From Quercus robur (taxonomy: Eukaryota > Streptophyta > Magnoliopsida > Fagales > Fagaceae): a DNA stretch of 64,000 nucleotides. Positions 1 through 64,000 of the stretch are shown here, piece after piece. The position numbers were made by a program, and so were the translations under genes. Each line of letters begins with the position of its first letter. Position 1 is the first letter of the stretch. Below the pieces are notes generated by a model that saw nothing but the letters and a program-made list of their open reading frames with translations, searched no databases and was not told the DNA's origin. Location: assembly GCF_932294415.1 (NCBI RefSeq), contig NC_065536.1:7190474-7254473 (forward strand), read 5' to 3'.

Positions 1-606
1 TCCACTGAAAAAGTCACCACAGCCATAGAAACTGAGAAACGCGCTTCCAAAAAAAAAAAAAAAAAAAAACGCAGACGCGTAAACGTGCTATCCAAAAGGG
101 TATTATGTGTGCGTTTGGTATGGCTTAATTTTTCCAGTTTATTTTACTATTCAGCTTATTTTTTATACTATTTATGAGTTTCATTGTACTATTTCAAGTA
201 ACTTTTACCTTTATTTATAGTACTTTCAGCAAAAAAATTTTAGTTTCAACAAAATAAGCGGATCTCAAACAAACTCTATATGTCAAAATAAAATGAAATA
301 AATTAAAAAAAAAAATTGAGACTCATCTGAGCTCAAAATAAAGATGTTGTGAAAATATTGTGAGATTTTATTGTATCCTTATTTTTTTTTTCTTTTTAAA
401 AGATAAGTGACAAAGTTGTTGTACATATTAAATGTTTAATGTCTTTATCTCTTTCCTTTTATTCCATAAGTTCTTTTGTTTACACTCATAATAAATTATT
501 AAGCTACTTTGCCAATAATCTTCCTGCTTAGGTGGATTGTAACTCAATTCAAAGTTTGTCCTCATCTTAGCTATTCCAAATTGGATTTTTGCACTGTAAG
601 GTGCTA
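1..606. other. AT-rich intergenic DNA with one MITE
   Basis: No credible gene. Poly-A runs and AT-rich sequence surround a MITE-like segment at 107-276, listed separately. Short ORFs here have no recognisable domain. Confidence 0.6.
107..276. mobile_element. MITE-like element (hAT-type ends)
   Basis: A 170-bp non-coding segment begins GTGTGCGTTTGGTATGGC and ends with the near-complement of that sequence (CGGATCTCAAACAAACTC). About two thirds of 24 terminal bases pair. The interior is AT-rich and non-coding, as in plant MITEs whose ends carry a GTTTGG core. No target duplication was resolved, so the superfamily is inferred. Confidence 0.45.
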
Positions 607-914
607 AAAGCACTCACATTAATGTGGTTATTACAATAGCCGTGTAAGTTTATATAGACATTATTCATTTTTCATTTAGTTTTTTATTTTCTTTTTATGT
701 ATCTTGAGTATAAAGAAAGAGAGTTAAAAATGGTTATTGTTTGTGCAGAAAGAGAAATTTTTTTTAAAAAATTTGATATTTTAGTAAAATATAATATGAA
801 ATAAATAATCTAATGTGGTGTGTTTTGAAAAGTGAGTATGTAAAATAGAAAATGTATGTTCTTATGTTAAAATAGACATAAATTTTTTCATGACCGAACG
901 GATGCAAATGCTCT
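607..914. mobile_element. MITE with AGAGCA-type ends (family shared with 3283-4279)
   Basis: The left end reads AAAGCACTCACATTAATG and the right end is the near-complement of AGAGCATTTGCATCCG. The right 110 bp (gtgtgttttgaaaagtg, gtaaaatagaaaatg, aaaatagacataaattt) closely match the right end of the larger element at 3283-4279, so the two are one family. Non-coding; no target duplication was resolved. Confidence 0.5.
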
Positions 915-2176
915 AATTTTGAGATTGTTTGGTCTCTTAGTACTATTTGGCACTTTGCCTTTTTGGTGTACTTTTGTGGGTGGCCTTCTATAATATTTCC
1001 TTTATTCAACCAAAAAAAAAAGTCTATTTATTATATTTTATTTTTATATTAAAATACATTGTGTTTAAATAAGAAGTTAAAAAAAAAAAAAAAAACCATT
1101 TTCTCAAACGGCTGCTACTCCTAGTGTGTGTATATATTAGATATTTTATTTTCATTAATTTATTTTAATTAGAAAATAAATTGACTAAAAATACAATTAT
1201 ACATTGGAAATTAAAAAAAAAAAAAAATCAGAAACCAAAATTTTATTTTGGAAATAAATTTAAGTCTTAAAAAGACAAAAGCTTTTTTTAAAGAAATTGG
1301 ACGAAAGCTAACCTAAAATGTAAACCAAACTTATAAATTATACCAAAAAAGGCTTATAAGATAAGGAACAATCTATATTAAGTTTTCACATATTATAGAA
1401 AATAAAAATATCAAATGATATTCTAATGATACTGTATTCATGTCTATATTCAAACCCTATCTCTATTCATCTATTATTTAGCTGTAAAAATATATAGCAT
1501 CAAAAGCTCTATAACTCAACTGGTTATCCTCTCAACAATGGTAATCATTTTTTTTTTTTTTTGGTTGAATTATAAAACTTATATATTATTAATAAATAGG
1601 ACAAGATGGGAGACAATTCAACATATGTACAATGTTTTATGTTCCAACGCAACATACCACTCACTAGTTTTTTTATGTTGTCGGTTTACTTGCGCTATTT
1701 TGTTTCGTGGCTTTCATTTTTAAAGACTATTCAACATAAATTTTCTCGCGGTTTTTTCTTTTGTGGTTGTATCTTTTCGAGGGATTGGGATTGGCTGGTT
1801 GGGTTCAAAAGTCCATACTCGGTTCTCACGCGCCTTGTGGGACCCTTTTTTTTGTTGTTTTTGTCAGTTTCTAATTTGGGATTTATTGGACAATGTGAGT
1901 GGTCCCATAATGCGTAGGATTAGAGATTCAGATCTGATTGATTTTAGGAAAGTGCGACAAAGATTGAAGTGGAGGATATGATCCCCTCGTATATTTCATT
2001 ATTTCTCTTTTATTTTATTTTTTTCGGTGTAATGGAGGATAGGAATATGATACTCTTAGTTGCTTTCATTAAAAAAAAAAAAAATGATACTCTTCGATGC
2101 TTGAATTTGAAAATAATATTTTTTACCAGATTTTATGTGGCAGATTATTACTATTTTTTTAAAGAAAATTTTAATT
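915..2176. other. AT-rich intergenic DNA
   Basis: Several A/T homopolymers occur. A short tRNA-like stretch (ctcaactggttatcc, about 1515-1530) may be a SINE fragment. The overlapping open frames at 1538-1981 begin in a poly-T run, have no domain, and are probably chance. Confidence 0.5.
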
Positions 2177-2311
2177 TATGGCATCCGCTTTTGATAATAA
2201 CTTTTTATCATCAGACCAAAATACCAATCGGTTTCTGATGTAGACAAGGATTAAACCCCAGATTTCTTATTTAACCATAAGAGATTTTACCAGTTGAGTT
2301 AATTAGAACCC
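2177..2311 (-). mobile_element. tRNA-derived SINE
   Basis: Read on the minus strand, the element opens with a tRNA-like head (aactcaactggtaaaatc as box A, gggtttaatccttg as degraded box B). It continues through ccgattggtattttggtctg and a tgataaaaagttattatc segment to gcggatgcca. This order matches a widespread angiosperm SINE layout as I remember it. A second partial copy of the body lies at 62600-62720. The 3' tail is not clear. Confidence 0.55.
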
Positions 2312-2919
2312 ACTACTAATTGTTATTCGTTGTTAAAAAAGTAATTTCAGAAGTGGGGTCAAATTAGAATTAATAATAACTTACCATCTATGATAAGGTC
2401 TCAATAGTTTATATAATTTATTTTAGAAGTGTTAAATTGGTATGTAATTGATATTAATAAAAGTTGTATATATAATAGATTTATGTAAATAACAAATTAT
2501 CACATCAACAAATGAGCATTTTCTTCTCACCTAAATTCTTTATTTGATGACATAAAATTATATTCTTTATTTGACAAAAAAAAATTATACTCGTTGAAAT
2601 AACAAGAAACCTATACTTTTAAAGATGGTTGGCCAATATACTATAGGTTACAAAAGGTCTATACCATTTTCTCTAACTTGTTTTTCGTGTATGTGTTCTA
2701 TAATGACATCATTACTTGACGACGAAGGGATTGTTTATCACTTATCAAAGTACTTTAAATAGATATTAATATTGAATATTTTGGTTAGATTTTTTGAGTA
2801 AGTAGGAATGGTATAAGAAATGAATTAATCTTTTTAAAGCTTATTTTGATACGTCCCAAAAACAAATGCAAGACACTCAACATAGAATTGATCAAGAGAG
2901 CAAACATTTCAGTTTGTAA
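2312..2919. other. AT-rich intergenic DNA
   Basis: No gene, TIR pair or LTR could be supported in this stretch. Confidence 0.5.
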
Positions 2920-3059
2920 GTTTCATTTTCATGTACCGGGCCTTGTAGCCCAAGTGATACCCGATTTACCATGAAACTGTTAGCTCGGGAGTTCAAGCCC
3001 CCGCACCCGCATAAACAATTACCTAGCAAAAAAAAAAAAAAAGGTTTCATTTTCATGTA
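2920..3059 (+). mobile_element. Complete SINE with 16-bp target site duplication
   Basis: The 108-bp body (2936-3043) begins ccgggccttgtagccc, carries box A-like tagcccaagtgatacc and box B-like gagttcaagcccccg, and ends in an A15 tail. It is flanked by perfect copies of GTTTCATTTTCATGTA at 2920-2935 and 3044-3059. Such a long A-tail-adjacent duplication is the hallmark of LINE-mediated SINE insertion. The perfect duplication implies a fairly recent event. Confidence 0.85.
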
Positions 3060-3206
3060 AACACATATATTAGCAAAAAAAGAAGATAAAACACCTATTT
3101 TTATATGTGTTTATATGTAAACATCTATTTTTATAGGTGTTTTATCTTATTAGTAAGTTATAAAACAAGTATCATGGATTCAAACTCTATCCATCCTAAA
3201 GTTGGA

Positions 3207-3207
<1 letters not shown>

Positions 3208-3250
<43 letters not shown>
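3208..3250. repeat. (TA)n(GA)n compound microsatellite
   Basis: About 11 TA units are followed by about 9 GA units, just left of the clathrin-carrying element. Confidence 0.9.
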
Positions 3251-3282
3251 AATAATTTTTATAGAAGAGCTTGTTGTACTAA

Positions 3283-4279
3283 GAGCAACCACATCAGCTC
3301 ATTTATAGTCTTCTAAAATAGAAAAAAGTGCAAATTTTACATATTTTGAGCAAAAAAACACCCATATCAGTAGGTGTAAAAATGTGTAAAGATGTGTAAA
3401 TATTTCCATGAGTTACAGTAACCGTGTATATTTACACAGTTATTGTAGCTCGTTTATCTATTAATTTATTATTTATTTCTCTCTCCTCACCTCACTTTCT
3501 CCTTTTCAGCTTCTACTTTGACCTCTCTCTCTGGTCCCTCAGTCCCTCAGTCCAGCCTCCTCCATTCCCTGAGAGCGAAGCCTTCCTCAAGCTCCATCTC
3601 CATGGGAGGGGGCGAAATTGAATTGTCTGATCTAGGAAACCCTCCATTGAAGTCCTCACCTATCACTTCATCGGCGTAGATCTCCGAGACTGGCTGCGAC
3701 ACGAATGCATCATCTCCAGCAGAGAAAGAGGTGTCGTTGTTGCTGTGGAAGATCGGTGAATTAGTGGCCGAGTCCTTGAGTGGGTCAAAGTTGGCAAAAT
3801 GAGTTACGGCGAACAAGTCGAATCGCTGGGAGAGTTTGATTATTAGGTTGTTTGATTGGTGTCTTTTAGTGAGTCAATGTCGTTTTTGTTTAATGTCGTC
3901 AATGGTGGCTGGTGGCTAGGTGTGGGTGATTTTGGGTTTGTGTTGGGTTTGTAGCTTGATGAAGAAGACCGTGGTTGGCTGGGTGTGGGTGATTTTGTTG
4001 AAGAATGGGTGTGGGTGTGGCTCGACGGATTTTGTTGAAGGGTGGTGGGCTGGGTGTGGGTGTGGCTTGACGAAGAAGACGAGTTTGTGAGTTTGTTCCA
4101 GAGAGGAGAGGGAAGGAAATAATAATAAAAATGTAATAAGATTGAATATTTTATTGAATAAATGTGTAGAATATATAAACTGATGTGGGTGTTTTGTAAA
4201 AGTGGATGTGTAAAATAGAAAAAGTAGGTTTTTTCTTACAAAATAGACAAAAAATTTGCATGAACTGATGTAGTTGCTT
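3283..4279. mobile_element. TIR element carrying a captured clathrin light chain fragment (Pack-type)
   Basis: The left end GAGCAACCACATCAGCTCAT pairs with the right end: reverse complement AAGCAACTACATCAGTTCAT, about 17 of 20 identical. The right arm matches the smaller MITE at 607-914. The element is about 1 kb and contains a host-gene-derived segment (3547-3837) plus GT-rich repeats (gggtgtgggtgtggc, 3910-4080). A mobile element with an internal gene fragment resembles Pack-MULE-like or Pack-hAT-like elements. No target duplication was resolved, so the superfamily is open. Confidence 0.55.
3547..3837 (-). pseudogene. Clathrin light chain fragment (5' exon-like)
   Basis: Clathrin light chain coats vesicles by binding the clathrin heavy chain hub. 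The open minus-strand frame carries an acidic N-terminal region and a close match to the plant family's conserved segment. Recognisable stretches are SQRFD, NFDPLKDSATNSPIF, DDAFVSQPVSEIY, and the block SPPPMEMELEEGFALREW followed by RR, after which a stop replaces the long heavy-chain-binding helix. The true gene would continue for well over 100 residues, so only the N-terminal part is present. There is no clear ATG at the homologous start. It lies inside a TIR-bounded element, which suggests capture rather than decay in place. Identification is from remembered family sequence; I could not align it. Confidence 0.7.
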
Positions 4280-4325
4280 AAGTCCTTACTTAAGTGTGAA
4301 AGGATAGTTTCAACATGACTTATAC

Positions 4326-4371
4326 CCTCCCCCCCCCCCCCCTCCCCCCCCCCCCAAAAAAAAAAAAAAAC
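4326..4371. repeat. C-rich tract followed by A-tract
   Basis: About 30 nt of almost pure C with one T interruption is followed by about 15 A. It could form an i-motif or G-quadruplex, or it may be an assembly-sensitive homopolymer. Confidence 0.85.
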
Positions 4372-7207
4372 ATAAAAAAAAAAAAAGCAAACGTGTTATC
4401 ACATTCAGTCATTCACTATATTTATGACTTGTGTTGTGTGCTTTATATGTTAAATCTAACTATAAGTCTACTAACTCAATTTTATATTATATATATTTTT
4501 TACAACATGTTTGAGATACTGTCCTGTGATTGGTGCATGATAAAAGTTGTGTTAATAGTGAGTGTGAGTTCATGAAAAATGTGGTATTGCACCAATCATG
4601 ACATTACACCGTATAATTAAATTGCGATAAAAATTGTGTTCTAGCTAGTAGCCTAGCATTTTTCTCTAAACTCTTGTACCGGTTCATTTATACTTGACCA
4701 CTGTGATTTGATATGTTAAAATAGATGGAATGTGGTAGGAAGGAAGTATGATGCAGCATGTTTAAGACGAGAGCAATGATCCAAATGCTTTGTTAGTGTG
4801 GAAACAAATATATGATTGCATGTTTGAAAATTTTGTAGGAAGAAGCGTGCAGGCTTCATCATTTCAAACTAGGTTTTAATTTGTGAGTGCATTTCATGGT
4901 TGTAAATGCAATAAAGTGGCATGGGAACAAAACCTTTTGTGCTGTATTGGCAAGAGCTTTTTGGCTGGTGTTGGAAGTTTTAGTCGATCATTCAACTACC
5001 ATCACCCACGTTTCGATTTTATAACTGTGTAGGACTCATATATTGTAAGTTGTAGGACGTATGTATCCGATAAATAAGATACCTTAGCTTATCCGCAACA
5101 ACACTGACAACAAAATCATCCACTATTTTTTTTTTTTTTTTTTTTGAGTTATACAAAAACTCCCACTTAACTAAAAATGCCTCCCAAAAAAAAAAAAAAA
5201 AACATAAAACTATTTTTCGTCTATATATCCAAAACCAAATGATATTAATGCATGATAATTTGACAATATATTTTTCAAGATATTATTGAATATGTTAAAG
5301 GTTAAAGAAATATGGAATTCAATTCCCGTCTACGTCAAAAAATTGAAAACCTATAAGTATTTTAGTTTGATGATAATAAGCATAATTATCAAAAACGGAC
5401 ACTATAAATTAAAACCCTATAAAAAAAATAGACCTTGTTATTATTTTAATAGCCGGTATCTTAAGCCTTGAATGCATATTGCATATACTTATCTTACATG
5501 CACATAAAACCAATATATTTAGTAATCATACATGCACGTGAGAAATGCACAACATGCCAAAAAAAAAGAAAAGGAGATTCTCTTGTGTACCATGGTCCAT
5601 GGGAGATTAATTATACAAGTGTTTTTCCGCCCCAAGAATAAGAGTGGTCTTTAGAGGATGGTTCCATATCCCTTCCTAGAAATTTCTACGAAGGGCCTTA
5701 GAAATGACCTTTTCCATTAAAAAAAAAAAAAAAACCTTTTTCCATCATGGACCCAGTTGTTTACGTGGTCTCATTAGCACCTGATTTTTTCTTTCTATGT
5801 GATTGGTTTAACAGACAGAACTATCACATTTCTTGGTCTTTTTTATTATTTTTTTCCCTTTCTTTTTTTTTTTTCCTTATGAAAGGGGGTTATATTCCTT
5901 AAAAAAGAAGGGCCCTTTATTAATTTTATATATATTCTCAAAAAATTATTCACATTTTTATCATATTGTTCAAATTTTGAAATACTTTGAGATGTCCAAT
6001 ATTTAGCAAAAAAAAAAAAAAAAAAGGATGTCCGATAGGTTTTCTTTGTGTGGTTATCTAATAGAGGTACCAGTGACTACAACATCTTTTAAATTGCGTT
6101 GAGCAATTCGGTTATGATTTTCTCTTTCAATTTCGATTCTCAAGTTTCTTTTACTAATAATTCTCATCAAAGCCATCTCTACGCAAAATCATGAAAAGAT
6201 AATTTGACTCCTCTTTTTTCTCCAATCTTTAATTCTAAAAGTGGTTGGAAAAGTTTCTCATTAATGTTATTGTGTGCACAAGTCTAGTCCATTGATCGAT
6301 GCCTATTGGCAAGTAAAGAATTTCATCCCTGCAATACTTATTGACAAATCCATTTTCTTTTCAAAGTGTGCTGATGCTGAGTTTATTCCAAGTCATGTAA
6401 TGTAGCTATTGCCCAATGATTATGTATGCTCACTTGATTAAAGAGATCTTGTTGCTTCTGATTATTGTCATTTCTTGGGAGTTTACATCTGTGCATAGAA
6501 ATGAGAATGGGGGTAACTCAATAGTTACTTTTGTTTGTTTGTTTTTTATTTTTGGTTTAACAAAATATGAAGAATTATAGTTTTTCCATTTAGCTCCACA
6601 CTTTCTTTCATTGTAACTTATTTACTGTTTTAAAATTTACTAATAAATAGCATCAGATATTATTATTATTATTTATTTGTATTATTAAATTATTATTTCT
6701 TAAATTATATATGGCATTGCCAATTTAGTCACTTAAACTTTGGTACTGTATGAGGCTATTAGAATCATATGATTTTGCGATCTTACTTTGTTCAAATGAT
6801 TCAAATCACAAAGATTAATAGAGAAGTAAGATTGGAGTAAAATCGACAATTTTACTAAGATTAGTGGAATTAGTATGATCACACCATCCAAGCATTTGTA
6901 GGCCTTTTCCCCTTCATTTGAAATAAATAATTTTGAACGATTTTTACTGGATTTAAATTATTTAAGTGATTAACCAATCTATTAAACATTTATGATCAAA
7001 GTATCTCACTTCACTCTTCAAGCATAAGCTCTAGTCTTCCACTCCTAGAGTGCAACTCATTCATCCTTAGTTGATACATGCATCTACTCCTTTACATTGA
7101 GGAAGACTCCACAAGTTTGGAGTCCTTACGAGGTCATTTCTCATGTGAGAGGGTGGATACATGTATTGGATATACATAAATGAGTAAGACTGAGGTACAA
7201 TGCTTAG
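4372..7207. other. AT-rich intergenic DNA
   Basis: No recognisable gene or intact transposon. Several poly-A/T runs (5130-5150, 5186-5202, 6010-6026) may be tails of unrecognised retroelements. The last 150 bases may already belong to the truncated gypsy element A, but I could not place its edge. Confidence 0.45.
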
Positions 7208-7741
7208 ATGTTGTTCCTTAGGTTGACGCAAATGGTCTCGGACCTCAAGGTGCAGCTGCTACAGGCAAAGGAGGCGGTTCGTTTGGCCAAGGATGCGGCT
7301 GAGGCTGCGGTGGCAGCCTCCTATAAGCGCGGAGTGGCGGATACTGAAACCAGGCTGACTGAGGAGGTGGCTGTGGTTTGTAGGGACTACGTCACCGAGT
7401 CCTGGGGAGTAGCCTTGGATCGAGCAGCAGTTCCTACGGACTCTGACCTTAGAAGGATCGAGAATATCTTCTTCCCTAAGGATATTCGCGAGATTCTAGG
7501 TTCGGATACCCCTGAGGAGCCCCCTTCCGCCCCAACCATTATTCCCGATCCCATCATACCTGAAAGGAAAGTGGGGAACAAGGAGGTACAGCCACCAGCC
7601 AAGGACAAGTTGCCTGAGGACGCCCTCACTATAAAGGACATTGTTGTGCAAGCCAAGGAGGCCAAACCCAAACCTACAGCAGGAGGTGACCGTCCTGAGG
7701 CTGAGGACCCTGCAAAAAGCTCAACCCAGGATAAGGCTTAG
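7208..7741 (+). pseudogene. C-terminal exon of the antisense gene of gypsy element A
   Basis: An open frame ending in TAG encodes a coiled-coil-like stretch rich in A, E, K and L (LKVQLLQAKEAVRLAKDAAE), then a segment with FFPKDIREIL, then a Pro/Glu-rich tail. It sits antisense to gag-pol at the 3' side of the pol gene, beyond the tandem array, exactly where the younger element B has the last coiled-coil exon of its antisense gene. The first ATG is probably inside an intron: an acceptor-like ttccttag precedes gttgacgcaaatgg. Upstream exons with the Transposase_28-like region are missing, so this is a remnant. Its function is unknown. Confidence 0.6.
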
Positions 7742-7837
7742 GACATTAGTGTAGGGCTTCTCTTGTAGTTATTTTGTTTTGTTTTTCATTTCCTTAGCTT
7801 TTGTTAATGTTTGTGTAAGGTTGAATTTAATCAACCA

Positions 7838-8916
7838 TGTGTTGGCTTTATTCCATGACAAATTTGCTTGTAATATAGCACTTAGAAACCTTGTATTTAG
7901 GTGGGAATCATGTAAGGGTAGTGTGTGAGAGAGTGTGAAGAAATGCTCAAGACAGTGCAGTGAAGCAGAGACTCGCGGCTAGGACTTGCGGGTGGCTCGC
8001 GGCTTGCAAGCCGCCAAAAGTTGCTCACGTGCAGAGCATGCAGGGGAGCTGAACAGTCACGCCACCTGGAGCACTACACGACAAAAATCCAGACTGGCCA
8101 TTAAGTTAGCTCGCGACTTGAACTCGCAACTCAGTCAAGTCGCGAGGTCAAGTCTCCAGCCAGCCCTGTTTTTGGAAAAACTGACTCTTCGTATTCCATT
8201 CTCACACCTGTATAAATACCTCTCATTCCCACAAGATATGTGTGGCTATTCAGAAAGAAAAACCTTAAGAGAGGTTTCTTCAAAACACCCACCCAATTAG
8301 AGAGAGCTACTCATTCTTAGAGAGAAATCTTTGTAGTCTCTTCTCATTCCCTCTCTCATTGTCATACCTATTGAGAGGAGATTTCTATCCAAACACTACC
8401 CACACCCATTTAGAGTGTTGAGTGTTTTTGGAGTTTTGGGAAGCATTGGAAGATGCCAAGGATGGCGGATGCTATGGTCTAGTAGCGGAATCCGGTAAGC
8501 TAGAAAAGAAAAAGGTTCGGCGCAATCTCGTTGAAGCAAGAAGCTTGGAGGGCTTAGGTACATCGGGTAGATTAGGCTTGGAGGGTCTATTGCTGTTCAT
8601 GTATCCCAACTACATTTTCTAGTGGATTATTGACCGCTTGGAGGGCGGCGGAGAGGTTTTACGCCGAGGGCTTCGGTTTCCTCTTCGATAACACATCGTG
8701 TGTTGTCCTTGTGTTTGCATCTCTCTTCCCTTTATCTTTGCCTTTTATTTCCTGCTGTGGATGTGATTTATAATTGGCTTAGATTGATTTCCAATTCTGT
8801 TTATAGCTTATGTTCATTTTCCGCACACTAGTTGTTTGTCATAAAGCTTGAATTGGTTATTTTGTTTTTGGGGGTCTAAACGTTCAAGGGTGTTTATACA
8901 CGTTTTTGAACTTTCA
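7838..8916 (+). mobile_element. Copia-type LTR (probable solo LTR)
   Basis: A 1.08-kb segment begins TGTGTTGGCTTTATTCCATG and ends GAACTTTCA. A second, diverged copy at 29691-30719 has the same start, end and internal order: TATAAATACC promoter (about 8211), agagagaaa leader, acccacaccca, gcttggagggct repeats, and cgataacac followed by tgtgtttgcatctctcttc. No internal region or primer binding site adjoins it. It interrupts element A between the antisense exon and the tandem array. I could not find a target duplication. ORFs at 7986-8300 and 8422-8622 are part of the LTR and not genes. Confidence 0.7.
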
Positions 8917-9096
8917 GTTTGTAAGATGATGCATCTCGGAGCTTAATGAATGATATAATTTCTTCTTTGAACTTCATTTTACTGTTTCCATTTTTGTCTT
9001 CATTGTGAATGAATTTTGACTGTGTTACTAGACCTCCAAGGATAACCCATTACTCGTAGTTTAAGTAATACGGCTAAGTATGAATGAGAGGATAGT

Positions 9097-9916
9097 GACT
9101 AATTTCCCCCAAGCCCGTGGTTCGAGGTGCCACGCAGGATTTGGGTTCTGTTTAGCACTTAGTTAAATGACATAGTGATTAATTTCCCCCAAGCCTGTGG
9201 TCCGAGGAGCCACGCAGGACTTGAGTTCTGTTTAACACTTAGATAAAACTGCGTAGTGGTTAATTTTCCCCAAGCCTGTGGTCCGAGGAGCCACGCAGGA
9301 CTTGGGTTCTGTTTAACACTTAGATAAAATGACACAACGATTAATTTCCCCCAAGCCTGTGGTCCGAGGAGCCACACAGGACTTGGGTTCTGTTTAACAC
9401 TTAGATAAAAACTGCGTAGTGGTTAATTTCCCCCAAGGCTGTGGTCCGAGGAGTCACGCATGACTTGGGTTTTGTTTAACATTTAAATAAAAACTGCGTA
9501 GTGGTTAATTTCTCCCAAGCTTGTGGTCCGAGGAGCCACGAAGGACTTGGGTTCTGTTTAACACTTAGATAAAAACTGCGTAGTGACTAATTTCCCCCAA
9601 GCCTGTGGTTCGAGGAACTATGCAGGACTTGGGTTATGTTTAACACTTAGATAAAAATTGCATAGTTGTTAATTTCCCCTAAGCCTGTGGTCTGAGGAGC
9701 CACGCAGGACTTGGGTTCTGTTTAACACTTAGATAAAAACTGCGTAGTGGTTAATTTCCTCCAAGCCTGCGGTCTGAGGAGTCACGCGGGACTTGGGTTC
9801 TATTTGACACTTAGATAAAAACTGTGTAATGGCTAATTTCCCCCAAGCTTGTGGTCCGAGGAGCTACGCAGGACTTGGGTTCTGTTTAATTCTTGAATAA
9901 AAATGCATGGTGGGTA
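9097..9916. repeat. 82-bp tandem array with hairpin core (element A)
   Basis: About ten diverged copies of an 82-bp unit (ttaatttcccccaagcctgt, ggtccgaggagccacgcagg, acttgggttctgtttaacac, ttagataaaaactgcgtagtgg). Within each unit CCCAAG-CCTG-TGG faces CCA-CGCAGG-A-CTTGGG across a short tccgagga loop, so each copy can fold into a hairpin. The array lies between the end of pol and the antisense exon, as in element B. Confidence 0.9.
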
Positions 9917-9938
9917 ATACCAAGAGTACGAACTTTCA

Positions 9939-12900
9939 TTAATAATAATACCTTTTCAGGTTATTTACATTCCAAGGACGTGGCACTACATGCTCATCCA
10001 AATCTTCTAAAAAGTAGGCCCCTATGCCGGCCACCGAGGTGATACAATATGACCCTTCCCAATTTGGTCTGAGCTTTCCCCACGTAGGATTTTTTGCAGT
10101 GCCCAGAACTTTTCTTAATACCAGATCCCCATGTACTAGTGGCCTTAGTTTCACCTTGGCGTCATAACCTTGCTTAAGTTTGTGTTGGTAATAGGCAAGT
10201 TGGACCATTGCTTTTTCCCTTCTTTCCTCAATGAGGTCTAAGCTTTTTTCCAGCAGCTCGTTGTTGACATTAGGACAAAATGTGCTGGTCTTCAGCATTG
10301 GGAAATTTGTTTCTAGGGGGATGACGGCCTCGGCTCCATAGGTCATCGAAAAGGGGGTCTCCCCTATGGATCTGCACGGCATGGTACGGTACGTTCATAA
10401 GACATGATGCAGTTCTTCCACCCATCTCCCCTTCGCATCATCTAACCTCTTCTTTAGCCCATTTACGATGACCTTGTTAATGGCTTCGGCCTGCCCATTC
10501 CCCTGTGGGTAAGCTAGTATGGAGTATCTATTCGTAATTCCTAACTCGCTGCAATACTTTCTGAAGGCTTTACTATCGAACTGGAGACTGTTGTCCAAGA
10601 TTAGGGTGTGAGGGACTCCGAACTTGGTGACGATGTTCTTCCAAATCAATTTCTTGGCATCTACGTCTCTAATGTTTGCCAGTGGCTCGGCTTCGACCGA
10701 TTTTGTGAAATAATCAGTACCGACGAGAAGGAATCTTTTGTTCCCCACTGCTTTAGGAAATGGTTCTAGGATATCCAGGCCCCACTACACGAACGACCAA
10801 GGGTTGGACAGCGGATTAAGGGTCCCATCCGGTTGATGTATATTTAGGGCGAACCTCTAGCATTGGTCGCACTTCTTCACGTATTTGTGCGCCTCTTTCT
10901 GCATGCTCGGCCACTAGTAACCTTGGGTTATGGCTCTATGGGACAAGGACCTACCCCCTGTATAGCTCCCACAAATTCTTTCATACAATTCCTCTAAGAT
11001 AAGTTTTGTGGCATCAGGGTGTACGCATAGCAAATACGATCCTGAAAATGAGCGTTTATACAATTTCAAGTCCTCGGACAGCCAGAATTGAGGAGCCTTC
11101 CTTCTAATCTTGTCGGCCTCACTCTTCTCTTTGGGTAAGACGTCTTCCTTTAAAAATAGTATCAAAGGATCCATCCAGCTAGGCCCTGCCCTGACGCTGC
11201 AAACATGCATCAACTCGGCCTTCACCACCAAGGGTCTGTGTAGATCTTCCACGAGTATAACTCGAGGTAGGCATTGCGCCGAGGAGGTGGCTAGCGTGGC
11301 AAGAGAATCGGCATGGGTGTTTCCATTCCTGGATACATGCATTAGGCTAAAATAGTTAAAACGCACACGCAAGCGCTTAGCTTGGACCAGGTACTCTTGC
11401 ATTTTTTCATCCCTTGCCTCCAATTCCCCATTTACTTGTCCTAAAATAAGTCTTGAGTCCGAGAACATGTTTATGGATTTCCCGCCTAGTTTCTCGACCA
11501 TGGACATTTCTTCCAACAGGGCCTCATATTCTGCCTCCTTATTCATGGTCGAAAAGCCCAGTCTTAGTGATTTCTCGATAGTAATCCCCTCGAGGGAAAT
11601 CAGGATGAGCCCCACCCTAAAGCCCCTTTGATTTGCTACGCCGTCAACATATGCTTTCCAACAGGTGGGCCCTTGCTGAGAGACTGTGCTGACCAATTTT
11701 TCGTTCGTGCTTGGTATCCCTCCCCCTTCTTCTAGTGAGGGTTTAGCAAACTCAGCTACCAGATCCGCGAGGACTTGGCCCTTCACAACGCTGTGAGGCA
11801 TGTATCTAATGTCGAAGGCGCCAAGAATGGTCCCCCACTTAGCTACTTTCCCTGTGTAATCGACATTTCGGAGTATTGACCTGAGCGGGAGTTGGGTTAA
11901 CACAACAACTGTGTGTGCCTGGAAATAGTGGGGGAGTTTTCGCGTGGCTTGTACGATCGCCAGGATGGCCTTTTCTAGGGGTAGGTAACAGATCTCTGCC
12001 TCATGCAACGACTTGCTCATGTAGTAGACAGGTCGTTGTATGCCATTGTCCATCCGGATCAGCACCAGGCTCACTACGTGAGGGGCCACGGTAATGTAGG
12101 CAAATAAAACCTCATCGACTTCAGGACTGGACATGATTAGTGGTCGAGACAGATACTCTTTGAGCTGCTGGAAGGCAAAGACGCATTCTTCAATCCACTC
12201 GAACCCTTTCCACTATTTTAATAAGAGAAAAAAAGGCCTACACCTATCCGTCAAACGAGAGATAAAACGGTTCAAGGCGGCAATCATGCCGGTGAGCTTT
12301 TGGACCTCCTTGGGGTTCCGAGGAGGCTGCATGCTGTGGATAGCTCTAATCTGGTCGGGACTGACTTCAATACCTCTGTGGATCACCATATAACCTAAGA
12401 GTTTCCTTGATCCCACTCTGAACGAACATTTAGACGCGTTCAGGCATAGCTTGTATTTTCTCAGGATTTCAAAGATATCGCCGAGGTCCCTCAAGTGCTC
12501 GGACACCAACTTACTCTTTACCACCATGTCGTCTATATAGACTTCAATGTTCTTGCTCATCTGCAGTTCAAACATCCTGGTCATCATCCTCTAGTAGGTG
12601 GACTCGGCGTTCTTCAAGCCAAAAGGCATCACCTTATAGTAGTAGTTTCCAATGGGGGTGACAAAAGCCGTCTTTTCTTGGTCGTCGGCGGCCAAGGGTA
12701 TTTGATGGTATCCTTGAAAGGCGTCTAAGAAGTTCATTCGAGGGTGTCCCATGATTGAATCCACCAATCGATCTATCCGAGGCATAAGAAAAGGATCCTT
12801 CGGGCAGGCCTTATTCAGGTCCACAAAGTCCACGCAGACTTGCCATTTCCCACTCTTCTTCTTCACCACAACTGTATTGGCCAGCCACTTAGGGTAGAAA

Positions 12901-15240
12901 ACTTCTTTGATAGCCCCTGCTTTCTTTAGTTTCATCACCTCCTCTCTCACCGCATCAGCATGCTCTTTCGACGGTCGCCGAGGAGGTTATTTCTTAGGCG
13001 TAACGGCCGGACTAACATTAAGATGATGGCATATGAAATTCGGATCAACCCCCGGAGCCTCGTAGACATCCCACGCAAACACGTCCACATTTTCTTTGAG
13101 AAAATCAATCAGCTTTTCCTTCTCTTGGGATGGCAGTTCCGAACCAACCTAAAAAAATCTTTCCGGATCGGAACCCACAAGAACTTTTTCCAAATCCTCA
13201 CAACTTGCCTCCTCAACAAGTCCCCCACCACTCGAGGCCGGGGCTGGGGTTATTAATTACTATAAGCCATTCTCGGTAGAGGATGAGGGCTCGGCACTCG
13301 GCCTTCGTGAGATGGCAGACACCATGCATTGCCGGGCCATAGCTTGGTCCCCTATCACTTCTTTGACCCGACCCCTCGACGAGTACTTCACCTTTTGGTG
13401 TAAGGTTGAGGATACAGCCCCTAGGGCATGAAGCCAAGGTCTAGCTACAATGGCGGTGTAGGGCGAATATGCGTCCACCACTATGAAGTCCACCTCCATT
13501 ATGTTTGTGCCTGTTTGTATAGGCAGCCTAATCTGGCCTTTCGGAGTAACAGTTTTCCCTTCGAAACTTACCAAAAGGAAGTCGTATGCTGTCAGGTCTT
13601 CCGGTCTCAACTTCAGCCCCTTGTACAGGTCGGGGTACATTACTTCCACGGCACTGTCCTGATCGACTAGCACCCTCTTCACGTCATATCCCCCAATCCT
13701 GAGTGTGACAACTAGAGCATCGTCGTGGGGCTGGATGGTTCCAACTTTATCCTCATCCGAGAATTCAGTATGGGCAAGGCCATCCCTTTAGCCCTCTTAG
13801 ACTCACGGTCGTTAGCTTCAGCAGGGAGCCGGTTCTTCCTGGAGCGGCGAGAATGACATTTATCGTGCCAATAGGCGGTTTCAAGGTGCTTTACCTTGCC
13901 TCGACGCTCGCCTGCTCTTGTTGGCCACCAGAATGGTGCAAAAGATGTCTCAGCTTTCCCTCTCAGACCAGCTGGTCCAAGTGGTTTTTCAGATTTCTAT
14001 AGTCATCGGTGGTGTGCCCCGGTTCCTGGTGGTATTCGCAATATAGGCTCTAATTGCGTTTCGCAGGGTCACCTGCCATCCTATTTGGCCATTGAAAGAA
14101 CGGCTCGTTCTTGACTTTCTCTAAGATCTTATGTAATGGTTCCCGGAACACAGCGTGGACTGCCTGGGCCCCGGTGGATCCAGACTGCTCCGAGTAATCC
14201 TTTCTCGGCCGGTTGTTGTTGCTAAATCGGTCCGACCTGAAGTCCTTCCTCTTTTGAGGGACAACCTTCGCTTTTCCCTTTCCCATTTGTTGGTCCTCTT
14301 TGACCCTCTTGTACTTGTCGATTCGGTCCATGAGCTGGCGCACGCTGGTGACCGGTTTCCCAGTCAGGGATTTCCTTAAACCATGCTCTGTCGGCATGCC
14401 TCTCTTGAAGGTGCTGATGGCGACGTCATCATAATTTCCCTCTATCTCGTTATACATCTCCCAGTACCTATCCGAGTAGGCCTTCAGGGTCTCTCCTTCT
14501 CACATGGATAAGGACAAAAGGGATTCTAAGGGCCGAGGAACCCTACTGCTCGTTATGAAGCTAGAACCGAAAGCCTGGATTAGCTGCTTAAAAGAATTTA
14601 TGGAGTTTGGTTTGAGGCTGTCAAACCACCTCATTGCCATGGGTCTCAAACTGGACGGAAACACTTTACACATCAAAGTTTCGTCTCTGGAATAGACGGC
14701 CATCCTCTGGTTAAACTGACTTACGTGCTCTACGGGGTCCGTCCGACCATTATATATGGTGAAAGTGGGTTGGTGGAACCGCCGAGGAAGTTCAGCCCCC
14801 TCTATCCTACGCGTGAAGGGTGACTGAGAGATGCAGTCCAGGGCCTTACTCATGGCGTCGTTTGCTAGGCCCTTGTGAGACGGACTTTTGTGGTCGCGTT
14901 TGTGAGGTTGCTCTTCCTTATAGGAGAAGGTTTCATTTGGTGGGGTTCTCGACCTTCGCCTGTACTTGTTGTCCTTTTCATCGCTGGTGTCCGGACTAGG
15001 GGAAGGACGCCTCTGCTATGCTCGGCGCAACTTCCTCTTCAAGTCGTCGATTTCTTGCTGGAGAGCCCTATTATCGCCCTGCTTCTGGGATGCATGACCT
15101 TTCCCTCTCGAGCAGCTTTTACTCGTATGGGAGGTATTTACGCTACCTTTTCGTCGCCTGTCTTGATCTCTTTCCCGTTCGAGGTTAGGGAAGTTGTCCT
15201 ACCGTTAGGAGTCTGCGGGTCCTGTTTGTCGCAGACCTGA
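9939..15240 (-). pseudogene. Gag-pol of gypsy element A, multiply broken
   Basis: Gag (about 15240-13900) has the retrotransposon gag core (FHQPTFTIYNGRTDPVEHV, MRWFDSLKPNSINSF). Protease follows (VLVDQDSAVEVMY, 13682-13260). Reverse transcriptase (12950-12213) has CVDFVDLNKACPKD and the catalytic YIDDM. A degenerate first RNase H and a second one (YVDGVA, EAEYEAL) lie in 12134-10914, then the integrase zinc-binding and DDE regions and the C-terminal GPNWEGSY-like block ending near 9939. In-frame stops occur at about 15023, 14498, 12588, 12210, 10911, 10857, 10785 and 10392. Most sit where the family has Gln, Arg or Trp, as expected from C-to-T decay. It cannot encode a full polyprotein. Confidence 0.85.
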
Positions 15241-15283
15241 TCCTTCCTTTTCTAACAGTCGTACTTGCTGAGGCACAAATTCT

Positions 15284-15300
15284 CCCCACAGATGGCGCCA
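15284..15300 (-). promoter_or_regulatory. Primer binding site of element A
   Basis: On the minus strand, two bases inside the LTR edge, TGGCGCCATCTGTGGGG matches the TGGCGCC-type tRNA primer sites of plant gypsy elements. Confidence 0.8.
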
Positions 15301-15302
15301 AT

Positions 15303-16087
15303 TGTAGGGTCTTAATTTGGGGCTTAAGCCCAACAAGTATGGGGTCTTGGTCCAAGGGGCCCTGAAATAATGAATTTGTAGAGAGTGGGTTACAGAACCG
15401 GGCCTTAACGAAGTAGATAAAGACTAAGTTTGGGCTACACAACACTTGAACACAAGAAAATCCTGTTAGTGTCCATATATTCTCAGTCCGAGGAGATGAG
15501 ATAGATATTTGCTAGTTCTTACTTTCAGTTTTCCAGTTCTTTTTCTGTTCTCCTTGCTTTTCTCGCGTCCCCTTCCTCATGAGGACTCCCTTTCTTATAT
15601 ATATAGCCTCCTTGAAGCCATCGTGGCCTTACACTTGTTGATTATCTGGACTCCCACTTAAGTGCTTGTCCCATTGGACACCCCTTCCACCTTTCTATGA
15701 GTTGTGGTAGCTAAGGCAGCACTGTTCATAGGTCTTCTCCACATTAATGCGGCCAGAAAAGTAGCTGCAACGCATTTAATGTGGCAGCTGAGCCTCTCCT
15801 TGGGCATCTTTCGTTTCCTTCTTTGCCACGGGTCTGTAGGGCTTGTCCTTGCTACTAGTGTTCGTTAGGGTGGATCATTTTAGTAGGCAGAGTGCATATT
15901 GAGCCCTATTCGTCACGTCCGAGGAGACATTTCTCCTTGGACTGCCCTTTAAGTGACTTCAGGCCTACGAGAACTGGACTGGGACTCCTTTTGGTATCTA
16001 CATCCTCTCCTCGGACATGGTTGACCATCTCGTATGGGCCCCAAGGCCCATTGTATGATTTTGGGCCTTTAGGCCTTTGCCCCTACA
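15303..16087 (-). repeat. 5' LTR of gypsy element A
   Basis: A 785-bp LTR bounded by the perfect 7-bp inverted ends TGTAGGG and CCCTACA. On the minus strand it has a CTATATATATAAG TATA box (about 15595-15607). Two solo LTRs of the same family lie at 41743-42469 and 44658-45458. Shared landmarks include a cattaatgcggccag segment and a block around tgagtgcctgtcccat. Confidence 0.85.
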
Positions 16088-16350
16088 AATAGATATAGAT
16101 GTTTATTTTTTGTTTATTAGTCAATTTAATAGGCTAAATATACCAAGAGTTTTGTAACTTAATTGACACATCCTCATACACAAATTGCTTAGGGGTAAAG
16201 GGGGAAAATGGTTTGAGTTGCAGTATTAACTATCTTAAAAAAAATGATAAATATTTATTCATTAAAAATATTAAAAAGTATAAGTTTATATATCACTTAC
16301 CATGCCAACCTCTAATTAAAATGTAAGTTGATTTATAAATATAGACAATT

Positions 16351-17237
16351 GATGTTGTTAGGTTCTAAAGATTTAGGTTTAAATGTTTAGAATTATATTT
16401 TAAATGTGTTGGCAAACTGAGAACAAAATATGTCAAGTCTATGTGTTAGGCAATGCTTAAAGGTTTAGGTATTGACTACAGAAAAAGGAAGACACTTTCT
16501 GCCTTGCTTGACTGATCGAGAATTAGGCTCGATCGATCGAAATTCATCGGAAAAGAAATTCTACAGATTTTTAAATCAGGCCCAAGCCCGCGAAAACGTT
16601 TAAGGTTTCATTCCAACTTGTCCACATATAAAAGGGAAATCCTAGCTACATTTTGGAAACTTTTGGAAGACTTGTGTGTTACTCTTTGTGAGATCTAAGA
16701 AGTTTTGTACCTTCTAACTACACAATTCTAACCACACAAGAATCTACTGGAGTAAGATCTACAATCAAGCATTGGTAGAACCTAGTTGCTGCAACAAGAT
16801 TATTACTAATGGTGATCTGAAATCTTTGAGTAGGATCTTAAAGTCACAAGTAAAGGAGCTTGTGTTGTTGTAAATCCAAGAAAAGAAGAAGTCTATGGAT
16901 TCGAAGCTTGCACGCGGTCGTGTCAGTAAGTTACTACATGAGGTAGCAATAGATTTAAGGTTAAATCTTTTATAAAAATTTTGATTCTCTTATAGTGGAT
17001 TTACTTTACCTTGAAGATAGCTAGGTCAAATCCTCCCTAGATTTTTATATTAAAACGGTTAGTTTCATCAGTTTTCCTTAGTCATCATATCGTGGTATTA
17101 TTTACTTTTCTGCATTTGTGCATGATATGATATATGTTTGTTTAACCTAGATCTGAATAATAAACCTAATAATTAACTTGGTTAATTAATTAGGCTAAAC
17201 AATCTGGTTTAAGGGGACTAAATGAACAAACAGATGT
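16351..17237 (+). mobile_element. Solo LTR (copia-like) with GATGT target duplication
   Basis: The LTR runs from 16356 (TGTTAGGTTC) to 17232 (GAACAAACA), 877 bp with TG/CA ends. It is flanked by GATGT at 16351-16355 and 17233-17237. It contains acatataaaagggaaatcc as a promoter-like site and a 3' part (ctttaccttgaagatagct, tcatcatatcgtgg) that I recognise from plant copia LTRs. There is no internal region, so it arose by LTR-LTR recombination. Confidence 0.8.
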
Positions 17238-18257
17238 ACTTATAAATTTTATAATAATAATAATAATATAAAAGCGAAACGTTTGACGTTTTGTTGGCCA
17301 CTCTTTATTGGGCCATGTGGCTCTATAAATTTGTGCCACAATTAAATTTAAAAACATCGAAAAATTGTGCCTTTTTGTTTGTCCCATTGAAGGAACTGTT
17401 TTTTTTTTTTTTTTTTTGGATGGGTATTTCATTTCAGTATTATTATTGCAAACTTGCAATCGTTGTTGTGGCTTGCTCTATATGCAATACTCTATTGTGG
17501 TCAAACAGTTCTTTCTCCAAAAGCATTCCTGGTAAAGTTTTCAATTTCGTTTTTAAACACTCTCTATCGTTTTCCCCAACATTCCTTGTCTCTGCAACTC
17601 TGCCTTTATTATGAACACTTTTTTGCATGCTTCAATTCAAAATATAAAACAACAAACATTAAGGGTAGAGAAAGAAATCTGAGGACTTAACCGCCATAAG
17701 CCAATCTCCCTTCGCTTTCTGGCTTCAATCCACCGTTATACCTTCGAAAACATTACCATTAAAGTTTTAAATTTTGTTTTAAAAATTTGCTTATAAAATA
17801 TGGTTTAGGTTTTGGTATTTCAATTTAGGCTTAGTCGCTTAAGTTTGGATATGCGTTTCTTTCGATAGATTAGCCGGGAGCATTTATTTATAATAATCGT
17901 TTAAGGTTTCGAAAATCCCATGACTTGTATTTCTTTTGGTCTTGACATCTTTGTTGGGTTGATCATCTTAAAATCAATTTATGTCTTCTTATTCTTTTTT
18001 ATACCCAAAATCTTTAAAAAACCGAATCCATTGTTTTGTATCTAAAAAATATCCAAACCGAGAACCCTAAACCACACGCATAAATCTTCAATTGCTTACG
18101 ATTTTGATTGACACCCTTTATTTTTTGAATGATTATTGAATGGGGTTGTTTTAAGTGGAATCTTATAGTGGGTTGTATCTGAAATTATAACTTGCAGATG
18201 GGTTTATTCGATTTTGATTGGCCCTTGATAAGATTTCTAGGTAAGAAAGTTTATTTT
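17238..18257. other. Intergenic DNA with a possible small host exon at 18199-18242
   Basis: Mostly AT-rich. At 18199-18242 an ATG-initiated 15-codon stretch (MGLFDFDWPLIRFLG) sits between a perfect acceptor (cttgcag) and donor (gtaagaaag). It could be a first coding exon or chance. The cyclophilin-like exon on the other side of element B is the only candidate partner. Confidence 0.35.
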
Positions 18258-18445
18258 TTGACTAATTGCAATAGTTCTTACTTACAATGTTTGAATGTGT
18301 AGTTTTGCTAATTAACTAGTCAGGCATGTCTATAGTGGATAATTGTGATGGTTCTTACACTGCTTCAATGTATAGTTTTATTAATTAACTGATCAGATAT
18401 ATGTACACAGTCGATAATTGTAATAGTTCTTACACTATTTGAATG
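18258..18445. repeat. Degenerate 75-80-bp tandem repeat, split by element B
   Basis: Three diverged copies share taattg.aatagttcttac, gaatgta/gtgtagtt and taattaact. The third copy is cut at 18445 by element B and resumes at 28834 (tatagtaaca), so the empty site is visible. Confidence 0.65.
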
Positions 18446-18897
18446 TGATGACGTCGAAAACCGTCACCAATGGGTCACACCGTACTCGCGACTCGAATTG
18501 AACCTGCACGACGAAACAAACTAAAGAATCCTTCAGAGAGCACCGGTGTGGTGCCGGCCAAAGACTCTCCGACGGTCAAGTTAGAATTCCTCTGTTTTAC
18601 TTAGTGCGTTAGAGAGGGTTCATAAAAGCATACCTCGATTTCTGTGGGTATTACGCCTTTTATAGTGATAAGGGGTTGACTTTCCCTTTTTGGTTCCCAC
18701 ATCTTTTCAATGTGGGACTCTATTCCCAATTCTTCCAAACGTGGTGAGCAAGGATTCTCATTACCGGATCATGGGCCCTTGCTGCGTCAGTAGTGATGGG
18801 CCTTCAAAGCTGGGACCATACCTACGCAGGCCCAAGAGACCCAATCCGTCAGGCCCATTAAGGTAAGCCCATCATGCCCAATATTTTATCATCTTCA
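18446..18897 (-). repeat. 3' LTR of element B
   Basis: A 452-bp LTR, TGATGACG to CATCTTCA. On the minus strand a CTATAAAAGG TATA box lies at 18656-18665. It differs from the other LTR at one position seen by eye. Confidence 0.95.
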
Positions 18898-18915
18898 GTT
18901 GCCCCCTTCACCCCA
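18898..18915 (-). promoter_or_regulatory. Polypurine tract of element B
   Basis: On the minus strand GGGGTGAAGGGGGCAAC directly precedes the 3' LTR. It is the expected plus-strand DNA primer for reverse transcription. Confidence 0.8.
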
Positions 18916-19178
18916 ATGATCCGTCACCTTTAAGGTCAAAGGATCAGTGGGGTGACGGTCCTTACATATGGATATGACGGATTCATGCAAAATAGAACGA
19001 CGGTCCTAGCTGGATCAACCCGTCAAAGGAAGAATCATCCAGTTGACGGATACATGGCAGGTACAAATCTGTTGGTACGTACTGACAGGTTGTCAGCATT
19101 TATTAAGCATGCCACGTGTCACTCTCTGAATGGTCGTTGTATAGGATCGAAGCGTCGCTTCGTCTTCCGTGCACTTCC

Positions 19179-19190
19179 TATATATATAAG
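19179..19190 (+). promoter_or_regulatory. TATA box of the antisense gene in element B
   Basis: TATATATATAAG followed by GGCGCC lies about 290 bp before the antisense ATG, on the plus strand. The sequence from about 19212 would be leader, containing an intron with good borders at 19351-19469 (cg|gtaagtg to attgtag|gaa). Confidence 0.6.
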
Positions 19191-19472
19191 GCGCCTCACT
19201 CTTTCATTTTTCAATTTTCACTCAGAAAACACTTGTCAGAGCGAAGCCGTCAACCCTGTCAGAGAAAAGCCGTCAACCTTATCTGTGCAATCCGTCGAGG
19301 ACGAATACTCGCTGATTACACCAACCGTCACCTATCCTCTGCTAAGTTCGGTAAGTGTTTCTAATTTACTATAGTCAAGTTACATTCTCTTCCATGCATT
19401 GTTGTTAGGCTTTCCATACCCGTCAACACTTTCAAACCCGTCGGTCTTAGGTTTTATTGTCAATTGTAGGAA

Positions 19473-21613
19473 ATGTCTAGTGCGTCAAGTAACCAGTCGG
19501 TGGTTCGTGATGGGACGGAATACGAGGATGTATACCCGTCCGGTCATAAAGACCAAGAGAGCCCCGGCGAAAGTAGGAGTCCGTCTGCCTCCTCTTCATC
19601 CTCAACAAATGAGGATGTGGAGATAGTCGAAGTAGAGGGTTCCGATGATGACGGGGATCAACAACTGGAGTCCGTTGTAGGCGCTGATGGACTAAGGCAG
19701 TTCATCATGTTGCCAGAGTGGACTGTTCATAGGTTTACATCCGTCATCAGGGAGAGACATTTCAGCACCTTCAGGACCAACTTCCAAATCCCAGACTATG
19801 TCTCCATCCGTCTACCATATGTGTCGGAGAAGTGTTATTACGAAGGGGTAGACGGTGTAGGAGTGTACGAGCAGGCATTGAAGGCTGGACTTCGATTCCC
19901 GCTTTCTACCCTTCATAGGGAACTCTTGCAGTATCTGGGGTTGTCCGTCACCCAGATATCCCCTAACGCCTGGAGGGTCTTCATAGCCATGGAGATTCTT
20001 TACGGTGCAATGTCAAACGGGGAAAGGAAATTGACGGTCCGTGAATTTCTTCACTGTTACCGTCCAGACGAGATTTCTGGATCAAGGGGGATGTACAGTT
20101 TTGCCAGTCGGAGCCCCTTGTTGAAGGTGATCTTTGAGACCCCAGACTCAAATAGAGACTGGAAGAGTCGGTACTTCTTTCTGGAGGGTGATAGATGGAT
20201 GAACCATCCAGGGGAGACGGAGTTCATGCCCGTCGACACAACTTGGGCAGTTATAAATCAGACGCGTATGCATCCGTCTAAATTTTGTGTTGCTTTTCAT
20301 ATCCGTCCAGTTATATGTGTATATCTTGATCATCTTTCTTTGCAGGTAGACGGCGCCCACAAGTCAGCCTCGAGGAGTTTAGCTTCCTTGAAAAGGTTTG
20401 CAAGAAGACTACGCCGGAGGAAAGGACTTGGGCGAAGTTGGTGAACCCGAGGACCATACATTGGTACTGCGACGGTCCTGAGCCCACCCAAGAAGCGATA
20501 AGATACGACGAGCGAGTTCACAAACGTAAGCCCGTCAACTTTACTTTGTCATTTATTTTGCTTTATTTTGTTTTAATTTCATCCGTCATTATTTGCAGAG
20601 ATGGATGACGCAAAGAGGAGAGCTTTGATCAAGTCCCAAGCCGTCAAGAAGAGGGAATCCGGCGAGGAGGTTCCTAAGGCATCAGCTTCAGTCCCTAAAA
20701 GGAAACTGACGACAAAATCCGACCGTCCCTTTAAGCAACCAAAGGTCTCTCTTGAACCTGTGGTTGGCTTAATGGCTGAGGGTAACAAGGCCGTCACCCC
20801 AGCAAAGCAGGGGAAGGGCAAAGGATTGATGGCGGTCCCAGACGGTAAGCAAGAGAGACCTCCTTCCCTTCTTCGTGATGACTCCAAGTATGCATTGGAG
20901 AAACTGTCGTCCATCATCACGGCAGAAGACTATGAAGACCTGGGAAACCATTCGACGGAGGCCATGGGGGAGACGGGCCTCTTCGCCGTCGCTCAGGTTG
21001 GTTATGTTTGTCAAATAAGTTTTTGTTTTTCATTCTTCCTGTTACTTACATTATGTGACGGTCTCTTTTCTACTTGCAGTCCTTGGTCATGATGAAGGGA
21101 CTACTTGACCGGTGTCTCAACCGTGAGAGTAGCTTGGACCGGGTGCGCGCGAAGGCGCAGCAGACGGAGGAAGAGCTCGGACAACTTCAGAGATGGAGGT
21201 CCAAGATGGAGAAGAAGCTGGAGCTTTCTGAGCAGGCGAGGAAGGAGCTTGAGGAGAAGACGGCCACTTCGCTGACGGTCATAGAGAACAAAGAAGCTGA
21301 GATAAAACAACTCAAAGAAGAGATCCGTCAGGCTAAAGTGGCAGCCGTCGAGGAGTACCGATGCTCGGAGTCCTGTTTGGGCGAGCTGTCGGACTCCTTC
21401 CTCCAAGGATTCGATGATTCCCTCCGTCAAGTCAAGAAGGCTTATCCAGAGCTGGACTTGACAATGGTCAAACTTGAGGACCAAGCCCAGACTTCTGCCC
21501 TCCCCGTCGCCTCCGAAAATACGGAGGACCTTTTTGGAGACGGTGCTGCTCAGGGAGACGGAGAGTCCGCCCCGTCGAAGGATGTCCCAGATGCTGAAGA
21601 AAAGAAAGATTGA
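19473..21613 (+). CDS. Antisense four-exon gene of element B (Transposase_28-like, coiled coil)
   Basis: Exons are 19473-20265, 20346-20525, 20599-20996 and 21080-21613. All introns are GT-AG, phases 1, 1 and 0 keep the frame, and the exons total 1905 nt (634 residues plus stop). Residues 1-60 are acidic and Ser-rich. Residues about 70-290 contain the pattern GLRFPLSTLHRELLQYLGLS followed by PNAWRVFIAMEIL, which I recognise as the plant 'putative gypsy type transposon' family (Transposase_28, PF04195). Exon 3 is basic and disordered-looking. Exon 4 is a long Glu/Lys coiled coil (about residues 470-560) with an acidic tail. A leader intron (19351-19469) and a TATA box at 19179 suggest its own promoter. 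It runs head-on toward gag-pol. The biochemical role is unknown; nothing marks it as a catalytic transposase. The C-terminal exon has a counterpart at 7208-7741. Confidence 0.8.
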
Positions 21614-21814
21614 TGCATATGTACTTTATTTTGTGAACAATCCGTCTTTCTTTTTTATTCATTTTTTAAGACAATCCGTCCCTTTTTTTGTATTGAACAT
21701 TTGCCTTTGGGGCTTTTGGCTTAAAAGTTCACATGCTTTTTATAATTGTTTGGTGCTCTGTTTAAAACTCCGTCTACCTTCTTGAGGGATTATTTTTGTG
21801 AGAATATTTGTTAA

Positions 21815-22860
21815 TCTGTGATTATCCGTCCACATTGCAGACTTGTTATCTTGTGTTGATTGAGCATTTACATCGGTGAGGATTTTCCTTCTCCGTCTGT
21901 TTTGAGGGGTTTATTATGCTGACCGTCCACTTTGTGGCGTTGTTCATCACTTTTAAATATATCGCGTATTTAATGGACTTGTAGAAAATTTTAACGTAGC
22001 CAGTATACGTCCACTTTGCGAAAACGTCCATCTATTGTATCCGTCCACCTTGGGACTTTATTTCATGTAGGACAGTCCGTCCATCTCAAGGACTTTATTT
22101 CATGTATTTCAACATCTTTGTGATCTGTCCACTTTGTGGACTAATTGCATCACCTTTGTGATCCGTCCACTTTGTGGACCTATGTCACATCACCTAAGTG
22201 GTCCGTCCACTTGGTGGACTTATGTTTCATCACCTTAGTGATCCGTCCACTTTGTGGACTTATGTTTCATCACCTTAGTGATCCGTCCACTTTGTGGACT
22301 TATGTTTCACTACCTTAGTGATCCGTCCACTTTGTGGACTTATGTTTCATCACCTTAGTGATCCGTCCACTTTGTGGACTTATGTTTCACTACCTTAGTG
22401 ATCCGTCCACTTTGTGGACTCATATTTCATCACCTTAGTGATCTGTCCACTTTGTGGACTTATGTTTCACCACCTTAGTGATCCGTCCACTTTGTGGACT
22501 CATATTTCATCACCTTAGTGATCCGTCCACTTTGTGGACTTATGTTTCACTACCTTAGTGATCCGTCCACTTTGTGGACTCATATTTCATCACCTTAGTG
22601 ATCCGTCCACTTTGTGGACTTTTGTTTCATCACCTTAGTGATCTGTCCACTTTGTGGACTTATGTTTCACCACCTTAGTGATCCGTCCACTTTGTGGACT
22701 CAGGGTGATCGTCCCTGTAGGACGATCCGTCCATCTTGTGGACTTCATATTGTGTCCGTCCATCTTGTGGACTTATGGTTATCATCCCTGTAGGATGATC
22801 CGTCCACCTTGTGGACTTAGTGGGATCGTCCCTGTAGGATAATCCGTCCATCTTGCGGAC
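21815..22860. repeat. 40-bp tandem array with hairpin core (element B)
   Basis: The core (about 22110-22700) is 14-15 copies of a 40-bp unit (atccgtccactttgtggact, tatgtttcatcaccttagtg), flanked by degenerate copies. Variants (tttcat/cacc, tttcac/tacc, catatttcat) alternate, suggesting higher-order duplication. Each unit holds the perfect 6-bp inverted repeat GTCCAC-TTT-GTGGAC. The array lies between the antisense stop (21613) and the pol stop (23082), that is, at both convergent 3' ends. Confidence 0.95.
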
Positions 22861-23081
22861 TTCTATCGTTTCCGTTAACTTTTGTGGGCAATTGCAATGA
22901 CATACATTCAAGTAGAAGATCAAAAATTGCATCTGATTGTAGAATGCGTAAAGGAAAAGTGCCTGCCCCCTTGGGCTTAAAAAAGGCACGACAATATTGT
23001 AGCAAAAATAGTTAAACAGTGCCAATAAAAGTTAATAATTCCCAAAAAGTCTTAAAAGAGAAACTGGTTGTCGTGTCGCTA

Positions 23082-26000
23082 TCACTGGTAGTATTTCCTC
23101 AAGTGCTCGGCATTCCACGGATGTGGTAGCTTTTCTCCGTCTATTGTCTCCAGGTGGTATGTCCCTTTCCTTTTCCACGACGTAACTCTGTAGGGTCCTT
23201 CCCAGTTGGGGCCGAGTTTTCCTTGTGTAGGGTCTCTAGTTGTACCCATGACCCTCCTGAGTACGAGGTCTCCAACTTGGAAGCTTCTTTGTCGGACCCG
23301 GGAGTTGAAATGTTTGGACATGCGATCCTGGTATCTAGCGATCCTCTGTTCTGCTTCCGACCTGACCTCGTCTATAAGGTCCAGCTGTAGCCTCATGGAT
23401 TCGTCATTCCTTCCCTCGTCGTGGTTGTGAACCCTGTAGCTCGTGAGCCCAACTTCCGCTGGGATGACTGCCTCGCTCCCGTAGGTCAGTCGAAACGGTG
23501 TCTCTCCTGTCGGAGTCCTCGCCGTTGTCCTATATGCCCACAGTATGCTTGGCAGTTCTTCTGGCCATATGCCCTTTGCCCCCTCGAGCCGAGTTTTGAT
23601 AATCTTTAGCAAGGATCGGTTTGTGACCTCAACCTGACCGTTAGCCTGAGGATGGGCAGGGGATGAGTAGTGGTTTTTTATTCCTAGTTGTGAGCAGAAA
23701 TCACGGAAGGGGCCGTTATCGAACTGCCTCCCGTTATCTGAGACAAGGACTCTAGGAATACCAAACCTACATACTATGTTCCGCCAGACAAAACTTCTAA
23801 TGTTCTTTTCTGTAATGGTGGCCAAGGCTTCCGCTTCTACCCATTTCGTGAAGTAGTCAATGCCCACTACCAAGAACTTTAGCTGCCTTATCGCCGTTGG
23901 GAAAGGTCCCATGATGTCCAGTCCCCACTGAGCGAACGGCCATGGAGCCGTTATGGGGGTCAGCTCTTCAGCTGGCTGTCCGATAAAATTGCTGAACCTC
24001 TGGCATTTGTCGCATCTTTTAACATAGGACTCAGCATCCTTTTGCATGGTCGGCCAGTAATATCCAGCTCGTAACAGTTTGTGCACCAACGACCGCGATC
24101 CAGAATGGTTCCCGCATATTCCTTCGTGTACTTCCCTCATCACGTAGTCTGCCTCTTCAACCCCGAGACATCTTTGGTAAGGACGGGAGAAACCTCTCTT
24201 GTAAAGAATGTCTTTTATCAAGACGAACCTTGCCGCTCGGACTTTTAGCTTTCTGGCTGCCTCCTTCTCTTCAGGCAATATCCCGTCCTTTAAGTATGAA
24301 GCTATCGGCGTAGTCCAGTTTCTTTCGGAGCGTATCTCCTGCATGTTGTCGGGGTCTATTAGCGGAAAGATTTGAACAAAGGGAAGTACATTACCCGGTG
24401 TTATCATATGTTCTGCTGAAGCGGCTTTGGCTAGCCGATCAGCGAGCTCATTGTCTCCCCTGGGGATCTGGACGAACGTTGCTTTTAGCCCGTCGACTCT
24501 CGCCTTTACTTGATCAAGATATCTCTTCAACCTTTCCCCTTTGCATTCATAATCTCCGTTTACTTGATTGGTGACGACTTGAGAGTCGCAATGCACGGCC
24601 ACACTTTCAGCTCCGGCGGCTTTAGCTAGTTCGAGTCCTGCTGCTACCGCTTCGTATTCTGCTTCATTGTTGGTAATGGGGAAGTCGAGACGGACCATAC
24701 ATTCAATCTTGTCTCCTTCAGGTGACAGCAATACTATGCCGGCTCCTCCAACTCGCTTATTGGATGATCCGTCGGTGTAGATGTTCCACTGGGGGGGTTC
24801 TTCTGCCCCCTTGTCCGCGTCATGCGTAAACTCAGCTATGAAGTCGGCTACAGCTTGTCCTTTGATGGCCACACGTGGACGATACTTGATGTCAAACTCA
24901 CTCAATTCTATTGCCCACAGCGTCAGTCGACCTGCGGCCTCAGGATTACTTAGTGCCCTTCGCAAGGGCTTGTCGGTCACTACGTTCACGGTATGGGCTT
25001 GAAAGTAGGGCTTGAGCTTGCGAGCCGCCGTGACCAACGCAAAAGCGAGTTTCTCCATAGGTTGGTATCTTTCCTCGGCACCGCGGAGCGCCCGGCTGGC
25101 GTAGTACACGGGCTTCTGTGCCCTGTCCTCCTCTCTGATTAAGGCCGCGCTGACGGCCACAGTGGAGACGGCCAAATAGAGGAAGAGCTCTTCACCTGGT
25201 TGCGAGGGGCTCAGTAGAGGTGGTGAAGATAGATAGGTTTTTAACTCCTCGAATGCTCGTTGACACTCGTCCGTCCACTCGAATGACTTTTTCAATATTC
25301 GGAAGAAAGGTAAACATTTGTCCGTCGCTCTCGACACGAATCTATTCAATGCCGCTACCTTGCCGTTAAGGCTCTGTACTTCCTTCACGTTTCTCGGGGG
25401 GGCCATCTCCATTATGGCTCGGATTTTGTCCGGGTTAGCTTCAATCCCCCTTTGAGATACCATGAATCCTAGGAATTTTCCTGCCGTTACACCAAACGCG
25501 CACTTTCCTGGATTGAGCTTCATGTTGTAGGATCGGAGTGTGCCGAATGTTTCCTTGAGATCTTCCAAATGGTCTTCCTCCTTCCGGCTCTTCACCAGCA
25601 TGTCGTCGACATAAACTTGGACGTTCCTCCCGATTTGCTGTGCGAACATCTTGTTCATTAGTCTCTGGTATGTTGCCCCTGCATTCTTCAGACCGAATGG
25701 CATTACTTTGTAACAGAAGAGACCTTGACTGGTTACAAACGAAGTCTTCTCCTGGTCGTCCTCGTGCATGCGGATCTGGTTATAACCCGAGAAAGCATCC
25801 ATGAAGCTTAGCAATTGGTGTTGAGCCGTCGAGTCCACTAGGATGTCGACCCTTGGGAGGGGATAGCTATCTTTGGGGCATGCTTTGTTAAGATCGGTGA
25901 AGTCCACGCACATCCGCCATTTGCCACTCGTTTTCTTCACCATTACCACATTCGCCAGCCAATCGGGGTAGTAGACTTCCCTGATGAAGCTTGCATCTTG

Positions 26001-28313
26001 GAGTTTGCGGACCTCTTCCGCTATTGCTTGGTCTCGTTCCGGGGCGAATACTCTCTTCTTTTGTCGGACGGGTGGAAACGAGGGCAACACGTTCAACTTA
26101 TGTACCATGACCGAGGGATCGATTCCTGGCATATCGTCATGGCTCCAGGCGAACACATCCTTATTGCTTCTCAAGAAAGCCACGAGCTCTTGACGGATTG
26201 CGGGTTTTGCAAGCGTTCCAATCCTGGTGGTTCGGTCTGGATTGGAACCGTCGAGAGTTATCTCCTCTAGCTTCTCAGTAGGTTCTGCCGTCGTTCGGTG
26301 TTCTTCTATGTTCAAGGCCTGGATCTGGTCTTCCACCTCCATCATAGCTACGTAGCATTCTCGTGCGGCAATTTGGCTTCCGCGTAGCTCTCCTACCCCA
26401 TACTCCGTTGGGAACTTGATCATCAGGTGGTATGTTGATGTTGCCGCCTTCCACGAGTTGAGAGTGGGCCGTCCAATAATAGCATTGTAGGCTGACGAGC
26501 AATCGACCACCAAGAATGTTACGTCCTTGGTGATTTGTTGGGGGTAGTCTCCTACCGTCACCGATAACGTGACGGCGCCCAAAGGGAAGATCCTACTCCC
26601 CCCGAAACCAACGAGCGGGGCGTTTGTCGGTATTAGCAGCTCTCTATCAATCCTCATTTGTTGGAATGCCGGATAATACATGATGTCGGCCGAACTACCG
26701 TTGTCGACCAACACCCGGTGGATGTTGTAGTCGCCTGCCCGCAAGGTGACGACGAGTGCATCGTCGTGTGGATGGTGTAGGCGTCTTGCATCCTCTTCCG
26801 AGAACCCGATAATGGGGCCTTCCCTTCTTGCCATCTTTGGTACCGTGCCTGCCAGCTGGACATTCTGTACCATCCGAAGGTACGTTTTGCGAGCCTTTTT
26901 GGACGATCCGGCCGCAGCTGTTCCTCCAATTATCATCCTTATGTCCCCTATTGGGGGCCTTGGCCGCTCGTTTTCTCGACGGGGGTGTTGTTCTTGTTGG
27001 GGTTGATCCATTCTTTCCTTGCTGACGAACTTCTTCAGCTTTCCTTGTCGGATAAGGTTTTCGATTTGTTGCTTCAAGTCGTAACAATCGGCAGTGTCGT
27101 GACCATGGTCACGGTGGAAGCGGCAATATTTGTCTCTTGACCTTTTGTTGGGATCACTCTTCAGCTTTCCCGGAAACGTCAGGGATCCTTCGTCCTTAAT
27201 CTGCATTAGGACTTGGTCTATCGGAGCGGTCAACGGGGTGAAACTTGTGAACCTTCCACCCATGGGTTTTGGACGTCTCTCGTCCCTTCGATCTCCCATC
27301 CGTCCTTTTTTTTGCCCCTGGTCCTGTCGGGGATCCTCTTGTCTGTCTCTTTTCTTCGGTCTGTCTTCTCTTGCTAGTAGAGCGTCTTCAGCGTTCATAT
27401 ACTTGGTGGCCCTGTAAAGCACCTCCGACATTGTCTTTGGGTCGTTTTTGTATAGGGAGAACAAAAACTTACCCCCCTTCAGCCCGTTTGTGAACGCGGC
27501 CACCAATATTTTGTCGTCGGCTTCGTCGATTGTGAGCGCTTCTTTATTGAAGCGTGATATGTAGGCCCGTAACGTCTCCTCCTCTCTCTGCTTGATGTTC
27601 ATCAGACAAGCCGTGGATTTTTTGTACCGATGTCCTCCAATGAAGTGTGTAGTGAACTGAGCGCTCAGCTCCCTGAAGGTGCCGATGGAGTTTGGTGTCA
27701 GCCGGCTGAACCAAATCCTTGCCGCGCCCTTCAGGGTTGTAGGGAATGCCCTACACATAATTGCGTCCGCCACTCCCTGGAGGTGCATCAGGGTCTTGAA
27801 GGTCTCTAGGTGATCGAGGGGGTCCTTGACTCCGTCATAACTGTCCATGCTCGGCATGCGGAACTTACTCGGCAGGGGGAAGGAGTTGACGGACGCCGTA
27901 AATGGCGAGTCAGTCCGGTTGACAAGGTCGTCGAGATCGCTGGACACTCGCCCCTTGAGAGCGTTCATCAGGACTTCCATCTGTTCCTTCATCGCCTGCA
28001 TCTCTGCGATGATGGGTTGTGGAGCTGTGTCCGTCACTGAGGGGATGCTAGCGTCCCGTCGCACTTGTTTGCTCGGGGCGTTACTCTCCTGTGGTCCGTC
28101 ATTATTTCTCCTTTCCTCACTGTTCCCTTCTTGATCTTCTCCTTGGCTATTCACGGCTGCACTCTTTTGATTCAGCTGTTCCGTCAGGTCGTGGTTTTGT
28201 TTGGTGAGGCGCTCCACAGCTGCGGCGAGCGTCTTGACCTGTCTCTCAAGGGCAGTCGTAGGAGCTTCTTCTTGGACGTCATTTGTGGTTGCCATCGAGC
28301 GCGTGAGTACCAT
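23082..28313 (-). CDS. Gag-pol polyprotein of element B, intact
   Basis: A single 1743-residue frame. An N-terminal coiled coil (about 22-50) precedes the gag core (about 150-250). A compact zinc-binding motif of CxFHxxxGHxTxDC type is at about 396-409. Protease has the active-site DNGS near 537. Reverse transcriptase (about 770-930) has FTDLNKACPKD and catalytic YVDD near 900-903. The first RNase H (about 990-1130) is degenerate. A second RNase H follows with YTDGSS near 1179 and NNEAEYEA. Integrase has its zinc-binding domain ending CDKC near 1432, the DDE core with D near 1464 (WGLDIMG), D near 1525 (SDNG) and E in the QANGQVEVTN block, then a GPY/F-type C-terminus (LGPNWEGPYRVTS). There is no chromodomain. 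It has no stop or frameshift. The first ATG follows the primer site by about 40 nt and is a reasonable start. Confidence 0.95.
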   Translation of the reverse strand: MVLTRSMATTNDVQEEAPTTALERQVKTLAAAVERLTKQNHDLTEQLNQKSAAVNSQGEDQEGNSEERRNNDGPQESNAPSKQVRRDASIPSVTDTAPQPIIAEMQAMKEQMEVLMNALKGRVSSDLDDLVNRTDSPFTASVNSFPLPSKFRMPSMDSYDGVKDPLDHLETFKTLMHLQGVADAIMCRAFPTTLKGAARIWFSRLTPNSIGTFRELSAQFTTHFIGGHRYKKSTACLMNIKQREEETLRAYISRFNKEALTIDEADDKILVAAFTNGLKGGKFLFSLYKNDPKTMSEVLYRATKYMNAEDALLAREDRPKKRDRQEDPRQDQGQKKGRMGDRRDERRPKPMGGRFTSFTPLTAPIDQVLMQIKDEGSLTFPGKLKSDPNKRSRDKYCRFHRDHGHDTADCYDLKQQIENLIRQGKLKKFVSKERMDQPQQEQHPRRENERPRPPIGDIRMIIGGTAAAGSSKKARKTYLRMVQNVQLAGTVPKMARREGPIIGFSEEDARRLHHPHDDALVVTLRAGDYNIHRVLVDNGSSADIMYYPAFQQMRIDRELLIPTNAPLVGFGGSRIFPLGAVTLSVTVGDYPQQITKDVTFLVVDCSSAYNAIIGRPTLNSWKAATSTYHLMIKFPTEYGVGELRGSQIAARECYVAMMEVEDQIQALNIEEHRTTAEPTEKLEEITLDGSNPDRTTRIGTLAKPAIRQELVAFLRSNKDVFAWSHDDMPGIDPSVMVHKLNVLPSFPPVRQKKRVFAPERDQAIAEEVRKLQDASFIREVYYPDWLANVVMVKKTSGKWRMCVDFTDLNKACPKDSYPLPRVDILVDSTAQHQLLSFMDAFSGYNQIRMHEDDQEKTSFVTSQGLFCYKVMPFGLKNAGATYQRLMNKMFAQQIGRNVQVYVDDMLVKSRKEEDHLEDLKETFGTLRSYNMKLNPGKCAFGVTAGKFLGFMVSQRGIEANPDKIRAIMEMAPPRNVKEVQSLNGKVAALNRFVSRATDKCLPFFRILKKSFEWTDECQRAFEELKTYLSSPPLLSPSQPGEELFLYLAVSTVAVSAALIREEDRAQKPVYYASRALRGAEERYQPMEKLAFALVTAARKLKPYFQAHTVNVVTDKPLRRALSNPEAAGRLTLWAIELSEFDIKYRPRVAIKGQAVADFIAEFTHDADKGAEEPPQWNIYTDGSSNKRVGGAGIVLLSPEGDKIECMVRLDFPITNNEAEYEAVAAGLELAKAAGAESVAVHCDSQVVTNQVNGDYECKGERLKRYLDQVKARVDGLKATFVQIPRGDNELADRLAKAASAEHMITPGNVLPFVQIFPLIDPDNMQEIRSERNWTTPIASYLKDGILPEEKEAARKLKVRAARFVLIKDILYKRGFSRPYQRCLGVEEADYVMREVHEGICGNHSGSRSLVHKLLRAGYYWPTMQKDAESYVKRCDKCQRFSNFIGQPAEELTPITAPWPFAQWGLDIMGPFPTAIRQLKFLVVGIDYFTKWVEAEALATITEKNIRSFVWRNIVCRFGIPRVLVSDNGRQFDNGPFRDFCSQLGIKNHYSSPAHPQANGQVEVTNRSLLKIIKTRLEGAKGIWPEELPSILWAYRTTARTPTGETPFRLTYGSEAVIPAEVGLTSYRVHNHDEGRNDESMRLQLDLIDEVRSEAEQRIARYQDRMSKHFNSRVRQRSFQVGDLVLRRVMGTTRDPTQGKLGPNWEGPYRVTSWKRKGTYHLETIDGEKLPHPWNAEHLRKYYQ

Positions 28314-28356
28314 GTAACTCCTTTATCTAGGAAATGTTACCGTACCCGGTCGTCGT

Positions 28357-28374
28357 TTCCCACAGACGGCGCCA
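28357..28374 (-). promoter_or_regulatory. Primer binding site of element B
   Basis: Minus-strand TGGCGCCGTCTGTGGG begins two bases inside the 5' LTR edge. Element A has the same site with one change, so both use the same kind of tRNA primer. Confidence 0.85.
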
Positions 28375-28376
28375 AC

Positions 28377-28828
28377 TGATGACGTCGAAAACCGTCACCA
28401 ATGGGTCACACCGTACTCGCGACTCGAATTGAACTTGCACGACGAAACAAACTAAAGAATCCTTCAGAGAGCACCGGTGTGGTGCCGGCCAAAGACTCTC
28501 CGACGGTCAAGTTAGAATTCCTCTGTTTTACTTAGTGCGTTAGAGAGGGTTCATAAAAGCATACCTCGATTTCTGTGGGTATTACGCCTTTTATAGTGAT
28601 AAGGGGTTGACTTTCCCTTTTTGGTTCCCACATCTTTTCAATGTGGGACTCTATTCCCAATTCTTCCAAACGTGGTGAGCAAGGATTCTCATTACCGGAT
28701 CATGGGCCCTTGCTGCGTCAGTAGTGATGGGCCTTCAAAGCTGGGACCATACCTACGCAGGCCCAAGAGACCCAATCCGTCAGGCCCATTAAGGTAAGCC
28801 CATCATGCCCAATATTTTATCATCTTCA
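28377..28828 (-). repeat. 5' LTR of element B
   Basis: A 452-bp LTR, almost identical to 18446-18897. Minus-strand TATA box CTATAAAAGG lies near 28587-28596, and the LTR drives gag-pol. Confidence 0.95.
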
Positions 28829-28833
28829 GAATG

Positions 28834-29265
28834 TATAGTAACATAAGAGTTTCAAATTAAAGACTGAATTACCTACCTTTTGTTCCAACTTCCAAGGTTC
28901 CTCAATGTTTATTTTAGCAAGATAACCAACCTTGCAATGCATTGTGCGCTTATTTTATTGCGTTTGGGTTACATAGTACATCATCTTTGGTAATACAATT
29001 CCTAAAACTATAGGTATGGTTCCCAAGTAAACTAGAAGCCGCTGTCTTATACACATCTCAATTTATATCTCTCACTGTTAAAGGAAGTTACTGACTTTTG
29101 CATTTATTTTCTTTGAAGGAAACTCTTTGCATGGGCAGCCAAGTAACTTTTGCTCCCTTTTTATATTTTTAATTACATGAAATCTACTTCTATATTTTTG
29201 AATTATTTCTCCCTGCGCTGTGCCATTTTATGATTTAAGTTTATTACCATGGCCATTAAGCTTTT
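28834..29265. other. Intergenic or intronic host DNA
   Basis: Resumes the repeat interrupted by element B, then AT-rich DNA without a recognisable exon. Confidence 0.5.
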
Positions 29266-29490
29266 ATGTTTTTTGTTTCAAAATTGATGAGCCCTCTCAT
29301 AACAGTGGAGAATGAGAAGCCTCTTCACTACAAAGGGAGCACATTTCACAGAATTATTCCTAACTTTATTATCCAAGTAGATGATTTTACTTTTCGTGAT
29401 GGCAGATGTGGAGTTTCGATATTTGGTGTTTTGCCAATGAGGACTTTAAACTAAAGTACAGTAGGTTAGGGGAATTAAAGCCTACTCACC
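29266..29490 (+). pseudogene. Cyclophilin (peptidyl-prolyl isomerase) exon, broken
   Basis: Cyclophilins isomerise prolyl bonds in protein folding. The frame contains [20 protein letters not shown], then a decayed core in which the family's GGDF is VDDF and GRGGESIYG is GRCGVSIFG. After FGV a one-base loss moves the continuing match (ANEDFKLK) into another frame at about 29430-29456. The active-site-bearing FHRIIP segment is kept, but neighbours of the catalytic pocket are altered. Upstream and downstream cyclophilin exons were not found. The closest family types by memory are the secreted/ER plant cyclophilins (CYP19-4, CYP20-1 and CYP21 group). A remnant of a gene or retrocopy seems likely. 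Confidence 0.75.
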
Positions 29491-29690
29491 AATTTTTTTT
29501 TTCATTGTGAATTGTCTTCCAAATGTTTATAGTAATCATATGTGTTTGATTCGGTTTAACAAATTTTTGTAGATTAGCTTTGATTTTGGGAATATTTTTT
29601 TCTATTTCAAATCAATGCCATTTGGGTTCTAAAGTTTGCTGCCTATAAATGCGTTTTTAGTTTCTATAAAGTTGTGATTTCCAACTATAT
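29491..29690. other. AT-rich intergenic DNA
   Basis: No feature could be supported between the cyclophilin remnant and the LTR. Confidence 0.5.
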
Positions 29691-30719
29691 TGTGTTGGTT
29701 TTAATTTCATGCCAAATTTGATTGTAATTTCTTCAATCATTTTCCCTATATGTATGTGGGTTTATGTGTAAGGGATAAGTGTGAGAGATCGGTGAAGAAT
29801 CAAGCTTCAAAAATTGAATTAGTGGATTTCGCGACTAGCTCGCGAGAAGCAACCCACGAAAAAGCCACGTTTGGAGCACATGACTGGAAGATGAAGAGTT
29901 ATGCCAGGCTGTCAATTTCGTGACTATCTCGCGAGAAGAGCCAACTCGTGAAGGACCCGCAAAAGTTTCTGTTTGGCAAAAAGCTGTGTTTGCTTTACCA
30001 AGTCTTTACCCACACTATATATACCCTCATTATCCACGAATTGTAGGGAGTGCTTTTTAGAGAGAAAACCTTAGCAAATACACTTGAGAGTTAGAGATTG
30101 TTATACCTACAATCATCTACACATTTCCTTGTAGTTTTTCTCAAACTCTTACCTCTCCATCTCTAGATCTTTGAGAGGTTGCCAGCCAAAATACTTACCA
30201 CACCCATTCTGAGTGTTAAGTGAGATTTTGGTGCTACTGGAGAGCATTAGAATGAGTCATTCATTAGCAGATGTAATTGGGCTGAATTGCGGGATCCGGA
30301 AAGTTAGAGAAGACAAGATTTCGAGAAGTTTGTTGGCTGTAGGAGCTTGGAGGGCTCTAGTACATGGGGTAGACTAGATTTGGAGGGTCTTTTGTTATTC
30401 GTGTACTCCAACTTTATTCTCTAGTGGATCGATTTCGATTTGGAGGATCACGGAGAGGTTTTTCGCCAAGTTTCTCGATTTCTTTTTCGATAACACGTCT
30501 TGGTGTTATCTTGTGTTTGCATCTCTCTTCTCTACTCTTTAAGCTTTCATTTTATTGTTGATGATGGATGAATATAGCTTAGGGTAGTACAATCGGTTTA
30601 TTGCGCTTATATACTCTTATTCCGCACTTAGTTTAAGGCAGAGTAAAAGCAATCTAGCCGAAATTTTTAATTGGAGGTCTAAATAAGCTCTTGTGTTTTA
30701 GCACAAATCCGAGCTTTCA
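29691..30719 (+). mobile_element. Copia-type LTR, second copy
   Basis: About 1.03 kb, starting TGTGTTGGTTTTAATTTCAT and ending CGAGCTTTCA. It is collinear with 7838-8916 but clearly diverged: shared ctctagtggat, gagaggttt, tcgataacacg and gtgtttgcatctctcttc. TATA-like actatatataccc lies near 30013. No internal region, and no target duplication was seen. Its right edge abuts a truncated pectinesterase copy. Confidence 0.7.
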
Positions 30720-30935
30720 AATGGCAATTTTAACATTGGGCTTATAAGAGTGAACTTTGACACATGAAAAGAATAGAGTTAAAATGAAAGCTAGGACAAA
30801 AATATGTATTTCCATAAAATAAAAAAAATAAAAAAGGTGGTTAGAAGAAAATAAACTAGAACTTTTTTTTTTCTTGTCTTTGGATACAAAGAAGGATTAC
30901 AAGTACAAAGAGTAAATGCTCTATTTATAACCTTA
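30720..30935 (-). pseudogene. Truncated second pectinesterase: promoter, leader and first 32 codons
   Basis: On the minus strand, TATTTATA (30922-30929 as read on plus), a leader and an ATG at 30813-30815 match the same parts of the intact gene at 33166-33650. The frame runs MEIHIFVLAFILTLFFSCVK, then VHSYKPNVKIA, and stops exactly at the LTR boundary (30719/30720). The intact gene has YKPNVTVAIDGSG here. The signal peptide and promoter look undecayed. The rest of the gene is absent beyond the LTR, so the copy was truncated during or before the LTR event. Confidence 0.8.
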
Positions 30936-31749
30936 CATTAGCGTGGACCTATGTGTGGGACCCACTCTTCATGTGAAACGGAGTACACAATAACTTTCCC
31001 TCTCACTGGACTTAGAAAATTGATGAGACTAATGAGCTCATACCACAATATGCAACATATGGTCACTCATGGAATAACCAATTATCTACTGGATTAAATC
31101 ACAAACACACATTCCTCCCAATAAAGAAAAACAATTACTAACCGTAACTAATAATTATTGATATCACATTAAAATAAATTTTTGCAATATGCAAAACTCC
31201 TTTATTGCCTTAAATATGTTGTTGCAATAGGTAAAACCCTATTTTCCACCAATATAATTTTAGAAACATGTTATTACCATGAATCCCTTTGCAATAATAA
31301 CTTATTGCAATAAAAAACTTTAAAACAATAACTTTTTGCAATGAAAAATTTTATTGCAATAGGTTTTTTCAATTAATTGTACTTCGTATTTATTGCAACG
31401 AAACTGTTGAAACAATATCTTATTGCCAAAGAATCATTCGAAGCAATACATTATTGCAACAACATTCGGTCTACAATTTCCTTCAAAAAATTGTTTTCAT
31501 ATTTATTCAATGAAAATAAATTTAAAAAATTAAAACTAAAAGCTCAATATGCTATAGAATCCTTTTTTTTTTTTTTTTTTAAAGAAGTATTTTGTATTGA
31601 AAGTGGTGTCACATTTAATATGAAAATAACAAAATTCTCAATTGTTGCAATGAACGATAAGTACTTGCACAAAAATTAAGAAATTGATTCGACAAAAGAC
31701 ACAAAATTAGACTTCAATCTTGGATTTCATTGGATTTTCTCTCAATTTT

Positions 31750-31781
<32 letters not shown>

Positions 31782-32081
31782 GAATGCTTTCTACTTAAAA
31801 AATTACTAAACAATTTTTTGTTAGTGCTTGTTTAGGTGTTTATTATTTCCCATTAACCTTATAAAAAATTTTAGTTTATTTTTTTTTAAATTAATATTTA
31901 TTCATATATTTTTTAGTCAACTCTCCATGCAATAGATGACATTTGGTTAGTTCACAAAGTAATATATCCATCAGGATAAAAACAATAGAAGTCAAGGATT
32001 GAAAAATAATGAAATAAAATCTGCATGGAGTCAAAGTGTTGCAACGAGTCAGGAAGGACCAAATTCTTTATATATATGAGT
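30936..32081. other. Intergenic DNA with TTGCAAT-rich patch and (TA)n
   Basis: At about 31170-31480 the words attgcaa/ttgcaat recur at least ten times at irregular spacing in otherwise AT-rich DNA. A (TA)n run lies at 31757-31782. No coding potential is evident. Confidence 0.6.
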
Positions 32082-32231
32082 AATTCTTAGGTACTCCTGG
32101 AGTACGGAGAATGGTGCTCTCTCCTCTCACATTCATGGTGGGATCCGTTCATTAAATTCATAGTAAGGTCCACCATGAATGTGAAAGGAAGGAGCATCAT
32201 TTCACTATACTCTGGGACTACCTAAGAATTT
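32082..32231. mobile_element. Foldback MITE beside the pectinesterase gene
   Basis: Nearly the whole 150 bp is one hairpin. AATTCTTAGGTACTCC at the left pairs with GGACTACCTAAGAATT at the right, and the interior cacattcatggtggga pairs with gtccaccatgaatgtg. It lies about 90 bp past the pectinesterase stop codon, between TA-rich flanks. Confidence 0.75.
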
Positions 32232-32234
32232 TCC

Positions 32235-32266
<32 letters not shown>

Positions 32267-32321
32267 GATATATATATATAATTTCTTTAATTGATATTTT
32301 CCTTTTCAATGCATACAATAT

Positions 32322-33493
32322 TTAATTTATAAAACCACCAACAAAAGGAACTCCCACACTTGGCAGCCATTGGGTACCATTAATAAAATTTTCAACAGTA
32401 AAATGTTTAATCTCTTCAGAATTTTTGGCAATATGATACCCGGGCCATTTAACTCTTCCTGTTGTATTGGCTCCTGGGCCCCAATTAGCATACTCCACGT
32501 GATGCAAAGTGGATAAGCTTTTCTTGTCATTGTTCGGAAGCCATCCTTCAGGGTCAACCAATTTGTCTAGAAAACATTCCATGACAATGGTTTGTGAATA
32601 ACTATACCACGGCCTGCCTAGAAATGTTTTGATTTGTGGGTAAGGTTGAAGATCTTTGTCAGCCTTAATGGAACAATTGTGTAATACTATTCCTGTATCT
32701 TCCACTTGTCCTCGACCTTGAGCTGTGATCATATTCACAGTGCCTTCCGTACGCTTCCTCACGTAAATGTCACAATTCTGTAAGACAACTCGTGAATTCC
32801 CAAATATGAAATCTACTGTGCCATAAACTTCACATTCTCGGAAGAAATGAATACCATATGCTGTCAGTAACGTATCTTGGTATCCTTGTATGGAGCATTG
32901 GTAAATTGCAATTCGGTCACCGGCTACTCTCAAAGCCACAGCTTGGCCACCATCAGGTCCAGCATTGTTCACAAATCTAATACCTTTAACAAACACATCA
33001 TTGGCGCTAATATCTAAATGAAGAAATATAAATGAAATAATCAGTATGTGTTAAAAAAATAAATAAACAACAACAACAACTACATGTGTTAATAGATATT
33101 TACAACATTACATGCAAAGTTAAATAAAAAAAAAAATTACGACTAATATGAGAATAAAACCTTACCTACTGTAGCTGATCCTGAAGTTCCATAACCTTGT
33201 TTTGCAGTTTTGTTAAATTGAACAATAGTCTTTTCCATGCCTTCTCCAATTAAAACTAAGTTAGACATGTTTTGAGCTATGTAAACCGCTTCATTATATG
33301 TCCCTTGTTTGATTAAAATAACATATGGACTGTTACGGCCTATTGGAATCTTTGATATGGCTTCGTTAATGGTGTTGAAGTTGCCACTGCCATCAATGGC
33401 AACTGTGACATTGGGCTTGTAAGATTGAACATTGACACATGAAATGATCAATAGAGTTAAAAAGAGAGGTAGACGAACAATATGTATTGCCAT
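32322..33493 (-). CDS. Pectinesterase (pectin methylesterase), secreted, without pro-region
   Basis: Removes methyl esters from cell-wall homogalacturonan, releasing methanol. Exon 1 is 33493-33166 and exon 2 is 33013-32322. The intron has minus-strand GTAAGG and ATTTAG borders, phase 1. The product is 339 residues. Residues 1-24 form a signal peptide ending near VQS. The catalytic beta-helix carries GTYNE (64-68), QAVALR with Q133, GYQDTL with Q155 and D156, DFIFGN with D177, and LGRPW with R243 and W245. All expected active-site residues are present. There is no N-terminal inhibitor (PMEI) domain, so it belongs to the short class. Some short plant pectinesterases are pollen-specific; that assignment here is only inference. 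A truncated relative lies at 30720. Confidence 0.93.
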
Positions 33494-33638
33494 TGAGTCA
33501 GAAGAAAATAAGCTAGAACCTTCTCTCTTTTTTTTTTGGATACAAAGAGGGGGGAGCTAAAACTAGGAATCAAAAACACAAACTAGAGCTTAAACAAACA
33601 AACAAGTACTGATTGCAAGTATGAAATGCAAGTGCTCT

Positions 33639-33646
33639 ATTTATAA
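33639..33646 (-). promoter_or_regulatory. TATA box of the pectinesterase gene
   Basis: Minus-strand TATAAATA lies about 146 bp upstream of the ATG, implying a leader of roughly 115 nt. The same box and spacing are preserved in the truncated copy at 30922-30929. Confidence 0.65.
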
Positions 33647-33659
33647 CCTAATATATAGT

Positions 33660-35517
33660 TGTACCATAATTTAAATTTAACCATGGTACAACTTATTAGT
33701 TGTTGTAAATAACCTACTAACCAATTCCTCGGTGTAGATGGCTTATTTCATTTGTTTTGCAATTTAGCTTAGTGGTTTATATGGTGCTAGCAGTTTGAGT
33801 TGGTTTTGCTGTGGTTCATATTGGCAGTGGAGAGTGTGAATTCTTAGCCATGGGTGGACACAATTGTGGGTGCTTTGAGGTATTGTGTTGTCGGGGATGG
33901 TTTATTTTTAGTGCACATGTATGTGTACGTTGTGCAACATTTAGCACGAAAATGAGAAATCATATTAGAGAAATATGCAACTATTAAGCATTGACTTTGT
34001 CAATTTTCATACACTAAAAATAACTTATAAGAGTTGTCATTACGAAAAGCTACTTGAAAACCATAAATTGAATGTGATAAATGATTAGCACCACTTCATC
34101 AATTATACAAAACAAAATGAATGTAATGGTCATAGGTATGTGACCCGGTCTACCGATTCTTAAAAATCAACCAATAAAAATAATGTAAATGCATTTATGA
34201 ATGCACCCAAATTGAACATTGCCACATCTTCACTTAAAATTGATTAAAATTTCTAGAAATATCATTGCTTGAGTGGATCCAATAGTTGCAAATTTGCAAT
34301 TATTTTCAGCAAATATCAAGTTGTCAACATGCTTAAGAATAATTTTAGGTTAAATTCACATCTCTCTTTAATACCTGGAAAAATTACAGTCTTATAAAGT
34401 CTTTTAAAACAGAATGGATAAATGGATAGACTAAGTGATTAACACATTAATGCACAAGGGTCATGAGTGAGATTTAAATGAAAATGCAAAACTTTTTAAC
34501 ATGAATTTATCAAAATTTAATTGTTTTATTTCTATCTTCATTATGTGAAATAGATATGTTTGTCTATGTTAGTGTGCAAATATGTTAGTAACTCGGTATG
34601 CCTTACATTATGAGATTTGTTGAGAGCCATATGGCATAAATTTATGCAATTGTATCGCAAAAACTTTTGTAACAATTTGAGATAAATTTAATTATAGAAA
34701 AAGTTTTATGATTTCTTTTGAAATTGCAGCCATCGAAAACAATATTTATAGGGCTAAATGGTAGATTATTTTGAAGAAGGAAAGAAAGAAAAAGAGAGGA
34801 CTTTTTAGTTTTACACTTTCAAAGGCTCGTGGGATATAGAATTATAAACAAATTAAACAATAAAGAAATTAAAATGTTTTTTCTTTTCCAAAAACAATAA
34901 GCCCGCCTACCATTATTATCTGCCTACTCCTTTCCTTTCAAGACTGTCTTGTTGTGAAGTCTAAACTATTGGACTCTACAAATTCTCTCATTGTTTATTT
35001 CTATCAATTTAGAAGGATATTTTGATTATTTTAGGGATTTTTGAATTATTTTTTGTGTTTTTTAGGTTTCAACTTACAATATTTTGTTAATTTTGAAGGT
35101 TTCAATGATGTTAATTTGAAGGTTTTGAGAATATTATTAGGATGGACATTTTAAAAAATTTTGAAATATTTCTATCATTTTTAAGATTTAGATTTTCTTG
35201 AGACTAAAAACGGAAGAAAGTTTTTTTTTTTTATTTTATTTATTTTTTTTAACACCTTAAAACAAGGCCCAAAACAAAAATTAAATAAAAACATGAAATT
35301 TTCCAACCAAATCAACGTATCCATGGAGATTTGGTACCAAGGTCTATTATTTTCATTTTTATTTTTTGACCCTATATACCCCACTCCTTCAAAGTGTTTT
35401 TGGGTTTGTGGATGCGCTTTGATTTATCATGGACCAATAGGGTTTGGTTTTAACAAGAGGATCTATTGAAATTTTAGTGGGAATAGGTAATCTTAAGAAT
35501 ACATTAATTTTTATACA
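33660..35517. other. AT-rich intergenic DNA
   Basis: Upstream region of the pectinesterase gene. I see no gene, LTR or TIR pair in it. Confidence 0.5.
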
Positions 35518-36362
35518 GCTTCAGTTGCCTATAGGTCAAAGAAGCATAATTGCGTAAGTGACCATTGAACCTTACAACGCCTCACTTCCCTGCTATTGCA
35601 GGAACGGTGCCAGGGATAGCTTGCACATCTTCCCTAGTGGTATCTGGTATTAATGCTATAAGACAAGAAGGCAATGGTTATTCAAAGATGCTATAGGATT
35701 CATATAGGTAGGGGAAGGAGGAACCTTCCTGTTTCCTTGCTGCAAACTTTGGGCGTGTTTGGTGCTTAGGACGGTCAGCTCCATACAATTAAACTAGGTA
35801 AATGGTTCTGCTCGAAAATCTTGTGACATGACTGTTTGCTTAACACAAGCTTTTCGAAGGCTCCATATGCCTAACCGGTGGTGAGATCAGAGTGGCAACA
35901 GCCCTCACTCCTTAAAGAGAGGGGGTAAGGTTTACCTTACCATAAAGGGGTAGTTAATACAAGAAACTTCATAGTAGTAGTAGTACTCCTTAAAAAGAGT
36001 TCCATGAAAGCCCTATTCTCAATAGATGAAAAGGCTAAGAGAGAACTGTAGTAAGGTATTAGAGTCCTATAGCTATTCCTATCATTGCTATTCCTATTAC
36101 AGCTATTGTTAGACTAGTACAGCTAGCTCATAACTTATAGTAGGGACTGTTACCCCCCTAAGTCCCCCCTTAAGGGGATTGAGAGCAATTGAGCTCCTTA
36201 GTTTACTAATAGTTTGATTAAGGAGTGAAGCTCCTAAGTCTTTACTGGCTTGCTTTGCTTCGCTTATCCATTTGAGAGCGTTTATTTCTCATATCATGAG
36301 TCACTGCACTCCCTTGCAAGCCTATTCATTGGAGTTAAAACGTTGGTTCCTACCTTTAATAC
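35518..36362. other. Higher-GC non-coding patch, possibly organelle-derived
   Basis: Unlike its surroundings it lacks long A/T runs and has many GC-balanced stretches (ggtgccagggatagcttgc, gagagggggtaaggtttacc, cttgctttgcttcgctt). It resumes after the copia element (41231-41360). A 43-bp sequence (gcctataggtcaaagaagca, taattgcgtaagtgaccatt) occurs at both outer ends (35530 and 41318). The texture resembles plant mitochondrial intergenic DNA, but I cannot confirm an origin. No ORF is convincing. Confidence 0.35.
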
Positions 36363-36367
36363 ATTTA

Positions 36368-36655
36368 TGATAACAACAAAGATTCAAGACCACAGCTGGC
36401 ACCCTTAGTTTCTGTAGACCAGCAAGGATAGCGTGATCTCCTCCCACAACTGGCACCCTTAGTTTCTGCAGACCAGCAAGGATAGGCGTGATCTCCTCCA
36501 TATTTTCTTTATTCTTTCCTAATATATATCTAATTACATTTACATCAGTTATGTTGTACAGATCCCACCTTGTAATATTTTATCTATAATCTATATAAGT
36601 AAATACAAGAAATCTCTCTATCTCAACCGTGAGACAGAGTTCTCAAAATTCTTTA
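36368..36655 (+). repeat. 5' LTR of the copia element
   Basis: Starts TGATAACAAC and ends AATTCTTTA. It contains an internal 54-bp tandem duplication (cacagctggcacccttagtt, repeated from 36391 and 36445). Confidence 0.9.
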
Positions 36656-36668
36656 TGGTATCAGAGCC
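36656..36668 (+). promoter_or_regulatory. tRNA-Met primer binding site of the copia element
   Basis: TGGTATCAGAGCC immediately follows the LTR. This is the standard initiator-Met primer site of plant copia elements. Confidence 0.95.
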
Positions 36669-36708
36669 ACTGGTGAGATAGAGAGATTTCCTTCTTCCTT
36701 TTTCAATC

Positions 36709-39700
36709 ATGTCATCCTCATCAAATTCATCTCAAGTTGATGAGTACCCTTATCCAGTGACACAAAATGTTGCTAATTTTGTATCACTCCGTCTCTCTTC
36801 CACAAACTTCCTTCTTTGGAAAACACAAATGCTAAACATCCTTGAGAGTTATGATCTTCAAGGATTTATTATAGGTGAAACTAAACCACCATCACAGTTT
36901 ATCATGGACGCTGAGTCCAATCCACATCCAAACCCTGCATTTGTGAAGTGGCGAAAATCTGACCGTCTGGTCAAAGGATGGTTAACAGCCACTCTATCTG
37001 AAGAAGTCCTTGGCATTGTTGTCGGTCTCAACACTTCAGTTGAGGTCTGGAATGCACTTGTACATGCCTTTGCACGAGTTTCATCTGATCGTAGCCTTGC
37101 ACTAAAGCAGCGGCTCACTTCTATGACTCGGGGTACTGATACTTTGGTTGTGTATTTACGCCGATTCAAAGCTGTCTGTGATGATCTTGCTGCCATTGGC
37201 AAACCAGTTACGGATCAAAAGAAGTCATGGTGGCTTCTAAATGGACTTGGCAAGGAATATGCAATGTTCACCACCACTATGCTTCGCCCTCCCGTTCTAC
37301 CATATTCAGAAATAGTTACTCTCCTAGAGAGTTATGTTGAACGGTATAATCTTGATGCACAACCAGCTCCTCAAATAGTCTTCTATGGCCAACGCAGCAG
37401 CAAGAACAGAAAAAATAATGGAGGGCAAGTATCATTCAATTCCAAAGGACATGGCTTTGCTCAAGGTCACCAAACTACTCCTAAGACTTTTAATTCCTCA
37501 CAGTCCCATAACCAGCCAGTTGGTAGTAAGGATGAGGTTCCTATTTGTCAAATCTGTAACAAACGGAATCATACAGCGCTTAAGTGCTTTAATCGATTCA
37601 ACCATTCATTCTCTCCAAATGATATCCCAAAAGCACTTGCAGCTATAAAGATTGCTGATAGTCAAGATTCTGAATGGTTCCCAGATACTGGAGCAACAGA
37701 TCATATCACAGACGATCCAGGTAATCTTGATTCTTTAACTCCCTATCATGGATCTGATGGTGTAATGGTTGGAAATGGACAAACTTTGCCCATTACTCAT
37801 ATTGGTCAAGCAACTATTGGTACTGGTGTTTCTTCTATCAAATTAAATGATGTTCTATTGGTCCTTGATATAAAGAAAAATCTACTCTTTGTTAGCAAGC
37901 TTACAACTGATTTTCCTTTCACTTTTGAATTTGATGGTCTTGGTTTTGTGATAAAGGACATGACAACCAACCAAATAGTAGCGAAAGTGTGTAAACGAGA
38001 TGGACTGTATGCTCTTGATGGAGGTGGACCATTTGCTGTTGATGGAGATCCAAAGGCCTTTTTCTCTTACAGATTTCAACAGGCTAATAATGATTGTTGG
38101 CATCACCGACTTGTCCATCCACACCAACGAGTTATAAATCATTTACATTCAAGCAATCTTATTTCTTTTAATTCAAAGTCCAAGTCTTTCAAAGTTTGCA
38201 CTAGTTGTCAGATGGGAAAATCTTGTAGGCTGCCTTTCTTGCCTGTTGAAAATGAAATAAAGATTCCATTCTTCAAAATTCATTGTGATTTATGGGGACC
38301 AGCCCCAGTAAAATCAAGGGAACATTTTCATTTTTTTGCAATCTTTGTTGATGATTATACACACTTCACATGGTTTTTTCCTTTACACAAGAAGTCAGAT
38401 TTATTTGCTTCTTTTGAACAATTTTACAGATATGTAAAATGTCAGTTTGATGCTAAAATTTGTGTTTTCCAAAGTGATGAAGGGGGAGAATTTGCATCCA
38501 ATGAGTTTAGGCAGAATTTAATCAACTTAGGCATTCACCATCAATCTGCCTATCCCAAAACACCAGAACAAAATGGGAAAGCTGAGCGAAAGCATCGTAA
38601 TATCACAGAATTGGGCCTAACCATGATGTTTCATGCTTGGCTTCCACCTCGATTTTGGGTGGATTGCTTTTCAACAGCTGTTTTTCTAATTAATCGGTTG
38701 TCATCTCAACACCTTGGAATGCAATCTCCATTCTTTCGACTTTATGGAAAGCATCCTGATTACTCTACTTTCCGTGTGTTGGGTTCCAAATGTTTTCCTT
38801 ATCTTGGTGATTATCGAACTAACAAATTGCAGCCAAAATCTCTTCCTTGTGTGTTTATTGGTTACAGCACAAAGCATAAAGGCTATAAATGTCTATATCC
38901 ACCAACTGGACGTATGTATATCTCTTGACATGTTGTGTTTGATGAAGCAGTCCTGCCTTATAGTGAGCCCACTAAACTCTATGACAAAGATTCAATTGAG
39001 GGGGAGATGTGCACCTTTTCAGATTGGGAGCTAAATACCCCTATTGCATCTTCAGATAGTAATTCTCCAACTAGCAAATCTACATTACCATCTTTGTCTG
39101 CACTAGCACCGCCAACTCTCTCAAAGCCTTCAGTTTCAAATTCCATCATGGAGCCCACACTTGAGTCATTTGCCTCACCTTTCTCATCTGGGGCTAACTC
39201 TTCTCCAAGCTTATCTAATGTTGCTCAAGTCTCCAACCCATCAGAGGTTATTATGGAGTCCACTTCTCAAGATGTGCCCCCTCCTTCTGCTTCATCACCT
39301 ACCCCTATTGCATCAAACAACCATACTATGGTCACTCGGTCAAAGGCTGGAATCATTCGGCCTAATCCAAAATATCATGGTTTTCATGTTGCACGGGCTT
39401 CACTTGACATCCCACAAGAACCACGATCCATCACAGCTGCAAAACGCCATCCCGGTTGGGCTACTGCCATGGATGAGGAACTTGCTGCCCTTGCAACCAA
39501 CCACACTTGGACTATTGTTCCTTATCGACCTAATATGAACGTGGTGGGTTGCAAGTGGGTTTACAAAGCTAAGCTTAATCCCGATGGCTCTCTTCAACGT
39601 CTCAAGGCTCGTTTAGTAGCCAAGGGCTTCAACCAAGTAGATGGTGTTAATTTTTCAGAAACCTTCTCCCCAGTTGTCAAACCTGCAAGTATTCGACTCA

Positions 39701-40943
39701 CTCTTACAATTGCTGTTGTTAAAGGCTGGGAAATACATCAACTTGATGTCAAGAATGCATTTCTTTGTGGGCATCTCTCTCAACCTGTGTATATGCAACA
39801 ACCACCTGGATATGTTGATTTGAAGCTTCCAACACATGTTTGCCAGCTAAGTTGTGCTTTATATGGTCTTAAACAAGCTCCTAGAGCTTGGTTTGATAGA
39901 CTTAGTGAATTTCTTCTTGCTCTTGGGTTCTATTGCAGCACAACCGACCCAAGCTTGTTCATTTGTCACTCCCAAGGTGGTATCCTTATTTTACTTCTCT
40001 ACGTAGATGACATGGTGGTCACTGGTGATGATCCATCTCGAATCACATGGCTTATCTCTCAACTAGCACGTGAGTTCTCCATTAAAGACCTTGGCTTTCT
40101 TCATCATTTTCTTGGTATTGAAGTCCATCGAATCCCCACAGGTCTCTTTCTCTCTTAACACCACTATGCACTAGATCTCTTAGAGCGTGCCTCAATGAGT
40201 TCTTGTAAACCAATCTCCACACCCATGCCATCCAAAGTTCAACATTTGCCAAACTGTAATGAATTGTAGGAGCATTGTTGGTGGTCTTCAGTATCTCACA
40301 TTCACAAGACTTGACATTTCCTATAGTGTTAACTTTGTATGTCAATTCATGCATGCTCCTACCTTGGCCCATTACAAGCTTGTTAAACGTATCTTGTGTT
40401 ATGTTTATGGTACTACTCACCTTGGTATGCGCATTTTAGCCTCTAGCACCCTTGATCTTTATGCATTTTCTGATGCAGATTAGGTAGGTTGCCCTACTAG
40501 TCGTCACTCTACAATTGGTTTTTGCACTTTCCTTGGTGGTAACTGTATATCTTGGAGTGCTAAGAAACAATCAATAGTTGCTAGGTCCAGTGCTGAAGCC
40601 GAGTACCGCTCCATGGCATCTATTGCAGCTGAACTCACATGGCTTTCCTTTCTCTTGTGAGACCTTGGCATACCTTTCTCTTGCCCTCCAATTTTGCATT
40701 GTGATAACCTAAGTGCCTTGCACATGACAATCAATCCAGTCTTTCATGGTCGTACCAAACATATTGAATTGGACTATCACTATGTTCCTGAAAAGGTTGC
40801 TCTTGGCTCTCTTGAAACACGCTTTGTATCCTCTACCAATCAGCTCGTTGACATTTTCACAAAGCCACTATCCAAGCTTCCATTCTTGGCATTACGGATC
40901 AAACTTGGCCTCTGTCCTGATCCATGGCCTAGTTTGAGGGGGA
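36709..40943 (+). pseudogene. Copia gag-pol, interrupted by stops
   Basis: Gag (UBN2-like, about residues 20-230) is followed by a CCHC knuckle (CQICNKRNHTALKC, about 279-292), protease with DTGAT near 326, the GAG-pre-integrase segment (CWHHRL), integrase (CDLWGP, FQSDEGGEF, PEQNGKAERKHRN), reverse transcriptase (WVYKAKLNPDGSLQRLKARL, QLDVKNAFLCG, catalytic YVDDM near 1100) and RNase H (SRHSTIGF, RSSAEAEYRSM, HIELDYHYV). The frame is open from 36709 to a TGA at 38926-38928, then open in the same frame to a TAA at about 40156. A frameshift near 40250 and stops at about 40480 (TAG) and 40658 (TGA) follow. At least three stops sit where the family has Arg, Gln or Trp. It is not autonomous. Confidence 0.93.
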
Positions 40944-40944
40944 G
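40934..40944 (+). promoter_or_regulatory. Polypurine tract of the copia element
   Basis: TTGAGGGGGAG directly precedes the 3' LTR. Confidence 0.9.
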
Positions 40945-41225
40945 TGATAACAACAAAGATTCAAGACCACAGCTGGCACCCTTAGTTTCTGCAGGCCAGC
41001 AAGGATAGCGTGATCTCCTCCCACAGCTGGCACCCTTAGTTTTTGCAGACCAACAAGGATAGGCGTGATCTCCTCCATATTTTCTTTATTCTTTCCTAAT
41101 ATATCTCTAATTACATTTACATCAGTTATGTTGTACAAATCCCACCTTGTAACATTTTATCTATATAAGTAAATACAAGAAATCTCTCTATCTCAACCGT
41201 GAGACAGAGTTCTCAAAATTCTTTA
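40945..41225 (+). repeat. 3' LTR of the copia element
   Basis: 281 bp, with the same 54-bp internal duplication as the 5' LTR. It lacks about 8 bp (ctataatc region) and has several substitutions, so the insertion is older than element B. Confidence 0.92.
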
Positions 41226-41230
41226 ATTTA

Positions 41231-41360
41231 TTCATCTTAGTGTAGTTCCTTGGGGCACATCCCCCGGGGACCCTCTGGTTACATACCCTGCCTGTCTTAT
41301 CGCACTAACAACCTCAACTGCCTATAGGTCAAAGAAGTATAATTGCATAAGTGACCATTG
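41231..41360. other. Right half of the higher-GC patch
   Basis: Continues the 35518-36362 patch on the other side of the copia insertion and ends with the second copy of its 43-bp direct repeat. Confidence 0.35.
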
Positions 41361-41389
41361 TAAAAATACAATAAGCCTGAATATGCATT

Positions 41390-41580
41390 TCAAGAAGCAA
41401 GGGAAACAGGGGAGTTTGGGGGGAGTTTTCTTATTACTTTCTCTTGTCCTATTATCGGGGAACAAGCTTAGCTTGCTTGGGTTCCTGTTTTCAAGTTGTA
41501 TACGTGACTTTACTTCATTTTAATAAAATTCTATCGATTATCTCAAAAAAAAGAAAAAAAAAAGAAAAAAAAAAAAGAGA
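41390..41580 (+). mobile_element. Possible LINE 3' end with A-rich tail
   Basis: Non-coding sequence ending ttttaataaaattctatcga then an A-rich tail (41545-41580), the usual look of plant LINE 3' ends. No coding part was seen. Confidence 0.4.
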
Positions 41581-41737
41581 AAGGCTTTCTATTGTAAATA
41601 TTTTGAATTTAACAGAGAATTATGACTATGTGCATATAAACATTAAATTAGTTAAGTACTTGATTTTGTAGTTTAATTAATTGATTTTGCTCAGCTAAAA
41701 AAATTATTTAATGTAGTTTAGTGGGAATATCATAATT

Positions 41738-42474
41738 CATCCTGTGGGGACTATGGCCCAAAGTAACGAGTTGGGCCTTGGGCCCATCTGAGGAGACAAC
41801 GTGGCTTAAGCGATTCATGTTAAGCCTATCACTTGAAATAAAGAAAAAATGTTCGAGGAGGAATTTATCCTCGGACACTGAAAGTCCGGAGCGGAAGTAC
41901 GTTCAAGCCATTGAAGCCCATCCCCTAAATACGTGAAAAGGAAGGAAACACAAAATATCTAAGAAAAAGCTGCCACCACCACATTGAATGCACTACAACT
42001 ACTTTCCTGGCCGCATTAATGTGGAGAAGACCCCTGAACAGTGTTACCTTAGCTACCACAACTCACAAAGGACTGAAGGAGGTGTCTGATGGGATGGGTG
42101 CTCAAGTGGGAGCTTGGATGATCAACAAGTGTAAAGCCCAGATGATAAGAAAATGCCTATATAATGTATAGAAACCCCCATAAGGGAGGGGGGAGAAAAA
42201 AAGATGGCAGAATACTGTGGCATGCAAAGGAACCCTAATGTACTAGTCTGTATACATAAATTAATTCTTGAATCTTCTCGGACCGTGAGATTTTTCAACG
42301 TAATGGCCTTTGTTCTTGTACATGTGTACCTTTATCCCATGTAAAGCCTCTGTCTAACTTATCTAAACCCAGTTCTTTAACCCATACTCTACAAAATTCA
42401 TTGTGTTAGGCTTTTTTGGATCAAGACTTCACAAGATAGGGGTTTGGGTTCTAAAATTGTGACCCTACACATCC
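41738..42474 (+). mobile_element. Solo LTR of the element A family, CATCC duplication
   Basis: The 727-bp LTR (41743-42469) starts TGTGGGGACT and ends GTGACCCTACA, flanked by CATCC at 41738-41742 and 42470-42474. It matches the element A LTR in opposite orientation (ctggccgcattaatgtgg, gttcgaggagg, atcctcggacac). Confidence 0.92.
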
Positions 42475-42539
42475 TATACTTTTTTAGAAAAAGTATCTAT
42501 ATTATTATTTAAGGGATTTCCCCTGTTTGGATTCCTCAT

Positions 42540-43959
42540 TTTTTTTTTTTTTTTTATGCCTAAAATACTCTTATCATACCCACTTACAAGTTTTCAACTA
42601 ATGGGGATAAATATGTAAATTAAAACTCATACACTTTAAGATCCACAAACTCATGCACGTACACTTTGCCAGTTTCTATCTCACTTTCTATCTCTCATTC
42701 TTCTTCAAATTGAAGACATTTAGTTTAGCTCTACATTCTCCTTTCTTTTTCTTCAAATTGAAGACATTTACTGTCAAAGGCTCCAACAACTTTTCAGGTT
42801 CTATCTTTTGCAAGTTCCTCTTTATTTTCTTTTCTTTTCTTTTGTTTATCATTGACTTTCTTTGAGTTCTTACCTGCCATGGCTGCCAAGTATTCATAGT
42901 TTGAGGAGTACTTACTTGTGGGTGAATGTGATTAGGGATTCAAGGGTGTTTGACAATGGCTTGTTACCGTGGTTGACTTTGAGATTTCAAATAGGAGGGT
43001 TTGTACTTGAACTGGCTACTTGAACAAGGATATTGGTAAGAGTTCTTTCATTTTGTTTTGGTCTAGAATTAAACACAAACTCTTTTTTGGGTTTTTTTTG
43101 GGAATTTATGTTTTTTTTTTTTAAGGGAATTAAGCTACTTTGTTTGGTTATTTATTTATAGGAATTTACTCTTTTTTTATAGGAATTACGCTTCTCTGAG
43201 CGAAGGCATATCATCAATTATACACCAGTTTTTATTCCAAAGATTGAGTTATAATTGAAAAAGCCTCATTTCGCACACGTGATGATATAAGAAAACATTT
43301 AATGTCTTCAAAAAGGTAAGGAAGTGCTATTGGGTTATCTCTATCTTGGGGTTCTTTCTTACTGGGATTTTGGCTTTGTTTTGGGATTTTGTAGAGAGGT
43401 TTGGCTGTTGTTTTGTGCTAGTGAAAATGGGAAAAAGGTGGGATTTTTCACGTGTTTTCGGTTTTTTTTTTTTTTTTTTGGTTACGTTCCTTTTTGTTTT
43501 GCTAGTTGTATGGTGGCTGGGATTTTCAAGTTGGTAAAGGAGAGAAGGGATTTTTTGTTTTGTGTTAGTGAAGATGTAAAAAGCAGGGATTTTTGGGGTT
43601 CTATTTTGAAGGCTTGCAGTGAGGTTGTATGGGGTTTAGGGGTAGGTGTAGAAAGGAAGATACCTTTTTTACGCTACTTTTTTAAAATGTAATTTACGCT
43701 ACCTTTTTTTATAGAGGGTATTATTATATATTTGATGTATCATGTTAATGGTTATCCAATTTAAACCTCATATGAAGTGGTTGTTATCTAAGAAATTGTT
43801 GTAAAAAAATTTCTTTTGTAACATAAATTATATTTATCATTTGTATAATTCTATGTAAAATTCAATTTACATTTTTTTTATAATTATTAATTTACTGCTC
43901 CATAAAAAATGTTACGTACCCTTTCTCAGTTTTAAGGGTAGTTGATATCTTTGAAATCT
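42540..43959. other. Low-complexity intergenic DNA
   Basis: T-rich stretches, plus a 25-bp segment (ttcttcaaattgaagacatt) occurring twice at about 42700 and 42750. The long open frame at 43324-43692 is Phe/Gly/Trp-rich from poly-T and shows no domain. Confidence 0.5.
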
Positions 43960-44290
43960 AAACTCTTTTTAGCTTTTATTATGGACGTGCAGTAAGTGGC
44001 TAACTATTAGGATTAAAACACTACATTTTAGAATTAAAATTGATCCTTTTACCGTAAAAGAAATATATTTGAAATTTAAACTCTTTTTAACTTTTGTTAT
44101 GGATGTGTAGTAAGTGGCTAACTTTTAGGATTAAAAAATTACATTTTAGGATTAAAATTGATCCTTTTACCGTAAAAGAAAAAAAAAATGATAGTTGCCA
44201 AATTTTAAATATAAGTTGTTTCCACTTTTTGTTATGGATATGTAGAACATGGTTAAATTTTATGATTAAAACACAACATTTTAGAATTAA
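43960..44290. repeat. About 120-bp diverged tandem repeats
   Basis: Three copies share gtagtaagtggctaac, ttaggattaaaa.a, acattttag and ttgatccttttaccgtaaaag. The same unit reappears at 46640-46950. Confidence 0.75.
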
Positions 44291-44464
44291 ATGAGAAGTT
44301 TTTAACGTGGGGAGTGTTATTGCAACCCACATGTATAAATCATGCATTAAGCAAATGTGGGAGACTGGTAGTTTTATCCAAAAATTTTCAAGATGTAGTT
44401 ATCCACAAATGTGTACTGTTTTTAAACTTTGAATTAAATAAATAAAAATAAAATAAAATAAAAA

Positions 44465-46500
44465 GGTGGCCGGGTACTTTTTTTTTGATAGAATGTGGGA
44501 TTTAAAATAAATAAATAAATAGTTTAATCCGAAATTTTGAAACTTGTAGGTTTTCTTTTTTGATAAACTTTAACTTAAGGATAGGGGTCACACCAATTCC
44601 CCACGTTAATCTTTTAAATTTTCCTAAAATTTAGCCTTTTATATTCTTTCAAATAAGTGTAGGGACTGGGTTTGAGCACTTCTGCTACTAGATGAGTGGA
44701 CTCAAGCCCAACTAGTCCAATACAATAGATTTATAGAGAGTAGACTTAAGAACTAGGTCTTAGTAAGGATTACAACAACCAGACACGATTATGAATGGAT
44801 TGAATAACAAGGATATGGACTAAAGTATGAAATTCTGTCCTCGGGCATTTTGTCTTCAATTTGACAAGGATGAACTAAAGTATGAACTAGGTCTTATTAT
44901 TTCTTCAGTGCTAGGTTACAAAGGTTTTTAAGATTATGCAAATTGCTACAATCTTCTCCTTTCTTTTTTTCGCCCCTTTTTCTGGAGGATTTCTCACATT
45001 ATATATCCCTCCCCAATCGATTTTGGCTCTCCATCTGTTGATCATGCAGGTCACTACTTGAGTGCCTGTCCCATCAGCCACCTTCCCAAACCTTTAGTGA
45101 GTTGCAGCAACCAAGACCGCGCTGTTCAGGGGTCATTTCTTCATTAATGCGGCCAGAACATTAGTTGTGGGCATTTAATGCGGAGGTGAAAGTTTCTCCT
45201 TGAGCTGTTCCTACACTATGCTCCCTGGCTGTCCTACAGTACTTGTCCTTTTTCTTAGGACGCTCTGGGAGGTTGTCGTTGATGGCGGGCCGTTCTTCCC
45301 TACTAGGATCTGGGTTGGCCAAGGACAGAATTGTCCTCAGCGATGTTTCTGGGCCACTTGGGCTTTCTCCATTCGTCCTTGGCCATTCCTTCCTCCTAGG
45401 CGTGGGCCTTGGGCTTAGTATGAGGTGGGTTGGGGTTGTCAAATTCTTTGACCCCACAATAAGATATCCTAAAAATTAGGTTTTCTTTTATATATCTTTT
45501 TCACGTTTTTTTTTTATTTTATTCTGTACAGATGAGGGTTTTTTTTTTGTTGGTCCTATTCTTCTCCGTGTTCTTTTTCATTTTGTACGGATAATTTTTG
45601 TTTTAAATAGAATTATTGATGTAGGCTACCACTGGATAAGAATAAGGTATTTTCAAACTTTGAATTTGAAAAAAAAAAAAAGGTGGCTAGGTAGTATTTT
45701 TTGGGTAGAGCATGGGATTTAAATAAATAAAAAATAGTTTAATTAGAAATTTTTGAACATGTAGTTTTTCTTTTTTGATAAACTTTTAAATAAGAATAGG
45801 GGTCACACTAATTCCCCACGTTAATCTTTTAAATTTCCCTAAAATTTAGCTTTTTATTTTCTTTCAAAATCAGATATCCTAAAAAATAGGTTTTATTTTA
45901 TATTTCATTTTCACCTTTTTTTTTTTTTAATTCTATACAGATGAGGGTTTTTTTGTTTTGTTATATTCTTTTCTGCATTCTTTTTCATTTTGTATGGATG
46001 ATTTTTGTTTTGGATAGAATTATTGATGTAGGATACTGTGGGATAAGGATAAGGTATTTTTAAACTTTGAATTAAAAAAAAAAAAAAAGGTGGCCGAGTA
46101 GTGTTTTTTGAATAGAACATGAGATTAAAAAAAAAAAAGTAATTTAATCTGAAAATTTTGAAGGTGTAGTTTTTCTTTTTTGATAAACTTTTAAATAAGG
46201 ATAGGGGTCACACCAATTCCCCACGCTAATCTTTTGAATTTCCCTAAAATTTAGCTTTTTATTTTCTTTCAAAATCAAATAACCTAAAAATTAGGTTTTA
46301 TTTTATATTTATTTTTCATGTTATTTTGTTATATTCTTTTCCGCAATCATTTTCATCATGTACGAATGATTTTTGTTTTGGATAGAACTATTGATGTAGG
46401 TTACCGTGGGAAAAGGATAAGGTATTTTTAAACTTTGAATTTGAAAAAAAAAAAAACAAAAACAAAACAAAACAAAAAAGGGTGGCCAGGTAAGGTTTTT
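44465..46500. repeat. About 400-bp tandem satellite, interrupted by a solo LTR
   Basis: Unit starts (ggtggcc/ggtggct after an A-run) lie at 44465, 45682, 46089 and about 46481. Spacings are 407 and 393 bp, and 411 bp for the first unit once the 801-bp LTR and 5-bp duplication are removed. Units share ataggggtcacac.aattcccc and acagatgagggtttttttgt. Confidence 0.88.
44653..45463 (-). mobile_element. Solo LTR of the element A family, ATAAG duplication
   Basis: The 801-bp LTR (44658-45458) starts TGTAGGGACT and ends GACCCCACA, flanked by ATAAG at 44653-44657 and 45459-45463. It has the same orientation as the element A LTR and shares ttaatgcggccagaa and tgagtgcctgtcccat. ORFs inside it are not genes. 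Confidence 0.93.
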
Positions 46501-46599
46501 TTGGATAGAACGTGGGATAGTTTTATGGTTTTTTTTTTTTTTTTTTTCAAAATGGGGGTAGCTTTTTTTGGATAAAACGTATGACTTGATAACTGTCAT

Positions 46600-46960
46600 A
46601 AAAACAAAAACAAAACAAAAAAACTAAAACAACAAAAATTTGAGTCTTTTACCGTAAAAGAAAAAAAAATGGTAGTTGCTAAATTCTAAATATAAGCTCT
46701 TTTTAAAATTTTGATATGGATGTGTAGTACATGGCTAAATTTTAGGATTAAATACAACTTGATAACTATCATAAATAAAAGAAAAAGAACACCACCACTA
46801 AAAAGAAAAGAAAAAAAAAAGTGTGGATGCACATCGGTAAAAAACTAAAACTAAAAAAATTTGAGTCTTTAGCCATAAAAGAAAAAAATGTTAGTTGCTA
46901 AATTTTAAATATAAGCTCTTTTTACTTTTGTTATGGATGTGTAGTAAGTGGGTAAATGTT
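46600..46960. repeat. Further copies of the 43960-type repeat
   Basis: Two copies about 200 bp apart of gagtctttaccgtaaaag-like sequence followed by gttgctaaat, atataagctcttttta and atggatgtgtagta. Confidence 0.65.
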
Positions 46961-47416
46961 AATATTAGCTCCAGTGGGTAAGCAAATTCACTAGCTAACT
47001 AGAACTTGAACATGGCCTTACAAAAAGGCATGATTTTGTTTTAAAGTGTGTCAAATGAGTACAGCAATTTAATCTAATTTAACTAGAAATGAGTTTGGAA
47101 AATAAAATAAACATTTTTTAAATTATATTTTGATCACATTGATCTAACAATTCATAACCTAAATTTAAATATATTCTCAAAACTTCTACCTGAAATAATA
47201 ATTTAATAATTTTAAGAAATGTAACTTATTTCTCCTATTTTAGTAAAAATTTATTACAATTGCACATTTTATTACAATTCTTTAATGTGATTAATTTGTT
47301 CAAAATTAGTTCAATTTTTTAAGGTTTTAATACATGCTATCTATGACAAGGAAAGATTTATTGCTTATTGTGTATGTATGTGCAACAACCATTATAAATT
47401 TAATTTAATTTTATGT

Positions 47417-47790
47417 AGAAATGAGTTTGCAAAATACAGCAATGGTGAATAACGATGACATAGAACGTCGTCGAGAATGATGGAGATATTATCCTCACCT
47501 GAGAAGCCAACGAGAAAACAATGAAAGCAGAAATATTCAATTGGCAAGACATCGTGCTAATTACTTAAGACAAAGACAACAAACTTTAGGTGGTGATCAC
47601 ATTTTAGTGGGAAGCTAGAAAATTTAAATGAAGAAAATGTTGCGCATTCTAATTCAACATCAACAAACGGATCACTAATACCACCTAATCATGAGGCTGG
47701 ACGAAGTCGTCGGCTTACACATATCTGTAACTTGGCACGCAATATGCCAATTGAGCATAAGGCTATGCAAGAAGTTAGTGGTGAGATTAT
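47417..47790 (+). pseudogene. Coding remnant of unknown protein (possibly Helitron-associated)
   Basis: Two open segments join with one stop and one frameshift: MVNNDDIERRRE, stop, WRYYPHLRSQRENNESRNIQ and LARHRANYLRQRQQTLGG, then (shifted) ENLNEENVAHSNSTSTNGSL and IPPNHEAGRSRRLTHICNLA, RNMPIEHKAMQEVSGEI. It is Arg-rich with clear codon-like composition in an AT-rich setting. The style recalls the N-terminal basic region of plant Helitron helicase-like proteins, but I have no diagnostic motif. Treat the family as unassigned. Confidence 0.45.
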
Positions 47791-47908
47791 AGTTTTGTAT
47801 CTTTAAACATTCTTCATTGCTTGGAATCTTATTATTTTGAGAAAATCTATAGTTTTTGGCTTGTTAGTTGTATGTCAATGTAAAGAAAGATAGTGCGTGC
47901 TCAAAGGC

Positions 47909-48152
47909 TCTTCTATATTTGGGATAAGGGTTAATTTAGAGCATTTATTATAATTTGTGATTACTACATTATTCAATCACAAAAAAAAAAAAAAAAAAAA
48001 AAAAACAAAACAAAACCTAGGGTGTGATGAAAAATTATTTCACCACACATAATACTCATCATACTCCTAGGTTTTTTTGTGATTGAAAAATATAGTAATC
48101 CCAAATTATAATAAATGCTCTAAATTAACCCTTACCCAAAAAATAGAAGAGA
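47909..48152. mobile_element. Foldback element with about 85-bp arms
   Basis: The left arm (ggctcttctatatttgggat, aagggttaatttagagcatt, tattataatttgtgattact) is repeated in reverse complement at the right (agtaatcccaaattataata, aatgctctaaattaaccctt, acccaaaaaatagaagag). The loop holds an A-run and a cctaggg/ccctagg-like pair (acctaggg, cctaggt). No ORF, and no target duplication was seen. Confidence 0.7.
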
Positions 48153-48689
48153 AGGTTTTTTTTTTCCCTTTTATTTTTCAATGTTAAAATCATTAAATAC
48201 AAGGCCAAGCAACACATAATTTCAAGTTTTCAACAAAACAAAAACCTCATAATCAATTGTGATTCTTTCCTCCCTTTCCAACCTCTTCTTCATAGGGCCA
48301 ATTATAGTGTCTTTCATATGGATTCAAAGAAAGTGTCTTCAAGATCCTTTGGAAGCTATATTGTCGATTTACAGATGGTTTTGGGAGGCTGCTTCCTTTG
48401 TGAAGGTTTCAACTTTTCAAACTGGCCTCTTCATTGTCCTCGAATGCTCCCATCTCAACTCCTTTCACAAAATGAGCAAATTTAGCATTATGGGATATTA
48501 CAAAGGCAAGTATTAAAAAGAGAAATGTCCAATGTTTAATGAAAGTTGTAAAGGAGAAACATATATTTTAGACTCTAAAATTTAGGGATATAACAAATTA
48601 AACTTGTGATTTTATTAAACCCTACAACTTGTAATTTAGGGTTTGTATCTATGTTTGTGATTTTGAAAGGGAAAATCATAAATCTGAAA

Positions 48690-48860
48690 TTTTTGTGTTT
48701 GTATTAGGATTTCTATGTTTGTTTTTGTGTTAGGATTTGTTTTTGTATTAGGATTTATGTGTTTGTGTTTGTGTTTGTGTTAGGATTTGTGCTTGTATTA
48801 GGATTTCTGTGTTTGTGTTAGGATTTGTGTTTGTGTTTGTGAATTTGAAAGGAAAAATCA
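48690..48860. repeat. GT-rich minisatellite
   Basis: Irregular repeats of gtgttaggatttgtgtttgt are bracketed by two copies of ttgaaaggraaaatcataaa. Confidence 0.75.
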
Positions 48861-49262
48861 TAAATCTAAAATTTGTGTTTTTGATTTCTCAATTTGTGTT
48901 TATGATTTTGGGCCAAGGGGCAAGTTTGGGGATTTAGAAAAAACCCATTTATTAAACGAGGTGGGTTCAGGTAATGGGGGGAGGCCCGCAGGTCGGGTTT
49001 GGGCATAAGAAAAACCCGCCCTGAACCCAACCCGTGTGAGAAATTTATATCGCAGAAAGAGAAAAAGACTCAAAATAAGGATACCCAAAAGAAATAAAGA
49101 ACAGAGAAGGCGAAAACCATGGAATATTGGCATGGCACATAAATAGCGAGGAGCAAAGAGGCAGATCAAAGTGCTAAAACTGTAATCTTGAAAAGTCCTT
49201 CTACAGAAGAAGCAGGGCTTCTGTATCAAAATGAAAATTGTATCCTCAAAACTATACTCCTA

Positions 49263-49722
49263 GGGCCTGTTTGGTTTGAGCGAAAAAGGGTGTATTCTGT
49301 ATTCATTTTCAATTTTCATTGGACTTGCCACTAAAAAACTTGTTTGACTCTGTATTTGCACTCAATTTTCATTTTCAGTATCCAAAAAAAATGGATTTGA
49401 ATACAAAAACTGAATACAACTTTTTGGTGTTTTTATTTTCTTGAAAATGAATACAATGGCATTTTCGTAAAAAACCAAATCTGTGGGTCCCTCTAACATT
49501 GACTTGTCCCATCAAAAAACACACAGTCTCTCTCTCAATCGTGTTGAATTTTTAATCGAAAAATATAAAGTGAAAAAACAAAGTAAAAACTAGACTAGAA
49601 AATAATGACAAACATGAAATGGGTTGGGTAGAGAAAATGAATACAAGATTTGAGAAAAAAAAAAGAGTTTAAAAAATGAAAAGAGAAAATGAATTCACCC
49701 CCAATGATAACCATACAGGGCC
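49263..49722. mobile_element. Tourist-like MITE (PIF/Harbinger type)
   Basis: Ends GGGCCTGTTTGGTTTGAG and the complement of GGCCCTGTATGGTTATCA, a typical PIF/Harbinger terminus. Flanking triplets are CTA (left) and TTA (right), close to the usual 3-bp duplication. 460 bp, non-coding. Confidence 0.65.
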
Positions 49723-49806
49723 TTAATTCCTTTTAAAACCAAAATTAACAATCCAAAAAACCATTTTATACTTATTTACATTTTACAAAAAGATTCTAAA
49801 GAAAAC

Positions 49807-49837
<31 letters not shown>

Positions 49838-49939
49838 GTTAGGGTATTTTAGAGAGTTTAAGAATTTGTGTGAGAATATTTTAATATACAAAATGATGAA
49901 ACCTAAATAGAGAGTCTTGTTATTAGTATAATATATATA

Positions 49940-50640
49940 GTAGGGGTAAAAAGAAAGGCACACCCCTAATTTGGGCTTGGCCCATCTAAATCTAGTTGGT
50001 CCTATTGTCATCCACCTTAGCTTGGTGAAACATGGTCAGAGATGCCTCACCTCGGAGGGTCCCGCCGATGATAACTGGCCTCGCTGAGGACATGTGTTAA
50101 TATGGGGACAAACATCTTGCTAAGCACAAAATTGGCATTAAGCACAAGTTACTAAATGATCTTTACAATGTCATAATTTCATGCCCCACTTTTGATAAAT
50201 GATTTGACAAGCATGAATAGTACTTAGACACAAAGAACCACTTAAGCCCTGAGGGTGGTAGGGCCCACACGCGTGTGGAATATTCTACCATCATAAGGGC
50301 TCCACTAAGAGTATGGTATAAAAGGAGAAAGGAAAACCAAATAAGGGGTTGGAATGAAAATTGGGAGAAGGATACACGAGAGAAAAGTGAGAACACAGTC
50401 TTGGGATCAGAGAAATCTTGCTCATATTTCAAATAAGGAAATCGGTTACTCAGCTGCTTGAAAGCCTTCTCGACTAGGCTTGATTCGAAGTAGCCTAATA
50501 GTAAAATAGAACTAGGGTGTTGTCCATCATAGCATAAATTGCATTAGAGATCTCCCATAATGGACTAAACCTAACCAAGAATACAAATAAATTGGCGGCT
50601 TAAGCCCATTCAACTTAGGGTTGTTAGGAAAATGCCACCA
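49940..50640 (+). mobile_element. Possible solo LTR
   Basis: A GC-balanced block in AT-rich surroundings with LTR-like content: cttggtgaaacatggtcag, a ggtataaaaggagaaagg promoter-like site at about 50316, and an end near gttaggaaaatgccaccaca. The ends and target duplication are not certain because both flanks are (TA)n. Confidence 0.35.
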
Positions 50641-50863
50641 CAATATATATATATATATATATATAACTATTATGAGTCAGGTTAATGTATGCCCTTATGG
50701 CACATATTTACCATCCATTTTAGGAATCCTTTTATAGGAAATTAAAACGGCTGACAAAAAAGTTGATCACTTTTTTATTTTTTCATAAAAAGTTTCACAA
50801 AATGGTTTACATTGCACGCATTAGTAAAATTCATATATTATATTCACAGAATATTTGTTCATA

Positions 50864-50866
<3 letters not shown>

Positions 50867-50896
<30 letters not shown>

Positions 50897-51005
50897 CGTG
50901 TTTTGGGTCGAAGCTTCTTTTTATTCAGCCAACTCATAATAACCATAATAATAATCGTGTTTTGGGTCGAAGTTTCTTTTTATTCAGCCAACTCATAATA
51001 ACCAA
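50867..51005. repeat. (AAT)n and a 60-bp tandem duplication
   Basis: About 10 AAT units, then two copies of aatcgtgttttgggtcgaag, (c/t)ttctttttattcagccaac, tcataataacca. It lies about 275 bp upstream of the inhibitor gene. Confidence 0.9.
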
Positions 51006-51151
51006 TGTAAGGTCAAAGAGACCGATTAAACAGTGTGGTTGTCTGGTCATATGTAATTCAATCCTGTGCTAAAATATTCCATTTACTTTTTATAGATCAA
51101 CTTTCAAAATAGGTAGTTGAACTTAGAACCGATCACATCCCAACTTTTTTC

Positions 51152-51157
51152 TATATA
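51152..51157 (+). promoter_or_regulatory. TATA box of the inhibitor gene
   Basis: CTATATAACC lies about 125 bp before the ATG, implying a leader of about 95 nt. Confidence 0.55.
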
Positions 51158-51279
51158 ACCATAGTCCAATAGCTACAAGTTTCTCAAAAACACCCAAAAA
51201 AAAAAGTACTATCGCTACATTGACTTTACCTATTTAAAAAAATAAAATTTATCTGAAAAGAAAACATTATAGTGAAAAC

Positions 51280-51792
51280 ATGAATCCCATTTCAAGCCTC
51301 GTCTTTGTGCTTCTTTTGACTGTCTTTCCAACCCAAATTTTTTGCCAGAACTTGATTGCGCAAGCTTGTGGTTACACTTCGTACAAGCCACTGTGCCTAA
51401 GCACTCTTCAATCAGACCCTGAGGCCACATCGGCAAAAGATCTCCTGACTATAGCCAAAGTTGCACTAAAACATGCAGGGACTAAAGCTCAAGCAGTAAA
51501 TGCGGAAGTCAAAAAACAGCAAGGTTCAGCAACGGATGAGGGCTTGAAGCAAGCCTTATCTGATTGTGCTGAGAACTATGGAGATGCAATTGATCAAATT
51601 CAGTCCTCGACCACTGCCTTGGGATCTAAGAAATATAATGATGTTAATACATGGGTCTCAGCTGCCATGAACGATGCAGACTCGTGTAACCAAAGTTTCG
51701 AAGATCAATCCGTCAAGTCTCCAATAACTTCTTCAAGTACCACATTTAGTCAGCTATGCAGCAATGTGTTAGCCATTACCAATCACCTCTAA
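51280..51792 (+). CDS. Plant invertase/pectin methylesterase inhibitor (PMEI-like)
   Basis: A 170-residue, single-exon secreted protein. Residues 1-22 form a signal peptide (LVFVLLLTVFPTQIFC). The mature part has the family's four-helix-bundle cysteine pattern: C30 and C39 (ACGYTSYKPLC) for the N-terminal hairpin, C96 (SDCAENY) and C136 (DADSC) for the bundle disulfide, plus C160 near the C-terminus. Family members bind either cell-wall/vacuolar invertases or pectin methylesterases, and sequence alone does not separate these. The length is typical. A pectinesterase gene lies 18 kb away in the same window; a functional pairing is only a possibility. The next AT-rich 3' region has an ataaataaa-type signal near 51813. 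The ATG is the first after the TATA box region and begins the signal peptide. Confidence 0.92.
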   Translation: MNPISSLVFVLLLTVFPTQIFCQNLIAQACGYTSYKPLCLSTLQSDPEATSAKDLLTIAKVALKHAGTKAQAVNAEVKKQQGSATDEGLKQALSDCAENYGDAIDQIQSSTTALGSKKYNDVNTWVSAAMNDADSCNQSFEDQSVKSPITSSSTTFSQLCSNVLAITNHL

Positions 51793-51849
51793 GCCTTGAT
51801 TCAATGTTGGCATAAATAAATTTTCCAACTATCAAGTTGGTGCTCATCT

Positions 51850-53524
51850 ACTTCCGTGTTGTCTCATGTGGATTTTTTTTTATGGGATGAAAGTCTATTT
51901 TTTAGTTAAATAACCACATGACTAAATCTTAAGAGAAGAATTTAAAGAACAACATCTAAAATATCTGTACCTAAATTTTGTTTTATATAAATTATGTAAT
52001 ATTGATATCACCTCATATATATAAAATGAATGAGATCTATAACTCATCAAGAGCATTTATAGCAGTTCTAGGTCTTTTCAAAAGAAGTGTGGCTTTTGTT
52101 TAGTGTTACATGATACAAAATTTGTTGCGATTATAACATGTGTCTAAAAATAAATGTGTTCCAAAAATAAATGTAAGTCACTGGACAGATGCGCGCCCTT
52201 TCAAAAGGCTTTAAAAGTTTAGAACACGCAGATTGGAGGGCCCTCACAAACATCGTTGCCTGCTACACATGCCATCTATTCGGCTAGTTTGGCTTTTTTA
52301 GAAACTACGCGCGCTTGACGCGCTTTTAGATGGCGCGCGAGATTAGTTAGCATCAGGAAAGTAACGTATGGTGCGCACGTTGTGCGTCATTATGACATGG
52401 ACGGAAAGTCTTGATTTTGTCGCGATTATTTCATTTTATCATACCGAGAGAAGTCTTTTGCGGTTTTGTCACTTGTGAGCGTGTTTGGCTACTTTCCAGT
52501 TTCCACCGAATTCTCCAATCTCTAATCCGTGGTGCCTTTTCACGCTCAATGATGTGTTGTTGGCCATTTTCAACACAAGTTTTGATTTGGACCATTAGGT
52601 CATCAAAATATAAAATCATTAATTTTAATTATTATTTTTTGGGCCATGTGTTTTAATAAATTTTTTTTTTTTTTTTGCTGAAGCCAAGTGTTTTAATAGT
52701 TGTTGTATTATGCGTAGAGCCTTGAACCTCCTAACATTTGAAAACGAAACATTCAACCCTGCTTAATTATCAAATTTTTTTTTTTTAAATTCTTCTAATG
52801 ACAATTAATAAGAATATTCATATGTATTATTAAAATAAATCACGCAATTCATTAAAAAAATTATACAATTAAAACTATACTTAAATATTTAATGACTAAG
52901 AAAAATATTTTTAAATATATTTGAAGTTAAACTTTTCCTTTGTCTGTACGTATGAAATGATTCCGTATATATTTCAAACACTTTTGTGATTAATTTTTTA
53001 TTTTTCGGGTACAGGTGCAACAAAATTACAAAGACACGTTAGCTAGGCAGTAATGGTGTGAGAGAAGTGGCAATTCAGAGAATCAAAAAGATAGTTGATC
53101 CTGTGTCTCTGGAGTCTGGACTCTGGTTGTTCCCCACATAATGCGCAAGAGTTGTTCCTATTTAGATGTCTTCTACTCCTCTTGTGAGCTCGTACTTTGA
53201 AGAACATTATGAAACAGCTTCCATATATGAATAGAGTAACTAGACATGCATGGGATGTTTTAGAGTTCCACTATATATGTTTTCCATTTTGTGGGCCTCT
53301 TTATTGAGTTGGGCGTGTAGATGGGTAAAACATGCATTTGTTGTTCCTTGAGCAACAATCTTTAGTATAGACTATAGTCTATATGCTTGAATCCATTGAA
53401 CGAAGGAGGCCAAATGATTGTAACTAGGAGCATAACTTCGAAAATGTTAGACATATTATGGTCTGGGTTGCTCATACCAATTGTAGGTTTATGTACTTGT
53501 AAAACAATCATATTTTAACTTTAA
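51850..53524. other. Intergenic DNA with a CG-rich patch
   Basis: AT-rich except for 52180-52400, which is rich in GCGC/CGCG words (gatgcgcgccc, actacgcgcgcttgacgcgc, gatggcgcgcgag). No gene is supported. Confidence 0.5.
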
Positions 53525-53747
53525 GGGTTTGTTTAGATATTGGTTATTGCTGAAAACTAAAAATTAAAAATTGAAAACTGAAAATATTGTAACAAAATAA
53601 TTTTTAAATATGTGAATAGTGCTGTGAGATTCAATTTTAAAGTTGTTTTTGTTGAAAAAAGTACTTAAAGGTTCTGTGAATAGTGCACAAGAACCACTAA
53701 AAAGCCTAAATGCATGCACTGAAATAATTTCAGTGTAATCCAAACGT
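53525..53747. mobile_element. MITE-like element
   Basis: Ends GGGTTTGTTTAGATATTG and the complement of ACGTTTGGATTACACTG. The interior has tgtgaatagtgctgtgag and ctgtgaatagtgcac. Non-coding; no target duplication was resolved. Confidence 0.5.
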
Positions 53748-54033
53748 AGGCTACGTTGATTTATGGTTAGTCTAAAGTTAGTAAAATATTCTCTAATATA
53801 TAAACTATATATTGGATTCATTGTAACATAAGTTCTTAATATAATATGTAGTCGTCAAGGGTTTTCTCATTATGGACATAAGCTGTTAGGCCGAATCACG
53901 TAAACTTTTATATGTGCTCTCTTTTTCATGCTTCTACTCATCATTCTATCATCACATGAGAAATGTTAATGGATGCCCTATGGGCCAAAGCTTGCTCCTA
54001 TTTGGCCCTTTTTTTCTCTTTGCTGGATACATA

Positions 54034-54286
54034 GGTGCCGTTTAGATTGCGCTGAAACCTGCGTCTACGTCTGTTTGCGTCTGTGTTCTTTTTTTTCTTT
54101 TTTTTCATTTCACGCGTTTTGCTGAAAGGCAGGGGACAATTATCATTGTAGCAGTACTGTTCATACACTATAGCAGTACTGTTCATGGGACCCACAGCCA
54201 ATTTATTCAGAAAAAAAAATATTAATATCAGTTTTCAGTTTTCAGTTTTCAGTTTCAACAACAATAAGTTCGATCCAAATGGATCC
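54034..54286. mobile_element. MITE with GTTTAGATT-type ends
   Basis: Left GGTGCCGTTTAGATTG pairs with the complement of CGATCCAAATGGATCC (11 of 16). ATA flanks both sides. The interior repeats ctatagcagtactgttcat and ttttcag. Non-coding. Confidence 0.6.
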
Positions 54287-54408
54287 ATAATCTATAATAC
54301 GCTTCTATAGATGTACCAGAGCCTACTTTGCACCGAGTCTGGGCAAGGATTGTGTCTTTGCATCAGAGGTTTCACATCCACATGGCTCTTCCATTCCATA
54401 TATAGTGA

Positions 54409-54454
<46 letters not shown>
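54409..54454. repeat. (TA)n microsatellite
   Basis: About 22 perfect TA units. Confidence 0.95.
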
Positions 54455-54455
<1 letters not shown>

Positions 54456-55435
54456 AATCGAAAAATACTTTCTTTTCAAAGTGGTGGCCAAAACAGAGTT
54501 CGTGTGTCAAATAACTCAATCTTACAGATGCTCAATTCTTCGAGTGCCCTAGGCTTGCAAAGAGTTAATACCCCAGTTCACTAGATGCATATATTTTATA
54601 TTATATATATTTATTTTGATCGTCCCCCACCAAAAAAAACTCGACTGTCCACATAATATGTATTAGGCTAAAACTTATTATGCACGTTTGTATATACACA
54701 CGTGTGTAACAAACAGTACTCTATGTATTATGTGCTTCGGTGGTCAGGTGCATGAAAAAGAAAAGGTGGAGAGTGATTAGGAAAAAAAAGAAAAAAAGAA
54801 AAAGAAAAGAAAAGATGGAGAGAGCTTGAGAGAGCTCTAAATATACAAAGAAGGCACTATCACGCTAGCTAAGGCTGCTTTTTAAATGTTCCCGTGTCTG
54901 TTGGGATGGGAATCTCAGTACGTCGAAATAGTAGTAGTAGATTCAATTGTGTTAAGCAAGGCAACTTGATTAGCTCACCTAATTAAGTTGTATGCATGGG
55001 ACCATTTTCCTACATAAGGGACACTAACTACTAACATTTTAAGAAAAATTGTGTGTTTTATGTGCCGTCAACATCATCTGGGTCCAATAATTTTCAAAAT
55101 AATTATAATAATGCTACTCAAAACTATTAGACAAGAACTAAAAGCTACTGCGGATAAGTACATAAAATACAGCGTTTAAATACTTTAAATTTAGAATTAT
55201 GACTCAAAAACACTCTTAATCAAACACTCCTACTAAACACATTTTTCTTTGGGACTCACAGTTTTCATTATTTAAACACTAAAAACTGTTATTTGAACTC
55301 ACATACCAAGCAAATATTAATGGTTTATACACTTTAAAACTCAGAAAAACAAACAATTATTGTCACATCTAATTAAAAGATTTTTCTTTTTTAGGTTTTC
55401 CTTTGATAAAAAAAATTAATTTTTATTTATTGATG
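54455..55435. other. AT-rich intergenic DNA
   Basis: A purine-rich stretch at 54745-54845 and otherwise no recognisable feature. Confidence 0.5.
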
Positions 55436-55742
55436 AATATTTGAGATGATCCATGGAGAATTGCAGTTTTGATTGCTGATACAATTAGGCTGGAAAATCT
55501 CTCTCAGAATATACAGTTTAACTGGGTTCTAAGAGAAGCAAATGGTGCAGCCCATTACTTAGCAACCTGGTCTTTATCAAACAAGCTGGCTGGTTTGTTT
55601 ATTTAGGCTCTGCCCCTCAAGTTTTCTTTGATGTAGTTATAGCTAAGCAAGCATTAGTTGGAAAATTAGTTGGAAATTCAGAATAGTTTGTTCAAATTTT
55701 GCAGTTTTAATAAAATTTTCTTGACTTTCATTATAAAAAAAA
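55436..55742 (+). pseudogene. LINE 3' end: RNase H remnant and tail
   Basis: The frame NWVLREANGAAHYLATWSLS resembles the C-terminal RNase H segment of plant LINEs (WV-REAN-AAH-LA). A stop follows, then a PP-VF-like end (APQVFFDVV), taataaaattttcttgact and a short A-tail. Strongly truncated at the 5' end, as LINE copies usually are. Confidence 0.6.
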
Positions 55743-56912
55743 TCTTATAATTTAACTGATTAGTATGTTTTCAATAAAGATATTCAAAGTTATATCCTCG
55801 CCAACTTGAAACTAACGTATTCAAAAAAAAAAAAAAAAAAAAATGTATGAAAAGACAGCGCATGATATTTTGTAAGACCAGCCCATGCATTCTGTTTGGC
55901 TGCTTGAGAATCTTAATTGTAAGTGACTATCATCATTCATGCTCCCCACACAGATTCGCGTGTAGAATGACGTATATGTGATTATTATTATTTAAAAAAA
56001 AAATACTTGGATTATTTTCCCCTGAAGGGTACTTGGAAGTTGGAACTAGTTTATTGCGTTTAATATGTTGGTAAAAAAAAAAAAAAAAAATCGCACTAGT
56101 TTATATCAAGCTGACCCAAATGCAAGAATACCACAAAAACACAAGAAGAGGCATTAAAGTGCACACAAAACGACCTGAATGGCTGGATTGTTGTCCGCAA
56201 GATGTGCAGTTGGATCAAGTTCTCAGTGAAATAAGAAAGGATTCAGACAAAAACAATTAAGTAAAACACGTATACTTCAAGAGTTTTGTGATTCAATTGA
56301 CATTTTTATGAAAAACATCCGAGGTTCAACTGGTACCTCTTATTGCTCAACTGCCAACTTTTTTTAACAATAGAACATTTTTACATAAAGTCATAACGCT
56401 ATCAGCGATCAAGAACTCTCTTTGTACTTAGATTCAATCTACAGTGAACAAACTACCTTGACAATTGTCAGATAGGAGAAACATACTCTTAACTTTAATT
56501 AATTATATATATAGACTCAATGCGGTAGTTTTGGTTGTAAAAATGCAAAATAGGTCGTTTTCCTTAGTTTATGTATTCTTACCTACTTTCAACAAACAGA
56601 ATGATTAAGATTTAAATGGGATACCAAAATTTTGAGGAACACACAAAGTTTCCGTGCGTGTGAGAATCTGAAGTTCAGCAAAGCCCGAATTATATGAATG
56701 TCAAGATGAAATGTTTATGGAAAAGAGTGACTTCTTGTATGAACAAAAAATGCTGCCCAAAAATTACTAAGTTCCTATAGAGGGATATAGACTAGGTCAT
56801 CTTTGTGTCCTCCCAAAAGCTATTTGAAAAGGGACCTCACAGTTAGCTTGCTAGAGGTGAGTTTTCCAAAGAAAGCACGAGTAGGTTCCATGATATTTTA
56901 TAATATTAATTA
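55743..56912. other. AT-rich intergenic DNA
   Basis: Poly-A runs at about 55820 and 56075. No supported gene. Confidence 0.5.
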
Positions 56913-57285
56913 GGGCAAATTACGTATTTCTACCAAAAACTATTTTTTTGATTACACTTATCTTTTTGAATTATCGAAACGCATAATAAGCATCCCAATT
57001 TTAAAAATATGTTACACTTAACCCCTTGACGTTTGTTTTGTAGTTAATTTTAATATAATTTTGCATTGAAAGACTAATTTACCCTTTAGTAATCTATTTT
57101 GGAAAGAGGAGTAAATTGGTCTTTCAATGCTCATTTCCGTCAAACTTAATACTAAAACAGACGGCAGAGAGCATTGAAACAAAGTTAAACTTTGGAGGAT
57201 TAATCATGCGTTTCAATAGTTCTTGAGGTTAAGTATAATTTGGATGATAATTTAGGGTTAAAAATTGTAATTTACCTTGTAATTA
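56907..57285. mobile_element. MITE with GGGCAAATTAC ends and TAATTA flanks
   Basis: Left GGGCAAATTACGTATTT pairs with the complement of AAAATTGTAATTTACCTTG. TAATTA occurs at 56907-56912 and 57280-57285. Non-coding, about 367 bp. Confidence 0.65.
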
Positions 57286-57376
57286 AATCGATTGGCCTAC
57301 CAAAGTAGACAGGATAAGAAAATTGTAATTTACCCTATAATTAAACCTATTAGCCAGCAAAGTAGACAGGATAATA
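57264..57376. repeat. About 57-bp tandem duplication overlapping the MITE edge
   Basis: Two copies of attgtaatttaccytrtaat, taaaycratt, ggccta/agccagcaaagtagacagg. The duplication includes the MITE terminus, so it postdates the insertion. Confidence 0.75.
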
Positions 57377-58880
57377 GGCTATTTTTACATGATTAACTGT
57401 ACATTTGCTTCTCTAGATAGTCTTCTTATTTTGAAGCATTTCATATTATTTGGCTTCATGTACAGGTGATGATTAATCTTGACTACTGCTTAGCATTTAT
57501 CTAACTGATCTTCTCCTCTAAACATTCATTCACTTATAAAGCCTGAAACCACTAAACATTACCTATCCTATCACAAGACGATTTAATTTATTTTCATTTT
57601 TTCAATTTTAGGCTATCAGCTTAGAGAGTCTTGTGCAGGTTTTTTAGAGCTTTGATGCTCTAATGCAAAATCACTCACCCCAAGAGATCAATCCCAACAT
57701 TAGATCGCTTTGCTCAGTTTTAGTATGCCCCACTACAAAATAGTTACTACCCTCAAACTTCAAATGTTTAAGCATAATATGTCATATTTTAATTTTTATG
57801 CGATTGGCTAAATTTAATTAAGCTTTAATTGAAATCTAACCATGCGATTAGATTAATTTTGGTGCTATATTTAAGACCATGCAATTTCTTTTGATTTGAC
57901 CGGTCATGGGCGAAAATTGAGTGGTGTCACCAATCGCATTCTTATCCTTGAGTAGTTACCATTTTTATCCATATTCTCAAAACCCTAAAAAACCCTATAT
58001 AAATACCTATTTTTCTCCTATTCATTATTCATTATGAACAAGAAAAACAATCATCAGCCCATTTTGAGAGGTCCCCAAGGTCCCAGGAAAACCCCATTCC
58101 CATGGCCTAACCTTGGTATTTCCTCTTTCCTTTTGGTTCTCATCCTCCACCAATCAACATCGATCATCCTCAACCCTCTACTCTACCAAAAACAACAGCA
58201 AAAAAAAAAAAAAAAAAAACCTCTCATAGGCCATAGCCCTCAAAACAGAACCTTGGGCCCAAATCAAATTAAAAGCTCCAGCCTAACCCATCTAGAATCC
58301 TAAGCCCAACCCGTGGGTCCACAAGCCACAAACACAGCCTCCCAAACGGGCCAAACTTACATTTTAATCCCATAACTTTTCTAAAATACTTTTCAACCCT
58401 AAAATTCCCCAAATTAATGGCATTTTGATTTTTGAACCCATAATTAGTTTCCTAGGTGGGAAAAAAAAAAAAAAAAAACCCTCAAAAGATATCATTATAA
58501 ATGATATACAAATTGAAAGATGGTATGTGGACTGCGGGGTATTGGTGCCAGAGAAAAGATAATTATTAATCTTGTGACATCGCCATAAAAAATTAAAAAT
58601 TGCTTCTTCTTTTTCCTAAATAGATTGGTTGAATGCTTGTGGATTTTAAATATTCAGGGATTCAAAGAAAAATGTTTTCACCTTCAAAAAAAAAAAGGAA
58701 AAAGTTTTTTTTTTTTTTTTTTTTAATGCACACCATATTGAAAACTGTGTTTTCAATAAATTACGGTTGACCGCCATTTATAGTTATCCAAATTGTGAGA
58801 TATTTTACTGTTTGGTTTTTATATTAGGCTTAGCTTAAGTAGGGACGTTGTATGTTGTATATCAACAATTGGGGTTGTGG
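57377..58880. other. Intergenic DNA
   Basis: A Pro-rich open frame at 58034-58303 reads through an A18 run and has no domain. Otherwise AT-rich. Confidence 0.5.
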
Positions 58881-58888
58881 GTTTTAGT

Positions 58889-58990
58889 CTATGAAGCACG
58901 GGTGCGTTTCGAGACTCGGGTGCGGGTGCGGGTGCGGGTGCGGGACTCGGCAATTTTTGAAAAAGGTGGGTGCGGGTGCGGCAGGATTCG
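58889..58990. repeat. Left subterminal GGGTGC repeats of the hAT element
   Basis: CGGGTGCG-type words recur, including five consecutive gggtgc units near 58917-58945 and more at 58967-58980. Confidence 0.85.
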
Positions 58991-59238
58991 GCGATTAAAA
59001 AATTATTAAAAATATTTTTATAATATATGTTTAATATATTGCTAAGCATACTTTTACTTTTTCACATTATATAAACAAATACCAAATTTAAGAGCAATAG
59101 ATAACAACTAAAACATGATGTTCATAAATTAAATATAATCCACAAGATTGAAACTAAAACATTCCATGATGTTTGGAAATTAGAATACAACTCATAAGTT
59201 TGAAACTAAAACAAAATAAAAGATAATCAACAAAACAA

Positions 59239-61581
59239 TCAAACACAAATATCATCATCCTCAAGATCAATAGCTTCACTTCGAACTTCACTTTCACTAG
59301 TAGTAGCACTAGTGTTAACATTCCCAATAACTATAGCCTCCAACTCTGGCTCATCAAGTGTAAGAGCTGCATTCTCAAGAATTCCAGCTCCTCCATGCAT
59401 GTCGCTCTCATTCCAAGAGTCTCCCGCAATATCCCACATCTTTGTTGCGGTATGTATGTACTCTTCATTGCGCCTTGACAAGAGTCGAAGATTAGAATGC
59501 ACATATACCAAATCCTCAGCGCGTGCAGGAGCCATTTTGTTTCTTTTTAAGGAATGAATGAATTTGTACGTGCTCCAATTTCTCTCAGCACATGAGGATG
59601 AGCAAGGTTGTCCAAGAAGTTTAAGGGCAAGGGTTTGAAGAGTTGGAAATGCGGAGCCATGGTATTGCCACCAAACCAACGGTAGTAAGGTCCACCTATC
59701 CGTCAAGGCACTTGGTGAAGGAAACCTCCCTCCTGAAAATTTAGCAAACTCATACTTCACCACCGTTAAGTCATTCTCATCTTCAAAGTATCGCTCCAAA
59801 CACTTGCTTCTTTCCATAGAAATTTCATGATCCCGATGTGGAGGGATGCGTTTTGGATTCTCCGAAATCCATTCAATGGAATAATACCTAGTTAAAGATT
59901 AAAAAACAAATATAGATCAAATGTGTGTTTTACTAAAGGGTGAACTAAGGAAAATAGATAATGAATGTACTTACTTAGGATTTAAGGAATGAGCCAAGCA
60001 ATGTAGTGGTGTAGAATTTTTAGTCCACCGATCAATGAGTATATCATACACCACAACCCAAAATGAGCTATATTGATCATCTTCCAAGCCTTCATGCCGA
60101 TATATCACTGCTTTCACCTTCTCTATCATGGAATCCCACATCTCATACACAAGATGAAGACAAGGCTTATCTGTGTCGGCTATTCGTAGCATATCATAAA
60201 TGGGTGCCGTGAATTCAAGGATATAATCAATATTATCCCACCAAAGATCACTTAGAATCATATCTTTCACCTTTTGAGCTTTTCCAACGTCATCCTCCCT
60301 ATAAGAAGCCCATTGGTCACTAATAGCCATGGCTTGAAGGCATCTTTTTATCAACTTCAACCTTTTCAATGTTACAACCACCGAAGCAAACCTAGTATCA
60401 GCAACTTGGAGCAATTTTAATGGACAAAATTCATTAAACATTGCCAACCTCATAGAATGGTTCATGATAAAAACACGTATGAAGGATGCATCATCAGCAA
60501 CACGTGTAATCCAACTACATTCCTCATATGTAACTTCATTCTTTTCAGTATTTTTTGCTGCACAAATATTCTTCAAAGCTAGATTGAGAGTGTGGACAAC
60601 ACAAGGTGTCCAAAATATTTTAGGATACTCACCCTCAATAAGAGCTCCAGCAGCCTTCATCACATTTGCATTATCAGTGATGACTTGGACAACTTTTTCA
60701 TGCCCAATCTCTTTTATAGCATCCTTCAACACCCCAGCAATGTAATGCTTATCTTTGAACTCACCTGACCCATCAATTGCCTTTATAAATACTGGACCCC
60801 CATCTGATACAGCCATAACATTAATAAGAGGCCTCCTTTGTGGATCTGACCATCCATCAGAAACTATACTTACACCATTTTCAAGCCAAGAGTCCTTAAT
60901 TGGTTTCAAGAGTCTTTCAACATGGGCTCTTTCCTTTTGCAAAAGTGTTGTTCTCAAAGCATTATATCCAGGAGGAAGATAACCCGGAATGCTATGAGTA
61001 GCAGCAAATGCATAGGAACTACGATAATGTGGGTTCCTTGCAAAGTTAAACGGAAGCCCACCGGTGTAAAACATCCTAACAATTCTACTATCTAAATCAT
61101 GTCTAGCATTATTCTGAAATGCTTTCTCCAAAGTAGTATTCATAGTCACCTTCCTCCTCTTAGCATCAACCGGATTTGTACTATGACTACTATCACTCCC
61201 TTCTTGTTTCCGAAATGGGGAAATAGGTATCCCACGGCCTGGGGGAGGTGGAGGTGGGGGTAAGGGAATTTGACTTCTCTGTTCTTGCTCTAACTTATTA
61301 GCCTCAACTTGATCATGCATTCGCTGCATTTCCAACCTATGGCTCTTTGACACATTACGGCATGCTCTAATACCTTTGCCGGAAATTTGTAATAAATGAG
61401 CCTTAACCCTAGAATAGGATCCCATAAAAACTATATCACAATAGTTGCACTTAAAATATGTGTTTCCACCAGATTTAACAGATGCACCAGCCGGTTTTTC
61501 TACTTTAGTAACATACTGCCAAAGAGGAGATTCAGCATTTGACACTTCTTGTGAACTTTCTGTGCTATTAACTTCGTCCAT
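59239..61581 (-). CDS. hAT transposase (BED finger, DUF659, hAT dimerisation)
   Basis: Cuts and reinserts the element. Exon 1 is 61581-59975 and exon 2 is 59887-59239. The intron has minus-strand GTAAGT and CTAG borders, phase 2. The product is 751 residues with no stop or shift. A BED-type zinc finger (about 18-80) has C45, C48, H62 and C74. A poly-Pro run is at 107-114 and a basic KRRK motif at 141-144. The DUF659/RNase H-like core has D242 (SDGWSD) and D303 (ITDNAN), plus CVVH (C327, H330). The C-terminal dimerisation region has WW near 608 and the third catalytic acid E637 in CAERNWS. All three acidic residues of the hAT active site are therefore present. The ATG at 61581 begins just upstream of the finger. 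Members of this family are abundant in plants, and domesticated versions exist, but TIRs and target duplication here mark a transposon. Confidence 0.93.
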
Positions 61582-62258
61582 TGTAAATTCAATAGATTCA
61601 ATTTAACCTACAAATAATAACTATTAACTAAATAAATTAATGATAAATCAAACCAATTCACAGCAATAAACACAGCAGCCAGGTTCACAGCAAAAAAATG
61701 CAAAACCACATAACCAAAAAAATCATTTAACTCTCACAAATAACCTACAAATAATAACTATTAACACAATAAATTAATGATAAATTAAACCAAGTTCAGT
61801 AAAAAAAACACAGCAACCAGAAGGTCCAGAACACAGCAACCAAAACACAGAACCCTTTAAGGCTTTAACTCCCACAAACCACAAATCACATGTTAACAAA
61901 ACCCTTTAACTCCCACAAGAAATAATTGAAAAAACAAGTAAAAAAACACAGCAAGCAGTCAAGGATATAAATTTTCAGATTCAAAGAGAAATTGTAAAGA
62001 ACAAACAATAAAAATTCAAGAAAAGAGTAAAAGAGAGCACACCTGAAGACTGAAGCAGGGCAGTGTGCACACAGCACTCACAGAATGCTCAAAACGCAGA
62101 GAATAGAAATTGGGGGACGGAGCACAGTACACACACAGAGAAGGGAGATGAGGGGCGGAGTGAGAGAGATGGACTTTGAGAGTTTGGACGAAATGTGAGG
62201 GTTTGAGGGGGTCTGGGCACTTAGGAGTCTTAGGTTTAGTAATACGGTGCGTTTTGCA

Positions 62259-62260
<2 letters not shown>

Positions 62261-62294
<34 letters not shown>

Positions 62295-62580
62295 CGGCCT
62301 GACTCGGCCGTTTCGGCCGTTTCGGCCGATACAGGCCGATACGGCCGATACGGCCGATACAGGCCGAGTCGGCCCGATTTCGGCCGCGTCGGCGCCGATT
62401 TCGGCCGTATCGGCGCCGATCTGAGCCGCGTCGGCCCGCGTCGGCCCGATTCGGGCACTGCCACGTGGCGGGACGCGGCACGACGCGGGACGGACGCGCG
62501 GTCTGCGGCGTCCCTCCCGCGTCGCCGCGTCCCGCCGCGTCGGACGCGGGTGCGCGACCCTGGGAGCCGCGTTCGTGCAT
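62261..62580. repeat. Right subterminal T-tract and CGGCCGATA repeats of the hAT element
   Basis: A poly-T run of about 29 is followed by about 20 CGGCC/GGCCG words (cggccgatacggccgatac, gtttcggccgtttcggcc) grading into CGCG-rich DNA. It differs in sequence from the left subterminal repeat. The resulting long minus-strand open frame is an artefact of the repeats. Confidence 0.88.
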
Positions 62581-62599
62581 CCCAGGTTTTAGTTTGTTC

Positions 62600-62725
62600 A
62601 TTTGTTATTTAATAAGAGATTTGGTATTCGAACCAATCTACACAAAAAATTAAATATTGTTTTGATCTAATGATAAAAAAAAGAAAACATTATATGAAGA
62701 TGCTATAGGTTGAAATTATATCTCA
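62600..62725 (+). mobile_element. SINE fragment next to the hAT element
   Basis: ttatttaataagagatttgg, tattcgaaccaatctacac, ttgatctaatgataaaa and atgctataggttgaaa follow the same order as the SINE at 2177-2311. The tRNA-like head is missing or was displaced. Confidence 0.5.
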
Positions 62726-63920
62726 TATATATAAATTTAAATTTTGCACACAAAAAAAAAAAAAAAAAAAAAAAAAAATTGGGGTTCACCTGAGTAAAAT
62801 CTTATTTATAATTTTTATTTAGCTGAAACAATATATGTTTTCACGATTTCATAGCAGTGTGAAAGAAATCATCCTGATTGGCAATGTCTAGAGCCTTGTG
62901 GGGTAGGCATTATACTTCAATAGGCTTTTAGGCTTTATGCAATCCCTTATAAATATTAAGTATCCTGAACTTTTTGAAAAAGCCAAGAGTGGCTTTAGAG
63001 TTATCACCCTCACTTTGGATGGCTCTTTGTTCTCGTTTATCTACTGGATCAATATAACGGAGTCATACTATTGTCCACATCGAGATATAATGGCTGAATA
63101 GGTGAGATTACTGCTATATATATAAAGAGTTCTTGATTCCATAAACCCGATCTGAATATGACAGAATTTCTGCCCAGTACCAATGGAGGTATGCTAAAGC
63201 TTAGGCTTAGCCTGTCTTCAAAGACGGAGTCACACTAGGTCCCGAGTTGCCAAAAATAAAAAAATTGTAGGTATATTAGGGCGTAATTTGAATTGGGCGC
63301 GGCAAGGAAATAAAATTTGGTCCTCTTCCACAGATCAGCTCAAACAACCACAGTTTACAAATTATTGGCACTACCAATTCATAATCCTGGTTCCGTATTG
63401 CTTGTCTTCATGGAAAGTGATGGTATGAGTTAGAGCATCAGTATCTGGAGTTGTAAAACTCCGGATATGCTAAAATTTAGCATCAAAGCCCATAAAACTC
63501 ATATTACCTGAACTTGTATACCCATAAAAATTTACAATTTAGATAGGTGCCTGAGACTCTGAAGTATATAACATATGCTATGGTTGTTGGTTAAAGACTA
63601 TTTACTACTTAATAAATGCAATAGATTTGACATATCACTATTATTTTCAATATGTTAAGTGGGATATTACAATTCTTAGGATTTCAAAAATCAAAAACTT
63701 AACCTTTCAAAAAAAAAAAAAAAAAACAAACAAACACTTAAAATATTTCATAGTTATAACTTTTAAACATGTTTGCAAAATCCAAAAATGGGTTAGTATT
63801 TATTTTTCTTTGCAACACTCTTCATGAGTATCGTATTGTTTGTGGACCCTAAGCAAAAACGTGACCATATGTAAAATCTAATATTGTTTAGATACCATTG
63901 ATGATTTAAGAGTTCAAGAT
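62726..63920. other. AT-rich intergenic DNA
   Basis: A28-30 tract at 62751-62779. A gttagagcatcag segment at 63430 resembles the AGAGCA MITE ends, but no partner end was found. Confidence 0.5.
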
Positions 63921-64000
63921 TATTTGTATACATGTGCATTCAATGATGAGGAGGTTGCTACTAGAGCTTATGATCTTGCTGCCTTATCCACCGCGCACCT
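63921..64000 (+). CDS. Partial AP2-domain-like exon at the window edge
   Basis: AP2-family proteins are DNA-binding transcription factors. The frame [20 protein letters not shown] matches the C-terminal half of an AP2 domain, where two-domain (AP2/ANT-type) proteins have [20 protein letters not shown]. The first residue is Cys where Gly is expected, and no clean splice acceptor adjoins it. It may therefore be a decayed copy or a real exon whose rest lies beyond 64000. Confidence 0.5.

Follow-up and report, generated by a model that had tools for sequence, protein, structure and literature searches.

Antisense open reading frames are already known in the Tat clade of plant Ty3/gypsy retrotransposons, as the sequence-only reading of the present locus had noted, and the closest described cases are the TRP28 ORFs of Retand elements, which a recent survey reports in nearly all recent Retand clusters, with tandem arrays in about half (PMC11963269). 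The survey relied on ORF Finder, the idea that TRP28 binds DNA comes from residue prediction, and its text holds no word beginning with "intron" (PMC11963269). In maize, gene23 of Grande has its own promoter and encodes a nuclear protein (Gomez-Orte 2013, via PMC7264820), and Retand antisense ORFs are reported to be weakly expressed (PMC7264820). The role of the TRP28 antisense protein was stated to be unknown in papers of both 2020 and 2025 (PMC7264820, PMC11963269).

A functional parallel comes from the VANC proteins of VANDAL DNA transposons in Arabidopsis: the short motifs bound by VANC21 and VANC6 have multiplied into tandem repeats, and the proteins remove methylation (PMC5735166). A sunflower methylation paper of 2026 refers to VANC and raises the question whether additional ORFs in other LTR lineages influence their methylation; Retand elements in sunflower show locally lower CG and persistently high CHG methylation (PMC12844716), which neither proves nor excludes an anti-silencing role. 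In the open-access literature that we searched, we found no paper on a dispersed motif or on anti-silencing in Retand. A spliced antisense retroviral gene is reportedly present in HTLV-1, where HBZ lies opposite gag-pol, starts in the 3' LTR and is said to encode a bZIP protein acting as a nuclear regulator; the oak gene described below differs in having an internal TATA box and a TRP28 domain, and no homology between the two is claimed.

The window, a stretch of 64,000 nucleotides of Quercus robur, contains element B at 18446-28828, with the target-site duplication GAATG on both sides. For comparison, copies were searched in the same genome (786 Mb); the best 40 of 628 candidates, one of which is the window itself, are 96-100% identical over 20000-21000, and 36 of the 39 other places were aligned over 18898-22020 with element B as reference. 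Because the copies were chosen by best match, decayed copies are under-represented among them. The features of the element outside its antisense gene are as follows.

18441-18445, no strand: target-site duplication GAATG, left copy, repeated at 28829-28833
18446-18897, minus strand: 3' LTR, 451/452 positions identical to the right LTR, with three CCGTC/GACGG motifs
18898-18914, minus strand: polypurine tract, purine-rich on the minus strand, adjoining the 3' LTR, read in the sequence
22107-22875, no strand: tandem array, 40-bp unit in 14.9 copies followed by 44-117-bp variants, the unit carrying CCGTC
23082-28313, minus strand: gag-pol in a single frame, ATG at 28313, stop at 23082
28357-28374, minus strand: putative primer-binding site, adjoining the 5' LTR, read in the sequence
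28377-28828, minus strand: 5' LTR, pairing with the left LTR
28829-28833, no strand: target-site duplication GAATG, right copy, repeat of 18441-18445

A Pfam scan of gag-pol found gag, RT, RNase H, a second RNase H (RVT_3) and integrase, with RVT_3 at residues 1179-1297, between the RT_RNaseH and integrase domains. A second RNase H in this position is a trait of Ogre and Retand (PMC6317226), and element B has it. The sizes obtained from the coordinates (LTR 452 bp, internal region 9479 bp, interval from pol to 3' LTR 4184 bp) all lie inside the Retand ranges (PMC11963269). The polypurine tract is identical in 35 of 37 aligned sequences, the remaining two having no coverage there, and the interval from the antisense ORF flank to pol, which is mostly array, ranges over 536-1070 bp with 11-24 motifs in the 35 of 36 copies that yielded a measurement. 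Searches of viral, genome-contig and phage sequence collections returned no relatives of element B; a plasmid collection gave three distant RT matches. On its sequence features, element B is best classified as a recently inserted Retand-type Ty3/gypsy retrotransposon of the Tat clade.

Elements like B are described in the Retand survey, with an antisense TRP28 ORF and tandem repeats between pol and the 3' LTR, and with a single gag-pol frame, which is common in eudicots; unlike element B, those in the accessible portions of the survey are presented without a multi-exon gene or a family-specific dispersed motif (PMC11963269). Grande gene23 is similar to the gene of element B as an antisense accessory gene with its own promoter (via PMC7264820). 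The parts of the predicted antisense gene in element B are listed next.

19098-19215, plus strand: antisense promoter region with TATATATATAA starting at 19179 (TATA box), marked by its sequence and low divergence
19351-19469, plus strand: leader intron, GT..AG, borders retained in 36/36 copies, one with a 1-base length change
19473-20265, plus strand: coding exon 1, acidic N-terminus and TRP28 (PF04195) domain
20266-20345, plus strand: intron 2, phase 1, GT..AG
20346-20525, plus strand: coding exon 2, from frame, codon usage and copies
20526-20598, plus strand: intron 3, from GT..AG and copies
20599-20996, plus strand: coding exon 3, lysine/arginine-rich, from frame, codon usage and copies
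20997-21079, plus strand: intron 4, GT..AG, donor damaged in copy L033
21080-21613, plus strand: coding exon 4, likely coiled coil and acidic tail, from frame, codon usage and copies

The predicted transcript thus has five exons, four of them coding, which join in frame into 634 residues. The main structural statements of the sequence-only reading are borne out: gag-pol lies on the minus strand, where we find a single open frame from 28313 to 23082; the copy is nearly new, its LTRs differing at 1 of 452 positions; and the plus-strand gene keeps its coordinates and exon count, its TATA box at 19179, its leader intron and proper GT..AG borders in all four introns, with the frame retained.

When scored with the codon usage of gag-pol, the annotated frame is the best one in all four antisense exons, and the scores of exons 1-4 were equalled in 0, 72, 1 and 0 of 2000 Markov simulations, respectively, so exon 2 alone gives a weak coding signal. 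None of 5000 Markov-simulated sets had all four exon frames open. The three introns within the coding region have a GC content of 0.30-0.35 and a T content of 0.46-0.51, compared with an exon GC content of 0.50-0.54. PF04195 (TRP28) matches residues 132-169 of the whole protein with E 6.5e-5 and 23.5 bits, below the cut-off of 26.2, while the domain scored alone reaches 26.2 bits, equal to the curated cut-off; all nine members of alignment A2 match TRP28. A weak CENP-F leucine-zipper match (residues 473-542, E 0.045) lies below its cut-off, and neither exon 1 nor alignment A2 gave a PDB sequence match at E 1. On this evidence the antisense reading frame is more than chance, and it is the copies elsewhere in the genome that settle this question.

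In comparison with element B, dN/dS ranges from 0.04 to 0.28 over the 36 copies and from 0.09 to 0.22 in the 22 copies that are more than 3% diverged. The exons of 35 of 36 copies are free of indels, the exception being L033 with an insertion of 716 bases; 35 of 36 copies keep every one of the four GT/AG intron pairs, and an internal stop is present in three of 36 (L009, L030 and L036). The constraint is uneven along the protein: pN/pS is 0.057 for residues 76-170 and 0.078 for residues 171-264, against 0.52 in the acidic N-terminus, and it is 0.05 in exon 2 and 0.099 in exon 3, while the two C-terminal parts have values of 0.286 and 0.195. Among close pairs the pooled pN/pS is 0.24 (18 disjoint pairs), above the wider comparison, and in the pair L030/L031 there are 11 replacement and 5 silent changes, with some other pairs alike; this is as expected if single copies decay after insertion. 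A 15-base segment around the TATA box shows no change in 36 of 37 sequences, and the odd one differs outside the TATA run. Leaving aside a 3-base stretch before the ATG, its surroundings (19098-19215) change more slowly than any other of the ten stretches compared, with a divergence of 2-3% vs 4-9% elsewhere. To judge from the copies, the spliced frame, its introns and the TATA box are maintained by purifying selection. The proposal of a functional two-gene element, for which a dN/dS well below 1 rather than near 1 had been named as the check, is thus supported by dN/dS as well as by the retained frames and introns.

That an intron-bearing gene survives many rounds of reverse transcription is possible because it is antisense, the genomic RNA being the complementary strand, which cannot be spliced at these sites. 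The expectation that antisense introns persist through transposition also agrees with what is seen in more distant relatives. At the position of intron 2 of element B, a T-rich GT..AG stretch is present in six other TRP28 loci (L045, L046, L047, L048, L050 and L053), where the proteins share about 27-37% identity with that of element B in the aligned parts; the donor GTGCGT is common to all six, and the phase is 1, as in element B, when the last TAG/CAG before the conserved region is taken. The borders in the six loci were chosen among listed alternatives, so each remains a candidate intron only. Element B and the nine other TRP28 loci that we examined (see below) share no DNA match longer than 150 bases. 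Since such divergent families share the position, intron 2 was most likely kept through long evolution in a reverse-transcribed element.

The main new finding goes beyond what the sequence-only reading had observed, and it is a field of the pentamer CCGTC dispersed over the antisense half of the element.

18446-22020, no strand: CCGTC/GACGG field, 57 motifs in LTR, promoter, exons, introns and 3' flank

Counted on both strands, these 57 occurrences compare with 6.3 expected (z 20.2), where the largest z of any pentamer in 200 simulated sequences was 5.6. None of the 15 one-base variants of CCGTC is comparably enriched, the highest being CGGTC (14 vs 6.3). In the noncoding stretches CCGTC occurs 28 times vs 2.5 expected. 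In the antisense gene it occurs 31 times, compared with 10.6 after synonymous shuffling, and 0 of 1000 shuffles reach 31, which rules out codon or protein composition as the sole cause there; in gag-pol the values are 26 vs 11.8, with 0 of 1000 shuffles reaching 26. The corresponding z values are 8-9 in the antisense gene and 5.2-5.8 in gag-pol, while six control frames have their best pentamers at 2.8-4.4, except for GCAGC in copia ORF1 (5.8, 7 copies); the gag-pol case rests on the same pentamer recurring there, because its z is not above that of the GCAGC control. CpG retention as the sole cause is likewise ruled out, base composition alone predicting 5.9 copies. Array dispersal was rejected as the sole cause as well, the flanks of the dispersed copies being unlike beyond a few positions. 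A 23-bp duplication in the leader adds some CCGTC copies. When words of the arrays were counted outside the arrays, the best 5-mer beat 2000 of 2000 random word sets in both element B and its relative in the window, element A; random sets reached the best 6-mer 33 times and the best 7-mer 23 times of 2000 in element B, and 214 and 81 times, respectively, in element A.

The motif is not only abundant but also conserved. Compared with element B, the 22 diverged copies show a single difference in 814 comparisons of fourfold sites inside CCGTC, against 347 in 4686 (non-CpG) and 68 in 836 (CpG) outside it. Intron positions differ in 2 of 770 cases inside the motif vs 453 of 7025 outside, and noncoding pentamers are conserved in 424 of 459 cases for the motif vs 14072 of 20516 for others. 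The comparison was repeated with four other reference copies, each against all other sequences, and the contrast in fourfold sites holds although its strength varies: 1/1440 inside vs 863/9000 outside with L019, 1/1368 vs 545/9072 with L030, 26/1476 vs 629/9000 with L029, and 62/1440 vs 847/8892 with L035. When 54 pentamers were placed at random, a constraint as strong as the one observed arose once in 5000 trials, and 8 of 80 tabulated pentamer pairs are less divergent than CCGTC, with far fewer sites, two of the eight overlapping the motif. These statistics are strong but not without limit, because one trial and eight pairs do as well or better and because the copies share ancestry. As the copy alignment shows, CCGTC is dispersed and maintained at the DNA level.

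Other TRP28 families in the same genome carry related motifs. A PF04195 search gave 4149 candidates, of which 150 were scored, all above the cut-off, and nine loci were taken from them for differing match ranges and long open frames; this choice is non-random, and the nine represent two further lineages, not nine independent cases. With arrays masked, the top pentamer is TCGTC in all nine and CCGTC in element B, with z values of 9.1-20.3 vs null maxima of 4.8-5.8 (10 loci, 60 simulations each). In element B so masked, CCGTC occurs 57 times vs 6.2. TCGTC is at background in element B (10 vs 9.6). The two further lineages are separated by the sixth base. With arrays masked, TCGTCC occurs 26, 19 and 24 times in L045, L046 and L048 (1.6-1.8 expected), and TCGTCA occurs 17, 18, 14, 10, 17 and 14 times in L047, L049, L050, L051, L052 and L053, respectively (1.4-1.8 expected); with arrays included the counts are 25-33 and 16-24 in the respective loci. 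The top hexamer is a different one in L050 (CTCGTC) and in L051 (CCCCGC, barely above the null). Motif words are better conserved between family members, e.g., 33/48 vs 2009/7817 in L046. The specificities of the lineages are not fully separate, because the TCGTCA loci (group III) are also raised for CCGTC (16 vs 5.4 in L047 with its array masked; 13-22 vs 4.6-5.9 in the group with arrays). With this overlap, each of the three TRP28 lineages compared carries its own motif variant.

Element A (about 7208-16090) is a decayed relative within the window, its RT segment being 64% identical to that of element B over 110 columns, and TCCGAGGA is part of its array unit. Beyond the array, CCGAGGA is found 9 times vs 0.9 expected, and forms derivable by CpG decay (CCAAGGA, 7 vs 1.6; CTGAGGA, 4 vs 1.4) are raised together with forms that are not (CCGAGAA, 4 vs 0.9; CCGAGCA, 3 vs 0.6). 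Five better-preserved copies of the A family were chosen for long open frames from 150 scored of 2915 candidates; with arrays included and without a simulated null, they hold 7-13 CCGAGGA each, and the four 7-mers listed for each copy include CCGAGGA in three cases and CGAGGAG in the remaining two. Exon 1 was scanned with Pfam in two of these copies and gave no TRP28, but a profile comparison of the same two exons with the TRP28 alignment gave E 8e-7 over 134 columns with a probability of 91.6. The antisense tail of element A was considered as a relative of exon 4 of element B and was rejected, there being no sequence similarity. The A family therefore provides supporting but weaker evidence, with CCGAGGA modestly enriched.

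Given a selected spliced gene and a lineage-matched motif, the reading we prefer, with a probability of roughly 0.6, is that the TRP28 protein binds the motif of its own family and keeps that family transcribable. The protein would be nuclear, would dimerise via its C-terminal coil, and would bind its family's motif over LTR, promoter and array. Through such dense binding the family would stay open to transcription, with counteraction of DNA methylation, as by VANC, the most likely mechanism and direct activation the alternative; the introns would survive the cycle since the genomic RNA is the complementary strand and is not spliced there. To hypothesize further, Retand elements may possess a sequence-specific system for anti-silencing or self-activation that arose independently of VANDAL, in which TRP28 and an NCGTC code co-diverge between families, the code being written dozens of times, even in synonymous positions of the element's own exons; this broader proposal is tentative, and we hold it at slightly less than even odds. 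The co-variation between families could also reflect shared descent, because one and the same element houses both the motif and the TRP28 gene. The comparison amounts in effect to three lineages of the CGTC type, with the A family as a more distant addition.

A five-base core is typical of host factors, and the motif could be the site of a host protein, e.g., a recruited transcription factor, with TRP28 doing some other job such as import of the pre-integration complex or integration. Nuclear localisation and an accessory role have been suggested in the literature for these proteins (PMC7264820). Still, we consider this explanation unlikely, since the motif differs among TRP28 lineages within one genome, which would not be expected of one shared factor. 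Density also peaks over the antisense half and the array and not over the LTR alone: from 18946 through the whole array, each 500 bases hold 7-11 CCGTC, compared with 4 in the first 500 bases and 0-5 per 500 bases in gag-pol. The remaining 53.6 kb of the window, which include element A, have 24 vs about 22 expected, and the part outside elements A and B has 14 vs 13.4, i.e., no enrichment.

The second explanation is that the motif serves RNA or replication roles (packaging, priming, binding of Gag or integrase) and not recognition of double-stranded DNA. It would agree with the presence of the motif throughout the element, gag-pol included (26 vs 11.8), and with the strand bias of the array, whose 17 additional motifs are all on the plus strand and 0 on the minus strand. 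In the antisense exons, however, the two orientations are equally represented (16 forward, 15 reverse, in all three codon frames per orientation), enrichment peaks in the antisense half, and the motif is retained in introns, which are missing from the mature antisense mRNA; we regard such roles as very unlikely to be the explanation. A slighter chance still is left for functionless enrichment, produced by mutation, by scatter of tandem repeats or by biased gene conversion: motif-bearing arrays do expand and contract, and the leader duplication does add motif copies, but the flanks of dispersed copies are unlike, the enrichment survives synonymous shuffling, fourfold sites inside the motif are nearly invariant, and CpG is conserved at 0.983 in motifs vs 0.909 elsewhere. 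Least probable of all is that the antisense RNA (dsRNA or siRNA) is the functional product and the reading frame incidental, since, although antisense transcripts can trigger or modulate silencing (PMC7264820), a dN/dS of 0.04-0.28, an in-frame four-exon join and a near absence of exon indels would be unexpected of an RNA-only product.

Returning to binding of the family's own motif by the TRP28 protein, element B shares with VANC an element-encoded protein and a short family-specific motif that is multiplied, also in arrays, and VANC relatives have motifs shifted between families, as the TRP28 lineages do (PMC5735166). The trait typical of VANC, a selected element-encoded protein beside a multiplied family-specific motif, is thus found here too. 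Binding and demethylation are demonstrated for VANC (PMC5735166), whereas in element B we infer them; VANC belongs to a DNA transposon with noncoding motifs, whereas element B is an LTR retrotransposon with an antisense gene whose exons are themselves filled with the motif, which is found in gag-pol as well. The likeness we suggest is therefore one of function only, and no homology is claimed.

The selected CCGTC field offers a concrete and cheap route to the role of TRP28, by way of binding and of release from silencing. If the proposed reading is true, plant LTR retrotransposons carry a sequence-specific answer to host silencing of a kind that the literature consulted describes for DNA transposons, and the presence of different codes (CCGTC, TCGTCC, TCGTCA) in one genome would make the co-evolution of protein and DNA measurable.

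The surroundings of element B, a young Retand-type Ty3/gypsy retrotransposon, hold the following features in the window, the three LTR fragments ranging from 73 to 86% in identity to the LTR of element A.

7208-16090, minus strand: element A, a decayed relative
32322-33050, minus strand: pectinesterase fragment, host-like gene
36368-41165: copia element whose 221-bp repeats share 96% identity
41979-42138, opposite strand: fragment matching the element A LTR
42368-42402, opposite strand: fragment matching the element A LTR
43945-46456: several direct repeats of 118-227 bp, tandem or dispersed
45056-45202: fragment matching the element A LTR
51277-51792, plus strand: plant invertase/pectin methylesterase inhibitor, host-like gene
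59239-62600: transposase region, DUF659/hAT-like

Element A has lost its left LTR and most of the antisense gene; its candidate motif, CCGAGGA, is present in the 82-bp array, the LTR and gag-pol, accompanied by its CpG-decay forms. The polyprotein of the copia element is split over two adjoining open stretches. In the DUF659/hAT-like region, CGGCC/GGCCG is strongly in excess (21 against 2.8 expected), which perhaps reflects terminal binding sites or simple repeats.

Intron 2 of the antisense gene of B contains no in-frame stop in the reading frame 19473-20444, and therefore its retention would yield a 323-residue protein ending at 20444. In B, 324 codons are open from 19473 through this intron to 20444; in many other copies the frame at this place is open for only 270 codons. 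It is possible that retention of intron 2 in the antisense gene of B is regulated.
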